A stretch of DNA of 52,875 nt from Centipeda periodontii DSM 2778 (lineage in GTDB: Bacteria; Bacillota; Negativicutes; Selenomonadales; Selenomonadaceae), in the NCBI RefSeq assembly GCF_000213975.1, contig NZ_GL892076.1:1713196-1766070 (forward strand), read 5' to 3'. Below, one piece after another: positions 1-52,875 of the stretch. Numbering within the stretch: position 1 is the first letter of the stretch; each line of letters starts with the position of its first letter. The notes under the pieces are model-generated. The model worked only from the letters and a program-made list of their open reading frames with translations. It did not search any database and had not been told where the DNA came from. The position numbers and the translations under genes are program-made.

Positions 1-279
1 GTTCCCAAATGTATACCCACCAATGACATCTCTTCCCAATAATATTCCATTAACCGTCAGCTTATTCCCTGTGACATTGCGATTATCCGTCACTCCGGGA
101 ATATCATGTGCATTACCGGCGGCTGTCGGAGTCGGTGCCGGATGCCCCGCATCAACGAGCACATCTCCACCAGTTACATCAGCAGCGTGTACATGATTAA
201 AAACAGCTGTCCCCCCCACGGACAGAGCCAACGCGATGAGAAGAGACAGCTGACGGCTAGATTTCATTCCCTGAAACAT
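1..279 (-). CDS. Secreted protein, N-terminal part only
   Basis: This reading frame starts at ATG 279 and runs off the left edge of the window in frame, giving 93 residues. A Shine-Dalgarno AGGGGG lies 8 nt before the ATG. The first 32 or so residues form a classic signal peptide: a basic stretch (MKSSRQ), a hydrophobic core (LSLLIALALSVGGTAVF) and a likely cleavage site after HVHA. The mature part is Gly/Asn/Thr/Val-rich (for example NRNVTGNKLTVNG), which suggests an extended beta-rich surface or autotransporter-like protein. No family can be named from this piece. It has its own promoter with a TTGACA -35 box. I am confident about the gene and its export, and not about its function. Confidence 0.7.
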   Translation of the reverse strand, partial: MFQGMKSSRQLSLLIALALSVGGTAVFNHVHAADVTGGDVLVDAGHPAPTPTAAGNAHDIPGVTDNRNVTGNKLTVNGILLGRDVIGGYTFGN

Positions 280-339
280 GATGTGTTCCCCCTATGTGAT
301 TATATTCCACCCATAATATCCGATAGTTCTATTGTCCTA

Positions 340-368
340 AATATACTATCTCTCTCATCTGTTGTCAA
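340..368 (-). promoter_or_regulatory. Sigma-70 promoter of the secreted-protein gene
   Basis: On the minus strand a perfect -35 TTGACA (363-368) is followed by a 17-nt spacer and a -10 TATATT (340-345). Transcription should begin near 333, leaving a leader of about 50 nt before the ATG at 279. Confidence 0.75.
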
Positions 369-399
369 TCCCGTTTTAGGAATACAAATCTCTGCCGCA

Positions 400-430
400 C
401 AAAAAAAGCCGCCCGATCACGAGCGGCTTA
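400..430 (-). terminator. Intrinsic terminator of the first Rpn gene
   Basis: On the minus strand AAGCCGC pairs with GCGGCTT around a short loop and is followed by a run of seven T. Nearly identical copies lie at 1426-1454 and 2488-2518, each after a copy of the Rpn 3' end. Confidence 0.85.
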
Positions 431-451
431 TCATCTTCGATTACATATCGA

Positions 452-1372
452 TCACGACGAAACCTCAACCCCATGCTCCTCTGCCATCTTCCGAATGGCT
501 GCCTCCGGCAGCTCTGCCATCTGCGCCACTGTCGCAACCGGTGTTCCGGCACGAAGCATGTTCATGGCGATATGCGCGATGCCAAGCTGACGACCTTCAC
601 GGCGTCCCTCACGCCGCCCCTGGACGATTCCCTGCGCAATCCCTTCCTGGGTGGCACCCTCCAGTCCGGAGCGGTAATCCATCAGTGCCATCTGTCGGTT
701 GACATAGCGCAGATACGCGTCCGGATCGCTCATAAATATCTTCTCCGCCTCCATCGCCTCTTTGATTGCAGGTTCACTCATCGCCAATTCCTCCTTTTCC
801 TCTTTGGTCATTCTGTTTGCAAAGTATGCGAGCCACCGTTCCATCTTCGATGATTCGCGAATCGTCTTGTGCGGGGCTTTTATGTACTTTGGCAGTTCAA
901 TAAAGTGCAGTTCCATATCATTATTCAGTCGATCCCCGGTCTCGATGTTGTAGATGCTGTACATCGCAACGGGTTCCGTCTGCGGCAGAATTTCGAACGC
1001 GAGAAGGTTGATCGTGATCGCAGGACGCAGAAGGTTGTATCCCTCTCCGCGTGTCAGAGAAAGGAGGTACAGCCGTGCCCAATAAAAGAGTGTGCGGCGC
1101 TGCATATTGCGGTAGTTGATGACCTGAACCTCTACGTCAACGAGTTCTCCCGTATCCAGCTCACACGCGATGTCCAGACGTGACAGCTTCCCCTCGTCAC
1201 TGTCGGGAGGCATCTCCGTCTGACGAAAGGTGATGTCTTTGATTTCATGCGCGAGGGATTTATGGAGTACGGTGTTGAGAAAATCAATGGTGATCTGTTT
1301 GCGCTCATCCTTACCGAAAATGAACTTGAACGCAACGTCATTCATTGGGTTGAATATTTCCATCTTGCTCAT
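452..1372 (-). CDS. Rpn family PD-(D/E)XK nuclease, copy 1
   Basis: This 306-residue protein belongs to the Rpn (recombination-promoting nuclease / transposase_31-like) family, DNA endonucleases linked to recombination and phage defence. The N-terminal domain opens with FNPMNDVAFKFIFG and carries the catalytic pattern D67...E81-V-Q83, followed by the conserved RRTLFYWARLY block. A Gln/Gly/Arg-rich linker (EGIAQGIVQGRREGRREGRQ) leads to a C-terminal segment, NMLRAGTPVATVAQMAELPE. I chose ATG 1372 because GGAGG sits 8 nt before it. An in-frame ATG at 1387 has poor spacing. The sequence around this start, GGAGGCGATCGCGATGAGC, closely resembles an internal site in copy 2. A second internal start lies at 781. 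Sigma-70 promoter at 1396-1424. Confidence 0.88.
   Translation of the reverse strand: MSKMEIFNPMNDVAFKFIFGKDERKQITIDFLNTVLHKSLAHEIKDITFRQTEMPPDSDEGKLSRLDIACELDTGELVDVEVQVINYRNMQRRTLFYWARLYLLSLTRGEGYNLLRPAITINLLAFEILPQTEPVAMYSIYNIETGDRLNNDMELHFIELPKYIKAPHKTIRESSKMERWLAYFANRMTKEEKEELAMSEPAIKEAMEAEKIFMSDPDAYLRYVNRQMALMDYRSGLEGATQEGIAQGIVQGRREGRREGRQLGIAHIAMNMLRAGTPVATVAQMAELPEAAIRKMAEEHGVEVSS
779..796 (-). promoter_or_regulatory. Internal ribosome binding site and ATG in Rpn copy 1
   Basis: On the minus strand AAGGAGG (790-796) stands exactly 8 nt before an in-frame ATG (779-781) inside the gene. Initiation here would give a 109-residue C-terminal protein starting MSEPAIKEAM, without the catalytic residues. 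The Shine-Dalgarno is stronger than the one at the gene's own start. Confidence 0.65.
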
Positions 1373-1395
1373 CGCGATCGCCTCCATTTATCCTT

Positions 1396-1424
1396 ATTAT
1401 AAAGTTTTCAGGCAGTTCCGTCAA
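1396..1424 (-). promoter_or_regulatory. Sigma-70 promoter of Rpn copy 1
   Basis: -35 TTGACG (1419-1424), 17-nt spacer, -10 TATAAT (1396-1401), read on the minus strand. The same promoter sequence is duplicated at 2459-2487. The predicted transcription start is only about 17 nt from the chosen ATG. Confidence 0.85.
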
Positions 1425-1425
1425 A

Positions 1426-1454
1426 CAAAAAGCCGCCCGATCACGAGCGGCTTA
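1426..1454 (-). terminator. Intrinsic terminator of Rpn copy 2
   Basis: Same AAGCCGC / GCGGCTT hairpin as at 400-430, followed by five T on the minus strand, just downstream of the stop at 1476. It directly abuts the promoter of the next Rpn gene. Confidence 0.85.
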
Positions 1455-1475
1455 TCATCTTCGATTACATATCGA

Positions 1476-2420
1476 TCACGACGAAACCTCAACCCCATGC
1501 TCCTCTGCCATCTTCCGTATGACCGCCTCCGGCAGTTCTGCCATCTGCGCCACTGTCGAAAGCGGTGTTCCGGCACGAAGCATGTTCATGGCGATATGGG
1601 CAATGCCAAGCTGACGTCCTTGACTAATACCTTTTTTCATGCCTTGCTTCATGCCTTGCTTCATACCTTGCTTTATTCCTTGCTCTACCCCCGCTGCTCG
1701 CCCCTCCTTCCACGATCCCTCCATATCGCTCACATAGTCATGCTCATACTTCTCACGCTGTTCATATTTACGCCGCTGCCCCGCATCGCGCATGAACGCC
1801 TCGATCTTGTCCCATGCCGTGTTGATTGCCGCCTCGCTCATCGCAATCGCCTCCATTTCCTCATCACTGAGTTTGTTGCTGATAAAAGCCATCCACTTGT
1901 CCAGTGTCCGCATGCTGCGGATATCCTTCCGCGTTACTTTCGGTAGCTCCAAAAAGTGTATCTCAAGATCCTCGGTCAGCCGATGCACGCCTGTTTCGTC
2001 ATAGAGTCCATACATATGGTGGAATCCCGATAGCGGCAGATATTCATAGCCGAGCAAATTGATCGCGACCGTCCGCCGCAAATTATCGTAGTTCTCGCCC
2101 CGCCCCAGCGTGCTCTGATACAGTTTTGCCCAGTAGTACAGACTGCGTTGTCCCATGTTCTGTCGCTTCTGCACTTGCACTTCGATATTGACCTGTGTTT
2201 CATCATTCGTCATACACAGGATATCAAGCGCAGATGCCTTTCCGTTCTCCTCCTCCGGATCGAGTTCTCGATCCGCAAAACGCAGATCAACAAACGCCTT
2301 TTCTCCCTCTAGTTCAAGTACTGCATTGATAAACGAGAGCGTGATTTCCTTATTTTCTTTATGTCCAAAGAGGAATTTAAACAGCAGATCGTTCAGTGCG
2401 TTAAAATCTCTCGTTCGCAT
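1476..2420 (-). CDS. Rpn family PD-(D/E)XK nuclease, copy 2
   Basis: This 314-residue Rpn-family protein has a different N-terminal subtype from copies 1 and 3 (MRTRDFNALNDLLFKFLFGH) but the same architecture: D66...E80-V-Q82 as the catalytic set, then RSLYYWAKLY, a charged helical middle (DAGQRRKYEQREKYEHDY), and a linker of tandem KQGM units. The last 50 residues (RQLGIAHIAMNMLRAGTP...EEHGVEVSS) are almost identical to copy 1, while the first 200 are not, so the two proteins share an exchanged C-terminal module. AAAGGA lies 7 nt before the ATG. It has its own TATAAT promoter and terminator. A strong internal start lies at 1841. Confidence 0.88.
   Translation of the reverse strand: MRTRDFNALNDLLFKFLFGHKENKEITLSFINAVLELEGEKAFVDLRFADRELDPEEENGKASALDILCMTNDETQVNIEVQVQKRQNMGQRSLYYWAKLYQSTLGRGENYDNLRRTVAINLLGYEYLPLSGFHHMYGLYDETGVHRLTEDLEIHFLELPKVTRKDIRSMRTLDKWMAFISNKLSDEEMEAIAMSEAAINTAWDKIEAFMRDAGQRRKYEQREKYEHDYVSDMEGSWKEGRAAGVEQGIKQGMKQGMKQGMKKGISQGRQLGIAHIAMNMLRAGTPLSTVAQMAELPEAVIRKMAEEHGVEVSS
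1839..1854 (-). promoter_or_regulatory. Internal ribosome binding site and ATG in Rpn copy 2
   Basis: On the minus strand GGAGG (1850-1854) lies 8 nt before an in-frame ATG (1839-1841). Initiation would yield a 121-residue C-terminal protein beginning MSEAAINTAWDKIEAF. The same product, as a free-standing frame, is found at 3643-3957. Confidence 0.6.
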
Positions 2421-2458
2421 AACGGAATCCTTTCTCTGTCAACGCTTCCTTTGTCCTT

Positions 2459-2487
2459 ATTATAAAGTTTTCAGGCAGTTCCGTCAA
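2459..2487 (-). promoter_or_regulatory. Sigma-70 promoter of Rpn copy 2
   Basis: -35 TTGACG (2482-2487), 17-nt spacer, -10 TATAAT (2459-2464) on the minus strand. It is identical to the promoter of copy 1, as part of a repeat of about 130 bp shared by 1391-1520 and 2455-2585. Confidence 0.85.
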
Positions 2488-2518
2488 ACAAAAAGCCGCC
2501 CAATCACGAGCGGCTTAT
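2488..2518 (-). terminator. Intrinsic terminator downstream of Rpn copy 3 and remnant
   Basis: Third copy of the GCCGC-type hairpin with a T-run on the minus strand. It lies after a decayed Rpn 3' end (2539-2655) and would end transcripts from the copy 3 gene. Confidence 0.8.
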
Positions 2519-2538
2519 CATCTTCGATTACATATCGA

Positions 2539-2655
2539 TCACGACGAAACATCAACCCCATGCTCCTCTGCCATCTTCCGTAAACCGCCTCCGGCAGTTC
2601 TGCCATCTGTGCCACTGTCGAAAGCGGTGTCCGGCACGCAGCATATTCATCCTAT
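2539..2655 (-). pseudogene. Decayed Rpn C-terminal remnant
   Basis: The minus strand matches the last 110 or so bases of copy 2 almost base for base (AATATGCTGCGTGCCGGA..., CAGATGGCAGAACTGCCGG, GAAGATGGCAGAGGAGCAT), down to the same stop and terminator. It carries two single-base deletions: GGAACACC has become GGACACC, and GGTCATACGG has become GGTTTACGG. Both break the frame. It lies just downstream of the stop of copy 3, as if a different 5' gene had replaced its original upstream part. Confidence 0.75.
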
Positions 2656-2675
2656 ATGCACGATGTCTAACATGA

Positions 2676-3629
2676 TCACTCGATGCCGTACTTCAAAAAA
2701 AGTTTTTTTCGGATTTCCTCGCTTTTACTTGCCTCTCGTGCCTCTTCCACTTTCCCCTCTTCAAGAAGCAAGGACATCAGGCGTGTCACGCGGCTCTCAC
2801 CGCGTTTTTCACCACGCTTTTCACCGCGCTTTTCACCGCGCTTTTCACCGCGCTTTTCACCGCGCTTTTCGCCTTCTAACATGGCAGCCTGCAATCCGGA
2901 GCGATAGTCCATCAGCGCGATCTGTCGGTTGACGTAGCGGAGGTAATCGTCCGGACTGCTCATAAAGATCTTCTCCGCTTCCATCGCATCTCTGATCGCT
3001 GGTTCACTCATCGCCAATTCCTCCTTTTCCTCCTTGGTCAGTCTATTGGCAAAGTACGCGAGCCACCGCTCCATCTTCGATGATTCGCGTATCGTCTTAT
3101 GTGGGGCTTTGATGTACTTTGGGATTTCAATAAAATGCAGTTCCATATCGCTGTTCAGCCGATCCCCGGTCGCGATGTTGTAGACGCTATACATCGCAAC
3201 GGGTTCCGGCTGCGGCAGCAGCTCAAATGCGAGGAGGTTGATCGTGATCGCAGGACGCAGAAGGTTGTATCCCTCTCCGCGTGTCAGAGAAAGGAGGTAC
3301 AGCCGTGCCCAATAAAAGAGTGTACGGCGCTGCATATTGCGGTAGTTGATGACCTGCACCTCTACGTCAACGAGTTCTCCCGTATCCAGCTCACACGCGA
3401 TGTCCAAACGCGACATCTTTCCATCATCTCCGTCTGGTATCATCTCTGTCTGACGAAATGTGATGTCCCTAATCTCATGCGCGAGGGATTTGTGCAGGAC
3501 GGTGTTTAGGAAATCGATGGTAATCTGTTTGCGTTCTTCCTTACCGAATATGAACTTAAACGCCACATCGTTCATGGGGTTAAATTTTTGCTGATCGATT
3601 TCTCCGCAATCATACTCTTTCGTCGACAT
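2676..3629 (-). CDS. Rpn family PD-(D/E)XK nuclease, copy 3
   Basis: This 317-residue protein is close to copy 1 over the catalytic and middle domains (FNPMNDVAFKFIFGK; D76...E90-V-Q92; RRTLFYWARLY; LAMSEPAIRDAMEAEKIFMSS) but ends in a different tail: six GEKR repeats plus GESR, then a charged helix (EEGKVEEAREASKSEEIRKKLFLKYGIE). The tail swap relative to copy 1 shows modular exchange. I chose ATG 3629 because GGGGGGA precedes it with suitable spacing, rather than the ATG at 3662, which lies inside the upstream frame. No promoter lies immediately upstream, so it is probably co-transcribed with 3643-3957. Strong internal start at 3011. Confidence 0.87.
   Translation of the reverse strand: MSTKEYDCGEIDQQKFNPMNDVAFKFIFGKEERKQITIDFLNTVLHKSLAHEIRDITFRQTEMIPDGDDGKMSRLDIACELDTGELVDVEVQVINYRNMQRRTLFYWARLYLLSLTRGEGYNLLRPAITINLLAFELLPQPEPVAMYSVYNIATGDRLNSDMELHFIEIPKYIKAPHKTIRESSKMERWLAYFANRLTKEEKEELAMSEPAIRDAMEAEKIFMSSPDDYLRYVNRQIALMDYRSGLQAAMLEGEKRGEKRGEKRGEKRGEKRGEKRGESRVTRLMSLLLEEGKVEEAREASKSEEIRKKLFLKYGIE
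2799..2870 (-). repeat. 12-bp tandem repeat encoding GEKR units
   Basis: About six near-identical 12-bp units (plus-strand core CGCTTTTCACCG) encode consecutive Gly-Glu-Lys-Arg tetrapeptides in the linker of Rpn copy 3. Because the unit is a multiple of three, copy-number change alters linker length and not the frame. Confidence 0.85.
3009..3026 (-). promoter_or_regulatory. Internal ribosome binding site and ATG in Rpn copy 3
   Basis: AAGGAGG (3020-3026, minus strand) stands 8 nt before an in-frame ATG (3009-3011), at the same aligned position as in copies 1 and 2. The product would be 111 residues, starting MSEPAIRDAMEAEK and lacking the catalytic core. Confidence 0.65.
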
Positions 3630-3642
3630 AAAAGTCCCCCCA

Positions 3643-3957
3643 CTATGTAACCTGAATTCCATGCTCCTCCGCCATTTTTTGTATGACCGCCTCCGGCAGT
3701 TCTGCCATCTGAGCCACTATCGCAATCGGCGTTCCCGCACGAAGCATGTTCATGGCGATATGCGCGATGCCAAGCTGACGTCCTTCACGGCGTCCCTGTT
3801 TTACTCCCGCCTCTCTCCCCTCCTTCCACGAGCCTTCCATATCGCTCACATAGTCGTGCTCGAACTTCTCACGCTGTTCATATTTGCGCCGCTGTCCTGC
3901 GTCGCGCATGAACGCCTCGATCTTGTCCCATGCCGTGTTGATTGCCGCCTCGCTCAT
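3643..3957 (-). CDS. Stand-alone Rpn C-terminal domain protein
   Basis: This 104-residue frame starts MSEAAINTAWDKIEAFMRDAGQ and matches copy 2 from exactly the residue where that gene has its internal ATG, through a shorter linker (KQGRREGRQLG) to the common C-terminus (MAEEHGIQVT). It has no catalytic domain. It is either a 5'-truncated pseudogene or an orphan short form. Upstream the family sequence breaks off a few codons before the ATG, and an AAGGA is present but badly spaced. The stop overlaps the rejected longer start of copy 3, so the two may be co-transcribed. Family membership is clear. Expression is uncertain. Confidence 0.6.
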   Translation of the reverse strand: MSEAAINTAWDKIEAFMRDAGQRRKYEQREKFEHDYVSDMEGSWKEGREAGVKQGRREGRQLGIAHIAMNMLRAGTPIAIVAQMAELPEAVIQKMAEEHGIQVT

Positions 3958-3969
3958 CACAATCGCTCA

Positions 3970-4045
3970 CTATCCTTGTATGCTGAGCCCATTATCTTTT
4001 GCCAGTTTTAATATCGCCGATTCTGGCATTTCCATCATCTTTATT
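3970..4045 (-). pseudogene. C-terminal scrap of another Rpn paralogue
   Basis: The minus strand reads MMEMPESAILKLAKDNG then LSIQG and a stop at 3970-3972. This aligns with the Rpn C-terminus MAELPEAVIRKMAEEHG but is clearly a different, more divergent paralogue. Nothing upstream continues the gene before the MITE at 4251. It lies directly against the broken 5' end of the 3643-3957 frame. Confidence 0.55.
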
Positions 4046-4089
4046 TTTTGCATCAATGTGAAAAGCTATTTTATTTGCCTGAAAGCTAG

Positions 4090-4251
4090 GGAAGCACTGA
4101 TAAATTCAGCACCGCCATCTTAGCGCATCTTTTTTGCCCGCTTTTTGTCGGCAAATCCTCCACATAGTTTTGGCTATGCGTCCGGTTTGCCTCCTCAATC
4201 GGACGAAAAAATCTACGCCAATCTGACGGACTTCATTTTATCAGCGATTCC
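4090..4251. mobile_element. MITE, 162 bp, IS5-type ends, copy 1
   Basis: Ends GGAAGCACTGATAAA and (reverse complement) GGAATCGCTGATAAA form imperfect terminal inverted repeats, flanked by a CTAG duplication at 4086-4089 and 4252-4255. The interior has no coding capacity. A copy at 12182-12341 in the opposite orientation is about 90 % identical by eye. The ends match the left end of the IS at 52346 (GGAAACACTGATAAA after CTAA). This looks like a non-autonomous element mobilised by an IS5-family transposase. Confidence 0.85.
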
Positions 4252-4304
4252 CTAGCTATTTCAATGGTTACAGCACATTATTTATCTGCGAAGTTTGAGT
4301 TATG

Positions 4305-4977
4305 TTACAAAATAGAGACTCCATTTCTTTTTGCGAAATCACGCAATTCTTCCTCTGGCACATCTGCTATTTTTGCAGCGGTTTTCAGAGGCGTTCCTGC
4401 ATTCATAAATTTCAATGCTGTACGCATTGTACCAATCATACGCCCCTCGGTACGTCCCTCAGCAATACCTTCTTCTCGTCCCTCGCGACGCCCTCGTTCA
4501 AAGCCCTCTGCAGCTCCTTCACGTCGTTGTTTTTGATATTCCATATAAAGTGTCACGAATTCTCGCCTCATTTCATCTTGTCGCTTGACACTCTCGACTT
4601 CCTGTGCCATTTCCTGTGTGAATCTGCTTCGCGCAGGCTTACCATCGACATATTGCAGGAAATCCTCCAGATCCTCATCTACACGCCCCTTGAGCCCCTT
4701 CGCATTCAAGAATATCTTCGTTGTCCCATCCCCAAGTTCGAGCTCCGGCTGTTCCATACACTGATTTCGAAACGTATAGATTCGTTCATCCATACCAAAA
4801 AGATCAAAGGTGCAGATGAATATGATGTACGTTTGGCGCAGGTCATCATAGTATACGCCCTTTCTAAGGAGATCCATATCGATCATTCCCTGATAGTAAC
4901 GCGTCCGCCGTGCCAGTTCTCCGTCATGTCCTTCTTTTCCATGCCTCTAACGCCTCGGCTTCCCATTCTTTCTCCAT
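4305..4977 (-). pseudogene. Rpn family gene, N-terminally truncated and frameshifted
   Basis: A frame of up to 193 residues (from 4886) carries the second half of a distinct Rpn subtype: MIDMDLLRKGVYYDDL, TYIIFICTFDLFG, TKIFLNAKG, then a Gly/Glu/Arg-rich linker and the C-terminal FMNAGTPLKTAAKIADVPEE motif. Upstream, sequence reading GELARRTRYYQG continues the family in the same frame but runs into a stop. A short ATG-initiated peptide from 4977 (MEKEWEAEALEAWKRRT, with GGGGG before it) ends in TGA in another frame. The catalytic N-terminal domain of about 100 residues is missing. It keeps a perfect promoter at 5018-5046. Probably non-functional as a nuclease. Confidence 0.7.
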
Positions 4978-5017
4978 TAAGTGACCCCCATTTCCATGAT
5001 GAATCAATCTTATCTCT

Positions 5018-5046
5018 ATTATAAGAAATTCAGAGTTTATGGTCAA
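5018..5046 (-). promoter_or_regulatory. Sigma-70 promoter of the truncated Rpn gene
   Basis: -35 TTGACC (5041-5046), 17-nt spacer, -10 TATAAT (5018-5023) on the minus strand. This is the third consensus-grade promoter in the cluster, and its spacer sequence differs from the other two. Confidence 0.8.
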
Positions 5047-5091
5047 ATAAAAGAACACGCGGCACGAAGCAGCTCTATAACCTCACTTTCA

Positions 5092-7260
5092 CTAAAGTCT
5101 CTCTGCCAACCGTTCCGCAAGCAGTGTATAACGCCGCCGCGTGCGGTCGTTGCTTACCGCCGTGAACAGCGCCGTACGGTCACCAACGATAATGACCCCC
5201 TTCTTTGCACGCGTCACAGCCGTATAGAGGAGGTTGCGCTGGAGCATGATGTGATGCGCGCGAACGAGCGGGAGGATGATGATGTCGTACTCGCTGCCCT
5301 GACTTTTATGAACGCTCATTGCATAGGCGAGGGTGAGTGCCCCGAACTCGTCGCGCGTATAGGAAACCTCCATATCCTCTGCGAATGCGACAACGAGATG
5401 CTCTGTGTCGATCCAACGAATGCGTCCGATGTCACCGTTGAACACATTCTTCGTGTAGTCGTTTCTCGTCTGCATGACCTTGTCGCCGAGGCGAAAGCCG
5501 ACCGCCTCGGGCTTATCTGACGCAGGCGGGTTCAGCGCCGCCTGCAGACTTCGGTTCAGCATATCCACGCCGCATGCCTCACGCCGCATGGGTGAGAGCA
5601 CCTGCATATCCATGAGGTCTGTCCCTGCTCGGAGGAGTCGTGTGCATATGGTGACGATCTGCGCAGCGGCATCCTCGCTCGATACTGCCGTTGCAAAGGA
5701 AAAATCCGCCTCTGTAAACGAGGGTACACGCCCGGCATTGATGGCGTGCGCGTTGAGTACGATGGTGCCCGTATTATTCTGGCGAAAGATTTCGGTCAGG
5801 CGGACACTCGGGATGACGCCGGAGCGCAGGATGTCCTTGAGCACGGAGCCCGGACCGACCGCCGGAAGCTGATCCACGTCGCCGACGAGAATGACGTGCG
5901 CACCCGGCAATACTGCGGTAAGAAGGTGCTGCATCAGCACAATATCCATCATAGATACTTCGTCAACAATGATGACATCTGCCTCAAGCTGCGTTTCGGC
6001 ATCACGCGCAAAGCGCATCTCGCCGTCCTCCCTGCCCTGTGCCTCGAGCATGCGGTGCACGGTTGCAGCAGGATAGCCCGTTGCCTCTGCAAGCCGTTTT
6101 GCTGCGCGTCCCGTCGGTGCCGCAAGCATGATCTCAAGGCCCTGTGCGCCGAGAATATCGATGATGCTGCGCACGACGGTTGTCTTGCCTGTTCCTGGTC
6201 CCCCTGTCAAAACGAGGACACCGTGTTCCAGAGAAGCGATGACCGCCTCGCGTTGAGCGGCAGCAAGGTTGACATTATGCTCCGCCTCCCACGCAGAGAC
6301 AAGCATACCTGCCTCATCGACATGGATATGCTCCGCCTTTCGCTGTAGCATACGCAGGAGGCGTGCCGTCTCCTCCTCCGCCTTGTAAAGCTGGGGGGAA
6401 TAGATGAGACGCTCTCCCATCTCATCGACCGCATAAAGGCGGCTCATCTTAACCTCGCGCCCGATCACCTCCATGACCTCGCTCCGCATGACGCCAAGTC
6501 GCTGCGCCGCACGATCTGCGAGCATACCTTCCGGGATGCAGCAATGACCGCCCGAAGAGATCTGTGTGAGCTCATAGGAAAGCCCCGCTGCGATGCGCGC
6601 AGTGGAGTTCTTCTCCCAACCTGCGGCAATGGCAATGGTGTCCGCTGTGATGAAGCCGATGCCGTCGATCTCCTGCGCAAGACGGTAGGGGGATTTCTCC
6701 ATCACCTCGACCGCAAGTGAGCCATATGCCTTAAAGATGCGTGCCGCATAGGTGCCGCTTACCCCGTGCTCCTCAAGCCAGAGCATGATGTCCCGCAGCT
6801 CGGACTGACGCATATAGGAGGCGACGATCTTCTCCACTGTTTTTGGGCCGATGCCCGAAATTTCCTTGAGGCGGCTCGGTGCGCGCTCAATGATTGCGAG
6901 TGACTCTGCCCCGAATCGTTCCACAATGCGCCGCGCCATCGCGGGACCGATGCCGTTGATCGTGCCGGAGGCAAGAAAGCGCTCAATGCCGCCCGCACTC
7001 GTGGGGGCACTGACGTGCATGCGCGCCGCCTGAAACTGGCGCCCAAAACGCGGATGCGTGACCCAGCTGCCCACAAGATGCACTTCCTGCCCGACGAGAG
7101 GGGCCACTCCCTTTACCGTCGCCGTACATTTCCCCTGCCCGTCCATGCGCATGCGAAAGACGGAGAACGCTCCGTCGCCGGCGGCGAAGATGATATGATC
7201 GACAACGCCCGCAAGCTCTTCCTCTGCAGCACGAAAGCCGAGGTTCTGTTGGAGCTCCAT
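5092..7260 (-). CDS. recD2: RecD2-type ATP-dependent DNA helicase
   Basis: This 722-residue RecD2/YrrC-family protein is a superfamily 1B 5'-3' helicase acting in recombination and repair outside a RecBC complex. The N-terminal region carries helix-hairpin-helix style repeats (GIGPAMARRIVERFG, GIGPKTVEKIV, GIGFITADTIA, residues about 100-210). The helicase core has Walker A GGPGTGKTT (353-361), Walker B region VDEVSMMD, a QLPAVGPGSVL block and the C-terminal motif AYAMSVHKSQGSEYD. Length fits the family. ATG is preceded by GGAGG with 6 nt spacing, and TGATATG joins it to the stop of the upstream ABC-F gene, so the two are translated from one message. Confidence 0.95.
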   Translation of the reverse strand: MELQQNLGFRAAEEELAGVVDHIIFAAGDGAFSVFRMRMDGQGKCTATVKGVAPLVGQEVHLVGSWVTHPRFGRQFQAARMHVSAPTSAGGIERFLASGTINGIGPAMARRIVERFGAESLAIIERAPSRLKEISGIGPKTVEKIVASYMRQSELRDIMLWLEEHGVSGTYAARIFKAYGSLAVEVMEKSPYRLAQEIDGIGFITADTIAIAAGWEKNSTARIAAGLSYELTQISSGGHCCIPEGMLADRAAQRLGVMRSEVMEVIGREVKMSRLYAVDEMGERLIYSPQLYKAEEETARLLRMLQRKAEHIHVDEAGMLVSAWEAEHNVNLAAAQREAVIASLEHGVLVLTGGPGTGKTTVVRSIIDILGAQGLEIMLAAPTGRAAKRLAEATGYPAATVHRMLEAQGREDGEMRFARDAETQLEADVIIVDEVSMMDIVLMQHLLTAVLPGAHVILVGDVDQLPAVGPGSVLKDILRSGVIPSVRLTEIFRQNNTGTIVLNAHAINAGRVPSFTEADFSFATAVSSEDAAAQIVTICTRLLRAGTDLMDMQVLSPMRREACGVDMLNRSLQAALNPPASDKPEAVGFRLGDKVMQTRNDYTKNVFNGDIGRIRWIDTEHLVVAFAEDMEVSYTRDEFGALTLAYAMSVHKSQGSEYDIIILPLVRAHHIMLQRNLLYTAVTRAKKGVIIVGDRTALFTAVSNDRTRRRYTLLAERLAERL

Positions 7261-7261
7261 A

Positions 7262-9184
7262 TCACGCCTCCGTCAGCTGTTCCCATTTTTCATAGCGCTG
7301 CATGATCTCGATCTCCTTTGCCGCATATGCCTCGGCAATGGCATGACTGCGCTCCGGATCCGCCTGCGTCTCCGGTCGGTTCATCTCGTACTCAAGTCCC
7401 TTGAGCTCCGCCTCTGCCATCGCGATCTCCGCCTCCGTGCGCTCGATCATCTCCTGCCGACGTGCGGCAGGGATGGCACTGTGTACTGCCGTCTTCGGTG
7501 TCGCAGATTTTTCTGCACGCTCTTTTTCCGCCTGCGCGGACGGTGGATTCTGCTGCTGCTTCTCTGCGGGGCGCGCTTCCTCTGCGAGTTCGGCTTCCGC
7601 CGCTTTCTTCATAAGATAGTAGCCGTAGTTGCCGAGATACTCCGTGATCCTGCCGTCTTTCAACTCAAGTGTGCAGTTCGCCGTCTTATCAAGAAAATAA
7701 CGATCATGAGAAACAGCGATAAAGGTGCCCGGAAACGCCATCAGCGCCTCCTCCACTGCTTCGCGTGCAGGGATGTCAAGGTGGTTCGTCGGCTCGTCCA
7801 GCACGAGGAAGTTCGCGCCCGTCAGCATGAGTTTCAAAAATGCGACGCGTGCCTGTTCCCCGCCCGAAAGTGCACCGATCAGGCGTAGGACATCGTCGCC
7901 GTGAAAGAGAAACGCTCCGAGATATCCGCGCGCTGTTTCCTCATCCAGTCCGTAGGTATAGCAGATCTCATTGAGTACGGTCTTGCTCGGATCCAGTCCC
8001 TCATGCTGTTGGGAGAAGTAACCGATCTTGACGCGACTGCCAATCTTAAGCCGCCCCGTCGCCTCAAGCTCCCCAACGAGGATTTGCAGGAGGGTTGTCT
8101 TGCCGACACCGTTCTCACCGATAAGTGCCACACCGTCACCTTTACGGATGAGCAGGGAGATGTGATCGAGGATGCGCTGCCCACCCGGATAGGCAAAGCT
8201 GATGTCCTCGAGCTCCGCCACACGCTGTGCGCACTCCGTCGGTTTCACAAACGCGAAATACTTGAAGCGCGCCGCCTCGGGCGGCAGCACGATCCGCTCG
8301 AGACGATTCAGCTGGCTCTGCCGCCCGCGTGCCTGCTTCGCCTTGATGCCCGCCTTGTAGCGCGCAATGTACTCCTCAGTTTTCTTGATATGTGATTGCT
8401 GCTTCTCATAGGCGCTCAGGAGAGCCGCGCGGCGGTCGTTCTTCACACGCATATAATGCGTGTAGTTGCCCGTGTACGCCGTGACCTCTGCGTGATCGAG
8501 CTCCAGAATGCGCGTCGCAACGCGGTCGAGGAAGTAGCGGTCATGCGAGATCAGGAGAACGCCGCCGCGATAGGACTGTAGAAACTTTTCGAGCCACTCG
8601 ATCATCCCAATGTCCAGATGATTCGTCGGCTCGTCGAGAAAAAGAAAGTCCGGCTCGCGCAGGAGGGCCTTTGCGAGGCAGATGCGTGTGGTCTGCCCGC
8701 CCGAAAAATGACGGACATCCTTCATGAGCTCCGCCTCGGAGAAGCCGAGCCCGAATGCGACGCGGCGAATGCGGCTCTCAAAGTCGTAGCCATCCATCGC
8801 CTCAAAGCGTGTGACGAGATTCCCGTATGCGGCAAGTTCCTCCGCACCAGCCTCCCCCGCAGCAATCGCATGCTCCATCTGCTCCTTTTCATCGCGCAGT
8901 GCGATGAGATCGGAGAATGCACTGCGCAGTTCCTCATAGAGCGTATCATGGGTAAACGTCGCCTGCTGCTCGACATAGCCGACGGTATCGGCACGATCCA
9001 TCACCACCTGACCACCGTCGTTTTCTTCGCGTCCGAGCAGGATGCGCATCAGCGTCGTCTTGCCCGTGCCGTTCGCACCGACAAGCCCCACCTTGTCCCC
9101 GCGCATAACCTCGAAGTTCACGTTGGAAAACAGTGTACGTATGCCGTACGCCTTTTCGAGTCCGATCACCTTCAAACTTCCCAT
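7262..9184 (-). CDS. ABC-F family ATPase (Uup/YdiF type)
   Basis: This 640-residue soluble protein has two ABC domains in tandem and no membrane segment. The first has Walker A GANGTGKTT and signature FSGGQTTR. The second has GENGVGKTT and LSGGEQARV. Each is followed by a Walker B LDEPTNHLD. Between them is the ABC-F inter-domain linker (KTEEYIARYKAGIKAKQARGRQSQLNRLERI). A charged C-terminal coiled coil (RRQEMIERTEAEIAMAEAELKGLE) follows. ABC-F proteins act on ribosomes, and the Uup-like branch also affects recombination. I chose ATG 9184 (MGSLKVIGLEK) because GGAG lies 9 nt before it. It follows the stop of the LCP gene by 1 nt and precedes recD2. Confidence 0.93.
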   Translation of the reverse strand: MGSLKVIGLEKAYGIRTLFSNVNFEVMRGDKVGLVGANGTGKTTLMRILLGREENDGGQVVMDRADTVGYVEQQATFTHDTLYEELRSAFSDLIALRDEKEQMEHAIAAGEAGAEELAAYGNLVTRFEAMDGYDFESRIRRVAFGLGFSEAELMKDVRHFSGGQTTRICLAKALLREPDFLFLDEPTNHLDIGMIEWLEKFLQSYRGGVLLISHDRYFLDRVATRILELDHAEVTAYTGNYTHYMRVKNDRRAALLSAYEKQQSHIKKTEEYIARYKAGIKAKQARGRQSQLNRLERIVLPPEAARFKYFAFVKPTECAQRVAELEDISFAYPGGQRILDHISLLIRKGDGVALIGENGVGKTTLLQILVGELEATGRLKIGSRVKIGYFSQQHEGLDPSKTVLNEICYTYGLDEETARGYLGAFLFHGDDVLRLIGALSGGEQARVAFLKLMLTGANFLVLDEPTNHLDIPAREAVEEALMAFPGTFIAVSHDRYFLDKTANCTLELKDGRITEYLGNYGYYLMKKAAEAELAEEARPAEKQQQNPPSAQAEKERAEKSATPKTAVHSAIPAARRQEMIERTEAEIAMAEAELKGLEYEMNRPETQADPERSHAIAEAYAAKEIEIMQRYEKWEQLTEA

Positions 9185-9185
9185 A

Positions 9186-10673
9186 TTACTCTTCTCCACC
9201 CCCATGCACGGCATCCGGGCGGTAGTCGCGCCCGACGATCACGATCGCCTGCCGCTCGCCCGCCCCATCAACGGGCATGATCACACAGGGGAACGGCATG
9301 CCATAGAACAGATTCACATGCGACTCTGCCGTCATCACGGCGGTCTTGGGGCGATCTGAGACACTGCCAGTCTCCACGCTCGAGATGCGAAATCCCTTCG
9401 CACGCAGGGTATCGGCAATCTTCGCCCCCGCTCCGTCGATCCCGCTCGCATTGATAATCATAACAGTGATGTCATCCGCACGATCCTCTGTGCGCTCCTG
9501 CACCTTCGTCTGTTCGCTGTTCTTTTCCTCCAACGGCTGCTGCTTCTCTTGCTTTTCCCCTGCCTGCTTCTTCTCCGCTGCGCTGCGCTCTGCACGCTGC
9601 GCATTGATGGCACGGTCTCCCTCGGCGAGCAGTTCCTCGGATGAGGGCAGGAGCTCCCGCTCATCTGTTTTCGTCATCACGCGCAGGCGCTCCGGCATAT
9701 TCGCGTGATAGGCAGTCGCATCGCGCTCCGCCGCCTCCTGCATGCGCTCCGGGAGCTGCTTACCAACGCCTGCAAAGAGCGCCCTTCGTGTTTCGATGAG
9801 ATCGGGGATCCAATAGCTGATGTCTCCGAGATACGCGGGTACTCCCGCAACCATCTGCATGGACACGCCGCCCCGTTCGATATCCTTGAGCCGATTTGCG
9901 AGCGTCAGCAGTTGCCGTGTCGTCAGGTCTGTTTCGACCGCATTCTTGACCTCATCGATGACCGCCGCTATACGCGGGAGGACCTGCGGAGAAAGGATCT
10001 GCGTGAGAAGTGCCCGCATGAAATGCTGCTGACGCGCAATGCGTCCGATGTCTCCTTCGCCGTCGCGATAGCGCACGTACTGGATCGCCTGTGCCCCGTT
10101 CATATGCTGCATGCCGGGCTGGAGATCAATGACGAGCCCGCCGTCATCGTCCCACGGATCCTCATAATGCATCCGCTTTTCCACGTCAATATCAACGCCG
10201 CCCACGGCATCGACGATCCGCTCAAACGCCGACGTGTCGATCAGGATGTAATGCGTGACGGGAACCCCTACGAGTTTCTCGACGGCAGCGAGCGTCATCT
10301 CGTGTCCGCCGAATGCATAGGCATGGTTGATCTTGTCGTAGCCGTAGCTGCCGACCTCGATACGCGTATCACGCGGGATGGAGAGCAGTGTCGCCCGTCC
10401 ATCCTCCTCATCAACGGCAGCGAGCATGAGCGTATCGCTGCGCCCGACATCACCCGCCCGACGGTCAACGCCCATGAGGAGGACATACCCCAGATCGTTC
10501 TCGGGCAGATCGGCAAATCCGTTCATGCTGCGCAGCGATCCGGACATGAAATAGCTGCCGAAATAGTAAATCGCGCAGACGAATAGAAAGGAAACTGCAA
10601 ACACAGCCCCCGCATATTTGATAAACATGCGATCCTGCCCATCCGGCGAATGCTTTGATGTTTTCTGTGACAC
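9186..10673 (-). CDS. LytR-CpsA-Psr (LCP) family protein with LytR_C domain
   Basis: This 495-residue envelope protein has a short cytoplasmic N-terminus and one transmembrane helix (about residues 17-40, KYAGAVFAVSFLFVCAIYYFG). The LCP catalytic domain shows GVDRRAGDVGRSDTLMLA, SIPRDTRIE, DKINHAYAFGG and AIQYVRYRDGEGDIGRI, the Arg/Asp residues that bind the pyrophosphate of polyprenyl-linked substrates. After a Gln/Lys/Glu-rich linker comes a LytR_C-type domain (DDITVMIINASGIDGAGAKIADTLRAKGFRI). LCP enzymes transfer polyprenyl-linked glycopolymers to peptidoglycan or related acceptors. The start is a GTG with GGGAGAGGG about 11 nt upstream. An alternative ATG at 10628 (MFIKYAG) has a weaker site. 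First gene of the LCP - ABC-F - recD2 operon. Confidence 0.92.
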   Translation of the reverse strand: MSQKTSKHSPDGQDRMFIKYAGAVFAVSFLFVCAIYYFGSYFMSGSLRSMNGFADLPENDLGYVLLMGVDRRAGDVGRSDTLMLAAVDEEDGRATLLSIPRDTRIEVGSYGYDKINHAYAFGGHEMTLAAVEKLVGVPVTHYILIDTSAFERIVDAVGGVDIDVEKRMHYEDPWDDDGGLVIDLQPGMQHMNGAQAIQYVRYRDGEGDIGRIARQQHFMRALLTQILSPQVLPRIAAVIDEVKNAVETDLTTRQLLTLANRLKDIERGGVSMQMVAGVPAYLGDISYWIPDLIETRRALFAGVGKQLPERMQEAAERDATAYHANMPERLRVMTKTDERELLPSSEELLAEGDRAINAQRAERSAAEKKQAGEKQEKQQPLEEKNSEQTKVQERTEDRADDITVMIINASGIDGAGAKIADTLRAKGFRISSVETGSVSDRPKTAVMTAESHVNLFYGMPFPCVIMPVDGAGERQAIVIVGRDYRPDAVHGGGEE

Positions 10674-10707
10674 TCCGTGTAACGCCCTCTCCCGATGATT
10701 TCTTTAC

Positions 10708-10736
10708 AGTATAACAGAAACAAAAGTTCCACGCAA
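10708..10736 (-). promoter_or_regulatory. Promoter of the LCP operon
   Basis: Minus strand -10 TATACT (10708-10713), 17-nt spacer, weak -35 TTGCGT (10731-10736). Correctly placed ahead of the GTG at 10673, back to back with the HD-GYP promoter. Confidence 0.55.
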
Positions 10737-10776
10737 ATACAAAGCCCGCAAACTTCTCCATAAAGACGTATTACTC

Positions 10777-10805
10777 TTTACAAAACAAGGTATTTCATGT
10801 AAACT
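10777..10805 (+). promoter_or_regulatory. Putative promoter of the HD-GYP gene
   Basis: -35 TTTACA (10777-10782), 17-nt spacer, -10 TAAACT (10800-10805). The match is moderate. An alternative -10 (TATTATATA, about 10815-10825) lacks a good -35. Confidence 0.4.
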
Positions 10806-10900
10806 GAAAACGGATATTATATAGGCAGACGATCGCAATCAGGGAAGCTGTTCTTGCGGACAGTATGCGGCGTATACCTAAGAGAGCAAGGGGGGAAACG

Positions 10901-12112
10901 ATGCTACGACTTCCTGTCTCGAAGTTAAAGGATGGCATGGTACTTGGGCAGAGTCTGTTCAATACCGCAGGGGGAAGCTATCTCGTCAAGGGACAGCCGG
11001 TTACGATTGACTATATCCGCCGCATGCAGCAGCTTGGCATCCAATCGGTTACCGTGACCTCTATGGATCCGAAGCACAAGCTCGCGCCGCCGCCGGATGT
11101 GATCGAGGAGAAGACGCGCGTCAATGCGATCAGTGCCGTCTACAACACATTTCAGTCCATCGAGGAAAACGGAACTCTCGATATACCGGCGCTGCAAAAG
11201 GTGACCGACTCGATCGTTTTCGGTCTCTTTGACAACCATGAAAACCTTGTCCAGCTCACGGACATTCGCACGCATGACGCCTACACCTTTGCACACAGCG
11301 TCAACGTCGCTGTACTCTCGGCAATGATGGGCATGCTCTGTCACTTACCGAAAGAAGATCTGTCTCTGATTACACTCGGCGGTCTCCTGCACGATCTCGG
11401 GAAAATCGAGGTGAACACAGAGATTCTCAACAAGAACCGCAGTCTGAGCAACAGCGAGTTCGACATCATGAAGAAGCATCCTGCCGACGGTGCGCGGCGC
11501 ATCCTCAAGATGAAGGGGCTTCCAAAGTCGAGCATATTAGCGGCGATTGCAGGTCAGCACCACGAACACATCGACGGCACAGGTTACCCGCGCGGGCTCA
11601 AGGGCGATGAGATACACCGCTTCGCGAAGATCGCGGCAATTGCGGATGTCTACGATGCGCTGACGAGCGAGCGTCCCTACAAGAAGGCATATATGCCAAA
11701 CATCGCTTACAACATCATGCACAACATCAGCAAGGGGCAGTTCGATCCGAAGCTTTTGGAGCTCTTCTTCAACAATGTTGCGCTCTATCCGGAGGGAGCC
11801 GTGCTCAAAACCACCTTCGGCTTTGCCGTCGTGAAGGAAAGCAAATTTGGGCGCACGACAACCCCCATCATCATCCTCTTTGCCGATGGCAACGGCAAAC
11901 TGCTGAGTGAACGAAGGCTCATCGACCTCTCCGAGGAGAAGGACGGTGCCGCCTCCATACAGGTCGTTCCGACGGGCAACGACCTCTATCATTTCATCCA
12001 TGAGCTTGGCGTCGATCCCACGTACTACCTCGAGGAAGAGCGTGCGAAGGATCGAGCGGCCGGAAAAACATCCTCGGGCGTACCCACTGCACCGCGTATG
12101 CACATGAGGTAA
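10901..12112 (+). CDS. HD-GYP domain phosphodiesterase
   Basis: This protein of about 403 residues probably hydrolyses cyclic di-GMP. The N-terminal part is a DUF3391-like region (MLRLPVSKLKDGMVLGQSLFN...YIRRMQQLGI). The catalytic HD-GYP domain shows THDAYTFAHSVNVAVLS, LLHDLGKIEVNTEILNK, HPADGARRIL, GQHHEHIDGTGYPRGLKGDEI and ADVYDALTSERPYKKA, so the HD pair, HHE and the GYP signature (as GTGYP) are all intact. I chose ATG 10901 because AGGGGGG precedes it by 6 nt. An upstream ATG at 10865 has no such site. It is a single plus-strand gene diverging from the LCP operon and ends in a strong terminator. Confidence 0.93.
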   Translation: MLRLPVSKLKDGMVLGQSLFNTAGGSYLVKGQPVTIDYIRRMQQLGIQSVTVTSMDPKHKLAPPPDVIEEKTRVNAISAVYNTFQSIEENGTLDIPALQKVTDSIVFGLFDNHENLVQLTDIRTHDAYTFAHSVNVAVLSAMMGMLCHLPKEDLSLITLGGLLHDLGKIEVNTEILNKNRSLSNSEFDIMKKHPADGARRILKMKGLPKSSILAAIAGQHHEHIDGTGYPRGLKGDEIHRFAKIAAIADVYDALTSERPYKKAYMPNIAYNIMHNISKGQFDPKLLELFFNNVALYPEGAVLKTTFGFAVVKESKFGRTTTPIIILFADGNGKLLSERRLIDLSEEKDGAASIQVVPTGNDLYHFIHELGVDPTYYLEEERAKDRAAGKTSSGVPTAPRMHMR

Positions 12113-12124
12113 AATAATCACTGC

Positions 12125-12156
12125 AAAAAAACCGGACGATATCGTCCGGCTTTTTT
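12125..12156 (+). terminator. Intrinsic terminator of the HD-GYP gene
   Basis: CCGGACGAT directly followed by ATCGTCCGG, flanked by A7 and T6. The symmetric flanks let it work in both directions, though the gene to the right converges on it with a MITE between. Confidence 0.85.
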
Positions 12157-12181
12157 GTGCGCATTATCTGCTTTTCTCTAG

Positions 12182-12341
12182 GGAATCACTGATAAAATAG
12201 ACCCTCAGATTGGCGCAGATTTTTTCGTCCGATTGAGGCAGCAAACCGAACGCATAGCCAAAGCTATGTGGAGGATTTGCTAACGAAAAGCGGACAAAAA
12301 AGATGCGCTAAGATGGCGTGGCTGAATTTATCAGTGCTTCC
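12182..12341. mobile_element. MITE, 160 bp, copy 2, at the ecfA2 3' end
   Basis: Reverse-complement copy of the element at 4090-4251. Ends are GGAATCACTGATAAA at the left and TTTATCAGTGCTTCC at the right. The flanks are CTAG (12178-12181) and CTAA (12342-12345), which fit a YTAR-type IS5 target but are not an exact duplication. The last codons of ecfA2 (GKH and TGA) are formed by the element's terminal repeat. Confidence 0.85.
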
Positions 12342-13182
12342 CTAAAATCTTTTGCGCCATATCCTCCACAGTCACAGAACCCTCGACAGGATAGCCCACG
12401 GCTTCGAGTTTTCGCCCGAGCCGGAGGAGATGCGGTGCGGCGAGAGCGGCACGCGCGAGGAGATCATCCTGCTGAAACAGGACGCGCGGCTCCCCCTCTC
12501 CGATCACACGCCCCCCTGCGAGAATGACCATGTGATCAGCAACACGCAAGATATCCTCCATGCTGTGCGACACGAGCACAATGGTGACACCCCGCTCGCG
12601 ATGGAGCATCGTGAGCATGGCAAGCAGTGCCTCGCGCCCGCGCGGGTCGAGTCCTGCCGCCGGCTCATCGAGCACAAGATAGCGCGGGGCAAGTGCGAGA
12701 ACGCCTGCGATCGCAACGCGTCTGCGTTCCCCGCCCGACAGCGCGAACGGCGAGCGGTCACGGTAGCCGTCGGGCAGATGCACAAGCTCCATCGCCTCCT
12801 TGACACGGGCTGCAACGTTCTCGTCCGTCAGTCCCTGATTGCGCGGGCCAAATGCGATGTCCTCATAGACCGTCTCCTCGAACAGCTGATGCTCCGGATA
12901 CTGAAAGACCATGCCGACGCGAAAGCGTGCCGTACGTGCCTCTTCCTTTTCTCTTTTGCTCTTCCCGTGAAGACGCACGCCGTCCACCGATACCCGTCCC
13001 GCCGTCGGCACGAGAAGTCCGCCGATCAACTGCATAAGCGTGGATTTGCCCGCGCCCGTTTCGCCTGCGATCGCCGTAAAAGAGCCCTCTGCAATCGTCA
13101 GCGAAACATCGTGCAGCGCCGTATACGAAAGCGGCGTATCCTCCATATAGGTGTAGGAAAGCGATTCTATCTCGATAGACAA
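12331..13182 (-). CDS. ecfA2: Energy-coupling factor transporter ATPase EcfA2, 3' end rewritten by a MITE
   Basis: This 283-residue ABC ATPase belongs to ECF vitamin/micronutrient importers. It shows Walker A GETGAGKST, Q-loop VFQYPEHQLFEETVYEDIAFGP, signature LSGGERRRV, Walker B YLVLDEPAAGLD and the switch His in VSHSMED. The Q-loop ending EHQLF and the SYTYMEDTPLSYTALHDV opening are EcfA2-like. It overlaps the ecfA1 3' end by 16 nt. Its final residues GKH and stop lie inside the MITE terminal repeat, so the native C-terminus has been replaced. All nucleotide-binding motifs precede the junction, so activity is probably kept. The usual ecfT gene does not follow. Confidence 0.92.
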   Translation of the reverse strand: MSIEIESLSYTYMEDTPLSYTALHDVSLTIAEGSFTAIAGETGAGKSTLMQLIGGLLVPTAGRVSVDGVRLHGKSKREKEEARTARFRVGMVFQYPEHQLFEETVYEDIAFGPRNQGLTDENVAARVKEAMELVHLPDGYRDRSPFALSGGERRRVAIAGVLALAPRYLVLDEPAAGLDPRGREALLAMLTMLHRERGVTIVLVSHSMEDILRVADHMVILAGGRVIGEGEPRVLFQQDDLLARAALAAPHLLRLGRKLEAVGYPVEGSVTVEDMAQKILGKH

Positions 13183-14018
13183 TGCAGCAGCTCCTCATCC
13201 GTTAATATATCCTGCGGGAGATCACGACCACCCCGCCTGAGGCGTTCCGCAAGGTCGGCAGCAAGCGGTACATCGAGCCCGAGCGCACGCACACGCTCGG
13301 GCTGCGCAAAGATTTCGCGCGGCGTCCCATCCATGACGATGCGCCCCGCATCCATGAGGACAATACGGTCTGCCGCAATCGCCTCTTCCATGAAGTGCGT
13401 AATATAGACAATGGTCATGCCCTGCTCGTCATGGAGTTTTTCGACTGCGCTCAGAACCTCTGCCCTGCCGCGCGGGTCGAGCATTGCTGTCGGCTCATCG
13501 AGGACGAGGCAATGCGTCTGCATGGCAATCGCCCCCGCGATGGCAATGCGCTGCTTCTGTCCGCCCGAGAGCAGATGCGGTGCTGCCTGCGCATACGATT
13601 CCATCCCCACGAGCGCAAGTGCATTCTGCACACGCGCGCGGATCTCCTCTGGCGGAACGCCGAGGTTTTCGGGACCGAACGCCACATCATCCGCCACAAC
13701 AGCCGCAATAAGCTGATTGTCCGGATTCTGGAACACCATGCTGACCTCTTGGCGGATGTCCCACCGTCGCTCTTCATCCTTCGTATCCCAACCGCGCACA
13801 AGGCACGTTCCCTCTGTCGGAAGGAGAAGCGCATTCAGATGACGTGCGAGTGTTGATTTCCCAGAGCCGTTCGCTCCGAGTACCGCAACGAATTCCCCCG
13901 CAGTGATGGAAAGCGTGATGCCGCGCAGCGCCTCATGTCCCTCAGCTTCCCCACTCTGATAGATATGGGTGACATTCTCAAGTTCAAAAAACAGATCGGT
14001 ATGTGTCATTTCGATCAT
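13167..14018 (-). CDS. ecfA1: Energy-coupling factor transporter ATPase EcfA1
   Basis: This 283-residue partner ATPase of EcfA2 shows Walker A GANGSGKST, Q-loop VFQNPDNQLIAAVVADDVAFGPENLG, signature LSGGQKQRI, Walker B HCLVLDEPTAMLD and H-switch ITHFMEE. NPDNQ and DVAFGPENL are typical of EcfA1. ATG 14018 directly follows the histidine kinase stop (TAGTGAGATG). The longer GTG frame from 14036 would overlap the kinase. The ribosome binding site is weak, so translational coupling to the kinase is likely. In ECF complexes A1 and A2 form a heterodimer beneath EcfT and a substrate-binding S component. Neither is encoded nearby. Confidence 0.92.
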   Translation of the reverse strand: MIEMTHTDLFFELENVTHIYQSGEAEGHEALRGITLSITAGEFVAVLGANGSGKSTLARHLNALLLPTEGTCLVRGWDTKDEERRWDIRQEVSMVFQNPDNQLIAAVVADDVAFGPENLGVPPEEIRARVQNALALVGMESYAQAAPHLLSGGQKQRIAIAGAIAMQTHCLVLDEPTAMLDPRGRAEVLSAVEKLHDEQGMTIVYITHFMEEAIAADRIVLMDAGRIVMDGTPREIFAQPERVRALGLDVPLAADLAERLRRGGRDLPQDILTDEELLHCLSR

Positions 14019-14022
14019 CTCA

Positions 14023-15324
14023 CTAATTCTTCGCACGTGCCTTCAGCCGGATGTGGAACGTCGTCCCCTTGCCCGGCTCGCTCTCCACGGCGATACTGCC
14101 CCCGTGCGCCTCAACAATCTCACGCGCAATGGCAAGTCCGAGGCCATTCCCGCCCATGCGGCGCGAACGTGCCTTATCCACACGATAGAACCGCTCGAAG
14201 ATGCGCTCCTGATGTTCCGGTGCAATTCCGATACCGGTATCTGAAACGGAGAGTTTCACACTCCCCCTATCCTCCTGCACACACACCGAGATGCGTCCAT
14301 GCTCCGGCGTGTATTTGACTGCGTTATCGACGAGGATCAGGATCAGCTGCCGGATCTTTTGCTCGTCCGCATGAATCTCCACACGTTTTGGAAGTTCTTC
14401 ATCAATGACGATGTCTTTCTTCTCCGCAAAGGGACGCATAATGCGCACGGTCTGCTGGACAGCAGAAACGAGATCCATGCGCACAAGCCTCATTTGGTTC
14501 GCCTTTCCATCGGTTCGCGCCACGGTGAGGAGGTCACTGACGAGCTTCGTCATCTTCTTTACCTCATCGCGCACATCCTCGATGACCTGCTTCAAAAACG
14601 GCGAGGTAATGGAAGGGTCGCTTCGCAGGAGATCTGCCGAAGCGAGTACGACGGCGAGTGGTGTGCGCAGCTCATGCGAGGCGTCGGCAGCAAACTGCCG
14701 CTGCTTTTCATATGCCTCACGCACGGGTTTCATCGCACCACCGGAGAGCACATAGCCGATGCCGGCAGCAAAGACGAGTGCTACCCCACCGAGCACCGCA
14801 AGCGCCCACGTTGCCTTTTCCATACCGTTATACATGGCAGTGACATCCTTGCCGACGTAGACTGTCTGGAGGGGGAGCGGCGGGCTGAATATCCTCTGCG
14901 TGGTCATCATCACCTTCGTCGGTGCCCCGCGCTCATTCGTCTCGGTAAAGACGCGCACCTCGCCGTCCGGCGCGTCCCATGCGGTCATAATGTCGAGCAC
15001 AAAGGACTCGATGCGGAAGGAGGCGCGAGAGAAACTCACAAGACGTCCCTCTCCGTCGAATACATAGTAGAAGAGTCGATCATTTGTGCTGCGATAGAAC
15101 CGTGCTTCGTCGGTATCCATTCCCGGGTGAAGCACGGCGTATGCCTGTGCATCCGCAACGCTGTCCGCCGTGTCCAGGAGCTCGCGTGCCTGCTCGGACG
15201 TAATCGCCCACTCCATCGTCTTATGCATAGCAAATAGGAGGACGATGACCAGTCCTCCCATAACAAGGGCATAGCGTAACATAAGGCGCAGACGGCTGCG
15301 CCCGAATACATTCTGCTCGTTCAA
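14023..15324 (-). CDS. Sensor histidine kinase
   Basis: This 433-residue membrane kinase has a first transmembrane helix at about 17-33, an extracytoplasmic sensor region of about 135 residues rich in charged loops, and a second helix at about 172-193. There is no clear HAMP; the H-box follows almost directly (RQFAADASHELRTPL, phospho-acceptor His217). The catalytic domain carries the N-box LVDNAVKYTPEH, G1 VSDTGIGIAP, F-box IFERFYRVDKARSRR and G2 GGNGLGLAI. The start is TTG overlapping the response regulator stop in TTGA, with GGAG 8 nt before it. The ligand is unknown. Co-transcription with ECF ATPases may hint at envelope or nutrient stress, but that is inference. Confidence 0.93.
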   Translation of the reverse strand: MNEQNVFGRSRLRLMLRYALVMGGLVIVLLFAMHKTMEWAITSEQARELLDTADSVADAQAYAVLHPGMDTDEARFYRSTNDRLFYYVFDGEGRLVSFSRASFRIESFVLDIMTAWDAPDGEVRVFTETNERGAPTKVMMTTQRIFSPPLPLQTVYVGKDVTAMYNGMEKATWALAVLGGVALVFAAGIGYVLSGGAMKPVREAYEKQRQFAADASHELRTPLAVVLASADLLRSDPSITSPFLKQVIEDVRDEVKKMTKLVSDLLTVARTDGKANQMRLVRMDLVSAVQQTVRIMRPFAEKKDIVIDEELPKRVEIHADEQKIRQLILILVDNAVKYTPEHGRISVCVQEDRGSVKLSVSDTGIGIAPEHQERIFERFYRVDKARSRRMGGNGLGLAIAREIVEAHGGSIAVESEPGKGTTFHIRLKARAKN

Positions 15325-15998
15325 TCCGGCGTCTCCAACTTGTAGCCGACACCACGGATCGTCTTGATGGCATCGCCCTCCCCGGCCGCATCGAGCTTTT
15401 TGCGCAGCATCTTCATATAGGAGTCGATATTGTTGGAGCTGACATCCGCCTCAAGTCCCCAGATGCGGTCGAGGATGATGTCACGCGGTACGACGATGCC
15501 GATATTCTGCGCGAGGAGATCAAACAGCTGGAACTCACGCGGCGAGAGCTGAATCATCTTGCCGTTCTTCTCGATGATGTTCGCCGTGCGGTTCAGTTTG
15601 AATCCTCCGATCTCGTCCACCTCGTGCTGAATCCTCTGCGAGGCTCTGCGCCCGAGGGCACGTAGACGCGCGAGCAACTCCGAGAACTCGAACGGCTTCA
15701 CGAGATAGTCATCTGCCCCCGCATCGAGCCCCGTCACGCGATCCTCCACCGAGTCCCGCGCCGTCAGCATGAGAATCGCGCGGTCATAGCCGTTTCGGCG
15801 CAGGCGTGCGCACGCCTCAACGCCGGTCTCCCCGGGCATCATCCAGTCCAGAATCAGGATATCGTACTCCGCATAGGTCGCATATTCATAGATGTCACTG
15901 CCGTCCGTCACCCACTCGACAGAGATATCGTTCTGTTCGAGCATATATTGAATGAGCTTCCCAAGCCGCAGGTCATCCTCTGCCAGAAGCACGCGCAT
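15321..15998 (-). CDS. OmpR-family response regulator
   Basis: This 225-residue protein has a receiver domain (AEDD acidic pocket, phospho-acceptor Asp51 in LILDWMMPGETG, LTARDSVEDR, conserved Lys in DDYLVKPFEF) and a C-terminal winged helix (IQLSPREFQLFDLLAQNIGIVVPRDIILDRIWG, NNIDSYMKMLRKKLDAAGEGDAIKTIRGVGYKLE). It is the first gene of the RR - HK - ecfA1 - ecfA2 operon. ATG is preceded by GGGGAG with 8 nt spacing. Upstream, three TTTCA/TTTGCA half-sites at 11-bp steps end at a TATAAT -10, which suggests positive autoregulation by this protein. Confidence 0.95.
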   Translation of the reverse strand: MRVLLAEDDLRLGKLIQYMLEQNDISVEWVTDGSDIYEYATYAEYDILILDWMMPGETGVEACARLRRNGYDRAILMLTARDSVEDRVTGLDAGADDYLVKPFEFSELLARLRALGRRASQRIQHEVDEIGGFKLNRTANIIEKNGKMIQLSPREFQLFDLLAQNIGIVVPRDIILDRIWGLEADVSSNNIDSYMKMLRKKLDAAGEGDAIKTIRGVGYKLETPD

Positions 15999-16030
15999 CG
16001 TATCATCTCCCCGTTGTCTATTCTTCGAAA

Positions 16031-16063
16031 ATTATATGCAAATGGGGTGAAAGATAGCTGAAA
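16031..16063 (-). promoter_or_regulatory. RR-HK operon promoter with 11-bp direct repeats
   Basis: On the minus strand TTTCA (16059-16063), TTTCA (16048-16052) and TTTGCA (16037-16042) repeat at exactly 11-bp steps and run into -10 TATAAT (16031-16036). The -35 is poor. Direct repeats at 11 bp in the -35 position are the usual architecture of OmpR/PhoB-type activator sites. Confidence 0.5.
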
Positions 16064-16118
16064 ACTGTGCGGATCCCCCACGGACATCTTCCCTCTGCAT
16101 GGAGTTTTCTGCAGAGCA

Positions 16119-17312
16119 TCAGCGCATTGTGCGATGCTCTGCGGCGATCATCCCATAGAAAACAGCAGTGCCAAGACCATAGCAGGACAGCATGACAATC
16201 CCCATGGGAAGTGCCGTATGATCCCCCGCAATTCCGACCACGGGCATCATACACGCGCCGAGTAGCATGGAAAAGCAGCCGATGAGTGCCGAGGCGCTGC
16301 CCGCATTCCTGCCCTGCCGCGAGAGCGCGAGGGAAAAACTTGCCGCGCCCATCACCGAAAGCGGGACAACCGTGAAAAACAGCAGAATAAAAATAACGGC
16401 AAGCGGAGCTTCAAAGCAAAACCCAACAAGCAGTAAGGCGCTCCCAATGAACGGCACGAGCACGGAGTATTTCAGCATCGTGATATCCGGTACCCGCCCC
16501 GCAAGGCGTGCAGGCAAAACCCCTGAGAGCAGCAGTCCCGCGCCGATCACGGCAAAGATCATACTGTATCCCTGCGGCGAGACGACATAGATGTTTTGAA
16601 AGATGAACGAAGAGCCCGAAAGATAAGAAAAGAATGCCCCAAATACGAAGCACTGCAGAAGGCAGTGTCCAAGAAAGTAACGATCGCGCAGGAGCGCCGG
16701 AATCTTCTTCAGTGAATCCGTCATATTCGCACTGCGCCGTTCCTTCGGCAGCGTTTCCTGATAGATGAGGGTCGCAGTTGCGAGGAACACGCCGATGCCT
16801 GTGAGCAACACAAACGTCGCACGCCAGTCGGCAAAGAGCAGAATCTGCCCGCCGATGACGGGCGCGATGATCGGCGCAAATCCGTTCACCATCATCAGTA
16901 CGGCAAAGAAGCGCGTCAGCTCCGTCCCCTCGCAAACATCGCGCGCGATCGCACGCGCAATGACGATGCCGCTCGCTCCTGCAAAGCCCGCACAGAAGCG
17001 GAAGAAGAGGAAGAGATAGATATCCTCCGCAAGCACGCAGCCGAGCGTCGCACCAATGAACACGAGCATCCCGATGAAAAGAGGCATCCGCCGCCCGTGG
17101 AGGTCACTCAAAGGGCCCGCGAGAATCTGTCCGAGCGCCATACCGAGTGTCGTCATCGTCAGTGTCAGCTGCACAAGCGAGGTAGACACCGCGAAATCCG
17201 ACTGCACCTCGGGCAGTGCCGGCAGATACATATCCGTCGAGAGCGGTGCAATCGCCGTCATGACACCGAGAAAGACTGTCAGCCAAAGGCGTCTGCGCTC
17301 GTTCATTGCCAT
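16119..17312 (-). CDS. Bcr/CflA-type MFS drug efflux transporter
   Basis: This protein of about 397 residues and 12 membrane helices belongs to the DHA1 drug:proton antiporters of the Bcr/CflA branch. Diagnostic stretches are APLSTDMYLPALPEVQSDF in helix 1, the motif A loop GPLSDLHGRRMPLF, and RAIARDVCEG with the conserved Arg-Asp. It probably exports drugs or sulfonamide-like compounds, but substrates cannot be read from the sequence. I chose ATG 17312 (MAMNERRRLW) because AAGGA lies about 8 nt before it. The ATG at 17306 is possible, and the longer frame to 17366 overlaps the upstream gene without a ribosome site. It follows thrE closely and is likely co-transcribed. Confidence 0.92.
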   Translation of the reverse strand: MAMNERRRLWLTVFLGVMTAIAPLSTDMYLPALPEVQSDFAVSTSLVQLTLTMTTLGMALGQILAGPLSDLHGRRMPLFIGMLVFIGATLGCVLAEDIYLFLFFRFCAGFAGASGIVIARAIARDVCEGTELTRFFAVLMMVNGFAPIIAPVIGGQILLFADWRATFVLLTGIGVFLATATLIYQETLPKERRSANMTDSLKKIPALLRDRYFLGHCLLQCFVFGAFFSYLSGSSFIFQNIYVVSPQGYSMIFAVIGAGLLLSGVLPARLAGRVPDITMLKYSVLVPFIGSALLLVGFCFEAPLAVIFILLFFTVVPLSVMGAASFSLALSRQGRNAGSASALIGCFSMLLGACMMPVVGIAGDHTALPMGIVMLSCYGLGTAVFYGMIAAEHRTMR

Positions 17313-17328
17313 TGCCGTTTTCCTTCCA

Positions 17329-18600
17329 TCATCGTCCGCTCCGTGTGCAGCAAGGCTCCTTCCCAAGTGGATCTTCTTTTTTCTTCCGCGCCATCAGCCA
17401 TGCCTTTACCGTCTCCCAAATCGCCGTGGCAATGACAATCCCCGCTGCAATCGACACGGCATAGAGAAATGTTTTGATCCCCTGCGTTCCGAATTTCTCC
17501 CAGTCGGCAGCGACGGCGTAGAACATCGTGCGGTAGAGCGAGCCGCCCGGTACCATCGCAATCACGCCGATGATGAGGAAGATCGTCGCGGGACATTTAT
17601 AGACGCGTGCCAGAATCTCCGCCGCAATCGTCGCAAAAATCGCCCCCGCAAAGTATCCTGCAAACTCGTTCCATCCCATTGCAACAAAGAGCATCGTGAA
17701 CCCCCATGCGCCCATGCAGACCACCGCCCCCATGACGGCGTCCTTGCTGTGTCCGTGCCAGAGCAGATGGAAGCAGAAGCCGCCGACAAATGAGGTCAGG
17801 AGATAGACCCATCCCGTCGTCTCAAAGGCTATGAGTGTCCCCGTCGCACTGAATGCAAAACCCGTCGCAATGAGGAGGCTCAGAATAAACGCCTCGGCAC
17901 TTTTGAGCAGCCCCGAAATCGTCTCCTGACTGAACATATCGCGGATCGAGTTCATGAGCGCAAGCCCCGGAATCACGGGCATGATATTGCCCATATTGAT
18001 TGCGGCGGGATGAATGTCCATACCAAACCACATGAATGAGTTTGCAAGTATCCCTCCGACGAAGCTGAGCAGGACAAGCGCAAAATATGGATTGAGTTTT
18101 GTCTGACCAAGAAGATATTGCAAAAGGCGCAGCAACGCCCCCACAATGCCCGCGCAGATGGCATCCTCCAACCGCCCGCCGAAGAACGCGGAGAAGCTCC
18201 CCGCGATCAGTGCCCAGTAGAACAGGGACGCCTTGAGCGAGATCGTCTCCATCGTATCAATCGCATGAATGCGCGCCTTGATTTCGTCGGATGACATGGG
18301 ATTTGCGCAAATCTCGCGCGAGAGTTGGTTCAGTGCCTTGAGCCGCTGAAAGTCGAAATTCTGTCCCGGCACGCGCCGCATCTGTGTGAGCACCCCGATA
18401 TCATTTCCACGCAGAGTCACAATGATGCTCGTCGTAATTACCATCACGTCCACATGCCGTACCCCATAGGCGCGGCAGATGAAGTTGATCGTGCGCTCCA
18501 CGCGGCTGACCTCGGCACCTGTTACGAGCATGCGCTGACCGATGTCGATCGCACGCTCGAGGATGTTGTTGATGTTGATTCGTGCTGTTTCATTGATCAT
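17329..18600 (-). CDS. ThrE-type threonine/serine exporter
   Basis: This protein of about 423 residues is a fused ThrE exporter. An N-terminal cytosolic domain (RMLVTGAEVSRVERTINFICRAYGVRHVDVMVITTSI, the ThrE/DUF1212 signature) is followed by five or so helices with GFCFHLLWHGHSKDAVMGA. A second block of helices at the C-terminus (ILARVYKCPATIFLIIGVIAMVPGGSLYRTM) matches the ThrE_2/DUF3815 half, which many bacteria encode separately. It exports small hydroxylated amino acids. ATG 18600 is chosen because the promoter at 18611-18639 predicts a start of transcription near 18604. The ATG at 18609 would lie upstream of that. No Shine-Dalgarno is visible, so the message may be leaderless. Confidence 0.9.
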   Translation of the reverse strand: MINETARININNILERAIDIGQRMLVTGAEVSRVERTINFICRAYGVRHVDVMVITTSIIVTLRGNDIGVLTQMRRVPGQNFDFQRLKALNQLSREICANPMSSDEIKARIHAIDTMETISLKASLFYWALIAGSFSAFFGGRLEDAICAGIVGALLRLLQYLLGQTKLNPYFALVLLSFVGGILANSFMWFGMDIHPAAINMGNIMPVIPGLALMNSIRDMFSQETISGLLKSAEAFILSLLIATGFAFSATGTLIAFETTGWVYLLTSFVGGFCFHLLWHGHSKDAVMGAVVCMGAWGFTMLFVAMGWNEFAGYFAGAIFATIAAEILARVYKCPATIFLIIGVIAMVPGGSLYRTMFYAVAADWEKFGTQGIKTFLYAVSIAAGIVIATAIWETVKAWLMARKKKEDPLGKEPCCTRSGR

Positions 18601-18610
18601 AATGAACATA

Positions 18611-18639
18611 GTTATAGCAGACTACGCAGCCTTTGTCAC
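18611..18639 (-). promoter_or_regulatory. thrE promoter, predicted near-leaderless transcript
   Basis: -35 GTGACA (18634-18639), 17-nt spacer ending in TGC, -10 TATAAC (18611-18616) on the minus strand, an extended -10 form. The start codon lies within about 4 nt of the predicted transcription start. Confidence 0.65.
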
Positions 18640-18651
18640 GTCTTTTCAGAG

Positions 18652-18697
18652 AAAAAGGACTGCCGTGCGAAGTAAAAGTTACTTCGCACAGCAGTCC
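18652..18697 (-). terminator. Intrinsic terminator of glmS
   Basis: Long hairpin: GGACTGC and GTGCGAAGTAA pair with TTACTTCGCAC and GCAGTCC with one mismatch, then a T5 run on the minus strand. A second perfect hairpin without a T-run (CTGCCCCGCT / AGCGGGGCAG, 18726-18747) sits between it and the glmS stop. Confidence 0.9.
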
Positions 18698-18757
18698 AAG
18701 CGCCCTTCCACCGCAAGCGGTTCTCCTGCCCCGCTTCAGCGGGGCAGACTTGGAGGA

Positions 18758-20587
18758 TTATTCGACGGTGACGGACTTCGCGAGATTACGCGGCTTATCC
18801 ACATCGCAGCCGCGCGTAATTGCCGCATAGTAGGCAAGCAGCTGCAACGGGATGACGGAGAGGATCGGCATGATGAATTCATCCGACGCCGGCACATGCA
18901 TGACATGATCGACGTATTTCTTAAGCTCTATATCGCCTTCCGCGGCAATGCCGATAACGACAGCGTCGCGCGCCTTGACCTCCTTGATATTGGAGAGCGT
19001 CTTTTCATAGACATTACGCTGCGTCGCAAGTGCAATGACGGGCACGCCCTCGACGATGAGAGCCAGTGTACCGTGCTTGAGCTCACCCGCCGCATATGCC
19101 TCGGCGTGGATATAGGAGATTTCCTTGAGTTTCAATGCGCCCTCGAGCGATACGGCATAGTCCAGTCCGCGCCCGATGTAGAATACATCCTCATTAAAGC
19201 CGTACTGCTTCGCAAAGGTTTTGATCGGGTCGACATCGGACAGGATCTCCGAAACCTGTGCCGGAATCTCATGCAGCTGTGCCACGAGCTCAGCCGTACG
19301 CTCTGTAGAGATCGAGCCCTTGATCTCCGCCATATAGAGTGCAAGCATAAAGAAAAGGACAAGCTGCGTCGTATATGCTTTCGTCGATGCAACTGCGATC
19401 TCGGGGCCCGCCCATGTATAGACAACCTGATCTGCTTCGCGTGCAATGGAGGAACCGACCACATTCGTGATCGCAAGCGTCTTTGCCCCGCGCCGCTTCG
19501 ATTCCTTGAGTGCAGCCAGCGTATCGCTCGTCTCACCCGACTGAGAAACCACAATCAGAAGCGTGTGTTCATCGACAATCGGATCGCGATAGCGGAACTC
19601 GGAAGCGACATCCACCTCGACGAGCACGCGCGCGAGTTTCTCAATGTAGTACTTGCCCACAAGCCCCGCATGATATGCCGTACCGCAGGCAACAATGTAG
19701 ATCTTGTCGAACGAGTTCAGATAGTCCGCATCCCATGCGAGCTCTTCAAACGAAATCGCCTTCTTATCCGCCGTAATGCGCTGGCTCATCGTGTCGCGCA
19801 CCGCCTTCGGCTGATCGTGGATCTCCTTGAGCATAAAGTGTTCGTAGCCGCCCTTTTCCGCAGCCTCGGCATTCCATGTGACCTCAAACACTTTCTTCGG
19901 GACGGGTGCGCCCAGATGATTCGTCACCTCGACTGCATCCTTGCGGACAACGGCGACCTCTCCGTCGCTGAGAATATAGGTACGGCGTGTCTTGGAAATA
20001 ATCGCCGGAATGTCCGAAGCGATAAAGTTCTCTCCCTCACCGAGCCCAATGATAAGCGGGTTGTCCTGCTTTGTACAGATGAGCATATCCGGATGCCTGC
20101 GGCTCATAAAGACGAGCGCATAGGATCCCTCGATCCGCGCCAGAACCGCACGCACGGCGGCGACAAAATCCCCCGTGTAGACATCCTCCAAGAGGTGCAC
20201 GACCACTTCCGTATCCGTCTCGGACTTAAAGACATGCCCCTTTGCGATGAGCTCTTCCTTCAGCGAAAGATAGTTCTCGATGATGCCGTTGTGCACGATG
20301 GCAAAGTCACCGTGGCAGTCCGTATGCGGATGTGAGTTGACATCCGACGGGCGCCCGTGCGTCGCCCAGCGCGTATGACCGATACCGAGGCTGCCCACAG
20401 GCACATTCCCCTTGATCTTGTCGCGCAGCGCCGCAAGGCGTCCGACACTCTTGGCGACGCGGATATTCTCACCGTCGTAGACGGCAATTCCCGCCGAGTC
20501 ATAGCCGCGATACTCGAGCCTCGACAGCCCGTCCAGCAGGAACTCCGCCGCCTGACGATCCCCAACATAACCAACGATTCCACACAT
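18758..20587 (-). CDS. glmS: Glutamine-fructose-6-phosphate aminotransferase
   Basis: GlmS makes glucosamine-6-phosphate from fructose-6-phosphate and glutamine, the first step to UDP-GlcNAc for the cell wall. The 609 residues fit the family. The N-terminal class II glutaminase domain starts MCGIVGYVG with nucleophile Cys2 exposed after Met removal, and carries RLEYRGYDSAGIA, IGHTRWATHG and HNGIIENY. Two SIS domains follow (CGTAYHAGLVGKYYIE, VVSQSGETSDTLAAL, IGRGLDYAVSLEGALKLKEISYIHAEA). The end KPRNLAKSVTVE is the canonical C-terminus that folds into the active site. AGGAGG lies 7 nt before ATG. Expression should be controlled by the ribozyme at 20618-20773. Confidence 0.98.
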   Translation of the reverse strand: MCGIVGYVGDRQAAEFLLDGLSRLEYRGYDSAGIAVYDGENIRVAKSVGRLAALRDKIKGNVPVGSLGIGHTRWATHGRPSDVNSHPHTDCHGDFAIVHNGIIENYLSLKEELIAKGHVFKSETDTEVVVHLLEDVYTGDFVAAVRAVLARIEGSYALVFMSRRHPDMLICTKQDNPLIIGLGEGENFIASDIPAIISKTRRTYILSDGEVAVVRKDAVEVTNHLGAPVPKKVFEVTWNAEAAEKGGYEHFMLKEIHDQPKAVRDTMSQRITADKKAISFEELAWDADYLNSFDKIYIVACGTAYHAGLVGKYYIEKLARVLVEVDVASEFRYRDPIVDEHTLLIVVSQSGETSDTLAALKESKRRGAKTLAITNVVGSSIAREADQVVYTWAGPEIAVASTKAYTTQLVLFFMLALYMAEIKGSISTERTAELVAQLHEIPAQVSEILSDVDPIKTFAKQYGFNEDVFYIGRGLDYAVSLEGALKLKEISYIHAEAYAAGELKHGTLALIVEGVPVIALATQRNVYEKTLSNIKEVKARDAVVIGIAAEGDIELKKYVDHVMHVPASDEFIMPILSVIPLQLLAYYAAITRGCDVDKPRNLAKSVTVE

Positions 20588-20617
20588 AAAAATACCTCCT
20601 GACCGATAATAAATAAA

Positions 20618-20773
20618 TCGCTCAGGGATTTCGCTCCATCTGCAGCTTTGTCCACAGGGTCACCCCTGCGCTTTGACCACAGACTCTCGACAGAGCGTGC
20701 CGGAAGGCATCCGCTGACGGCTCGACAACCTTCTCCTCGTCCTCTGAAACATGTCATGTTTCAGAGCCAGCGC
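20618..20773 (-). ncRNA. glmS ribozyme (glucosamine-6-phosphate-activated self-cleaving riboswitch)
   Basis: The leader of glmS contains the conserved ribozyme core in order: TTA-GCGC at the cleavage site (cut predicted just 5' of G at 20773), a hairpin whose perfect stem is CTCTGAAACATG / CATGTTTCAGAG, the block GACGAGGAGAAGGTTGTCGA, then CAGCGGATGCCTTCCGG, and a downstream pseudoknot/P3-P4 region (GGTCAAAGCGCAGGGG, GTGGACAAAGC). It cleaves its own message when glucosamine-6-phosphate is bound, lowering GlmS. The boundaries at the 3' end are approximate. Confidence 0.93.
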
Positions 20774-20802
20774 TAAGAAAACTCTTTTCAATAATATGAA
20801 AT

Positions 20803-20827
20803 CCCCATGCACCAACAGTGCATGGGG
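20803..20827 (-). terminator. Terminator after the radical SAM gene
   Basis: Perfect 10-bp stem CCCCATGCAC / GTGCATGGGG with a 5-nt loop. The following T-run on the minus strand is short (ATTTC), so termination may be partial and glmS could receive read-through. Confidence 0.6.
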
Positions 20828-20862
20828 TCATTCTATCCGATATTGCGCGAGAAGTCAATTAG

Positions 20863-22140
20863 TTACATCGCGACATAGTGACTGAAACTGCCGATCACAA
20901 GCTGCGGAAATTCCGCATGCAGTTCACCCATAAATGCGCGCGTTCCGACAGGCGCCCCCTTCTCGTCCGGCATCGTGCGCAGGAAGAGCGTCGGATCGAT
21001 GTTCAGATTCCGCATCTGTATCATCTGCACGGGCAGCGCACGAAAAAATTCCTGCCACGCAGCAAGCTCCTCCGCACGATCCGTAAACCCCGGGAAGTGC
21101 AGGAGATTGAGCGATACATAGACACCGTGGTCGAGGGCGTAGCGCAGTGATTCCTTTACGCTCGCCAGCGGATAGCTTGCTCGATAGTATGCATCATAAC
21201 TCTCATCGCGTGCACTGATGATTGATACGCGCAGCGAGTCCAGCCCCGCGTCCACGATCTTCCTCATTCCCGCAGGAAATCCGGCGTTGGAGTTCATATT
21301 GATCTGCCCGCGCGCGGTCACAGCGCGAATCTTACGGATTCCCTCCGCGATTCTGTCCGCCGCAAGCGACGGCTCGCCCTCACAGCCCTGCCCGAAGCTG
21401 ATAATGCCGTCCGGTGCGATCGAGAGATGATAGATCCCAACCTCGGCGATCTCCTCCGCCGTCGGGGAAAATGTAATGCGCTCCTGCGGCGAGGGACAGC
21501 ACTCTGAGCTCTGCAATGAGATGCAGCCAAGACAATTCGCATTGCAGACGGGTGATGTCGGCACACCGCACTCCCAACGTCTGTAAAAAAGATTCTGCGC
21601 CGTCAGGCAATGATAGTTCAGCGAACAGTTTCCCACCTGCTCGACAATGCGGTTGTTCGGCAGTTCCTTCATCGTGCGCCGCACGAGTTTCTTGAGCTCC
21701 TTCCCGTTATAGTTGGCAGGATCCCATTTTTCGTTTTCATCCGTATACACAGCTGTAACATGAAGCTCTCCACAATAGGAAACGACAGCGGTATAACCGT
21801 AAAGCGGCAGAGGCGCGGCACCATCGGAGCGATGAAAGGCAGGGAGATGCGTGCGTGTATAGCCCTGCGGCAGGATCGCGGCGACCGCTGTCCCCGCAAT
21901 GCGCTCCTCTGTGCCATCTGTTCTATGCCCCACTGCCATATGATCAGGCATAAACATAAGATCGGCGCTCTCCGGCAGAGGAATCAGATCCTCGGGAGAG
22001 AGTACAACATTGCGGACACCTATACGTCCGAGGGCACGCACGCCGTCCGCCTCACGGATATTCCCGTTTCGGTCGGCATAGACCGCCGTCACCTCATCCC
22101 TCTGGGTATGCGGGCGTATTATTTTCTTCTTGGGCTTCAT
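20863..22140 (-). CDS. Radical SAM protein of unknown function
   Basis: This 425-residue protein has an N-terminal region of about 190 residues without recognisable motif, then a radical SAM core. The [4Fe-4S] ligands are in CNANCLGC (CX3CX2C), followed by SIAPDGIISFGQGCEGEPSL, NMNSNAGFPAGMRKIVDAGLDSLRVSIISA and SLNLLHFPGFTD, the expected SAM-binding and barrel strands. A Cys pair (SSECCPSP) lies just after the cluster motif. The substrate is unknown. ATG 22140 has AGGGGAG just upstream and lies inside the pth coding region, so the two genes overlap by 47 nt in different frames and are surely co-transcribed. Confidence 0.85.
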   Translation of the reverse strand: MKPKKKIIRPHTQRDEVTAVYADRNGNIREADGVRALGRIGVRNVVLSPEDLIPLPESADLMFMPDHMAVGHRTDGTEERIAGTAVAAILPQGYTRTHLPAFHRSDGAAPLPLYGYTAVVSYCGELHVTAVYTDENEKWDPANYNGKELKKLVRRTMKELPNNRIVEQVGNCSLNYHCLTAQNLFYRRWECGVPTSPVCNANCLGCISLQSSECCPSPQERITFSPTAEEIAEVGIYHLSIAPDGIISFGQGCEGEPSLAADRIAEGIRKIRAVTARGQINMNSNAGFPAGMRKIVDAGLDSLRVSIISARDESYDAYYRASYPLASVKESLRYALDHGVYVSLNLLHFPGFTDRAEELAAWQEFFRALPVQMIQMRNLNIDPTLFLRTMPDEKGAPVGTRAFMGELHAEFPQLVIGSFSHYVAM

Positions 22141-22732
22141 GACTCCCCTCTTGCTTCTTCGCCTTTTTCTTGTGTGGGTTATAATGATTCATCGCGAAAT
22201 CCACACCGTTTGTTACAATGCACTCCACCGCAGGGAGGAGATAGTCGATCGCCCCGCGAATCTTTGGCGCGTCCTCTGCGGAGAACGGTGCGAGAACGTG
22301 ATTGATGACCGTCCATCCTGCGGGCGGGCGCCCGATACCAATGCGCACGCGCGCAAAGTCCTCACTGCCCACATGGGCGATGATGGACTTGATGCCGTTG
22401 TGTCCGCCCGAGCTGCCCTTCCTGCGAATGCGCACCGTCCCTGAGGGGATATCCATGTCATCGTGAACGACAGTCAGATCATCCACATCCATTTTATAGT
22501 ACGAAAGCATAGGACCGAGCGCCTCGCCGCTGTTGTTCATATAGGTGAGCGGCTTTACGAGAAAGACTTTCTCCCCGCCAATGCGTACTTCCGTGACAGA
22601 GGAGAAAAAGTCTTCCTTCCATGCGGGCGCATTCCATCGATCTGCCAATGCGTCTGCGAGCATAAAGCCGACATTATGCTTCGTATGTGCATAGTCGGCT
22701 CCCGGGTTGCCAAGCCCTGCGATGATTTTCAT
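22094..22732 (-). CDS. pth: Peptidyl-tRNA hydrolase
   Basis: Pth releases tRNA from peptidyl-tRNAs that drop off ribosomes. The 212-residue protein shows the family start MKIIAGLGNPGADYAHTKHNVGF with Asn9 and catalytic His19, KPLTYMNNSGEA, DDMDIPSGTVRIRRKGSSGGHNG and RVRIGIGRPP. The last 20 or so residues (HKKKAKKQEGSHEAQEENNT) are charged, unstructured and longer than usual, and they are encoded by DNA that also encodes the N-terminus of the radical SAM protein. AAGGAG lies 6 nt before ATG. It follows uppP within a few bases. Confidence 0.97.
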   Translation of the reverse strand: MKIIAGLGNPGADYAHTKHNVGFMLADALADRWNAPAWKEDFFSSVTEVRIGGEKVFLVKPLTYMNNSGEALGPMLSYYKMDVDDLTVVHDDMDIPSGTVRIRRKGSSGGHNGIKSIIAHVGSEDFARVRIGIGRPPAGWTVINHVLAPFSAEDAPKIRGAIDYLLPAVECIVTNGVDFAMNHYNPHKKKAKKQEGSHEAQEENNTPAYPEG

Positions 22733-22735
22733 GTC

Positions 22736-23581
22736 TTACTCCTTCGTCGGATCCCCGACCATGAAAAGGTACGCGAGCACGACAATACCGAGTGCGATGC
22801 GGTACCATCCGAACGCCGTGAAGTCATTGCGCTTGATGTAGCGCAGGAGAAACTGGATCGACAGGATCGACACGATAAATGCTGTCACCATGCCGACGCC
22901 GAGGATCACAAGCTCCGTTCCGGTATAGTTCCATCCGAATTTCACAAGCTTCAGGAAGGATGCGCCGAACATGACGGGAATGGCGAGAAAGAACGTGAAC
23001 TCCGTCGCCACATAGCGACTTGCTCCGAAGATAATGCCGCCGAGAATCGTCGCGCCCGAACGGCTCGTACCCGGCACGAGCGAAAGCACCTGAAACATAC
23101 CGATGATGAATGCCGTACGGTAGTCCAGAGCCGCAAGATCATCCACGCGGGGTGTGCGCCGCTTGTTCCAGCGTTCCACGACGATGAAGAGAATGCCGTA
23201 GAGAATCAGCATGGCGGCGACAACGGGCGCATTCATAAAATGCTCTTCCATATATTTATTGAACGCCAGCCCGATCACGGCGGCGGGCAGGCAGGCAACG
23301 ATGACCTTGCCCCAGAGGTCAAGCGTCTCGCGCCGCTCCGCCTTGGATTTGCTCTTTAGGAACGGGTTGAGTTTTTCGAGATTCAGTACGACGACGGCGA
23401 GAATTGCTCCGAGTTGGATCACGACAAGGAACATATCCATGAACGCCGTCGATACATCAAGACGGATGAACTCATCGACGAGAATCATATGCCCCGTGCT
23501 CGAAACCGGCAGCCACTCCGTCAGCCCCTCCACAATGCCAAGAATGACGACCTTCACCAATTCCATCAATGAAATATCCAC
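22736..23581 (-). CDS. uppP: Undecaprenyl-diphosphatase
   Basis: UppP (BacA) dephosphorylates undecaprenyl pyrophosphate, recycling the lipid carrier of peptidoglycan and other glycopolymers, and its overproduction gives bacitracin resistance. The 281-residue multi-pass membrane protein carries both signature blocks: [20 protein letters not shown] near the N-terminus and [17 protein letters not shown] in the middle. The start is GTG, with GGGGAGGAG about 10 nt upstream. It is the first gene of the uppP - pth - radical SAM operon, with an extended -10 promoter at 23620-23628. Confidence 0.96.
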
Positions 23582-23619
23582 AGTAAATATACTCCTCCCC
23601 TGTCAATAAAATCCCGCCT

Positions 23620-23628
23620 ATTATAGCA
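23620..23628 (-). promoter_or_regulatory. Extended -10 promoter of uppP
   Basis: Minus strand TGCTATAAT, an extended -10 with the TGn motif. No convincing -35 at the right distance. Confidence 0.55.
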
Positions 23629-23660
23629 TAGTTCCTGCATTTCTGCACGATTGTTCAAAG

Positions 23661-23683
23661 AAAAAAGGCTGCCGAAGCAGCCC
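23661..23683 (-). terminator. Intrinsic terminator of gdhA
   Basis: On the minus strand GGCTGC, tetraloop TTCG, GCAGCC, then T6. Strong and compact, 20 nt after the gdhA stop. Confidence 0.92.
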
Positions 23684-23702
23684 ATGTTCAAACAATATTC
23701 GA

Positions 23703-25052
23703 TTACACCAGACCATGTGCGAGCATGACATCCGCAACCTTAGCAAATGCGGTGATGTTCGCGCCTGCAACGAGATCGTCGGGGTCGGCGTAGAGTTCTG
23801 CATTTTTCTTCGCGTCGCGGTAGATGCGGCTCATGATCTTACGGAGGCGCTTATCTACCTTCTCGAATGTCCACTGACGGCGCTCGGAGTTCTGTGACAT
23901 CTCGAGCGCGGATGTCGCAACACCGCCGGCGTTCGCAGCCTTTGCCGGCGCGAAGAGAACCTTGTGGCTCTGGAAGTATGCGATGGCGTCGAGCGTGGAG
24001 GGCATGTTCGCGCCCTCACCAACCGCCTGTACGCCGTTTGCGACGAGCAGCTTTGCAGACTCAAGATCGATCTCGCTCTGCGTCGCGCAGGGAAGTGCAA
24101 TGTCGCACTTCACCGACCATACACCCTTGCAGCCCTCGTGGTACTCGGCGTTCGGATGCGTCGCCGCATACTCCTTGATGCGTGCGCGGCGCACTTCCTT
24201 GATGTCCTTGACCGCCGCGAGATCAATGCCGTCCGGATCATAGATATAGCCGTTCGAGTCGGAGCAGGTCACAACTTTTGCGCCGAACTCCTGCGCTTTT
24301 TCAATGGCATAAGTAGCGACGTTGCCGGCACCGGAGACGACAACCGTCTTGCCTGCAATGTCGATACCCTTTGCATCGAGCATATCCTGCACGAAGTAGA
24401 GGAGTCCGTACCCCGTTGCCTCCGTACGCGCAAGGCTGCCCCAGTAATCCGTACGCTTGCCCGTCAGGACGCCCGCATCATAGGAATCACGGATGCGCTT
24501 GTACTGACCGAAGAGATAGCCGATCTCGCGTCCGCCGACGCCGATATCGCCCGCCGGAACATCCACGTTCGGACCAATGTGACGATAGAGCTCTGTCATA
24601 AAGCTCTGGCAGAAATTCATGACTTCGTTGTCGCTGCGGCCGTGCGGGTCAAAGTCTGATCCACCCTTACCGCCGCCGATCGGAAGCCCCGTCAGCGCGT
24701 TCTTGAAGACCTGCTCAAAGGCAAGGAATTTCAGAATGTCGAGCGTGACGCTCGGATGGAACCGCAGACCGCCTTTGTAGGGACCGATCACACTGGACAT
24801 CTGCACGCGGTAGCCGCGGTTGACCTGAATCTCACCCTTGTCATCCACCCACGGCACGCGGAACGTGATGATGCGATCCGGTTCGATCATGCGCTCGAGG
24901 ATCTTGTGCTGCTTGTACTCGGGATGCTTCTCCAAAAGGGGAATGACGGATTTCAGAACCTCGGCAACCGTGTTCTTGAAATGCGTTTGATCGGGATCGC
25001 GCTTCGATACCAGATCGAGAATATCATCGACATACTGTTTCATATCAGACAT
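23703..25052 (-). CDS. gdhA: Glutamate dehydrogenase (GdhA type)
   Basis: GdhA interconverts 2-oxoglutarate plus ammonium and glutamate. The 449-residue length and motifs are those of the hexameric GdhA class usually linked to NADP(H): VNRGYRVQMSSVIGPYKGGLRFHPSV, catalytic Lys in PIGGGKGGSDFDPHGRSDNEVMNFCQSFM, DVPAGDIGVGGREIGYLFGQYKR, and the dinucleotide fold VVVSGAGNVATYA. Cofactor preference is inferred from the subfamily, not from a residue I can prove. GGAGGAA precedes the ATG. A -10 TATACT lies at 25103-25108 without a clear -35. It stands alone, with terminators on both sides. Confidence 0.95.
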   Translation of the reverse strand: MSDMKQYVDDILDLVSKRDPDQTHFKNTVAEVLKSVIPLLEKHPEYKQHKILERMIEPDRIITFRVPWVDDKGEIQVNRGYRVQMSSVIGPYKGGLRFHPSVTLDILKFLAFEQVFKNALTGLPIGGGKGGSDFDPHGRSDNEVMNFCQSFMTELYRHIGPNVDVPAGDIGVGGREIGYLFGQYKRIRDSYDAGVLTGKRTDYWGSLARTEATGYGLLYFVQDMLDAKGIDIAGKTVVVSGAGNVATYAIEKAQEFGAKVVTCSDSNGYIYDPDGIDLAAVKDIKEVRRARIKEYAATHPNAEYHEGCKGVWSVKCDIALPCATQSEIDLESAKLLVANGVQAVGEGANMPSTLDAIAYFQSHKVLFAPAKAANAGGVATSALEMSQNSERRQWTFEKVDKRLRKIMSRIYRDAKKNAELYADPDDLVAGANITAFAKVADVMLAHGLV

Positions 25053-25170
25053 TATAATTCCTCCCTCTGTTTACCCGATGACTGTTCAACGGAACGTGAC
25101 TGAGTATAGCATATAGCACGGAGTTTTGTATAGGGATTATGGGCATGAATACAATATGCACTGCAAATAC

Positions 25171-25205
25171 AAAAAAGAGGTTCCTGCATTTTTGCAGAAA
25201 CCTCT
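25171..25205 (-). terminator. Intrinsic terminator of the rlmH end of the long operon
   Basis: AGAGGTT-CTGCA pairs with TGCAG-AACCTCT (one mismatch), followed by T6 on the minus strand. It closes the long co-directional run that ends with rlmH. Confidence 0.9.
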
Positions 25206-25209
25206 CGTT

Positions 25210-25689
25210 CTACAGATGATATGGCTCTCTCCTGCTGATTTTGAAAGCCCGATAGATTTGCTCCATCAGAAAGAGCCGGATCAGTTGATGTGGGAACGTA
25301 AAGTGTGAGAAGGAAAGGCGAAGGTCGGCACACTGACGCACTTCATCCGAAAGACCAAAGGCACCGCCAATGAGAAATGCAATATGGCTTCGTCCCTCGA
25401 GTGCGAGGAAGTCAATCTTTTCTGCGAGCGCCTCGGAGGACATCTCCGCACCGCCCACATCGAGCACGATGAGATAGGCATCCTGCGGCACCTGCGCTGC
25501 AAGGCGCTCCCCCTCTCGGCGAATGGTCTCTGCCTTTTCCGCTGCAGAGGGCTTATCCTTCATGCGCTCCTCAACGATCTCGATCGTACGCAGGTCGGCA
25601 TAGGGACGCAGGCGCTTCTCATACTCTGCGATCCCATCGCGCAGATACTTTTCCTTTATCTTTCCTGCGCAGACGATTGTGATCTTCAA
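25210..25689 (-). CDS. rlmH: 23S rRNA pseudouridine-1915 N3-methyltransferase
   Basis: RlmH is a SPOUT-fold methyltransferase that methylates the pseudouridine at position 1915 of 23S rRNA. The 159 residues fit. Visible motifs are MKITIVCAGKIKEKYLRDGIAEYEKRL, LDVGGAEMSSEALAEKI, the knot segment HIAFLIGGAFGLSDEV, and the C-terminal FSHFTFPHQLIRLFLMEQIYRAFKI ending in EPYHL. The start is TTG overlapping the htrA stop in TTGA, with AGGAGG just upstream. The coupling suggests it depends on htrA translation. Confidence 0.96.
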   Translation of the reverse strand: MKITIVCAGKIKEKYLRDGIAEYEKRLRPYADLRTIEIVEERMKDKPSAAEKAETIRREGERLAAQVPQDAYLIVLDVGGAEMSSEALAEKIDFLALEGRSHIAFLIGGAFGLSDEVRQCADLRLSFSHFTFPHQLIRLFLMEQIYRAFKISRREPYHL

Positions 25690-26789
25690 CGATCCTCCTG
25701 CGGCATCTCTTCGAGCACGACCTCCGCTTTGCGCTTTGTGTCGTTGCGGTCATAGGTGACCGTCACCTTGTCGCCGACCTTGTACGAGGCAATCTTCGCG
25801 CGCAGTTCCGCAACGCTGTTGACCTCCTCACCGTCGATCGCGAGGATGATGTCGCCGCGCTGGAAGCCTGCCTTGCCGCAGGGACCGTCGAGCGTCAGGC
25901 GGAAGATGTAGACGCCCTTGTCGATGTTCAGCTGATAGCCGTAGCGTGCCGCCGTCATCGGGTCAAAGACGGAGACGCCAAGATACGGACGAGCGACGTA
26001 GCCCTTTTCGATCAGCTCGTTGACGATGGTCTGCACCGTATTGATCGGAATGGAAAAGCCCATCCCCTCGACTGCAGCCGCCGAAACCTTCGCACTGTTG
26101 ATGCCGATGACCTCGCCGTCCGCATTCACAAGCGCACCGCCCGAGTTGCCCGGACTGATCGCCGCGTCGGTCTGGAGCAGTTTCACGCGTTTGTCACTGA
26201 GATCGAGTGTGCGGTTCAGCGCACTGATGACACCCACTGTGACGCTTCCTTGAAACTCGAGCCCGAGCGGATTGCCGATCGCGATGGCAGGCTCACCAAC
26301 CACGACCGTATCCGAATTGCCAAAGGTCGCCGTCGGCAGATTGTTCTCGTCGACCTTCACGACGGCAAGATCGGTGAACTCATCCTGTCCGATGAGCTTC
26401 CCCTTGAGGCTGCGCCCGTCGGAGAGCGATACAATGATCTCCTTTGCTCCGCTGATAACGTGGTTGTTCGTCACGATGTAGCCATCGCTGCGGAAGATCA
26501 CACCGGAGCCGACGCCCTCTGTTTCGACGGGATTGTTGAACCAGTCACGCGCAACCGCCTTGTTCGTAATGCCGACGACGGCAGGCCCCACCGCCTTGGC
26601 CGCACGGACGACGGGCGTATTGCGCGCCTCAGACAGCCCCGAGACATCGACCGACTGCGCCGGTTTCAGTCCCCCGACCGTGTTGTCCGCAGCCGTTCCC
26701 ATGGAGCAGCCGCCGAAGATCACAAAGGATGCAAAAACGGCAACCGCCGTAAGGGCAAGCCCCTTGCGTTTCTTGCATTGGATATTCAT
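25686..26789 (-). CDS. htrA: HtrA/DegP-like serine protease, lipoprotein form
   Basis: This 367-residue envelope protease of the S1C family takes part in protein quality control. A basic, hydrophobic N-terminus ends in a lipobox (FGGC, Cys28), predicting a lipid-anchored protein. The protease domain has the triad His110 (TNNHVIS), Asp140 (EFTDLAV) and Ser216 (GNSGGAL). A single PDZ domain follows (ARPYLGVSVFDP...KAGFQRGDIILAIDGEEVNSVAELRAKI). AAGGAG lies 8 nt before ATG. It sits between walJ and rlmH, the same order (MBL hydrolase - HtrA - RlmH) known from walRK regions of other Firmicutes, although walRK itself is not here. Confidence 0.95.
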   Translation of the reverse strand: MNIQCKKRKGLALTAVAVFASFVIFGGCSMGTAADNTVGGLKPAQSVDVSGLSEARNTPVVRAAKAVGPAVVGITNKAVARDWFNNPVETEGVGSGVIFRSDGYIVTNNHVISGAKEIIVSLSDGRSLKGKLIGQDEFTDLAVVKVDENNLPTATFGNSDTVVVGEPAIAIGNPLGLEFQGSVTVGVISALNRTLDLSDKRVKLLQTDAAISPGNSGGALVNADGEVIGINSAKVSAAAVEGMGFSIPINTVQTIVNELIEKGYVARPYLGVSVFDPMTAARYGYQLNIDKGVYIFRLTLDGPCGKAGFQRGDIILAIDGEEVNSVAELRAKIASYKVGDKVTVTYDRNDTKRKAEVVLEEMPQEDR

Positions 26790-26805
26790 AAAAACATCTC
26801 CTTAT

Positions 26806-27561
26806 TTACATAATAATCTCTGCCCCACCCTCGGGCAGACAGCTCTCAATATCGAGCACCATGCCGCGTGAGGCAAGGATATCCTGCACCGTTTCCCGCG
26901 CGAGCGATGGACGGTTATTTTCTTCCGAAAGATGTGCGAGATAGACCTTGCGCGGATGTTTTTTCATGCGCGTGAGTGCCCATGCCGCCTCCCCGTTGGC
27001 AAGATGTCCCCGATTGGATAGGATGCGTCGCTTGAGCGGCCACGGATAGCTTCCCTGACGCAGGAGGTCGGCATTGTGATTCGCTTCGAGGACAAGCACA
27101 TCTGCCCCCTCCATTGCCTCCTGCACCGTTTCGGTCACAACGCCAAGGTCGGTCGCAAGTGTGCAGCAATGCGAGCCCTCGATGCGAAAACCGCATGGTT
27201 CTGCCGCGTCATGCGAGATGGCAAACGGACGCACCGTCACTTCACCGATTTTGAAATCGTCCGCAATGCCCCGCATATCGTCCTCGAACGCCGCGCCGCC
27301 GTCAATCCCCGCAAGCGTTCCCCGCGTCGCAAGGATCGGCAGATGGTACTGCTTTGCCAGCGTCTTTAGTCCGCGCACATGGTCGATGTGCTCATGGGTG
27401 ATGAGCACGGCGTCCAGACTCTGCGGCTCGATGCCGCGCGCGCGCAGACTCTTCGTGATGCGCGCTGCACTGATGCCCGCATCGATCAAGAGTCGCGTGC
27501 CGTCCATCTCCACATAAACCGAATTTCCCTTGCTGCCGCTCGCCAATATGGATACCTGCAA
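26806..27561 (-). CDS. MBL-fold metallohydrolase, WalJ/YycJ type
   Basis: This protein of about 251 residues is a metallo-beta-lactamase-fold phosphodiesterase-like enzyme close to WalJ/YycJ, implicated in cell-wall and DNA-replication coordination in Firmicutes. Motifs: VSILASGSKGNSVYVE at the start, metal site LITHEHIDHVRGL (HxHxDH), ATDLGVVTETVQEAMEGADVLVLEANHN, and a late His in HLSEENN. I chose TTG 27561 because AGGGGG lies 7 nt before it and the mature start (LQVSILASGSKGNS) matches the family. The ATG frame from 27591 lacks a site. The htrA gene follows after 16 nt. Confidence 0.9.
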   Translation of the reverse strand: MQVSILASGSKGNSVYVEMDGTRLLIDAGISAARITKSLRARGIEPQSLDAVLITHEHIDHVRGLKTLAKQYHLPILATRGTLAGIDGGAAFEDDMRGIADDFKIGEVTVRPFAISHDAAEPCGFRIEGSHCCTLATDLGVVTETVQEAMEGADVLVLEANHNADLLRQGSYPWPLKRRILSNRGHLANGEAAWALTRMKKHPRKVYLAHLSEENNRPSLARETVQDILASRGMVLDIESCLPEGGAEIIM

Positions 27562-27636
27562 CGAACAGCCCCCTCTCTTCTCCCACATCATATTCTAGGT
27601 ATCTGTAAATTTCCTGCATAATTCTTATGGAGAACA

Positions 27637-28863
27637 TTATCTTGCCCAGAGCATGACTTCCTGCTCCACCCACTTCCCCTCATCCAACATAATGCGGATG
27701 AGTTCATGCCACGCCGAAAACTCCTCGCGTTCGAGAAGACTGCCAAGCCGTTTACGCTGCGTGGGTTTCAGTTCCTGCGCGTACGGCAAATAGGCACGAA
27801 AAGACTCTGTATCCATACGATACGGGGCGAGTTTTGGAAAGAAATGACTGCGCAGGTACTCAAAGATGCAAATTCCGCCATAGTCCAGATCCCCCCAGTG
27901 CTGCACGAGGACAGGCTGCATTGCGGCGATTTTTCGAAGGAATGCCTGTAGGGTACGATTCGGAAATCCCGCCGTATAGATCAGAAGACGATCCTCTCCG
28001 CCGTCCCGTGCAAGCAGCTCCGCATTCGTCAGATTCTCCACCGTCAGGACAGCGTGCGGCAATGTATCAATCAACATCTCTGTGATTGTTTCATACGTCA
28101 GCCCCATCCCACCGGAAAAATCAGCGAGTGAATATCTTCTGCCATGGAGTAAAAACGCCATGCTGCCCGCAATCCACACCTTGCCCTGATGCCCGGCAAT
28201 CCCAGACATATCGAGATACTCTGCGTCCGACTCACACGGTTCCTCTGTGAATCGCCGCAGAAGGACGAGCAATGGAGCCTCTACGAACTGCTCAAAATAC
28301 TTGCTGTTGCCAAAGATGCGCTGACTGAATACGCGTTTCGGTATGGAATTCTCTCCTGCATGTGGAAGTGCAAGAATCGCGCGGATCAGGTGGGCGCGAA
28401 GCACTTTCTCCTTGGGCAGATATGCGGGAATCTTCTTCTCTGAGAGCATTTCGCCCGTCTCACGGCAAAGACGCTGAATCCACAGTGTCTTTGCCTCCGA
28501 CAGTGCCGCGAGTTCGGCGCAATACTCCTCCACGCGTGCAAGCGGCAGCGTACGCCTCATGCGCGCATAAAGCTCTGCAACGTCCGCAGCGAGCAGAATA
28601 CGCTCCATATGTCCCGTGCCGTGACGCTCCCAGACAATTGAGATCATCCCTTGTCGCTCAAGTTCCTGCGCTGCTGCATGGAGCGCTTCGCGTTTATCGA
28701 CATCGAGTTCATCTGTATAGTCCGGGGCAAGGGAGGATTTCAACAGACGGAACTGTGGGCGACGCCCCTTCTCTCCGACGGCGGCTTTGCTGTTTTCATA
28801 TTTTTCCAACAGGATGGTCAGAATCTTCTCCTCATAACGCTTTTGCAGCCGTGTCCGATCCAT
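27637..28863 (-). CDS. jetD: Wadjet system nuclease subunit JetD
   Basis: This 408-residue JetD protein is the DNA-cutting subunit of Wadjet, which recognises and cleaves small circular DNA such as plasmids. JetD resembles the topoisomerase VI A subunit with a TOPRIM domain. Here the metal-binding residues are visible as Glu276 in TVENLTNAEL and the Asp pair in HWGDLDYGGICIF (Asp325, Asp327). The N-terminal 190 residues (winged-helix/arm region, KRYEEKILTILLEKYENS onward) and the middle GLTYETITEMLIDTLPHAVLTVEN fit the DUF2220 family. It overlaps the jetC 3' end by 32 nt, with an AAGGGA site upstream. Last gene of the Jet operon. Confidence 0.9.
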   Translation of the reverse strand: MDRTRLQKRYEEKILTILLEKYENSKAAVGEKGRRPQFRLLKSSLAPDYTDELDVDKREALHAAAQELERQGMISIVWERHGTGHMERILLAADVAELYARMRRTLPLARVEEYCAELAALSEAKTLWIQRLCRETGEMLSEKKIPAYLPKEKVLRAHLIRAILALPHAGENSIPKRVFSQRIFGNSKYFEQFVEAPLLVLLRRFTEEPCESDAEYLDMSGIAGHQGKVWIAGSMAFLLHGRRYSLADFSGGMGLTYETITEMLIDTLPHAVLTVENLTNAELLARDGGEDRLLIYTAGFPNRTLQAFLRKIAAMQPVLVQHWGDLDYGGICIFEYLRSHFFPKLAPYRMDTESFRAYLPYAQELKPTQRKRLGSLLEREEFSAWHELIRIMLDEGKWVEQEVMLWAR

Positions 28864-31800
28864 GCGTCATTCCCTTCTCCCATGTCGCCACGTCCCCCAG
28901 CTCATCGGTAAAGCAATGATTCCCGGCATTCGTTACAATGATCGACTGATCCATCAGAGGCGCAATTGCCGCCAGCTTCTCATCCGGAACGGCGACAATC
29001 AGCTGCATCTTCATGCGCTTGATGAGTTCGATGCAGGATTTGATGCGCTCCTCGTCCATCTTATTAAATGCCTCATCAAAGACCGTCAGGCGTATCGTCT
29101 TATCGCTATAGATCTGTTGAAATGCCGCGAGAATTGCAATGTAAAACGGCGTCTGCGTTTCTCCGCCCGAAGTCTGCCGGAGCACGCGCGAATACAGATA
29201 GGTCTGACCTGCCGTATCCGTGATGCGGATGTCGTAGTCCAGATAGCGGCGGTAGTCCGAAAACTCCTCCTGCTCCTCCGGTGTGCCTTTGACCAATTTG
29301 TCAAAGAGTTCCATTGCCTGCTCATTTGCGGCCGTGTCCGTCTCGGCAAAAAGTCCGCCCGCCATCTCCCAATCCGCCGTCATCACAGCATCGTAAAACG
29401 GTTTGTACTTCGCACTCGGCGTGATAATAAAACTGTACTTATCCTTGTGAAATTGAAATTGATCCAGAGAATAATTCAGCTCACGGAATTCATGACGTGC
29501 ACTTTCGATTGCCTCACGCATACTGAAAATGAAATGTGCCTTGAACTCCATCTCCGATTGTGCCAGAGCCTCCTTTGCCTTCTCCTCGAAGGAAGGAATG
29601 TCCGTCGCGGCAAGCCGATCAAGAATCTGTGCATAATAGCTGTGATCGGGATCGTAGACATGCCCCGTATCTCCATGCTCGAGCCCATAGCGCTCACGGG
29701 CAACAAGGAGCTGCTGCCACATATTGTCCCGCCGTGTTTCGTTCCCCCGCTTGCTGCTCTCATAGCTGTGCAGGCGCTCTTCCGTCGTACGCTCGTCACG
29801 CGTCTCCTGCACGAGGGAGGAGAAACGTGACTCGGCACTCGCACAGAGTCCCGGATAGGTCTCCCGCCACGCCCGAACCGCCGCTGCCGCCTCATCTGCA
29901 GCACGCGTGAGGAGGGGCAGCACACGCTCTGCCTGATCGAGTGCAGACTCGCTGCGTGCCAGCTCTCTCGTCGTTGCTGTGCAGGCACGTGCTGCCTCCT
30001 CAGCCTGCCGCCTGGATTCCTCATAGACAGATTTCAGACGCTCTGTCTCACTGAGATCCATCGCAGCCAGTTCACTCTCGATGCGCTTCCCCTCTGCCAG
30101 ACAAGTATCGAGCTCGGAGAGAACGGTCATCTTTTCAGCAAAGTTCACATATCTGTGCAGAGGCTCACGAAGAATAGGGGCAATCCGCTTCATACGCTCG
30201 GCTTCCTCGGCAAGTCCGGCAAGGCGCTGCTGCACCTCCATAAGTTCTCTCTGCCGAATCTCCAGCTGCCGCTCAATGGCACCTGCGCCGATGTATGGAA
30301 TCTCATAGAAACGGCGCGGAATCTGACGTGCGACCAAGCCCTTGTACGACATACAGGTTTTCGTCGCTGCACTCTGATACGCAAGCATCTCCTGCTCATC
30401 CTGCGCCTGCATGACCGTTCCAAGCAGATGGTCGATGCGCGCCTGTGCGAGCGGGTTCTTCGCCTGCAGGAGGTTTGCGAGCGATCCGTTTTCTCGGCGA
30501 TTCAGATACTTTTTCTCCGCCTCTGTATTGACGAGCCCAACGCCGTCAAAATGCCGTTCCTTCTTCTCCGTTTCGTAGATATGCAGCGCCTCACGAAACG
30601 TTTCCTGCTCTACGAGGAGATCAAAGCGCTGCGTGTTCAGATAGCCTTCGAGCGTATCGCGCCATGCCTCATCCAGAATCTCAAGCTCCTCACAGAGCAC
30701 ATAGACCTTGGATCGACCTGCAAGACGCTGCTCCAATAAAGCCTTGAGCCGCATCATCTCAGGACGGTATTTGCGCTGTCGTCGCTTCAGACCATCGATC
30801 TCCGCACGCAGTTCCTCCTGCCGCTGTGCGATCGCACTCTGCTCCTGTTCCAAAAGAAGACTGCTGCGCTGCCATGTCCCGGCGATCTCAGCGAGCATTG
30901 CGCCACCTGCACGCAGCTTTTCCTGTATCGGCTCGATCTCTGACGCCGCAATCGAATCCCCGCCCACATAGGCAAGTGTCGCCGCAAGTTCTGTGAGTGC
31001 CGCATCCATCCCATCGGGCAGGGCAAAGAAAGTCCCTGCCGGATAGGCAGAGAGAGCGCGCGCTCCTTCGGATTCACGCAAAAGCTCCTTTTGCATGCGC
31101 CGATGCGCATCTGTGAGCGCACGCCGTTTTTCTTCACATGCCGCTTGTTTTTCAAGCAGGGCATCGCGCCTGCGCTTTGTGTCATTTCCCTGCCATGCGG
31201 CATACGCCTCCTGCTGTTCCAGATTCCTGCGTTCGGACAGGTGCTCCTGTTCGCGCAGTTTCACCTGCAAAGCCTTCAATCGATCATGGCACATCTCTTT
31301 CTGTTGCCGCCCCGCCTCCAGCTTCTCCTCATCGTTCCTGTGACGGAAGGACAGCAGAACAAATTCCTGCTCGCACGCCGTATCCCGCCATTTGCAGTAG
31401 GAATCGTAGTTCTCCTGCAGCGATTCAAGTTGGCGCTTCTGCGCGCGCAGCCCCTGCAGGTCACGCTCGAACTTCTGATAGGAATAGAATACTTCTCGCA
31501 GAACGTCCAGTTTCAGATCGCGTGGGAGCAGGATGTATTCGTAGATAAAATCGCGCACTTGGTCGATGGGGCGAAAGGCAAGCGCCCGCGAGAACGCCGG
31601 CAGGAAACGTGCAGAGAGCTGCCCAAGACGGTTCATCAAGCGCCTTTGCCACTGCTTCTTCCCCGTCTCAAACACGCTGCTCCCGTGCGCATACCTTCGA
31701 TGAAATGCCTCCCGTGTGTACAATACGCCATCCGCATTACGGAATTCAACGTCTGAGAGTGTACGCTGATCGAGGAGAAAGAACTCCTCCTGCAAGCTGT

Positions 31801-32152
31801 CATCGCGAAAGACATCGACCACATAGCCGACAATAAAAGAATTTTTCTTGGCATCGTCATAGAATTCGAGAGCGATGTAAGAGGTAAACTCATCCGTGCG
31901 CAGATACTGCACGCCCTCTGCCTTGATCTTGCCGCGCAGATAGTGGATGAGCGTTCTCCGCGCCTCCTGTGTCGCGGCGGCGTTGAAGCGCGTCTGCGTT
32001 TGACTGCCAATGAAGAGATACTGCAGCGCGTCGAGCAGCGTGGACTTGCCCGCGCCGCTGTGTCCGGACAGCATCGTTGCGGAGCCAAAAGAAATCTCAT
32101 CTTCATCAAAATAATGCCAGTTAATTACCTTCATTTTCCGCAGTTTCTTCAT
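28832..32152 (-). CDS. jetC: Wadjet system SMC-like ATPase JetC
   Basis: This 1106-residue SMC/MukB-like motor of the Wadjet complex is thought to extrude DNA loops. Walker A GHSGAGKST is at residues 30-38, the ABC signature SGGE at about 995, and Walker B LTVFDEAFNKMD at about 1025. Between the ATPase halves lie long heptad-rich coiled coils (for example QKEMCHDRLKALQVKLREQEHLSERRN) and a globular hinge-like centre. I chose ATG 32152 because AAAGGAGG sits 6 nt before it. The longer frame to 32293 overlaps jetB deeply and lacks a site. It overlaps jetB by 32 nt and jetD by 32 nt, which points to tight stoichiometric control. Confidence 0.92.
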   Translation of the reverse strand: MKKLRKMKVINWHYFDEDEISFGSATMLSGHSGAGKSTLLDALQYLFIGSQTQTRFNAAATQEARRTLIHYLRGKIKAEGVQYLRTDEFTSYIALEFYDDAKKNSFIVGYVVDVFRDDSLQEEFFLLDQRTLSDVEFRNADGVLYTREAFHRRYAHGSSVFETGKKQWQRRLMNRLGQLSARFLPAFSRALAFRPIDQVRDFIYEYILLPRDLKLDVLREVFYSYQKFERDLQGLRAQKRQLESLQENYDSYCKWRDTACEQEFVLLSFRHRNDEEKLEAGRQQKEMCHDRLKALQVKLREQEHLSERRNLEQQEAYAAWQGNDTKRRRDALLEKQAACEEKRRALTDAHRRMQKELLRESEGARALSAYPAGTFFALPDGMDAALTELAATLAYVGGDSIAASEIEPIQEKLRAGGAMLAEIAGTWQRSSLLLEQEQSAIAQRQEELRAEIDGLKRRQRKYRPEMMRLKALLEQRLAGRSKVYVLCEELEILDEAWRDTLEGYLNTQRFDLLVEQETFREALHIYETEKKERHFDGVGLVNTEAEKKYLNRRENGSLANLLQAKNPLAQARIDHLLGTVMQAQDEQEMLAYQSAATKTCMSYKGLVARQIPRRFYEIPYIGAGAIERQLEIRQRELMEVQQRLAGLAEEAERMKRIAPILREPLHRYVNFAEKMTVLSELDTCLAEGKRIESELAAMDLSETERLKSVYEESRRQAEEAARACTATTRELARSESALDQAERVLPLLTRAADEAAAAVRAWRETYPGLCASAESRFSSLVQETRDERTTEERLHSYESSKRGNETRRDNMWQQLLVARERYGLEHGDTGHVYDPDHSYYAQILDRLAATDIPSFEEKAKEALAQSEMEFKAHFIFSMREAIESARHEFRELNYSLDQFQFHKDKYSFIITPSAKYKPFYDAVMTADWEMAGGLFAETDTAANEQAMELFDKLVKGTPEEQEEFSDYRRYLDYDIRITDTAGQTYLYSRVLRQTSGGETQTPFYIAILAAFQQIYSDKTIRLTVFDEAFNKMDEERIKSCIELIKRMKMQLIVAVPDEKLAAIAPLMDQSIIVTNAGNHCFTDELGDVATWEKGMTHGSDTAAKAL

Positions 32153-32720
32153 CGTCTTCCTCCTTTCTCTGTCGGTAAATCTCCAGTTTACGGTGCAGAT
32201 CCGAAAGTTCCTCTCCATCCACGGCAAGGGAGAGTGTATGGAAGAGGCGAATGCGCGCCTCTTCGGAGAGATCACGATCCAATACGTCAGCAAGACGGTA
32301 CTGTTTCGATAGCTGTGTCAGTCGCTGAATCGCGGTTTTCTTGAGATCGGGCAGATGCAGCGCCAGATACTTGGCACGGATCTCGGCAAGTGTCGTCATG
32401 GGAAACGCGCTCAGGTTGAGACCCGTGCGCTTTTCCTCATAGAGGAGGCGTAGCACAAGCAGCCAGATACTCTCCTCCAAGGTCAGCGCACGCCTGTGTG
32501 CCATCCCCGCACTGAGCAACCACACGATCTCATAGCGCTCATCCACGCGAAACTCCCAGCCGATCACCTGAAAGTACTCGGCAATTTCCTCCCGATATCG
32601 CCGTGCCGCAATGTAGAGTTCCGCATCGTGTTCACGCGTCAAAAAATTACACGCCAACAGGGACTGTATGACACTCCGAATCCGCTCACGCTCCTGCTCG
32701 TTTAACAGTTCCAGTTTCAT
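32121..32720 (-). CDS. jetB: Wadjet system subunit JetB (DUF4194)
   Basis: This 199-residue protein matches the MukE-like kite subunit JetB, which with JetA bridges the JetC heads. Recognisable are the N-terminal helix ERERIRSVIQSLLACNFLTREHD, the winged-helix-like ARRYREEIAEYFQVIGWEFRVDERYEIVWL, and LTLEESIWLLVLRLLYEEKR, typical of DUF4194. The tail is acidic (KEEDDEETAENEGN) and its DNA also encodes the start of jetC. The ATG overlaps the jetA stop by 4 nt. Confidence 0.88.
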   Translation of the reverse strand: MKLELLNEQERERIRSVIQSLLACNFLTREHDAELYIAARRYREEIAEYFQVIGWEFRVDERYEIVWLLSAGMAHRRALTLEESIWLLVLRLLYEEKRTGLNLSAFPMTTLAEIRAKYLALHLPDLKKTAIQRLTQLSKQYRLADVLDRDLSEEARIRLFHTLSLAVDGEELSDLHRKLEIYRQRKEEDDEETAENEGN

Positions 32721-34135
32721 TTTCTCTTCTCCCTGCGTCTGACCACGCGGTTGCTGTACCGGAGTGTATCCATCTCCTCGATGTCCTTGTCCTTGCCCAG
32801 CCGATACTTTGCCAAATCATCATGTCCGTAGAGATAGACATAGAGTAATTGCAAGAGGTCGGGATTCTCCTCCTCTCTGAGGCGAGACAACAGTTCACGA
32901 ATCTCCATCGAGCTGCGCTGCCCCAGCACGTCCAAAATCCATGCCTCTATCTTCTGCCGTGAGATGCCGCGTGCAACACGCTCCGCACTTTCACGCCGTA
33001 CGCGCTCTCGCATCATTTCGTCAACCTCACGCACAGGCGTGCCCGCGCTTGGCTCCAAAACGCGCTTTTTGCGCGGTACATAGCGCGATGACGGCAGAAG
33101 CATATTCATCGTCTGCAGATGAAAGAGACGCGGCAGTCCCTCTATTTCCTGCCCCTGCTCGCGCGCCTCGGAAATGGCGAGGAGCGTACCTGCGATCATG
33201 CTTTCCGTGCGCGCACTCCCCGCCTGCTGCAAATAGAGTGCGCGCTCATAGGAGGCTCTTACATACTGATTGTGACGGCGGTCAATCTGTGCGAACATAT
33301 CATCGAGCCCCCGATAGATCTCCTCGATGGCATGGAGCGATGCGTTCATGCGGTATTCCGCCGCCTCCATCGAGTCGGCAAGCTGACGGCGTACAGCGTC
33401 CTCGCAAAGTGCACGCAGGCGCTCTTTATTCTGCCGGATCTCCTGTACCTCCTGCAGGATGCGGATGCGATAGCGCGAGACATGATCCGATGTCTTGAGG
33501 CGATGGTAGCTGCGATCTACAATATCCGCCCGATATTCGACAAAATGGTGGGAGAGCACTTCCTGCAGGCTTGTCTGCGCGGACACCTGCTCCATCTTGT
33601 TCTTGATGTTGTTCAAGAGAATCCGCAGTTCCTCGACGAACTCTTCGGCGAGCCGCTCCGCCTCGAGCACCGCCATGCTCGGCTGCACCTTTGCTGCCTC
33701 CCCCGAGAGCACCTGATAGGTCGTAAAGGCAAAGCGCTGATACTCGACCGCCCGCCCCTCGCATAAATTTGCAAAAAGCCCCCACAAGCGGCTGCTGTAA
33801 TGTGGGAGCAAAATAAATATCTTGAAGTTCTCGCGCTGCTCATAGTCCAGCCAGCCGAATTCCTTCATGCGGCGAATCATATGATTTGCCTTGGCACGCG
33901 ACTCCTCCACGGCTGCATCCTGCCCCGAAAAGTCCTCGTCCTCATACGCAACGCCGGCATCTGCCCAGCTCTCGATGAGCTCCTGAAATTTATCGCGCAG
34001 AATCTCCTGCTCGATCCCAAATTGGGCAAGGCGATACTGCTCATAGAGACAAAGACCTGCCTCCGCATAGATCCGCCGACATTTCCCCGCCAGGAGCCCA
34101 AAGAAACGTTCCGGCAAAACATCAAACAGTTCCAT
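32717..34135 (-). CDS. jetA: Wadjet system subunit JetA (DUF5716-like)
   Basis: This 472-residue protein matches the JetA/MukF-like kleisin subunit in the form found with DUF5716-type Wadjet systems. It begins MELFDVLPERFFGLLAGKCRRIYAE, has a helical middle (RILLNNIKNKMEQVSAQTSLQEVLSHHFVEYRADIVDRSYHRLKTSDHVSRYRIRI interrupted by loops) and a basic C-terminal winged-helix-like region ending RRREKRK. First of jetABCD; 17 nt separate it from the plsC stop, with only a weak GGGA site, so it may rely on read-through and coupling from the plsC message. The exact Wadjet type (I, II or III) cannot be settled here. The JetA form suggests the DUF5716 type. Confidence 0.87.
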   Translation of the reverse strand: MELFDVLPERFFGLLAGKCRRIYAEAGLCLYEQYRLAQFGIEQEILRDKFQELIESWADAGVAYEDEDFSGQDAAVEESRAKANHMIRRMKEFGWLDYEQRENFKIFILLPHYSSRLWGLFANLCEGRAVEYQRFAFTTYQVLSGEAAKVQPSMAVLEAERLAEEFVEELRILLNNIKNKMEQVSAQTSLQEVLSHHFVEYRADIVDRSYHRLKTSDHVSRYRIRILQEVQEIRQNKERLRALCEDAVRRQLADSMEAAEYRMNASLHAIEEIYRGLDDMFAQIDRRHNQYVRASYERALYLQQAGSARTESMIAGTLLAISEAREQGQEIEGLPRLFHLQTMNMLLPSSRYVPRKKRVLEPSAGTPVREVDEMMRERVRRESAERVARGISRQKIEAWILDVLGQRSSMEIRELLSRLREEENPDLLQLLYVYLYGHDDLAKYRLGKDKDIEEMDTLRYSNRVVRRREKRK

Positions 34136-34152
34136 GATCCCGTCTCACTCTC

Positions 34153-34755
34153 TTATTTTTGCGCAAGTTCTTCCTTCATCCGCGCAATATGTCCCATGAT
34201 CTCCTCGGAGAACGCATCGAGCGACTCCTTGCTCTTACGATCGCCGTGAAATGTGATCGGCTCGCCGTACATGATGCGCAGCTGCGGGATGAGTCCGCCG
34301 TTCGCAAAGATGCGGTGCGTGTTCAGGATGGCGACGGGCACGATCGGCGCCCCCGTCATGGCGGCAATGAGAGCGACGCCCGCCTCCGCCTTTTGGAGCT
34401 CGCCCGTCTTGCTGCGTGTCCCCTCGGGGAAGAGTCCCAAGATACGCCCCTCTTTGAGTACCGCGACCGCCGCCTTGATGGCACCGCGGTCGGACGCGCC
34501 GCGCTTCACGGGAAAGGCATGACAGCGGCGAATCGCCGCGCCGAAGATCGAATTCTCGAACAGCTCGATCTTCGCCATATAGCTGACGGGGCGCTCGATG
34601 AGACTCGCCATCAGCGGCGGATCGATATTGCTCGCATGGTTCGCCGCAAGGATCACCGCGCCCTCTGCGGGGATGTTCTCACGTCCGTAGACGCGCGTGC
34701 GAAATACCGTATAGAAAAATAGCCGAAATACAATCTGTAAAAATCCGTACAGCAT
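34153..34755 (-). CDS. plsC: 1-acyl-sn-glycerol-3-phosphate acyltransferase
   Basis: PlsC acylates lysophosphatidic acid to phosphatidic acid at the inner membrane. The 200-residue protein has a hydrophobic N-terminus (LYGFLQIVFRLFFYTVF), the catalytic HX4D motif NHASNID (His40, Asp45), PVKRGASDRGAIKAA and substrate motif LFPEGTRS. GGGGAC lies ahead of ATG. It follows cmk by 12 nt, a pairing seen in many Firmicutes, and here leads straight into the Wadjet genes. Confidence 0.95.
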   Translation of the reverse strand: MLYGFLQIVFRLFFYTVFRTRVYGRENIPAEGAVILAANHASNIDPPLMASLIERPVSYMAKIELFENSIFGAAIRRCHAFPVKRGASDRGAIKAAVAVLKEGRILGLFPEGTRSKTGELQKAEAGVALIAAMTGAPIVPVAILNTHRIFANGGLIPQLRIMYGEPITFHGDRKSKESLDAFSEEIMGHIARMKEELAQK

Positions 34756-34767
34756 GACCGTCCCCGC

Positions 34768-35421
34768 CTATTCCGAAAGTTCCATAATGCGGGCAACAAC
34801 CGCGTCGATGGAGAGCGCGGTCGAGTCGAGCAGAATGGCATCCTCTGCCTGACGCAGCGGTGAGATCGCACGCTCACTGTCCTGCTTGTCGCGCGATGCA
34901 ATCTCCTTTTTCAGGTCATCGAAGTCCACCGCATAGCCCTTTTCCTTCATCTCATCATAGCGACGCCGCGCACGTTCCTCGACGGAGGCCGTAAGAAAGA
35001 TCTTTACATCGGCGTTCGGCAGCACATTCGTCCCAATATCACGCCCATCCATCACGACTGCACCATCCGCCGCCATTGCGCGCTGCAGCTCCACCATCTT
35101 CTCACGCACAGGACCAAGTGCAGCGACACGAGAGACGATGTGTGTGACCTCAGGCGTGCGGATCTCTCCCGTCACATCCGTGCCGTCGACCGTGACGCGT
35201 GTGCCGCTGTCCGTGCAGGCAAGGCGCACGTCAATGCCCTCGACAGCGCGCAGGATCGCCTCATCCGTCGCCTCCGACGACTGCTGCAGCGTCTTCCACG
35301 CGACAGCGCGGTACATTGCACCCGTGTCGATGTATGTATAGCCCAACTTCTCTGCAACGATCTTTGCAACGGTACTCTTGCCCGCACCCGCAGGGCCATC
35401 AATCGCTATCACACGCTTCAT
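34768..35421 (-). CDS. cmk: Cytidylate kinase
   Basis: Cmk phosphorylates CMP and dCMP. The 217 residues carry the P-loop IDGPAGAGKSTVAK, TYIDTGAMYRAVAW, a central VVMDGRDIGTNVLPNADVKIFLTAS and KEIASRDKQDSERAISPLRQAEDAI with the lid arginines. GGAGG lies 8 nt before ATG, and the aroA stop is just upstream. Housekeeping member of the aroA - cmk - plsC operon. Confidence 0.97.
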   Translation of the reverse strand: MKRVIAIDGPAGAGKSTVAKIVAEKLGYTYIDTGAMYRAVAWKTLQQSSEATDEAILRAVEGIDVRLACTDSGTRVTVDGTDVTGEIRTPEVTHIVSRVAALGPVREKMVELQRAMAADGAVVMDGRDIGTNVLPNADVKIFLTASVEERARRRYDEMKEKGYAVDFDDLKKEIASRDKQDSERAISPLRQAEDAILLDSTALSIDAVVARIMELSE

Positions 35422-35433
35422 ATCACAATCCTC

Positions 35434-36741
35434 CTAGCTCATCCGTTCCATCTCGGAAAAAAATGTCGGGTAGGAAATATTCACACTGTCCGGGTCTTCA
35501 ATTAAGACGCCCTCTGCCGCTGCACCGAGTACGGCAAGCGACATCGCCATGCGATGATCGCCGTAACTTTTGACCTGCGCCCTTTGCGGCTTCGCTTTCC
35601 CGTGGATCAGGAGACCGTCCTCCCGCTCCTCGATGCTGCCGGGCGCAAGTTTTTGGAACTCCGTTGCAACGGCGTGGAGTCGGTCGGTCTCCTTGACGCG
35701 AAGCTCGCCCGCACCCGTGATGACCGTATCTCCCTCGGCAAAGAGTGCGGCGACGGCGAGAATCGGAATCTCGTCGATAAGGCGCGGCATAATCTCCGCA
35801 CCGAAGGAAGTGCCGCGCAGCTCTGCTGCCTCGACCGCGAGGTCGGCAACGCGTTCACCGCCGCTCGTTCGCTCATTCTGCACCGAGATATGCGCGCCCA
35901 TCTCCGTGAGCACATCCAGAATCCCCGTGCGCGTCGGATTGATGCCGACATTCTTGAGCAGCAAACGGCTGCCCGCGATGATACTGCCCGCAACGAGGAA
36001 GTACGCCGCCGAGCTGATGTCACCGGGTACGGTAATCTCCTCCGGCGCACGATAGCCGCCGTCCTCCACAGGAAAAACAGTGACACTCGTCCCGCTGCGC
36101 TCGAGGCGAACGCCGAAGCCCGCAAGCATCTGCTCCGTGTGGTCGCGTGAAACGTACGGCTCCGTGACGGTCGTCGGTCCATCTCCATAGAGTCCTGCGA
36201 GCAGGATCGCAGATTTGACCTGTGCGCTCGCAACGGGGCTCTCGTAATGAATGCCGTGCAGCTTTTCCCCCGTTGGTACGATGGTGAGCGGGAGGTTATT
36301 GTTTCCGCTGCGCCCGTAAATCCGCGCGCCCATCTGCGAGAGCGGCAGGAGCACGCGCCCCATCGGGCGGCGCGTCAGCGAAGCGTCACCGCTGAACACG
36401 GAGAGAAACGGCTGCGGCGCAAGGAGCCCCATCATGAGGCGCAGTGTCGTCCCCGAGTTTCCCGCATCGAGTACGGTCATCGGCTCGGACAGCCCGTGCA
36501 GACCTTTTCCCGTAACAATCAGTTCGTTCTCATTCAAAAATTCGATTGCTGTGCCAAGCGCACGCATCACGCCAACGGTTGACAGGCAGTCCTCTGCATG
36601 GAGAAAGTTTTTGATATGCACGGGTGTATCGCCAAGCCCCGCAAACATAACGCTGCGATGTGAGATGGATTTGTCCCCCGGAATCGTCAGTTCGCCCTGC
36701 CATCCGGACTGTGCCGCCTCTACGATTCTCAGCTCCGCCAT
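35434..36741 (-). CDS. aroA: 3-phosphoshikimate 1-carboxyvinyltransferase (EPSP synthase)
   Basis: AroA joins shikimate-3-phosphate and phosphoenolpyruvate, the sixth step of the shikimate pathway. The 435 or so residues show the substrate Lys in TIPGDKSISHRSVMFAGLG, LDAGNSGTTLRLMMGLLA, LTRRPMGRVLLPLSQMGARI and GDHRMAMSLAVLG. GDKSISHR and LDAGNSGTTLR are the two family signatures. The PEP-binding loop reads GNSGTTLR, where glyphosate-tolerant class II enzymes usually have Ala instead of the second Gly, so sensitivity cannot be called here. ATG 36741 lies 6 nt downstream of the preceding stop region, with AAGGGG upstream. The longer frame to 36768 overlaps that gene. Confidence 0.96.
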   Translation of the reverse strand: MAELRIVEAAQSGWQGELTIPGDKSISHRSVMFAGLGDTPVHIKNFLHAEDCLSTVGVMRALGTAIEFLNENELIVTGKGLHGLSEPMTVLDAGNSGTTLRLMMGLLAPQPFLSVFSGDASLTRRPMGRVLLPLSQMGARIYGRSGNNNLPLTIVPTGEKLHGIHYESPVASAQVKSAILLAGLYGDGPTTVTEPYVSRDHTEQMLAGFGVRLERSGTSVTVFPVEDGGYRAPEEITVPGDISSAAYFLVAGSIIAGSRLLLKNVGINPTRTGILDVLTEMGAHISVQNERTSGGERVADLAVEAAELRGTSFGAEIMPRLIDEIPILAVAALFAEGDTVITGAGELRVKETDRLHAVATEFQKLAPGSIEEREDGLLIHGKAKPQRAQVKSYGDHRMAMSLAVLGAAAEGVLIEDPDSVNISYPTFFSEMERMS

Positions 36742-36746
36742 TCTGT

Positions 36747-38000
36747 TCAAGCCCCTTCCAAGTTCCATACACTGTGGACACCTGCGGCATGCCCCATCGA
36801 AAACGCCGCCTGCAAGTTATAGCCGCCTGTGTACGCGTCGACATCGACCAACTCTCCGGCAAAGTATAGATTGCGCACAATCTTCGATTCCATCGTGCGC
36901 GGGTTGATCTCACGCGTTGCGACCCCTCCCGCCGTCACAATTGCCTCGGCGATGGGACGCGTCCCCACGATCGTCAGCGGGAGCGCCTGCAAGATATGCA
37001 CAAGGCGTTCACGTTCCTTTGATGAAATCTGTCCGACGATGCGCTCGGGTGCAAGCCCCGCCGCATTCAGCACAATGTCGATCAAACGCTTTGGCAGGAG
37101 ATCGACCATGCCGTTGTGGAGCTGTTTCTGCTCGTATGCTGCAAAATCCCGCTCCACACGCTCCCGCAATTTTTCATGCGTCAACGCCGGTTTGAGGTTC
37201 AGCCGCAGTTCGATGTCCTTTTGCCCATCCGTTAGAAGTTCCGATGCGCGGCGGCTCAGCTGGAGGATGATCGGACCCGTCACCCCGAAATGCGTAAAGA
37301 GCATTTCTCCGAAAAAGTCCTGTTCTTTTTTTCCCGCATGATACAGTGTCGCGCGCACGTTCCGCAGCGACAGCCCCTGCACATCCCTGACCCACGTTTC
37401 CTGCGTCACAAGGGGAACAAGCGCAGGAAAGATCGGTGTGACCGTGTGTCCTGCCGCGCGTGCAAGCGCATAGCCGTCCCCCGTGGATCCCGTCGCAGGA
37501 TAGGAGGCGCCGCCCGTTGCAAGAATTACGGCTGCCGCCTCGATGCACGTTCCGTCCGCAAGACGGACGCCACGCACGGTATTGGCGTCGAAGATAAGTT
37601 CACACACGGTCGCATTCGTACGAATCTCCACGTTGTGATCATGCAGATATTTCAGCATCGCGTCCACCACATCGAGGGCACGGTCACTCTGCGGAAAGAC
37701 GCGGTTTCCACGCTCCGTCTTAAGCGGAACGCACAGCCCCTCAAAGAATGCGATTACATCGGCATTGTCAAAGGCACGGAGACTGCTGTTGAGAAATCTG
37801 CCGTTTCCCACGACATTTTTGATGATATCAGGAATCTCGTCGGCGCTTGTAACGTTGCAGCGCCCCTTTCCCGTGATCATCATCTTGCGCCCGACGCGCG
37901 GCATTTTCTCAAGGAGCAGAACGTTTCCCCCGTTTTCTGCCGCTGCTGCCGCCGCCATCATGCCTGCCGGTCCCGCGCCCGCCACGATGATCCGCTTCAC
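36747..38000 (-). CDS. FAD-dependent oxidoreductase, HI0933/BaiN-like
   Basis: This protein of about 417 residues belongs to the HI0933/YhiN/BaiN flavoprotein family. FAD-binding Rossmann motif IIVAGAGPAGMMAAAAAAENGGNVLLLEKMPRVGRKMMITGKGRCNVTSADE appears in pieces at the N-terminus (GAGPAGMMAA; EKMPRVGRKMMITGKGRCN). Later come LATGGASYPATGSTGDGYALARAAGH and the C-terminal FAGELVDVDAYTGGYNLQAAFSMGHAAG. The cellular role is unclear in most bacteria; BaiN acts on bile acids in gut clostridia, which need not hold here. The start is taken as GTG 38000 (VKRIIVAGAG) with GGGGG about 9 nt upstream. The gene overlaps the rluB 3' end by 92 nt. Confidence 0.9.
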   Translation of the reverse strand: MKRIIVAGAGPAGMMAAAAAAENGGNVLLLEKMPRVGRKMMITGKGRCNVTSADEIPDIIKNVVGNGRFLNSSLRAFDNADVIAFFEGLCVPLKTERGNRVFPQSDRALDVVDAMLKYLHDHNVEIRTNATVCELIFDANTVRGVRLADGTCIEAAAVILATGGASYPATGSTGDGYALARAAGHTVTPIFPALVPLVTQETWVRDVQGLSLRNVRATLYHAGKKEQDFFGEMLFTHFGVTGPIILQLSRRASELLTDGQKDIELRLNLKPALTHEKLRERVERDFAAYEQKQLHNGMVDLLPKRLIDIVLNAAGLAPERIVGQISSKERERLVHILQALPLTIVGTRPIAEAIVTAGGVATREINPRTMESKIVRNLYFAGELVDVDAYTGGYNLQAAFSMGHAAGVHSVWNLEGA

Positions 38001-38727
38001 TCTCCCGCACCCCCGCAACCACACGTAGTTTCTGAATCTCCTCTGCCGTCAGATGCCGATAGGCACCGCAGGAAAGCCCGCGTAAGGTCAGCTGCGCAAA
38101 TCGGACGCGCCGGAGCGTCATAACGCGACAGCCGATCGCGGCGAACATACGGCGCACCTGTCGGTTGCGCCCCTCATGGATGATTGTCTCGACCACGGTA
38201 CGCCCATCCTCTGCGCGCAATACGCGCAGACGTGCGGGGGCGGTTCTGCCGTCTTCGAGCAGGATTCCACGACGCAGCTGTTCCAGCCCCTCTGCCGTAA
38301 CCTCTCCCATTACCTCTGCATGGTAGACCTTGTCGATCTCATAGCGCGGATGCAGCAGTCCCTGTGTCAATGCGCCGTCATTGGTGATGAGGAGCAGGCC
38401 CTCCGTATCGGCATCGAGCCGTCCCACGGGATAAAGCCGCACGGGAAAATCGGGCAGGAGATCGAGCACCGTTTTGCGCCCACGATCATCCCGCACGGTC
38501 GAGAGATAGCCGCGAGGCTTATTGAGGAGAATATAATATCGCTTTTCATGTCCCTGAATGCGTTTGCCGTCAACGGTAATGACATGCCGCATCGCCTCAT
38601 ACTTCGAGCCGAGTTCTGTCACCACAACACCATCTACCGCAACACGTCCCGCACGGATCATCTCCTCCGCCGCACGGCGCGACGCGACGCCCGCACTGCT
38701 GAGGATTTTCTGCAATCGTTCTTCCAT
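37909..38727 (-). CDS. rluB: RluB/RsuA-family pseudouridine synthase
   Basis: This 272-residue enzyme modifies uridine in 23S rRNA (RluB type), though RsuA- or RluF-like specificity cannot be excluded. The N-terminal S4 RNA-binding domain (ERLQKILSSAGVASRRAAEEMIRAGRVAVDG) is followed by the catalytic domain with LLNKPRGYLSTVRDDRGRKTVLDLL and the Asp in PVGRLDADTEGLLLITNDG, then EGRNRQVRRMFAAIGCRVMTLRRVRF. The fold normally ends near AEEIQKLR. The extra 37 residues (rich in Gly, Arg, Ser) come from DNA that also encodes the flavin-binding start of the next gene. AGGAAA lies 7 nt before ATG. Confidence 0.93.
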   Translation of the reverse strand: MEERLQKILSSAGVASRRAAEEMIRAGRVAVDGVVVTELGSKYEAMRHVITVDGKRIQGHEKRYYILLNKPRGYLSTVRDDRGRKTVLDLLPDFPVRLYPVGRLDADTEGLLLITNDGALTQGLLHPRYEIDKVYHAEVMGEVTAEGLEQLRRGILLEDGRTAPARLRVLRAEDGRTVVETIIHEGRNRQVRRMFAAIGCRVMTLRRVRFAQLTLRGLSCGAYRHLTAEEIQKLRVVAGVRESEADHRGGRGTGRHDGGGSSGRKRGKRSAP

Positions 38728-38735
38728 TTCGTTTC

Positions 38736-41700
38736 CTACCGCATCTTGACAGAGCCTTCACCCATAAGCTGCGTAAGTTCCTGCCGCACCTCCGGTGAGC
38801 CGTCAATCCAATAGGACTCATCCAGCCGCCGCCATCGCCCGTCACTGCGAACGTAGACGGGATGCTCCCCCGCATGAGCGGCGAAGAGTTCCTGCATCCC
38901 GCTCCACAGCGTACGACGGTCAACATCGGTCGGCGGCATCAGGTAGAAGGAAGCACGATACTCATTCATCCGCCAGATCTCATCGGCGAGCAGCTTCGGT
39001 TCCTCGCCGGTTGTATCGACACGCCCCTCCATAACGATGACCGCATCCGACTCCAAATCGGAAACATGTGCGTAGAATACGCGCGGGAACACGGTGACCT
39101 CGATCTTGCCGCTGAAATCCTCAAGCTCGGCAAAGAGCATCGTGTCGCCCTTCTTCGTCGTAAAGCGCTTCGTGTTCGTAAGGATCCCGCCGATGCGTAC
39201 GAGCTGCCGATCCTTATGTACGGTATGCGGAATCTCACCGATGGACAGCAACGCAGAGAGTGTATCGCGGTAATCATCGAGTGGATGCCCCGTAATGTAG
39301 AAGCCCGTCGCCTCCTTTTCCCACATCAGACGCTCGCGCGCCGTACTTGGTGGAACATCCGCCGCGCCCCGGATCTGCTGAGCCTCCTCCATCGTTTCCT
39401 CGGCAAAGAGCCCCCCCTGTCCACTCATGAGGTCACGTTGGCGCCGTGCCGCGTCCTGCATTGCGGCATCAAGGGAGGCAAGCAGCTGATTGCGCTCCAC
39501 TCCGATGCTGTCGAATGCTCCGCATTTGATGAGGCTCTCAATCGCGCGCTTGTTGACCGCGCGCATATCGACGCGCGCGCAGAAATCCACGAGCGAACGG
39601 AACTTCCCACCCTCCGCACGAACGCGCTCCATGCTCACAATCGCATTCTCACCGACGTTGCGTACCGCAGCGAGCCCGAAGCGGATCGCACCGCCTTCGA
39701 TTCCAAAGCTCGCTGCACTCGAATTTATATCGGGCGGCAGGATTCTGATCCCCATACGGCGGCAAAGCTGGATGTAGACGGGAATCTTCTCCGTCTTGTC
39801 CATAATGCTCGTCAGTACACCCGCCATAAACTCCACGGGGTAATGCGCCTTGAGGTATGCCGTCTGCCATGCGAGGAGTCCATAGGCGGCACTGTGGGAC
39901 TTGTTGAAGCCATAGTCTGCGAAATGCGTCAGCAGATCGAAGATATGATTGGCAAGTGATGCCTCAAGCCCATTCTTCTCACAGCCCTGCAGAAAAATTT
40001 CCTTCTGTGCCATCAGCAGGTCATGCTTCTTCTTCCCCATTGCACGGCGCAGAAGGTCCGCCTGCCCGAGACTGAACCCCGCGAGTACCTGCACAATCTG
40101 CATGACTTGCTCCTGATAGAGTACGACGCCGAATGTTTCCTTCAAAATCGGCTCGAGCATCGGATGCATATAGACGACCTCTTTTTTTCCGTGCAGACCG
40201 TCGATGAAGTCGGTCACCATACCGCTCCCAAGAGGACCCGGACGATAGAGTGCTACCGTCGGAATCAGATCGACAAAGCCCTTCGGCTGGAGATCTTTGA
40301 CGAGATTCGTCATGCCTGTAGACTCCATCTGAAACACAGCGCCTGTATCGCCATCGCACAGCATTTGTGATGTTTTCTCGTCCACCAGCGGAATTGCATC
40401 GACATCCACGTCAATCCCACACGTTGCATGTACGTGCTGCACCGTATCCGCGATGATCGTCAGTGTACGCAGTCCCAGAAAGTCCATCTTGAGGAGTCCC
40501 AATGCCTCCACATCGTCCTTGTCGAACTCCGTAACGAGTGTCCCCTCGGAGACCCAGACCGGTACCTGACTTGCGAGCGGATTCTTTGCGATCACAACAC
40601 CGGCCGCATGGATGGATGTATTGCGCGGCAACCCTTCGATTTTGCGCGCGAGATCGATGACCCTGCGGACATTCTCATCTGCATCGTAGATATTCCTAAA
40701 GTCGGACGATTCCTTAAGCGCGCGATCCAATGTGATGTTGAGTTCCGCAGGAACGAGCTTTGTGATGCTCGAAACCTCACCGAACGACATCTCGAGCACA
40801 CGTCCGACATCGCGAATCGCGCCCTTTGCCCCCATCGTACCAAACGTGGCGATCTGCGCGACATGATCCTCGCCGTAGCGCTCCTTGACATACGAAATCA
40901 CCCGTCCGCGATTGATATCGTCAAAGTCAATATCAATATCCGGCATGGACACGCGTTCGGGATTGAGGAATCGTTCAAAGAGGAGTGCGTATTGAAGGGG
41001 ATCAATATTCGTAATCCCCAGCAGATAGGCAACGATGCTGCCCGCTGCAGAACCGCGCCCGGGTCCGACGGCAACGCCGTGCTCGCGCGCATAGACAATA
41101 AAGTCCCACACGATGAGAAAGTAGCTGGCATACCCCATGCCATGAATGACGCCGAGCTCATAGTCCAGACGCGCGTGAATCTCATCCGTCACATCCGGAT
41201 AGCGTGCGGGAATACGCTCTTCACAGAGAGCGCGCAGATAGGCGTCGTCGCTCTCATAATTCTCAGGGATCGGATAAAACGGAAGCTGCAGTTCGCCGAA
41301 GGTGAAATCCACCTGACAGCGCGCGGCAATTTTGGCGGTATTCTCAAGCGCACCCGGATAGTCTGCAAAGAGCGCCGCCATCTCCTCTTCCGATTTCAGA
41401 TAGTAATCGGGACCGGAGAAGCGCATGCGGTCGGGATCGTTGATCGTCCGCCCCGTCTGCACGCAGAGCAGGATGTCATGAAACTCACTGTCATTTGCAT
41501 GGACATAGTGCACATCATTCGTTGCAACCAGACCAATATCATAACGTTCCGCCATCTCACGGAGCGTACGGTTGACCGTCTTTTCCTCGGGGAGCCCGTG
41601 ATCCTGTATCTCGAGGAAGAAGTTCTCCTGACCAAAAATCTCGACATACTCACGAAGCAAAGTCTCTGCCTGCTCGTTATTCCCGCGCAGGATCGCCTGC

Positions 41701-42128
41701 GGTATCTCTCCTGCCACACAGGCAGAGAGCGCAATGATTCCCTCATGATATTTTCGCAGGAGCTCCTTATCAATGCGCGGCTTATAGTAATATCCCTCGA
41801 TATTTGCGAGGGATATCAGCTCAACCAGATTGCGGTAACCCGTTTCATTTTCAGCGAGGAGGATCAGATGATAGTAGCGGGTACCGTCGACCTCTGCGCG
41901 TTCCTGACGCATCCCCGGAGCAAGATAAACCTCGCAGCCGATGATGGGATGGATGCCCTGTGCCTTTGCCTCTTTGTAGAACCGGACAGCACCATACATA
42001 ACACCGTGATCGGTGATGGCGACCGAATCCATCCCCAGTTCCTTTGTGCGGCGTATGAGCTCCTTGATCCGACTCGCGCCGTCCAGCAGACTGTACTCGG
42101 TATGCACATGCAAATGGGCAAAGGCCAT
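38736..42128 (-). CDS. dnaE: DNA polymerase III alpha subunit
   Basis: This 1130-residue replicative or error-prone C-family polymerase is of the DnaE type (no internal DEDD exonuclease as in PolC). The N-terminal PHP domain has HLHVHTEYSLLDGASRIKEL and DHGVMYGAV. The polymerase palm carries GPGRGSAAGSIVAYLLGITNIDPLQY and PDIDIDFDDINRGRVISYV (catalytic Asp cluster). The fingers have PRNTSIHAAGVVI and LLKMDFLGLRTL. A helix-hairpin-helix region and an OB fold (VRIGGILTNTKRFTTKKGDTMLFAELEDFSGKIEVTVFPRVF) follow. GGGAGGAA precedes the ATG. Its place downstream of glycosyltransferase genes in one run is unusual. Confidence 0.97.
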   Translation of the reverse strand: MAFAHLHVHTEYSLLDGASRIKELIRRTKELGMDSVAITDHGVMYGAVRFYKEAKAQGIHPIIGCEVYLAPGMRQERAEVDGTRYYHLILLAENETGYRNLVELISLANIEGYYYKPRIDKELLRKYHEGIIALSACVAGEIPQAILRGNNEQAETLLREYVEIFGQENFFLEIQDHGLPEEKTVNRTLREMAERYDIGLVATNDVHYVHANDSEFHDILLCVQTGRTINDPDRMRFSGPDYYLKSEEEMAALFADYPGALENTAKIAARCQVDFTFGELQLPFYPIPENYESDDAYLRALCEERIPARYPDVTDEIHARLDYELGVIHGMGYASYFLIVWDFIVYAREHGVAVGPGRGSAAGSIVAYLLGITNIDPLQYALLFERFLNPERVSMPDIDIDFDDINRGRVISYVKERYGEDHVAQIATFGTMGAKGAIRDVGRVLEMSFGEVSSITKLVPAELNITLDRALKESSDFRNIYDADENVRRVIDLARKIEGLPRNTSIHAAGVVIAKNPLASQVPVWVSEGTLVTEFDKDDVEALGLLKMDFLGLRTLTIIADTVQHVHATCGIDVDVDAIPLVDEKTSQMLCDGDTGAVFQMESTGMTNLVKDLQPKGFVDLIPTVALYRPGPLGSGMVTDFIDGLHGKKEVVYMHPMLEPILKETFGVVLYQEQVMQIVQVLAGFSLGQADLLRRAMGKKKHDLLMAQKEIFLQGCEKNGLEASLANHIFDLLTHFADYGFNKSHSAAYGLLAWQTAYLKAHYPVEFMAGVLTSIMDKTEKIPVYIQLCRRMGIRILPPDINSSAASFGIEGGAIRFGLAAVRNVGENAIVSMERVRAEGGKFRSLVDFCARVDMRAVNKRAIESLIKCGAFDSIGVERNQLLASLDAAMQDAARRQRDLMSGQGGLFAEETMEEAQQIRGAADVPPSTARERLMWEKEATGFYITGHPLDDYRDTLSALLSIGEIPHTVHKDRQLVRIGGILTNTKRFTTKKGDTMLFAELEDFSGKIEVTVFPRVFYAHVSDLESDAVIVMEGRVDTTGEEPKLLADEIWRMNEYRASFYLMPPTDVDRRTLWSGMQELFAAHAGEHPVYVRSDGRWRRLDESYWIDGSPEVRQELTQLMGEGSVKMR

Positions 42129-42160
42129 TCTGTTCCTCCCTTCCCTTCATTTCATCCTCA

Positions 42161-43924
42161 TCACAGGAGAGGTTTCGACATGCAGAAATTCTCCCAAATC
42201 TCGTGGTACGCCGTTTCCAGTTCCTCCATATAGCCCTGCGCATCCATCAGGGGGGAACGCTTCATATTCGCACGCAGCCCCATATGATACGCCTCGAGGA
42301 GCTTCGGTGTTTGCGCAAGCTTGACAGCGCGGCGCACATAGTTGATGTCATTTTCTGCAATGAGTTCACGCACCCCCGCATTCGTCAGAATGGAGGCGCC
42401 AAAACGAGAGCCATGTGTACGTCCACGGAGAGAGATAACCGGTACGCCCATGTAAAGCGCCTCGCAGGTTGTCAGTCCGCCGTTGTAGGGAGCCGTATCT
42501 AAAGCAATGTCAATATCCCGATACTGCTCGAGATAGTCCGGGCTGTACGGGCGAAACTCGACACGCTCAAGATCATAGCTGAGCATGGAGAGACGCTTCT
42601 TTGCGAAGTTGATGCCGGAGTCGATGCTCCCAATCTTCCCTTTGATGATGAGCTTAGAGCCGCGCACGGACTCCAATATTCCACGCCAAAGGAGCAGAAT
42701 TTCATCCGTAACCTTGGCAAAGTTGTTGAAGCTGCCAAACGTCACGTAGCCGTTCCTGCGCACAGGCGGCTCATATCCGGCGTCCGGCATCGTACGGATT
42801 GCCTCCGGTACATAGCAAAGATGTGAATGCGGGAGACGCAGAACGCGTTCGGTAAAGCCCGCCTCTGCATGAAGATCGCCTTTTGGAACACAGATCTCAT
42901 CGGAGAGGAAATAGTCGATCACATGGAGCCCTGTCGTATTTGTATACCCAATACCGGAAACTTGTACAGGAGCAGGGCGATATGCCATAATTGGAAGTGC
43001 ATTGTCCTGCGAGTGTCCAGACAGATCGACCAGTATATCAATCTTATCCTCTGCGATCAATCGTGCCGCTGCACGCGGTGATCGTCCGCGCAGATCACGC
43101 CAAGTCAAACGGCGCGTGCGCAGGCGTCCCGTCACGGCGTCACTCCTGCCTGTCGCATAGCAAAACACCATGAACTGTTCGCCGTCAAAATGACGAAGCA
43201 GAGGTATCAAAAAATATGCGACCGAATGCTCTCGAAAGTCTGGCGATATATATCCAAGGCGCAGCTTTTTATGGGGCGCTCGCAGGGCATTGTCATGCGT
43301 GTATGGCTGGATATCCATCAGTGTATCATAGTGCTTGGCCTTGATACGCCCTTCCTTTGCGCCGAGGTGTCGATAGTTCCGCATAAAGAGATATTTACTG
43401 TAGAGCTCGGCTGCCTCATCCGCCTCATCCGCAAGACGGCTGGACATGAGGAGCTCATGTGCAGCCCCTTTCGCTTCCCCTGCAAGATAGAGCGCATCGG
43501 CAAGCCATCCCCGTGCACGCCGCATCATCTGATGATAGATGGCATAGGAGGGATCCTCCTCGCCTAGAATCTTCGCTTTATACATCAGCTCTTCGATCAA
43601 ATCGGCAAGGAGTGGAATCTCATCATCCAGACGAAATTCGAGCGCCGCAAGTCCCGCCTGAACCATGCGTGCGCGCGGGTGACGCGGCTGCACACGCAAT
43701 ACCTTTTCGGCAAGCTCCTCCGCCTCGTCGATCCGCCCGCTATAGAGCGCCACCTCAGCATTGACCGCCGTTGCGTCAATATCCCCGGCCATCAATCGAT
43801 CGACCTCTTGGGCACAGGCGCGCATGCCCTTCAAATCACCATCAGCAGAGAACTTTGTAGCAAGTCTCAGCCAGTTGATCTTTTCCTCTGCCGTATGTTC
43901 AGCCTTTGGCGGCTGTTCCTGCAT
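42161..43924 (-). CDS. TPR-containing GT41-like glycosyltransferase (SPINDLY/OGT type)
   Basis: This 587-residue protein is likely to glycosylate proteins in the cytoplasm. About 200 N-terminal residues form helical TPR-like repeats (AEVALYSGRIDEAEELAEKVLRVQPRHPRARMVQAGLAAL). The catalytic part matches the OGT/SPINDLY C-terminal fold: KKLRLGYISPDFREHSVAYFLIPLLRHFD, DILVDLSGHSQDNALPIMAYRPAPVQVSGIGYTNTTGL, VTFGSFNNFAKVTDEILLLW, and the donor-binding end APYNGGLTTCEALYMGVPVISLRGRTHGSRFGASIL. Bacterial relatives modify flagellin or surface proteins. The target is unknown here. AAAGGAGG lies 9 nt before ATG. It is followed by dnaE and preceded by a second glycosyltransferase. Confidence 0.9.
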   Translation of the reverse strand: MQEQPPKAEHTAEEKINWLRLATKFSADGDLKGMRACAQEVDRLMAGDIDATAVNAEVALYSGRIDEAEELAEKVLRVQPRHPRARMVQAGLAALEFRLDDEIPLLADLIEELMYKAKILGEEDPSYAIYHQMMRRARGWLADALYLAGEAKGAAHELLMSSRLADEADEAAELYSKYLFMRNYRHLGAKEGRIKAKHYDTLMDIQPYTHDNALRAPHKKLRLGYISPDFREHSVAYFLIPLLRHFDGEQFMVFCYATGRSDAVTGRLRTRRLTWRDLRGRSPRAAARLIAEDKIDILVDLSGHSQDNALPIMAYRPAPVQVSGIGYTNTTGLHVIDYFLSDEICVPKGDLHAEAGFTERVLRLPHSHLCYVPEAIRTMPDAGYEPPVRRNGYVTFGSFNNFAKVTDEILLLWRGILESVRGSKLIIKGKIGSIDSGINFAKKRLSMLSYDLERVEFRPYSPDYLEQYRDIDIALDTAPYNGGLTTCEALYMGVPVISLRGRTHGSRFGASILTNAGVRELIAENDINYVRRAVKLAQTPKLLEAYHMGLRANMKRSPLMDAQGYMEELETAYHEIWENFCMSKPLL

Positions 43925-43956
43925 AGATGAAAACCTCCTTTCCGCATATATTGTAT

Positions 43957-44643
43957 TCAGACCTCGGGATGGAGCTCCGCACCGTATTCATGCAGGAAAA
44001 TCTTCTGATATCGTTTGTATTCCGGCGCAAGCGGCTTCTCACGCGGGCAGTGGATGCACCAAAAATCCTCTTCCTGATTTGGAACCACAACGCGAAAATC
44101 ATGCCGCCGCATCTCCATACACATCGACGTGTCATAGAGATGCCAGCCTGTAAAGAGATCCTCGCGCCACCGAATGCCGTACTGTGTCGCAAGAAAAAGC
44201 CCATCCACAGCCTCGACATCAATGTAGTCATCATCCGGCTCCATACAGTGCGAGTCCACCACGCTCTCCGGCTCACAATGATGAAGGACACGCCCGTAAG
44301 TACGCAGACCATCCCACCAGACTCCCGAACGCGGCAGACTGCGGCAGCCGATCACACCGACAAGCCCAACGGTCGGATCCGCAAAGATGGAAAGCAGATC
44401 GGCAATGATATTTTTGTTGACGACAAGCACATCCTGATGCAGATAGACATTGTATTTTGCATTGGACGCACGCGCACCCTCATTATATCCCGCACACATG
44501 GAAACGGCATTACGTACAGGTATATATTCTACTGACATCCCATGCGGGATGTGTAGTGATTTTAGATACAGCAGACATTCACTATACATATCCTCGTCAT
44601 TGACACAGGAAATAAACGCAATTTTATTTCGGTTCAGATCCAT
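43957..44643 (-). CDS. Family 2-like glycosyltransferase (StrF-like)
   Basis: This protein of about 228 residues has the compact GT-A-like fold of the Glyco_tranf_2_5/StrF group: KIAFISCVNDEDMYSECLLYLKSL, an NAVSMCAGYNEGARASNAKYNVYLHQDVLV segment with a likely metal/nucleotide-sugar acidic pair (HQD), VGLVGVIGCRSLPRSGVWWDG, DDDYIDVEAVDGLFLATQYG and WHLYDTSMCMEMRRHDFRVVVP. It probably adds sugars to protein or a glycan started elsewhere. ATG 44643 follows the upstream stop by 7 nt and GAGGG lies just before it. The ATG at 44664 is an alternative overlapping the upstream gene by 14 nt. Part of a three-gene glycosylation set with the genes on both sides. Confidence 0.82.
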   Translation of the reverse strand: MDLNRNKIAFISCVNDEDMYSECLLYLKSLHIPHGMSVEYIPVRNAVSMCAGYNEGARASNAKYNVYLHQDVLVVNKNIIADLLSIFADPTVGLVGVIGCRSLPRSGVWWDGLRTYGRVLHHCEPESVVDSHCMEPDDDYIDVEAVDGLFLATQYGIRWREDLFTGWHLYDTSMCMEMRRHDFRVVVPNQEEDFWCIHCPREKPLAPEYKRYQKIFLHEYGAELHPEV

Positions 44644-44650
44644 GATCCCT

Positions 44651-45586
44651 CTATCTCTTTCCATGTAAAGCTTCTCTCTGCAATCTTTGATACAACGCGC
44701 GATCCATCGGATCAATACTCTCCGACACGCTCACATCCAGCATTTCATGAATAAACACCTCACGTCCATCCGAATGCATGGATAAGGATTGATAAAACGC
44801 TGCTGTATGAACAACAGTCTCATGAACAAGTGACGAAAGATATGCAGGAAAAACACGAAGATCATCTATCATCTTCCACAGCTCATCGACCGACGCTGCA
44901 CGTTCCACATCGTACTCAATCCGGTGGATGAAACGCACCATCTGTGCACGCTCCTTTGCCGTATACATGGACTTGAGGAGCGCAAGCTCGGGCATGGAAC
45001 GATCCGCACGCACAAGATAAAACTCTGTTTCGAGATCGTCACGCTCATTCTCAAACCCGGCGGCGGTAAGCCGCTCAATCAGCCCCTCCGGAGCCTCACG
45101 CTTCTGTTGATCCACTCGTACACTTTTATAGAACGAGGCGTAGAGAAGATTTTCAAACTCGGCTCTCGCATAGAGTCGAGAAACGATATTATAATAATGG
45201 CCTTCCATTAAATTTTGCAGAACAGACCAATGCCGAATATTACGAAAACTGGTAAGGAAGGATCCGGTTTCTTTCAGAAACATGGAAAAACCCGCAGCGA
45301 TATCCTGCGGATTGTCTGCCTGCTCTAAAGCAAGATCCGATATAATGTAGTCAAAGAATCCCCGTGTATACGGGAGTGGAATCGCAAGATAATCGAGAAT
45401 CAGCCAATGGATATCCATCGGAATATCCACCTCGTCGAGCTCAGCCGTAACAGCATAGAGCTCCGCCTGCGGAAACATCTCACGCAGATCATGCAGATAG
45501 GACAAACTCTCAACCACCAAAATGCGTAGCGGCGCAGCATTCGGCTGCAAAAAAGAAAGCAGTTCAGGTCGTATTTTTTCAGCCAA
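44651..45586 (-). CDS. Methyltransferase-like protein of a glycosylation cluster
   Basis: This protein of about 311 residues has a class I methyltransferase-like start (PLRILVVESLSYLHDLREMFPQAELYAVTAELDEVD, a beta-alpha-beta with an acidic end) and a middle DYIISDLALEQADNPQDIAAGFSMFLKETGSFLTSFRNIRHW that fits motif IV and beyond. The C-terminal 100 residues are helical with no named motif. A canonical GxGxG is missing, so S-adenosylmethionine binding is not certain. The start is TTG 45586, with GGAGGGG 5 nt before it; the longer GTG frame from 45619 lacks a site. It precedes the StrF-like and OGT-like genes. It may act in surface glycan or protein modification. Confidence 0.7.
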   Translation of the reverse strand: MAEKIRPELLSFLQPNAAPLRILVVESLSYLHDLREMFPQAELYAVTAELDEVDIPMDIHWLILDYLAIPLPYTRGFFDYIISDLALEQADNPQDIAAGFSMFLKETGSFLTSFRNIRHWSVLQNLMEGHYYNIVSRLYARAEFENLLYASFYKSVRVDQQKREAPEGLIERLTAAGFENERDDLETEFYLVRADRSMPELALLKSMYTAKERAQMVRFIHRIEYDVERAASVDELWKMIDDLRVFPAYLSSLVHETVVHTAAFYQSLSMHSDGREVFIHEMLDVSVSESIDPMDRALYQRLQREALHGKR

Positions 45587-45685
45587 GCTTGCCCCTCCAT
45601 TTATGATAGACGATCCCACGGAGGGACACAGATTTCTTTTATTATATCACAATCTGTAAAGAGCCTGTAGTCCTCTCTCCTCTTT

Positions 45686-46012
45686 TTAGCACACGAGAGG
45701 AATGACAAAGATCTCCGGTGTTTCATAGGGATGAACAGCTCTGACCGCAGAGAGTGTCTCATCCAAGCGATCCGCTTCCACGCGCAGTTCGACCTTGAGT
45801 TCCTCGGCCTCGCACAGTTCTCCGATGGTTCCCTCATACGGAGAAGCTCCCACAAGCGGCCGCCACGATCCCGTCACACGCGAATAGGCAAGACAGCTGT
45901 CATAGTTCCCAAGATGTCCCGCATCCACTGATCGCAGCGCATTCCGCAGCTGCGCGAGATGCGTCTCCGGAATAAAGATTTCGAGTTTTACAGACTTCGT
46001 TTGTTCAGACAT
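45686..46012 (-). CDS. YqfO/NIF3-like small protein
   Basis: This protein of 108 residues matches the stand-alone version of the ferredoxin-like domain inserted in YqfO/NIF3 proteins, related in fold to CutA1/PII trimers: KLEIFIPETHLAQLRNALRSVDAGHLGNYDSCLAYSRVTGSWRPLVGASPYEG and the ending AVRAVHPYETPEIFVIPLV, where HPYE-P is the signature. It may bind metal or a small ligand. No reaction is known. ATG 46012 has GGGGGA 8 nt upstream. The ATG at 46027 does not. It follows comM within 25 nt and is likely on the same message. Confidence 0.85.
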   Translation of the reverse strand: MSEQTKSVKLEIFIPETHLAQLRNALRSVDAGHLGNYDSCLAYSRVTGSWRPLVGASPYEGTIGELCEAEELKVELRVEADRLDETLSAVRAVHPYETPEIFVIPLVC

Positions 46013-46035
46013 GATATGTTCCCCCATTTGTCATC

Positions 46036-47565
46036 TCACTCAATGTTCAGCCCAACATCAGAGCGCAGCTGTATCGCCTCCGCGATGTGTATTGCCGTGA
46101 TGGCAGGGCTTTGCGCCAAATCGGCAATCGTTCGCGCCACCTTGATAATGCGGTCATGGGAGCGTGCCGATAAATTGATTCTGTGAAACGCAGCCTCAAG
46201 CAAACTCTCCGCCTCCCTCTCGAGCCGGCAATACTTCTTGATCATGCTGTGATTCATCTGAGCATTACAAAAGAGCCCATGCCGATGCAGTCGCTCCCAT
46301 TCGATCGTACGTGCCGCCACCACACGCTGGCGAATCGAGGCTGAGGACTCTGCCCTGCGCGTTGCGTGGAGATCTGAATACTCCACACGCGATACACGTA
46401 TATGGAGATCGATGCGATCCAGCAAGGGCCCCGACAGCTTGCGCGTATATCTCTTGATCTCGCCCGCAGAACATTCACAGGCGTGGCTCTTATCTCCAAA
46501 AAATCCACAGGGGCATGGATTCATTGCCGCTACCAAAATGATACTAGAGGGAAAGGTCAGTGTTGCGTTCGCACGCGACACCGTAATCTGGCGATCCTCA
46601 ATTGGCTCACGTAGCACCTCAAGCGTCTTCTTGCTGAACTCCGACAGCTCATCGAGAAATAGCACGCCGTGATGGGCAAGCGTCACCTCGCCCGGACGCG
46701 GGATGCTCCCGCCTCCGATCATCGCCACCGTCGAGGAGGTATGATGCGGACTGCGAAATGGACGCGTCGTCACAAGCCCCGTATCCTTGCCGAGCAGCCC
46801 CGAGATGCTGTAGATCTTTGTGATCTCAATGGCTTCTTCCTTCGTCAGCTCCGGCAGGATTGAAGGCATCCGACGTGCCAACATCGTCTTGCCCGAACCG
46901 GGTACACCGACCATCAGGACATTATGCCCGCCTGCCGCTGCAATCTCAAGCGCACGTTTCGCCTGGTACTGCCCCTGTACGTCCGCAAAGTCATCGGTGA
47001 AAGCGGCGTCTTTTTGTGTTTCGATATGATTCGGTGTTGCAGGAGTCAGCGTCTCCGTGCCCATCAAATGACGCACAAGTTGTGCCAAATTCTCAACCGC
47101 ATAGACCTTCAGTCCATCAATAAGGAGTGCCTCGTCTGCATTCGACGGTGCAACGTAGAACTCCGTTAGCCCGCGCTCCCGCGCCGTAATCGCCATCGGG
47201 AGAATGCCGCTGATCGGACGGCAGTTTCCATCGAGAGAAAGTTCCGCAGAGAAGAGTGCATTCTGCACTGCCGTCTCGGGAACCATACCGTAGGACGCAA
47301 GGAGTCCGACGGCAATCGGTAGATCAAGTCCCGAGCTGTCCTTTCGTACATCAGCGGGGGCAAGATTGACCGTCACCCGCTCCTGCCGCAGCTGAATGCC
47401 GGAGTTCCGAATCGCCGTGCGTACCCGCTCCTTTGACTCCTTCACCGACGTATCGGGAAGCCCGACCAACTCAAAGCCCGGCAGCCCCGGTGACACATCC
47501 ACCTCAACGTCGATAATCCGTCCATCAATCCCGAGGGTCGTCGCACCATAAGTCTTTGCAAACAA
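46036..47565 (-). CDS. comM: YifB/ComM family Mg-chelatase-like AAA+ ATPase
   Basis: This 509-residue protein is a ComM homologue, a hexameric helicase that promotes branch migration during natural transformation and recombination. An N-terminal Lon-protease-like S5 domain (VDVSPGLPGFELVGLPDTSVKESKERVRTAIRNSG) precedes the AAA+ core with Walker A GVPGSGKTMLARRMPSILP, Walker B VLFLDELSEF, PFRSPHHTSSTVAMIGGGSIPRPGEVTLAHHGV, and a Cys-bearing NPCPCGFFGDKSHACEC zinc-type insert. The start is TTG with AGGAGGG 7 nt before it. Extended -10 TGTTATAAT at 47599-47607. It opens the long minus-strand run. Confidence 0.95.
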   Translation of the reverse strand: MFAKTYGATTLGIDGRIIDVEVDVSPGLPGFELVGLPDTSVKESKERVRTAIRNSGIQLRQERVTVNLAPADVRKDSSGLDLPIAVGLLASYGMVPETAVQNALFSAELSLDGNCRPISGILPMAITARERGLTEFYVAPSNADEALLIDGLKVYAVENLAQLVRHLMGTETLTPATPNHIETQKDAAFTDDFADVQGQYQAKRALEIAAAGGHNVLMVGVPGSGKTMLARRMPSILPELTKEEAIEITKIYSISGLLGKDTGLVTTRPFRSPHHTSSTVAMIGGGSIPRPGEVTLAHHGVLFLDELSEFSKKTLEVLREPIEDRQITVSRANATLTFPSSIILVAAMNPCPCGFFGDKSHACECSAGEIKRYTRKLSGPLLDRIDLHIRVSRVEYSDLHATRRAESSASIRQRVVAARTIEWERLHRHGLFCNAQMNHSMIKKYCRLEREAESLLEAAFHRINLSARSHDRIIKVARTIADLAQSPAITAIHIAEAIQLRSDVGLNIE

Positions 47566-47598
47566 CGGCCTTCCCTCCTACGTTTCAAATATAAGAAA

Positions 47599-47607
47599 AT
47601 TATAACA
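47599..47607 (-). promoter_or_regulatory. Extended -10 promoter of comM
   Basis: Minus strand TGTTATAAT; no good -35. It lies about 35 nt before the TTG start and is the only promoter I can see for the first genes of the long run. Confidence 0.55.
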
Positions 47608-47643
47608 CAGGATAGGGTATGTTGCCTAATGATTCTTTGCAAC

Positions 47644-47689
47644 AAAAAAGAGATTCCAGGCGCTAAGTGGGGCGAATGGAATCTCTTTT
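47644..47689 (-). terminator. Intrinsic terminator of the MBL hydrolase gene
   Basis: On the minus strand AGAGATTCCA pairs with TGGAATCTCT around an 18-nt loop and is followed by T6. Confidence 0.85.
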
Positions 47690-47717
47690 GTGTGCGGAAT
47701 TTACCGTATGACAGGAA

Positions 47718-48530
47718 TTAAGCTCTGGCTGTTGCGGCTTTATATTCAACCGACGCACCATCGGACGGCATATCATAATTCACCACGCCGCGACGTGCCA
47801 AACAACCTCGCAGTGTATGCCTCGTAAGCGCAGCATGTGCGACATTGTCCAAGTGCGTTAGATAAAGACGGGCGTTAGGCGCAGTCATTGCAACGCAGTG
47901 AACATCTTCATCGTTCATGATGAGGCGTCCGTTTTCCACGGTCTCTGCGGCACAACAGTTCAAGGCAATCACCTCAGGCTGATAGTTCCGCAGTGTCTCA
48001 GCTATGCCGGAATACCAGACCGTATCCCCTGCCAAATAGAAGGTGTTCTCCTCCGGTGCCTCAAACACAATCCCCATCGCGTCACCGCACGGAACAACGG
48101 TACCGTGCAGGGCAGGGACGCGGGTCAGTCTCGCCGCACCGAACTCCATACCGCTTGTCGGCAGGACGATTACCTCTGAAAACCCGGAACTCCGCAGAAC
48201 AGAGGCATCCTCCTCCGACTGACAGATGACTGGAACCGCCTTATCAAGCGGCGCACCGACCGTCCCGTCCGGTGTCATATCAATATGATCGGGATGCAGA
48301 TGCGTAACGATGTAGTAGTCGACACCGCTCAAAATCTGCCCCATATCCATCGGCAAATCATAGAACGGCATCGGAAGATGCTCCTTCATCGGATCGGGGA
48401 CATGGAACGGCATGTCCGGAATATCGACAAATGACATCTGGTGTTTCGGTGCAAGCCACGGGTCAATCAGAAAAACTTTCCCTGCATAGTCCAAACGGTT
48501 CGTTGCATTGCGAATCTGTGTGAGTTTCAT
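47718..48530 (-). CDS. MBL-fold metallohydrolase, UlaG-like
   Basis: This 270-residue protein has the metallo-beta-lactamase fold with the metal site THLHPDHIDMTPDG (HxHxDH), ARLTRVPALHGTVVPCGDAMGIVFEAP, FYLAGDTVWY and a late LTHLDNVAH. Its layout is that of UlaG-like/YtkL hydrolases acting on small molecules such as lactones or lactamate-like substrates; the true substrate is unknown. AGGAGG lies 7 nt before ATG. It is transcribed away from a LysR regulator, the usual sign of local control by that regulator, and ends in its own terminator. Confidence 0.88.
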   Translation of the reverse strand: MKLTQIRNATNRLDYAGKVFLIDPWLAPKHQMSFVDIPDMPFHVPDPMKEHLPMPFYDLPMDMGQILSGVDYYIVTHLHPDHIDMTPDGTVGAPLDKAVPVICQSEEDASVLRSSGFSEVIVLPTSGMEFGAARLTRVPALHGTVVPCGDAMGIVFEAPEENTFYLAGDTVWYSGIAETLRNYQPEVIALNCCAAETVENGRLIMNDEDVHCVAMTAPNARLYLTHLDNVAHAALTRHTLRGCLARRGVVNYDMPSDGASVEYKAATARA

Positions 48531-48571
48531 AAGTGTTCCTCCTGTTCATCATTTGGTTGATCTGTTTCAGC

Positions 48572-48600
48572 AGTATATCGAACTTCCCAAATGATAACAA
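48572..48600 (-). promoter_or_regulatory. Promoter of the MBL hydrolase gene
   Basis: -35 TTGTTA (48595-48600), 17-nt spacer, -10 TATACT (48572-48577) on the minus strand. The palindrome at 48616-48641 lies 15 bp upstream of the -35, a usual place for a LysR activator to bind. Confidence 0.7.
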
Positions 48601-48615
48601 GAAAAACAACGGTGC

Positions 48616-48644
48616 TTGCCGCAACAATATTGTTGCGGTAAAAT
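48616..48644 (+). promoter_or_regulatory. LysR gene promoter with operator palindrome in its spacer
   Basis: The perfect 20-bp palindrome CCGCAACAATATTGTTGCGG (48619-48638) extends to a 26-bp near-palindrome (48616-48641). It fills the 17-nt spacer between -35 TTGCCG (48616-48621) and -10 TAAAAT (48639-48644). A protein bound here would block this promoter. Confidence 0.7.
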
Positions 48645-48676
48645 AGATAACGATGAAAAAGCTGGGAGGTATGAAG

Positions 48677-49588
48677 ATGAATCGAAAACAGATGGAGTAT
48701 TTTATTGAGGTCTATCGCTGCGGCAATATCCAGACGGCAGCAGATCATCTTTATGTTGCAAGACAAGGTCTCAGCAGAGCGATGCGGTCACTCGAGGAGG
48801 AGCTTGGGCAGCCGCTTTTCACCCGTACCCCACGCGGAATTATTCCGACCGATTATGCAGCAGCGCTACTGCCCCACGTTCAACGTATGCTGGATGAATA
48901 TCAATCCATCGAAAGCATGAAATCCCTCGCCACTCATTCAAAAAGTGTCGTTACCATTTTTGCACTGGATCACGTCTTTTCTTATCTCGGAGCGCAATTT
49001 CTACAGGATTTTCATGCCGCCCATCCGAGCATTATTTTGAGCATTGTCGATACAACGGACGACGATGCAATGGAGGGACTTCTGACAAAGCGATGTCATT
49101 TTGCCATCGTCACCGCGCCTTTTGATCAGACACGCTTTCAAGGGGACGTACTCTTTTTCTCCCGCTACTGTGCTCGTCTCTCTGCGCATCATCCCTTGGC
49201 AGAAAAGAGCCGTATCACCTACACAGATCTCGACGGACAAATGATCATCAGTAAAGGACGCGCCTATCACTGTTTCCGTCATAATATCGACAAACACATC
49301 CTCCTGCTAGGTCTCAAAATCGAGATTCTAGCCGAAACTGCCGATGAATCCCTCATTGTTGATCTGCTGCGTCATAATCCTGCGATCAATCTCGGCTACG
49401 ACTACGCAGCCGTCATGAACAGACAGCCAGACATTGTCATGCGAGAACTTGGCGACGGAAAAGATATGGGGCAGGAGGTATGCCTCATACAGAACAAGAC
49501 CGTCATCCTCACCGAAGCGGCGCGTACATTCCGTCAATTCCTCTTGGATTGGCTGAAAAAAACGAGAAAGGATCGTATCATATGGTAA
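48677..49588 (+). CDS. LysR-family transcriptional regulator
   Basis: This protein of about 303 residues has an N-terminal LysR winged helix (MNRKQMEYFIEVYRCGNIQTAADHLYVARQGLSRAMRSLEEELGQPLFTRTPRGIIPTDYA) and a periplasmic-binding-like effector domain (VVTIFALDHVFSYLGAQFLQDFHAAHPSIILSIVDTT onward). The helix-turn-helix is complete. I chose ATG 48677 because GGGAGG lies 7 nt before it; ATG 48653 and 48671 are too far or too close. It likely controls the divergent MBL hydrolase and represses itself through the palindrome at 48616-48641. The effector is unknown. Its stop lies at the edge of a degraded mobile-element region. Confidence 0.93.
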   Translation: MNRKQMEYFIEVYRCGNIQTAADHLYVARQGLSRAMRSLEEELGQPLFTRTPRGIIPTDYAAALLPHVQRMLDEYQSIESMKSLATHSKSVVTIFALDHVFSYLGAQFLQDFHAAHPSIILSIVDTTDDDAMEGLLTKRCHFAIVTAPFDQTRFQGDVLFFSRYCARLSAHHPLAEKSRITYTDLDGQMIISKGRAYHCFRHNIDKHILLLGLKIEILAETADESLIVDLLRHNPAINLGYDYAAVMNRQPDIVMRELGDGKDMGQEVCLIQNKTVILTEAARTFRQFLLDWLKKTRKDRIIW

Positions 49589-49617
49589 CTGATGAACAGA
49601 ACCATTCTATTGCTATG

Positions 49618-49681
49618 GGGGTCGCCCTCATGTGCCTTTACAATGGTTTCATAGGGGAGAAGTCGGTCACTCATGGGGCAA
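49618..49681 (-). pseudogene. Fragment of a Tn916-type small helix-turn-helix gene
   Basis: From the ATG at 49681 the minus strand reads MSDRLLPYETIVKAHEGDP, the opening of the small protein that follows the sigma-like gene in Tn916-type elements. After GDP (49618) similarity is lost and the frame runs into the LysR gene. The ATG overlaps the stop of the sigma-like pseudogene (49674-49676), the same arrangement as in intact elements. Confidence 0.55.
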
Positions 49682-50110
49682 CACCTCCATTTCCTCTTTC
49701 AGCAGTTTCAAGGCAAGCTGGATATGCCGCCCGATTGTGCCGCGTGTCCAGCAGCATTGTTCTCCGATTTCTTTCTGCGTCAAGTGCTAGAAGTAATACA
49801 AAAAGATTTCCTCCTGCATCTGTTCCAGCAGTTGAGCAAGAGCCGCCGCAAGGGAGCAGCTATCTAAAAGTATCGTCTGCCCCCGGACAGAGAACGGATA
49901 AGTTTCGCCATAGTCCGGCACTTGAAAATATTCGTCTGCGGTGCTTAACGGGACAAATTTTTCTTCGGTCAAGTATTCAAGGGAGATTTCCCGTTTCCAC
50001 CTCGCCGCCAGCATACGGGCAGCGTCAAAGGACGCATGGCTAATAACAATCCGGCAGTAGGTATCATGGGTATAGTGGATATGCTCTTGATAGGCTTCCT
50101 GTTCAGTCAT
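49674..50110 (-). pseudogene. Sigma-70-like regulator of a Tn916-type element, interrupted by one amber codon
   Basis: The frame starts at ATG 50110 (MTEQEAYQEHIHYTHDTYCRIV), with a G-rich site just before it, and runs through REISLEYLTEEKFVPLSTADEYF and LLEQMQEEIFLYYF to a TAG. Without any shift it continues HLTQKEIGEQCCWTRGTIG and RHIQLALKLLKEEMEVLPHE to TGA at 49674. The post-stop part is the sigma region 4 helix-turn-helix, so the protein made would lack its DNA-binding end. The family regulates excision/transfer in Tn916-like conjugative elements. A GC-rich hairpin (about 50140-50167) lies upstream. No integrase or transfer gene is near. Confidence 0.75.
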
Positions 50111-50253
50111 GACCCCCCTTTTTCTTCGATTATGGGAAAGGGCGGCAGCACTTTTTGCTGTCGCCCCTTGATTACCCACCAGCAAGGACAGACGGGGCTG
50201 TCAACGGTGGGCGCAGTCCATTCACTCGCCGTTGACCGGCTCGGCTGGATTTG

Positions 50254-50625
50254 CTAAATCAATTTTTTCAAAAGTGTTTCTACTTCTTTTGATTTCAACA
50301 CCTTTCCCATAGAAGCAACCTGCTCATTTACAACAAGAGCTGGCATACTCATTACTCCATACTGCATGATTTTTTCCATGTCTGTAACATATTCAATCTC
50401 AATAGTAAGTCCCATTGAATGAACCGCTTCCTGAGTTGCTTCTAACAGTGCACGACAGCTTTTGCAACCAGAACCTAAAACCTTAATACAGCAAATTCCG
50501 TCCACTGTTTTTCCGTAACACTCTTTTTCCAGCTTGATTTCTGTTGCCTCGCTTGTCGGGCAGCCGGCATTACAAGCACACGCAGGCGTTTTTTCTTCTT
50601 TGTTTTTTCTGTTAAATAATGACAT
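50254..50625 (-). CDS. Small thioredoxin-fold redox protein
   Basis: This 123-residue protein has a Cys-rich start (EEKTPACACNAGCPTSEA) and a thioredoxin/glutaredoxin-like domain ICCIKVLGSGCKSCRALLEATQEAV with a CKSC redox pair, then SMGLTIEIEYVTDMEKIMQYGVMSMPALVVNEQVASMG with the cis-Pro. It is of the redox-active disulfide protein type often found with metal/arsenic-linked permeases. I chose ATG 50625 because GGAGG lies 8 nt before it. Last gene of the ArsR - permease - Cys-rich - thioredoxin module. Codon use and base composition are AT-rich, unlike the rest of the window. Confidence 0.88.
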   Translation of the reverse strand: MSLFNRKNKEEKTPACACNAGCPTSEATEIKLEKECYGKTVDGICCIKVLGSGCKSCRALLEATQEAVHSMGLTIEIEYVTDMEKIMQYGVMSMPALVVNEQVASMGKVLKSKEVETLLKKLI

Positions 50626-50640
50626 AATGAATACCTCCAT

Positions 50641-50835
50641 TTATTTTTCGCTTTCAAAGCGTTTTTTCAAAACCTCATAATGATTTCGATTGCTTTTATC
50701 CCCGCCATTATCCGGGAACAAGCAATAAGGCAAACTATCCGTTGTACGGTGCTTTATGACGCAAGCACAACACCTCCCATGATTTTGGCACGATATTTTA
50801 GGACAAATACATTCTTTTACATTTTCGCAGTGTAT
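50641..50835 (-). CDS. Cys-rich small protein without a standard start codon
   Basis: An open frame of 64 codons encodes a Cys-rich protein (CENVKECICPKISCQNHGRC, CACVIKHRTTDSLPYCLFPD, ending LKKRFESEK) with eight Cys in the first 40 residues, resembling small cytosolic zinc- or metal-binding proteins found beside such permeases. The frame has no ATG, GTG or TTG. The best initiation point is ATA at 50833-50835, with GAGGT 6 nt upstream, exactly where an ATG would be expected. It is therefore either a start-codon mutant or an unusual ATA start. It lies between the permease stop and the thioredoxin start. Confidence 0.55.
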   Translation of the reverse strand: MHCENVKECICPKISCQNHGRCCACVIKHRTTDSLPYCLFPDNGGDKSNRNHYEVLKKRFESEK

Positions 50836-50849
50836 TTTTCTACCTCATT

Positions 50850-51863
50850 TCAAATTAGCATTGGCTGAACGGCGTTAAAGAAATAGCCAACCAGTATAAT
50901 TCCGACAGTACAGATTGCGATAAAAATCCATAAAAGTTTAGGTTTTACAGCTTTACGAAGCATAATCATTGAAGGCAGGGACAAAGTGGTAACGCCCATC
51001 ATAAAAGATAAAACAACGCCCAACAATGCTCCCTTTGCCAGTAGTGCTTCTGCAATCGGAATTGTTCCAAAAATATCTGCATACATGGGTACTCCGGCAA
51101 TAGTTGCGATAATTACACCAAATGGGTTATTAGCTCCGAGTATATTAACAATGATTTCTTCCGGTATCCAGTTATGAATAATAGCCCCGATACCTACACC
51201 GATCAAGACATAAGGTGCAACCTTTTTCGCAGTAGATACATCCTGTTCCCATGCAAAATGAAGTCTATCCTTAAAGTGCAATTCTTCCTGCGGAATATCA
51301 ACGGATTTTCCATTTTTAATGTATTCCTCTACTTCATTTTCAAGGTGTAGTTTTTCGATTAAACTCCCTCCTGCAACAGCAATTATAAGTCCGAGCAGAA
51401 CATACACGATTGCCACTTTCCAGCCGAATATGCTCATAAGGAGTAAAAGAGAGCCGAGGTCTACCATAGGAGAAGAAATTAAAAAAGAAAACGTAACACC
51501 CAGCGGCAGCCCGGCACTGGTAAAACCGATAAATATTGGAATGGACGAACAAGAACAAAACGGCGTAACTGTTCCCAAAAGGGCAGCTATCATATTTGCC
51601 CCTATTCCTCGAAATCTCCCTAATATCTTTTTGGTTCTCTCCGGCGGGAAATAACTTTGAATATACAAAATTATCAAAATTAAAACACCCAGCAATAGCA
51701 TAATTTTTATGGTGTCGTAGATGAAAAACTGAACGCTTCCCCCGAACCGAGTTTCAGTAGATAGACCACACGCTTCTAACAGATTTCCTATCAGTTGGTT
51801 TAGCCATTTCATACCGAGGATTTCATTCTGAAAGAAATCCCAAACACTTTTTAGTGCCTGCAT
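50850..51863 (-). CDS. Permease of the UPF0718/ArsP-like family
   Basis: This 337-residue protein with about eight membrane helices belongs to the DUF318/UPF0718 permease family, which includes ArsP exporters of organoarsenicals. The conserved TPFCSCSSIPIFIGFTSAGLPLGVTFSFLISSPMVD block, with its Cys pair, and a second block IIATIAGVPMYADIFGTIPIAEALLAKGALLGVVLSFMMGVTTLSLPSMIML are intact. A cytoplasmic loop of about 50 residues sits between the halves. The substrate is not proven; the ArsR-type regulator upstream suggests a metalloid or thiol-reactive compound. GAGAGG precedes the ATG. Confidence 0.9.
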   Translation of the reverse strand: MQALKSVWDFFQNEILGMKWLNQLIGNLLEACGLSTETRFGGSVQFFIYDTIKIMLLLGVLILIILYIQSYFPPERTKKILGRFRGIGANMIAALLGTVTPFCSCSSIPIFIGFTSAGLPLGVTFSFLISSPMVDLGSLLLLMSIFGWKVAIVYVLLGLIIAVAGGSLIEKLHLENEVEEYIKNGKSVDIPQEELHFKDRLHFAWEQDVSTAKKVAPYVLIGVGIGAIIHNWIPEEIIVNILGANNPFGVIIATIAGVPMYADIFGTIPIAEALLAKGALLGVVLSFMMGVTTLSLPSMIMLRKAVKPKLLWIFIAICTVGIILVGYFFNAVQPMLI

Positions 51864-51914
51864 ATCCTAACCTCTCTTTCTTAATAAATCAAGAATTTTC
51901 GATTTGATATTCCT

Positions 51915-51942
51915 AAAAAAACCGTTGCCATATTGGAACGGC
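51915..51942 (-). terminator. Terminator or attenuator between the ArsR gene and permease
   Basis: On the minus strand CCGTT-CCA pairs with TGG-AACGG (one bulge) and is followed by T7. It lies 3 nt after the regulator's stop, so it may limit read-through into the permease gene. Confidence 0.65.
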
Positions 51943-51944
51943 TT

Positions 51945-52262
51945 TTAGGTGTTTGAACATTTATTACAACTCATATTTGTTTCGTCAATAGCAATCGTAT
52001 CTTTCAATAAAGCCAGTACCTTTTCACTGCCTTGCTTGCTGATTTGGTAATGTGTCCATTTACCGTCCTCACGACCTGTCACAATACCTGCTTCACATAG
52101 GATTTTCATGTGATAGGAAAGCGAAGATTGAGGCATATTCACTTCATCGGTTAAAGTGCAAGTACACTTTTCTCCATTCCGCAAAAGTTCTAAAATGCGT
52201 AATCTACGCTCATCACTTAAAGCTTTAAAGATTTTTGCTCTTTCCTCATAAATAGTTGCCAT
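51945..52262 (-). CDS. ArsR/SmtB-family repressor
   Basis: This 105-residue winged-helix repressor shows ERAKIFKALSDERRLRILELLRNGEKCTCTLTDEVNMPQSSLSYHMKILCEAGIVTGREDGKWTHYQI. The Cys pair in EKCTC lies at the start of the recognition region, as in the As(III)-type ArsR metal site (ELCVCDL), and a further CNKC pair is at the C-terminus. It likely releases DNA when metalloid or soft metal binds these Cys. GAGGTGAG precedes ATG. The promoter at 52295-52323 is overlapped by a 27-bp dyad, so it is self-repressed. Confidence 0.93.
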   Translation of the reverse strand: MATIYEERAKIFKALSDERRLRILELLRNGEKCTCTLTDEVNMPQSSLSYHMKILCEAGIVTGREDGKWTHYQISKQGSEKVLALLKDTIAIDETNMSCNKCSNT

Positions 52263-52286
52263 GCTCTCACCTCAAATCCAAATTTC

Positions 52287-52323
52287 TTGATTTAAGCATA
52301 TGCTTCAAATCGAAAAAAGTCAA
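52287..52323 (-). promoter_or_regulatory. ArsR promoter and operator
   Basis: -35 TTGACT (52318-52323), 17-nt spacer, -10 TATGCT (52295-52300) on the minus strand. A dyad at 52287-52313 (arms TTGATTT and AAATCGA around AAGCATATGCTT) covers the -10 and spacer, as expected for an ArsR operator. The IS end lies 22 bp upstream of the -35. Confidence 0.75.
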
Positions 52324-52345
52324 TATGAAATTATAGTTTTTCTAA

Positions 52346-52875
52346 GGAAACACTGATAAATTCTTATGTTGCGCAACTTTACCTCGAAAGATTACAATAG
52401 AGAAAGACAATAAACGATGAGGGAGAGACAAAAATGGTGCAGCAAACATTTACAGACATGGAATACGCAAACCGTAACAGAACAACAAAGCGTGAAGCCT
52501 TCCTGGATGCCATGGAATCCATCATCCCTTGGAAAGAATGGATGGAACTCATTGCGCCGTTCTACGTCCAGAAAGAGCGTGGCAGAAAGTTAATCCCGCT
52601 CGAAACGATGCTGCGCATGTATCTCATGCAGAACTGGTTCGGTCTCTCGGACGAGGGAATCGAGGATGCAATCTATGACAGCTATGCCATGAAGCGCTTC
52701 CTGAAGATCGACTTCTCCATCGAACGGACACCGGATGCTACGACACTCCTGCAGTTTCGACACCTGCTGGAAAAGCATGACATCACCCGCAAGATGTTCG
52801 ATGACGTGAAAGAGCGGCTGGACGCCGCAGGACTCATCATGCACGGCGGTACAATCGTTGACGCCACCATCATTC
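52346..52875 (+). mobile_element. IS5-family insertion sequence, left part
   Basis: Left terminal repeat begins GGAAACACTGATAAATTC at 52346, directly after a CTAA target (52342-52345), the YTAR target used by the IS5 group. A transposase gene follows at 52434 and runs off the window. The first 15 bases of the repeat match both MITEs with one or two mismatches. The right end is not in the window. Confidence 0.85.
52434..52875 (+). CDS. IS5-family transposase, N-terminal part
   Basis: 147 residues are visible before the window ends. The N-terminal DUF772-type domain shows REAFLDAMESIIPWKEWMELIAPFY, LIPLETMLRMYLMQNWFGLSDEGIEDAIYDSYAMKRFLKIDFSIERTPDATTLLQFRHLLE, the standard IS5-type N-terminus. 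The end GGTIVDATII contains the first Asp of the DDE triad. AGGGAGA lies about 7 nt before ATG. The gene is complete so far, with no frameshift. It is the natural candidate for the enzyme that moves the two MITEs in this window. Confidence 0.93.
   Translation, partial: MVQQTFTDMEYANRNRTTKREAFLDAMESIIPWKEWMELIAPFYVQKERGRKLIPLETMLRMYLMQNWFGLSDEGIEDAIYDSYAMKRFLKIDFSIERTPDATTLLQFRHLLEKHDITRKMFDDVKERLDAAGLIMHGGTIVDATII

What the first reader, a model, noticed from the sequence alone, without database searches (positions are those of the whole stretch)
27637..34135. Complete Wadjet (JetABCD) system embedded in a housekeeping operon
Four genes match JetA (MukF-like), JetB (MukE-like), JetC (SMC ATPase, Walker A at residues 30-38, SGGE, FDEAF) and JetD (TOPRIM Glu276, Asp325, Asp327). 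They lie between plsC and walJ in the same direction with no visible promoter of their own; jetA starts 17 nt after plsC. Wadjet limits plasmid and other circular DNA uptake. Hard-wiring it to aroA-cmk-plsC transcription suggests constitutive rather than induced defence. It also means that plasmids would be hard to keep in this strain.
Basis: partly seen in the sequence, partly recalled or inferred. Interest (0 to 1): 0.75.

Follow-up and report, generated by a model that had tools for sequence, protein, structure and literature searches.

The report
Plasmid-cutting operon behind a housekeeping operon
A Selenomonas-type bacterium carries a complete set of known plasmid-destroying (Wadjet) genes attached to the end of a housekeeping operon; the system itself is of a known kind, but related species have broken or lost it at the same spot several times, which gives a natural experiment on what such a defence costs.

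Summary
They follow aroA-cmk-plsC with a 17-nt gap, with no promoter- or terminator-like site found there. Of 14 genomes of the genus, 6 carry jet at this junction, 6 have an empty plsC-walJ junction, one keeps a jetA::jetD scar, and one has plsC and walJ unlinked and no jet. Only 3 of 6 carriers are intact; the others have different lesions, against 0 of 67 comparisons of neighbouring genes. Jet synonymous divergence is mostly like that of its flanks, so jet seems an old resident that is repeatedly lost. JetD changes 2.3-5.5 times faster than JetA. A 2025 paper names a Selenomonas as one of two small-plasmid exceptions to Wadjet-plasmid exclusion; a dead jet could explain it, but that strain's jet was not seen. 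A known system in an informative setting.

The parts
32717..34135 (-). jetA, kleisin/MukF-like subunit, 472 aa
   Evidence: PADLOC JetA1 E 2.8e-219; Pfam JetA 305 bits
32121..32720 (-). jetB, KITE/MukE-like subunit, 199 aa; overlaps jetA by 4 nt
   Evidence: PADLOC JetB1 E 2.7e-87; Pfam DUF4194
28832..32152 (-). jetC, SMC/MukB-like ATPase, 1106 aa; overlaps jetB by 32 nt
   Evidence: PADLOC JetC1 E 0; P-loop 30, SGGE 995, FDEAF 1025
27637..28863 (-). jetD, nuclease subunit with TOPRIM acids E276, D325, D327; overlaps jetC by 32 nt
   Evidence: PADLOC JetD1 E 1.3e-136; Pfam JetD_C 76.5 bits; acids invariant in 19 of 19 JetD aligned
34136..34152 (-). 17-nt plsC-jetA gap, no promoter- or terminator-like site found
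34153..34755 (-). plsC, upstream neighbour, presumed same operon
   Evidence: Pfam Acyltransferase; TIGR00530
34768..35421 (-). cmk
   Evidence: TIGR00017
35434..36768 (-). aroA
   Evidence: TIGR01356
27587..27620 (-). conserved element upstream of walJ (TGCAG-N3-ATTTACAG, then a variable AT-rich end such as GGAATATnAT), promoter- or regulator-like
   Evidence: position; a strict pattern matched 10 of 14 genomes; in the other four (G003, G005, G007, G010) it is seen by eye with small changes or, in G007, ahead of an inserted repeat
26806..27591 (-). walJ-like MBL-fold protein; a TTG at 27561, 7 nt after GAGAGGGGG, is the likelier start
   Evidence: Pfam Lactamase_B_2; TTG at that place in 13 of 14 genomes

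Best explanation
This is a complete type I Wadjet plasmid-restriction system with open frames. It was acquired at the plsC-walJ junction in an ancestor of part of this Selenomonas-type genus. It is transcribed by read-through as the 3' end of the aroA-cmk-plsC unit, translated as an overlapping jetABCD block, and ends just before walJ's own promoter. By analogy with studied Wadjets, JetABC extrudes small circular DNA and JetD, a TOPRIM nuclease, cuts it. Across the genus the system has mostly been inherited vertically but repeatedly inactivated or deleted. Shown here: gene content, motifs, positions, shared junctions, lesions, scar and divergence. Inferred: read-through transcription, activity, the single gain and the cause of the losses.
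For: Family models and motifs; catalytic acids invariant in 19 of 19 JetD aligned. Genus survey: jetA in 6 of 14 genomes, all at the same junction. Empty junctions of 65-292 nt, counted from the last plsC codon to the start of the walJ match, in 6 of 14. G002 keeps a scar that reads from jetA residue 107 into the end of jetD. jetA 9-20 nt past the plsC stop without a terminator found in 6 of 6 carriers, against hairpins after plsC in 4 of 6 empty junctions (G004 and G008; G005 z -9.2 and G012 z -5.5). walJ element in 14 of 14. Mean dS of the jet genes is at or above that of the five flanking genes in 6 of 8 pairs, and dN/dS of jetA-C is 0.04-0.13, like the housekeeping genes (means are my arithmetic). 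Broken: 4 of 12 jet comparisons against 0 of 67 other gene comparisons in G001, G006 and G009.
Against: No expression or activity data. The AlphaFold model of JetD is poor (mean pLDDT 51.7, four sequences), so the CAP/TOPRIM fold was not shown by structure. No solved chain matches JetD by phmmer at E up to 1, and the profile search gave only two weak chains, E 0.007 and 0.95, not named as nucleases. The genus tree is weak: 4 of 11 inner branches are well supported, so the order of gain and losses is not fixed. In the two pairs of G006 with G001 and G009, jet dS is lower than that of the flanks (means about 0.26 against 0.35, and 0.22 against 0.37), which could mean exchange of jet among those three. 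No hairpin was found by the criteria in 4 of 6 empty junctions (G003, G005, G012, G013) nor behind plsC in G010, and the G005 and G012 hairpins have U-poor tails. The walJ element has no clean sigma-70 spacing.
Confidence: 0.8

Rival explanations
1. Jet is an accessory module moved between species by recombination through the plsC and walJ flanks, so empty and filled junctions are exchanged alleles, not one gain followed by losses.
For: Patchy presence; the shortest reconstruction needs 4 changes on the tree; six empty sites show no jet remnant by tblastn. In the two pairs of G006 with G001 and G009, jet dS is below that of the flanks.
Against: In the other 6 of 8 pairs mean jet dS is at or above that of the flanks, so no recent transfer between those species is seen. 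The G002 scar shows at least one true deletion.
Confidence: 0.25
2. The broken jet alleles in G001, G006 and G009 are sequencing errors and the system is intact across carriers.
For: Single stop codons in G001 and G009 could be base-call errors; assembly quality is unknown, and the named FOBRC6 contig is the same assembly as G009, so it is no independent check.
Against: 0 of 67 other gene comparisons in the same stretches are broken by the rule. G006 has several lesions in jetA and jetC. The genomes were picked because they looked broken, so the contrast speaks against general error or decay but is not an unbiased test.
Confidence: 0.12
3. Jet has a private promoter inside the 3' part of plsC and is regulated apart from the operon.
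For: Consensus scans miss other promoter types; the walJ element shows that unusual promoters may exist here.
Against: No minus-strand promoter-like site in 34100-38800; jetA 9-20 nt past the plsC stop in 6 of 6 carriers.
Confidence: 0.18
4. It serves chromosome organisation (MukBEF/MksBEF-like) rather than plasmid restriction.
For: JetC shares head-domain similarity with MukB (3euj, E 1.3e-4).
Against: jetD is linked with complete acids; jet is absent or reduced to a scar in 8 of 14 genomes; PADLOC type I.
Confidence: 0.05

Closest known systems
Wadjet (JetABCD), type I by PADLOC; studied examples include E. coli GF4-3 (type I, PMC10586767, passages) and those of B. cereus Q1 and Clostridium cellulovorans (PMC12287153, abstract, passages and sections 15 and 17; their type was not checked)
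   Same: Four genes in the order ABCD; family models, SMC motifs and JetD acids
   Different: Attached to aroA-cmk-plsC, with 4-32 nt overlaps between jet genes. The nearest JetB found outside the genus is about 51% identical. In 13 other loci read, no plsC or cmk match lay in the stretch fetched. The N-terminal IFDR motif reported for a studied JetB (PMC10586767, passage) is absent from the window JetB; relatives were not checked for it.
MksBEFG / EptABCD, names used for the same kind of complex in corynebacteria and mycobacteria (PMC10586767, passages)
   Same: SMC, kleisin and KITE plus TOPRIM nuclease; a null mutation is reported there for a laboratory M. smegmatis strain
   Different: Not compared directly here
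MukBEF
   Same: Head-domain similarity of JetC to MukB
   Different: No nuclease subunit in MukBEF (recalled)

Membership tests
Wadjet type I | Four genes jetA-jetB-jetC-jetD in order on one strand | tested here: met
   coordinates; identities
Wadjet type I | Each protein matches a type I model best | tested here: met
   JetA1, JetB1, JetC1, JetD1 top hits; JetB2 21.8, JetC2 43, JetD2 32.9 and JetD3 21.2 bits at best among those shown
Wadjet type I | JetC ATPase motifs (Walker A, signature, Walker B) | tested here: met
   GHSGAGKS 30, SGGE 995, FDEAF 1025
Wadjet type I | JetD TOPRIM acidic residues | tested here: met
   E276, D325, D327 identical in 19 of 19 JetD aligned
Wadjet type I | JetD CAP + TOPRIM fold | tested here: inconclusive
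   AlphaFold mean pLDDT 51.7; Pfam JetD_C matches residues 266-404
Wadjet type I | ATP-dependent restriction of small circular plasmids | not testable with these tools
   needs a transformation or conjugation assay
MukBEF/MksBEF chromosome condensin | No linked nuclease gene (recalled) | tested here: not met
   jetD is linked and overlaps jetC

The most novel reading that the evidence does not exclude
A once-fixed Wadjet that expression coupling cannot switch off is being killed over and over in this genus because the only escape from constant plasmid exclusion is mutation. Plasmid carriage (for example the 15.6-kb erm(B) plasmid of Selenomonas sp. oral taxon 136 F0591, if that strain belongs here) would then mark strains with a dead jet. 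JetD, the fastest-changing subunit, would be the face in conflict with plasmid-borne counter-defence.
Probability: 0.25. Interest if true: 0.65.

Novelty: new member of a known kind. Interest (0 to 1): 0.42.

Why it matters
Wadjet is known, but little is known of its natural life cycle. Here one shared junction shows intact, nonsense, frame-changed, scarred and empty states among species of one genus, so the cost of a plasmid-excluding system can be studied by comparison. It also bears on PMC12287153 (section 17 read). Of about 1,442 jetD-bearing Bacillota strains, that paper found plasmids in 32; [quoted passage not shown] oral taxon 136 F0591. The authors doubt that those two sequences came from clonal isolates. 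The plasmid record seen here says 'pure culture', and 3 of 6 jet carriers in the genus surveyed are broken, so a dead jet is a simple, checkable explanation. Whether F0591 belongs to this genus, and whether its jet frames are open, was not seen.

Tried and rejected
JetD structure: AlphaFold with four sequences gave pLDDT 51.7; no fold search was run on it because matches would be meaningless. Sequence searches of solved structures gave no JetD.

Plasmid content of the genus as a test of exclusion: Rep_3 in 0 of 14 (2 of 14 control genomes rang) and Rep_1 in 0 of 14 (no control rang). Relaxase PF03432 in 2 of 14, G002 and G009, both with dead jet. That is weak: 6/91 by chance (my arithmetic); G009's sits on an 8.4-kb contig beside what look by eye like integrase and nagBA genes, and G002's is on the chromosome contig. 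F0591's plasmid Rep matched 0 of 14 (no control). Its MobF matched, in 14 of 14, a 726-745 aa frame over query residues about 512-905 only, taken as a chromosomal helicase (recalled). Withheld contigs read N, so absence means little here.

Amber recoding as a reason for three TAG codons in jet genes: rejected, because TAG also ends jetD in the same three genomes and no other gene compared there has an internal stop by the rule.

Counting rules behind 0 of 67: gene-genome comparisons, 26 in G001, 26 in G006 and 15 in G009. Stops within the first 20 residues were ignored, with a looser rule, the ORF 43957-44715 showed a stop at residue 14 in G006 and at 12-13 in G007, taken as lying upstream of the true start. 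G007 jetC is listed as broken only because that query carried a 47-residue upstream extension; with the true start it has none.

The tblastn match of jetA 107-190 to G002 (33% identity) is only partly jetA: about its first 20 residues are jetA and the rest runs into the jetD remnant and beyond.

Mobile carriage: viral contigs, no relative, with two narrow peptide patterns; phages, one 30.5% match to 61% of jetA in a 4.5-kb record; plasmids, JetD homologues in 9 records, all of 174 kb or more.

Literature, listings only unless said: Wadjet+Selenomonas, 1 paper; Wadjet+operon+housekeeping, 9, none of which seemed from title and abstract start to treat a Wadjet joined to a housekeeping operon; Wadjet/JetD/pseudogene/inactivation, 15, none described there as natural jet decay in a genus. 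One search was too broad to tell (26,620 papers, 12 listed), and one search listed 12 of 42 with none that seemed to treat the rate of JetD change. Only open-licence papers are held.

Full report
What is there. Four minus-strand genes at 34135-27637 are jetA, jetB, jetC and jetD with open frames. Best PADLOC models are all type I and Pfam agrees; NCBIfam has no match for JetA, JetB or JetD. The JetD acids and the following GG are identical in 19 of 19 JetD proteins aligned, 6 from the genus and 13 from other genera.

Operon setting. An HI0933-like gene, aroA, cmk, plsC and jetABCD follow one another with gaps of 12-17 nt or overlaps. A consensus scan shows no minus-strand promoter-like site from 34100 to 38800 and no minus-strand terminator between plsC and jetA. 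The comparison between species is stronger than the scan. In 6 of 6 carriers jetA starts 9-20 nt past the plsC stop codon (one search prints 12-23, which includes the stop) with no terminator found. Of the 6 empty junctions, G004 and G008 have a hairpin with a T-rich tail by the criteria. G005 and G012 do not meet them but fold into long hairpins in stretches that I picked by eye (z -9.2 and -5.5), with tails poor in U. G003 and G013 have none. The G002 junction has a terminator-like hairpin at the end of its repeat element. So carriers appear to lack a stop that most non-carriers keep.

Where the unit ends. In 14 of 14 genomes walJ is preceded by an element of the form TGCAG-N3-ATTTACAG with a variable AT-rich end, often GGAATATnAT (window 27587-27620). 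A strict pattern matched 10 of 14. G003, G005 and G010 differ by a base or in the flank, and in G007 the element lies ahead of an inserted repeat. It is present in G010, where walJ lies about 124 kb from plsC, so it belongs to walJ. Its other strand resembles the paired TGT half-sites bound by WalR in other Firmicutes; that consensus is recalled and was not tested. In S. aureus walJ is transcribed on its own (PMC4801191, abstract start in the listing). Jet is thus most likely the last block of the aroA-cmk-plsC unit, not an insert inside a longer operon.

Distribution. That the group is oral is recalled. JetA is found in 6 of 14 by protein search, with a short remnant in G002. JetD_C is found in the same 6 of 14, one place each. 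plsC and walJ are neighbours, or flank jet or its scar, in 13 of 14. One genome of each of 13 other genera of the family was searched; 11 had both hits and 0 of 11 showed them adjacent, ten having them on different contigs and one 1.1 Mb apart. In the class, 9 of 380 genomes pass the JetA cut-off: 6 in this genus and 3 in three other families; five more have weak matches below it. This points to a horizontal gain. JetB matches 50 of 398 phylum genomes, the window's own included, and the best outside the genus are about 51% identical. In 13 such loci read, no plsC or cmk match lay in the stretch fetched, 10-19 kb long; in one (G103) the contig ends close to jetA, and a weak walJ-like match (26%) lies about 1.3 kb past jetD.

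Decay. Of the 6 carriers, G000 (the window), G007 and G011 are intact. G009 has a stop at jetA codon 43 and G001 a stop at jetC codon 169. G006 has frame changes in jetA and jetC and a stop at jetC codon 475. G002 retains only a scar that reads from jetA residue 107 straight into about the last 27 residues of jetD, with a stop inside, next to a short repeat element. In G001, G006 and G009, 4 of 12 jet gene comparisons are broken against 0 of 67 other gene comparisons (Fisher 3.3e-4). Those genomes were chosen after seeing the lesions, jet genes are long, and the count rests on rules told under Tried and rejected, so the figure speaks against general error or decay rather than giving a rate. 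Within the trio dN/dS of jetA-C is 0.04-0.10, which suggests that the deaths are recent.

Age. In 6 of 8 pairs the mean synonymous divergence of the four jet genes is at or above that of aroA, cmk, plsC, walJ and htrA (means are my arithmetic, values above about 1 are near saturation, and for G006 only the longest piece of jetA and jetC was used). In the two pairs of G006 with G001 and G009 it is lower, about 0.26 against 0.35 and 0.22 against 0.37. The first fits long vertical residence; the second leaves room for exchange of jet among those three close species. A tree of five neighbour proteins (14 rows, 1200 columns) needs 4 changes when G002 is scored as a former carrier. Only 4 of 11 inner branches are well supported, and the clade holding all carriers has 83/81 support. 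Within that clade of 11, 3 species are intact, 3 broken, 1 a scar and 4 without trace (G005, G008, G010, G012). On checking this paragraph against I lowered the main confidence from 0.82 to 0.80 and raised the exchange rival from 0.20 to 0.25.

A fast nuclease. JetD dN is 2.3-5.5 times that of JetA in the 8 pairs and its dN/dS is 0.12-0.21. Another genus of the phylum shows the same order: among G392, G475, G509 and G586, JetA is 95-97%, JetB 95-99%, JetC 91-94% and JetD 71-91% identical. Catalytic acids stay fixed. Relaxed constraint and conflict with plasmid factors both fit; they were not separated.

Mechanism. From established work (PMC10586767, passages), JetABC is thought to sense smaller circular DNA by loop extrusion and JetD cuts it; plasmids under about 50-100 kb are affected. 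Deletion of a native Wadjet in C. [quoted passage not shown] The window system has every part needed; activity is inferred. Constitutive supply by read-through is inferred from anatomy.

A published exception. PMC12287153 section 17 reports that of about 1,442 jetD-bearing Bacillota strains 32 have plasmids. It names Selenomonas sp. oral taxon 136 F0591, with a 15.6-kb plasmid, as one of two with a small plasmid and jetABCD, and doubts that the sequence came from a clonal isolate. The plasmid record, NZ_CP014240.1, is 15,626 bp, circular, MOBF, carries erm(B) and states 'pure culture'. The chromosome was not held, and its Rep matched 0 of 14 genomes, without a control. Whether its jet is dead is therefore a prediction, not a result.

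Verdict. The repeated loss at one junction and the fast JetD are the parts worth following.

Noticed in passing
window 452-3662 (-): Three PD-(D/E)XK nuclease-family transposase (PF12784) genes in tandem with long direct repeats between them.
   Followed up: partly
window about 12179-12344: A roughly 160-bp element with inverted ends (GGGAATCACTGATAAA ... TTTATCAGTGCTTCCC) and TA at each edge. One end sequence was found in 15 of 113 loci held, from several genomes of the genus; copies lie next to the G002 jet scar and between the walJ element and walJ in G007.
   Followed up: partly
window 50254-52262 (-): ArsR-type regulator, ArsP-like permease and a thioredoxin-domain gene in the stretch of lowest GC in the window, 38-43%; possibly acquired.
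   Followed up: no
window 27559-27591: walJ probably starts at the TTG at 27561, 7 nt after GAGAGGGGG, not at the ATG at 27591.
   Followed up: partly
L058-L063 (G678, G633, G475, G509, G392, G586): In another genus of the phylum jet lies downstream of a shared large (1296-1405 aa) helicase-like ORF, named by eye, in 4 of 6 species read (G392, G475, G509, G586); JetD diverges fastest there too.
   Followed up: partly
plasmid collection hits H21-H29: JetD homologues occur in 9 plasmid records, all of 174 kb or more, as expected if Wadjet spares only large plasmids; only 3 of the 9 cover 80% or more of JetD.
   Followed up: no
L086 (G009 contig 81): Relaxase with what look by eye like integrase and small DNA-binding genes, beside nagBA-like genes: an apparently integrated mobilisable element in the jetA-broken strain.
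   Followed up: partly
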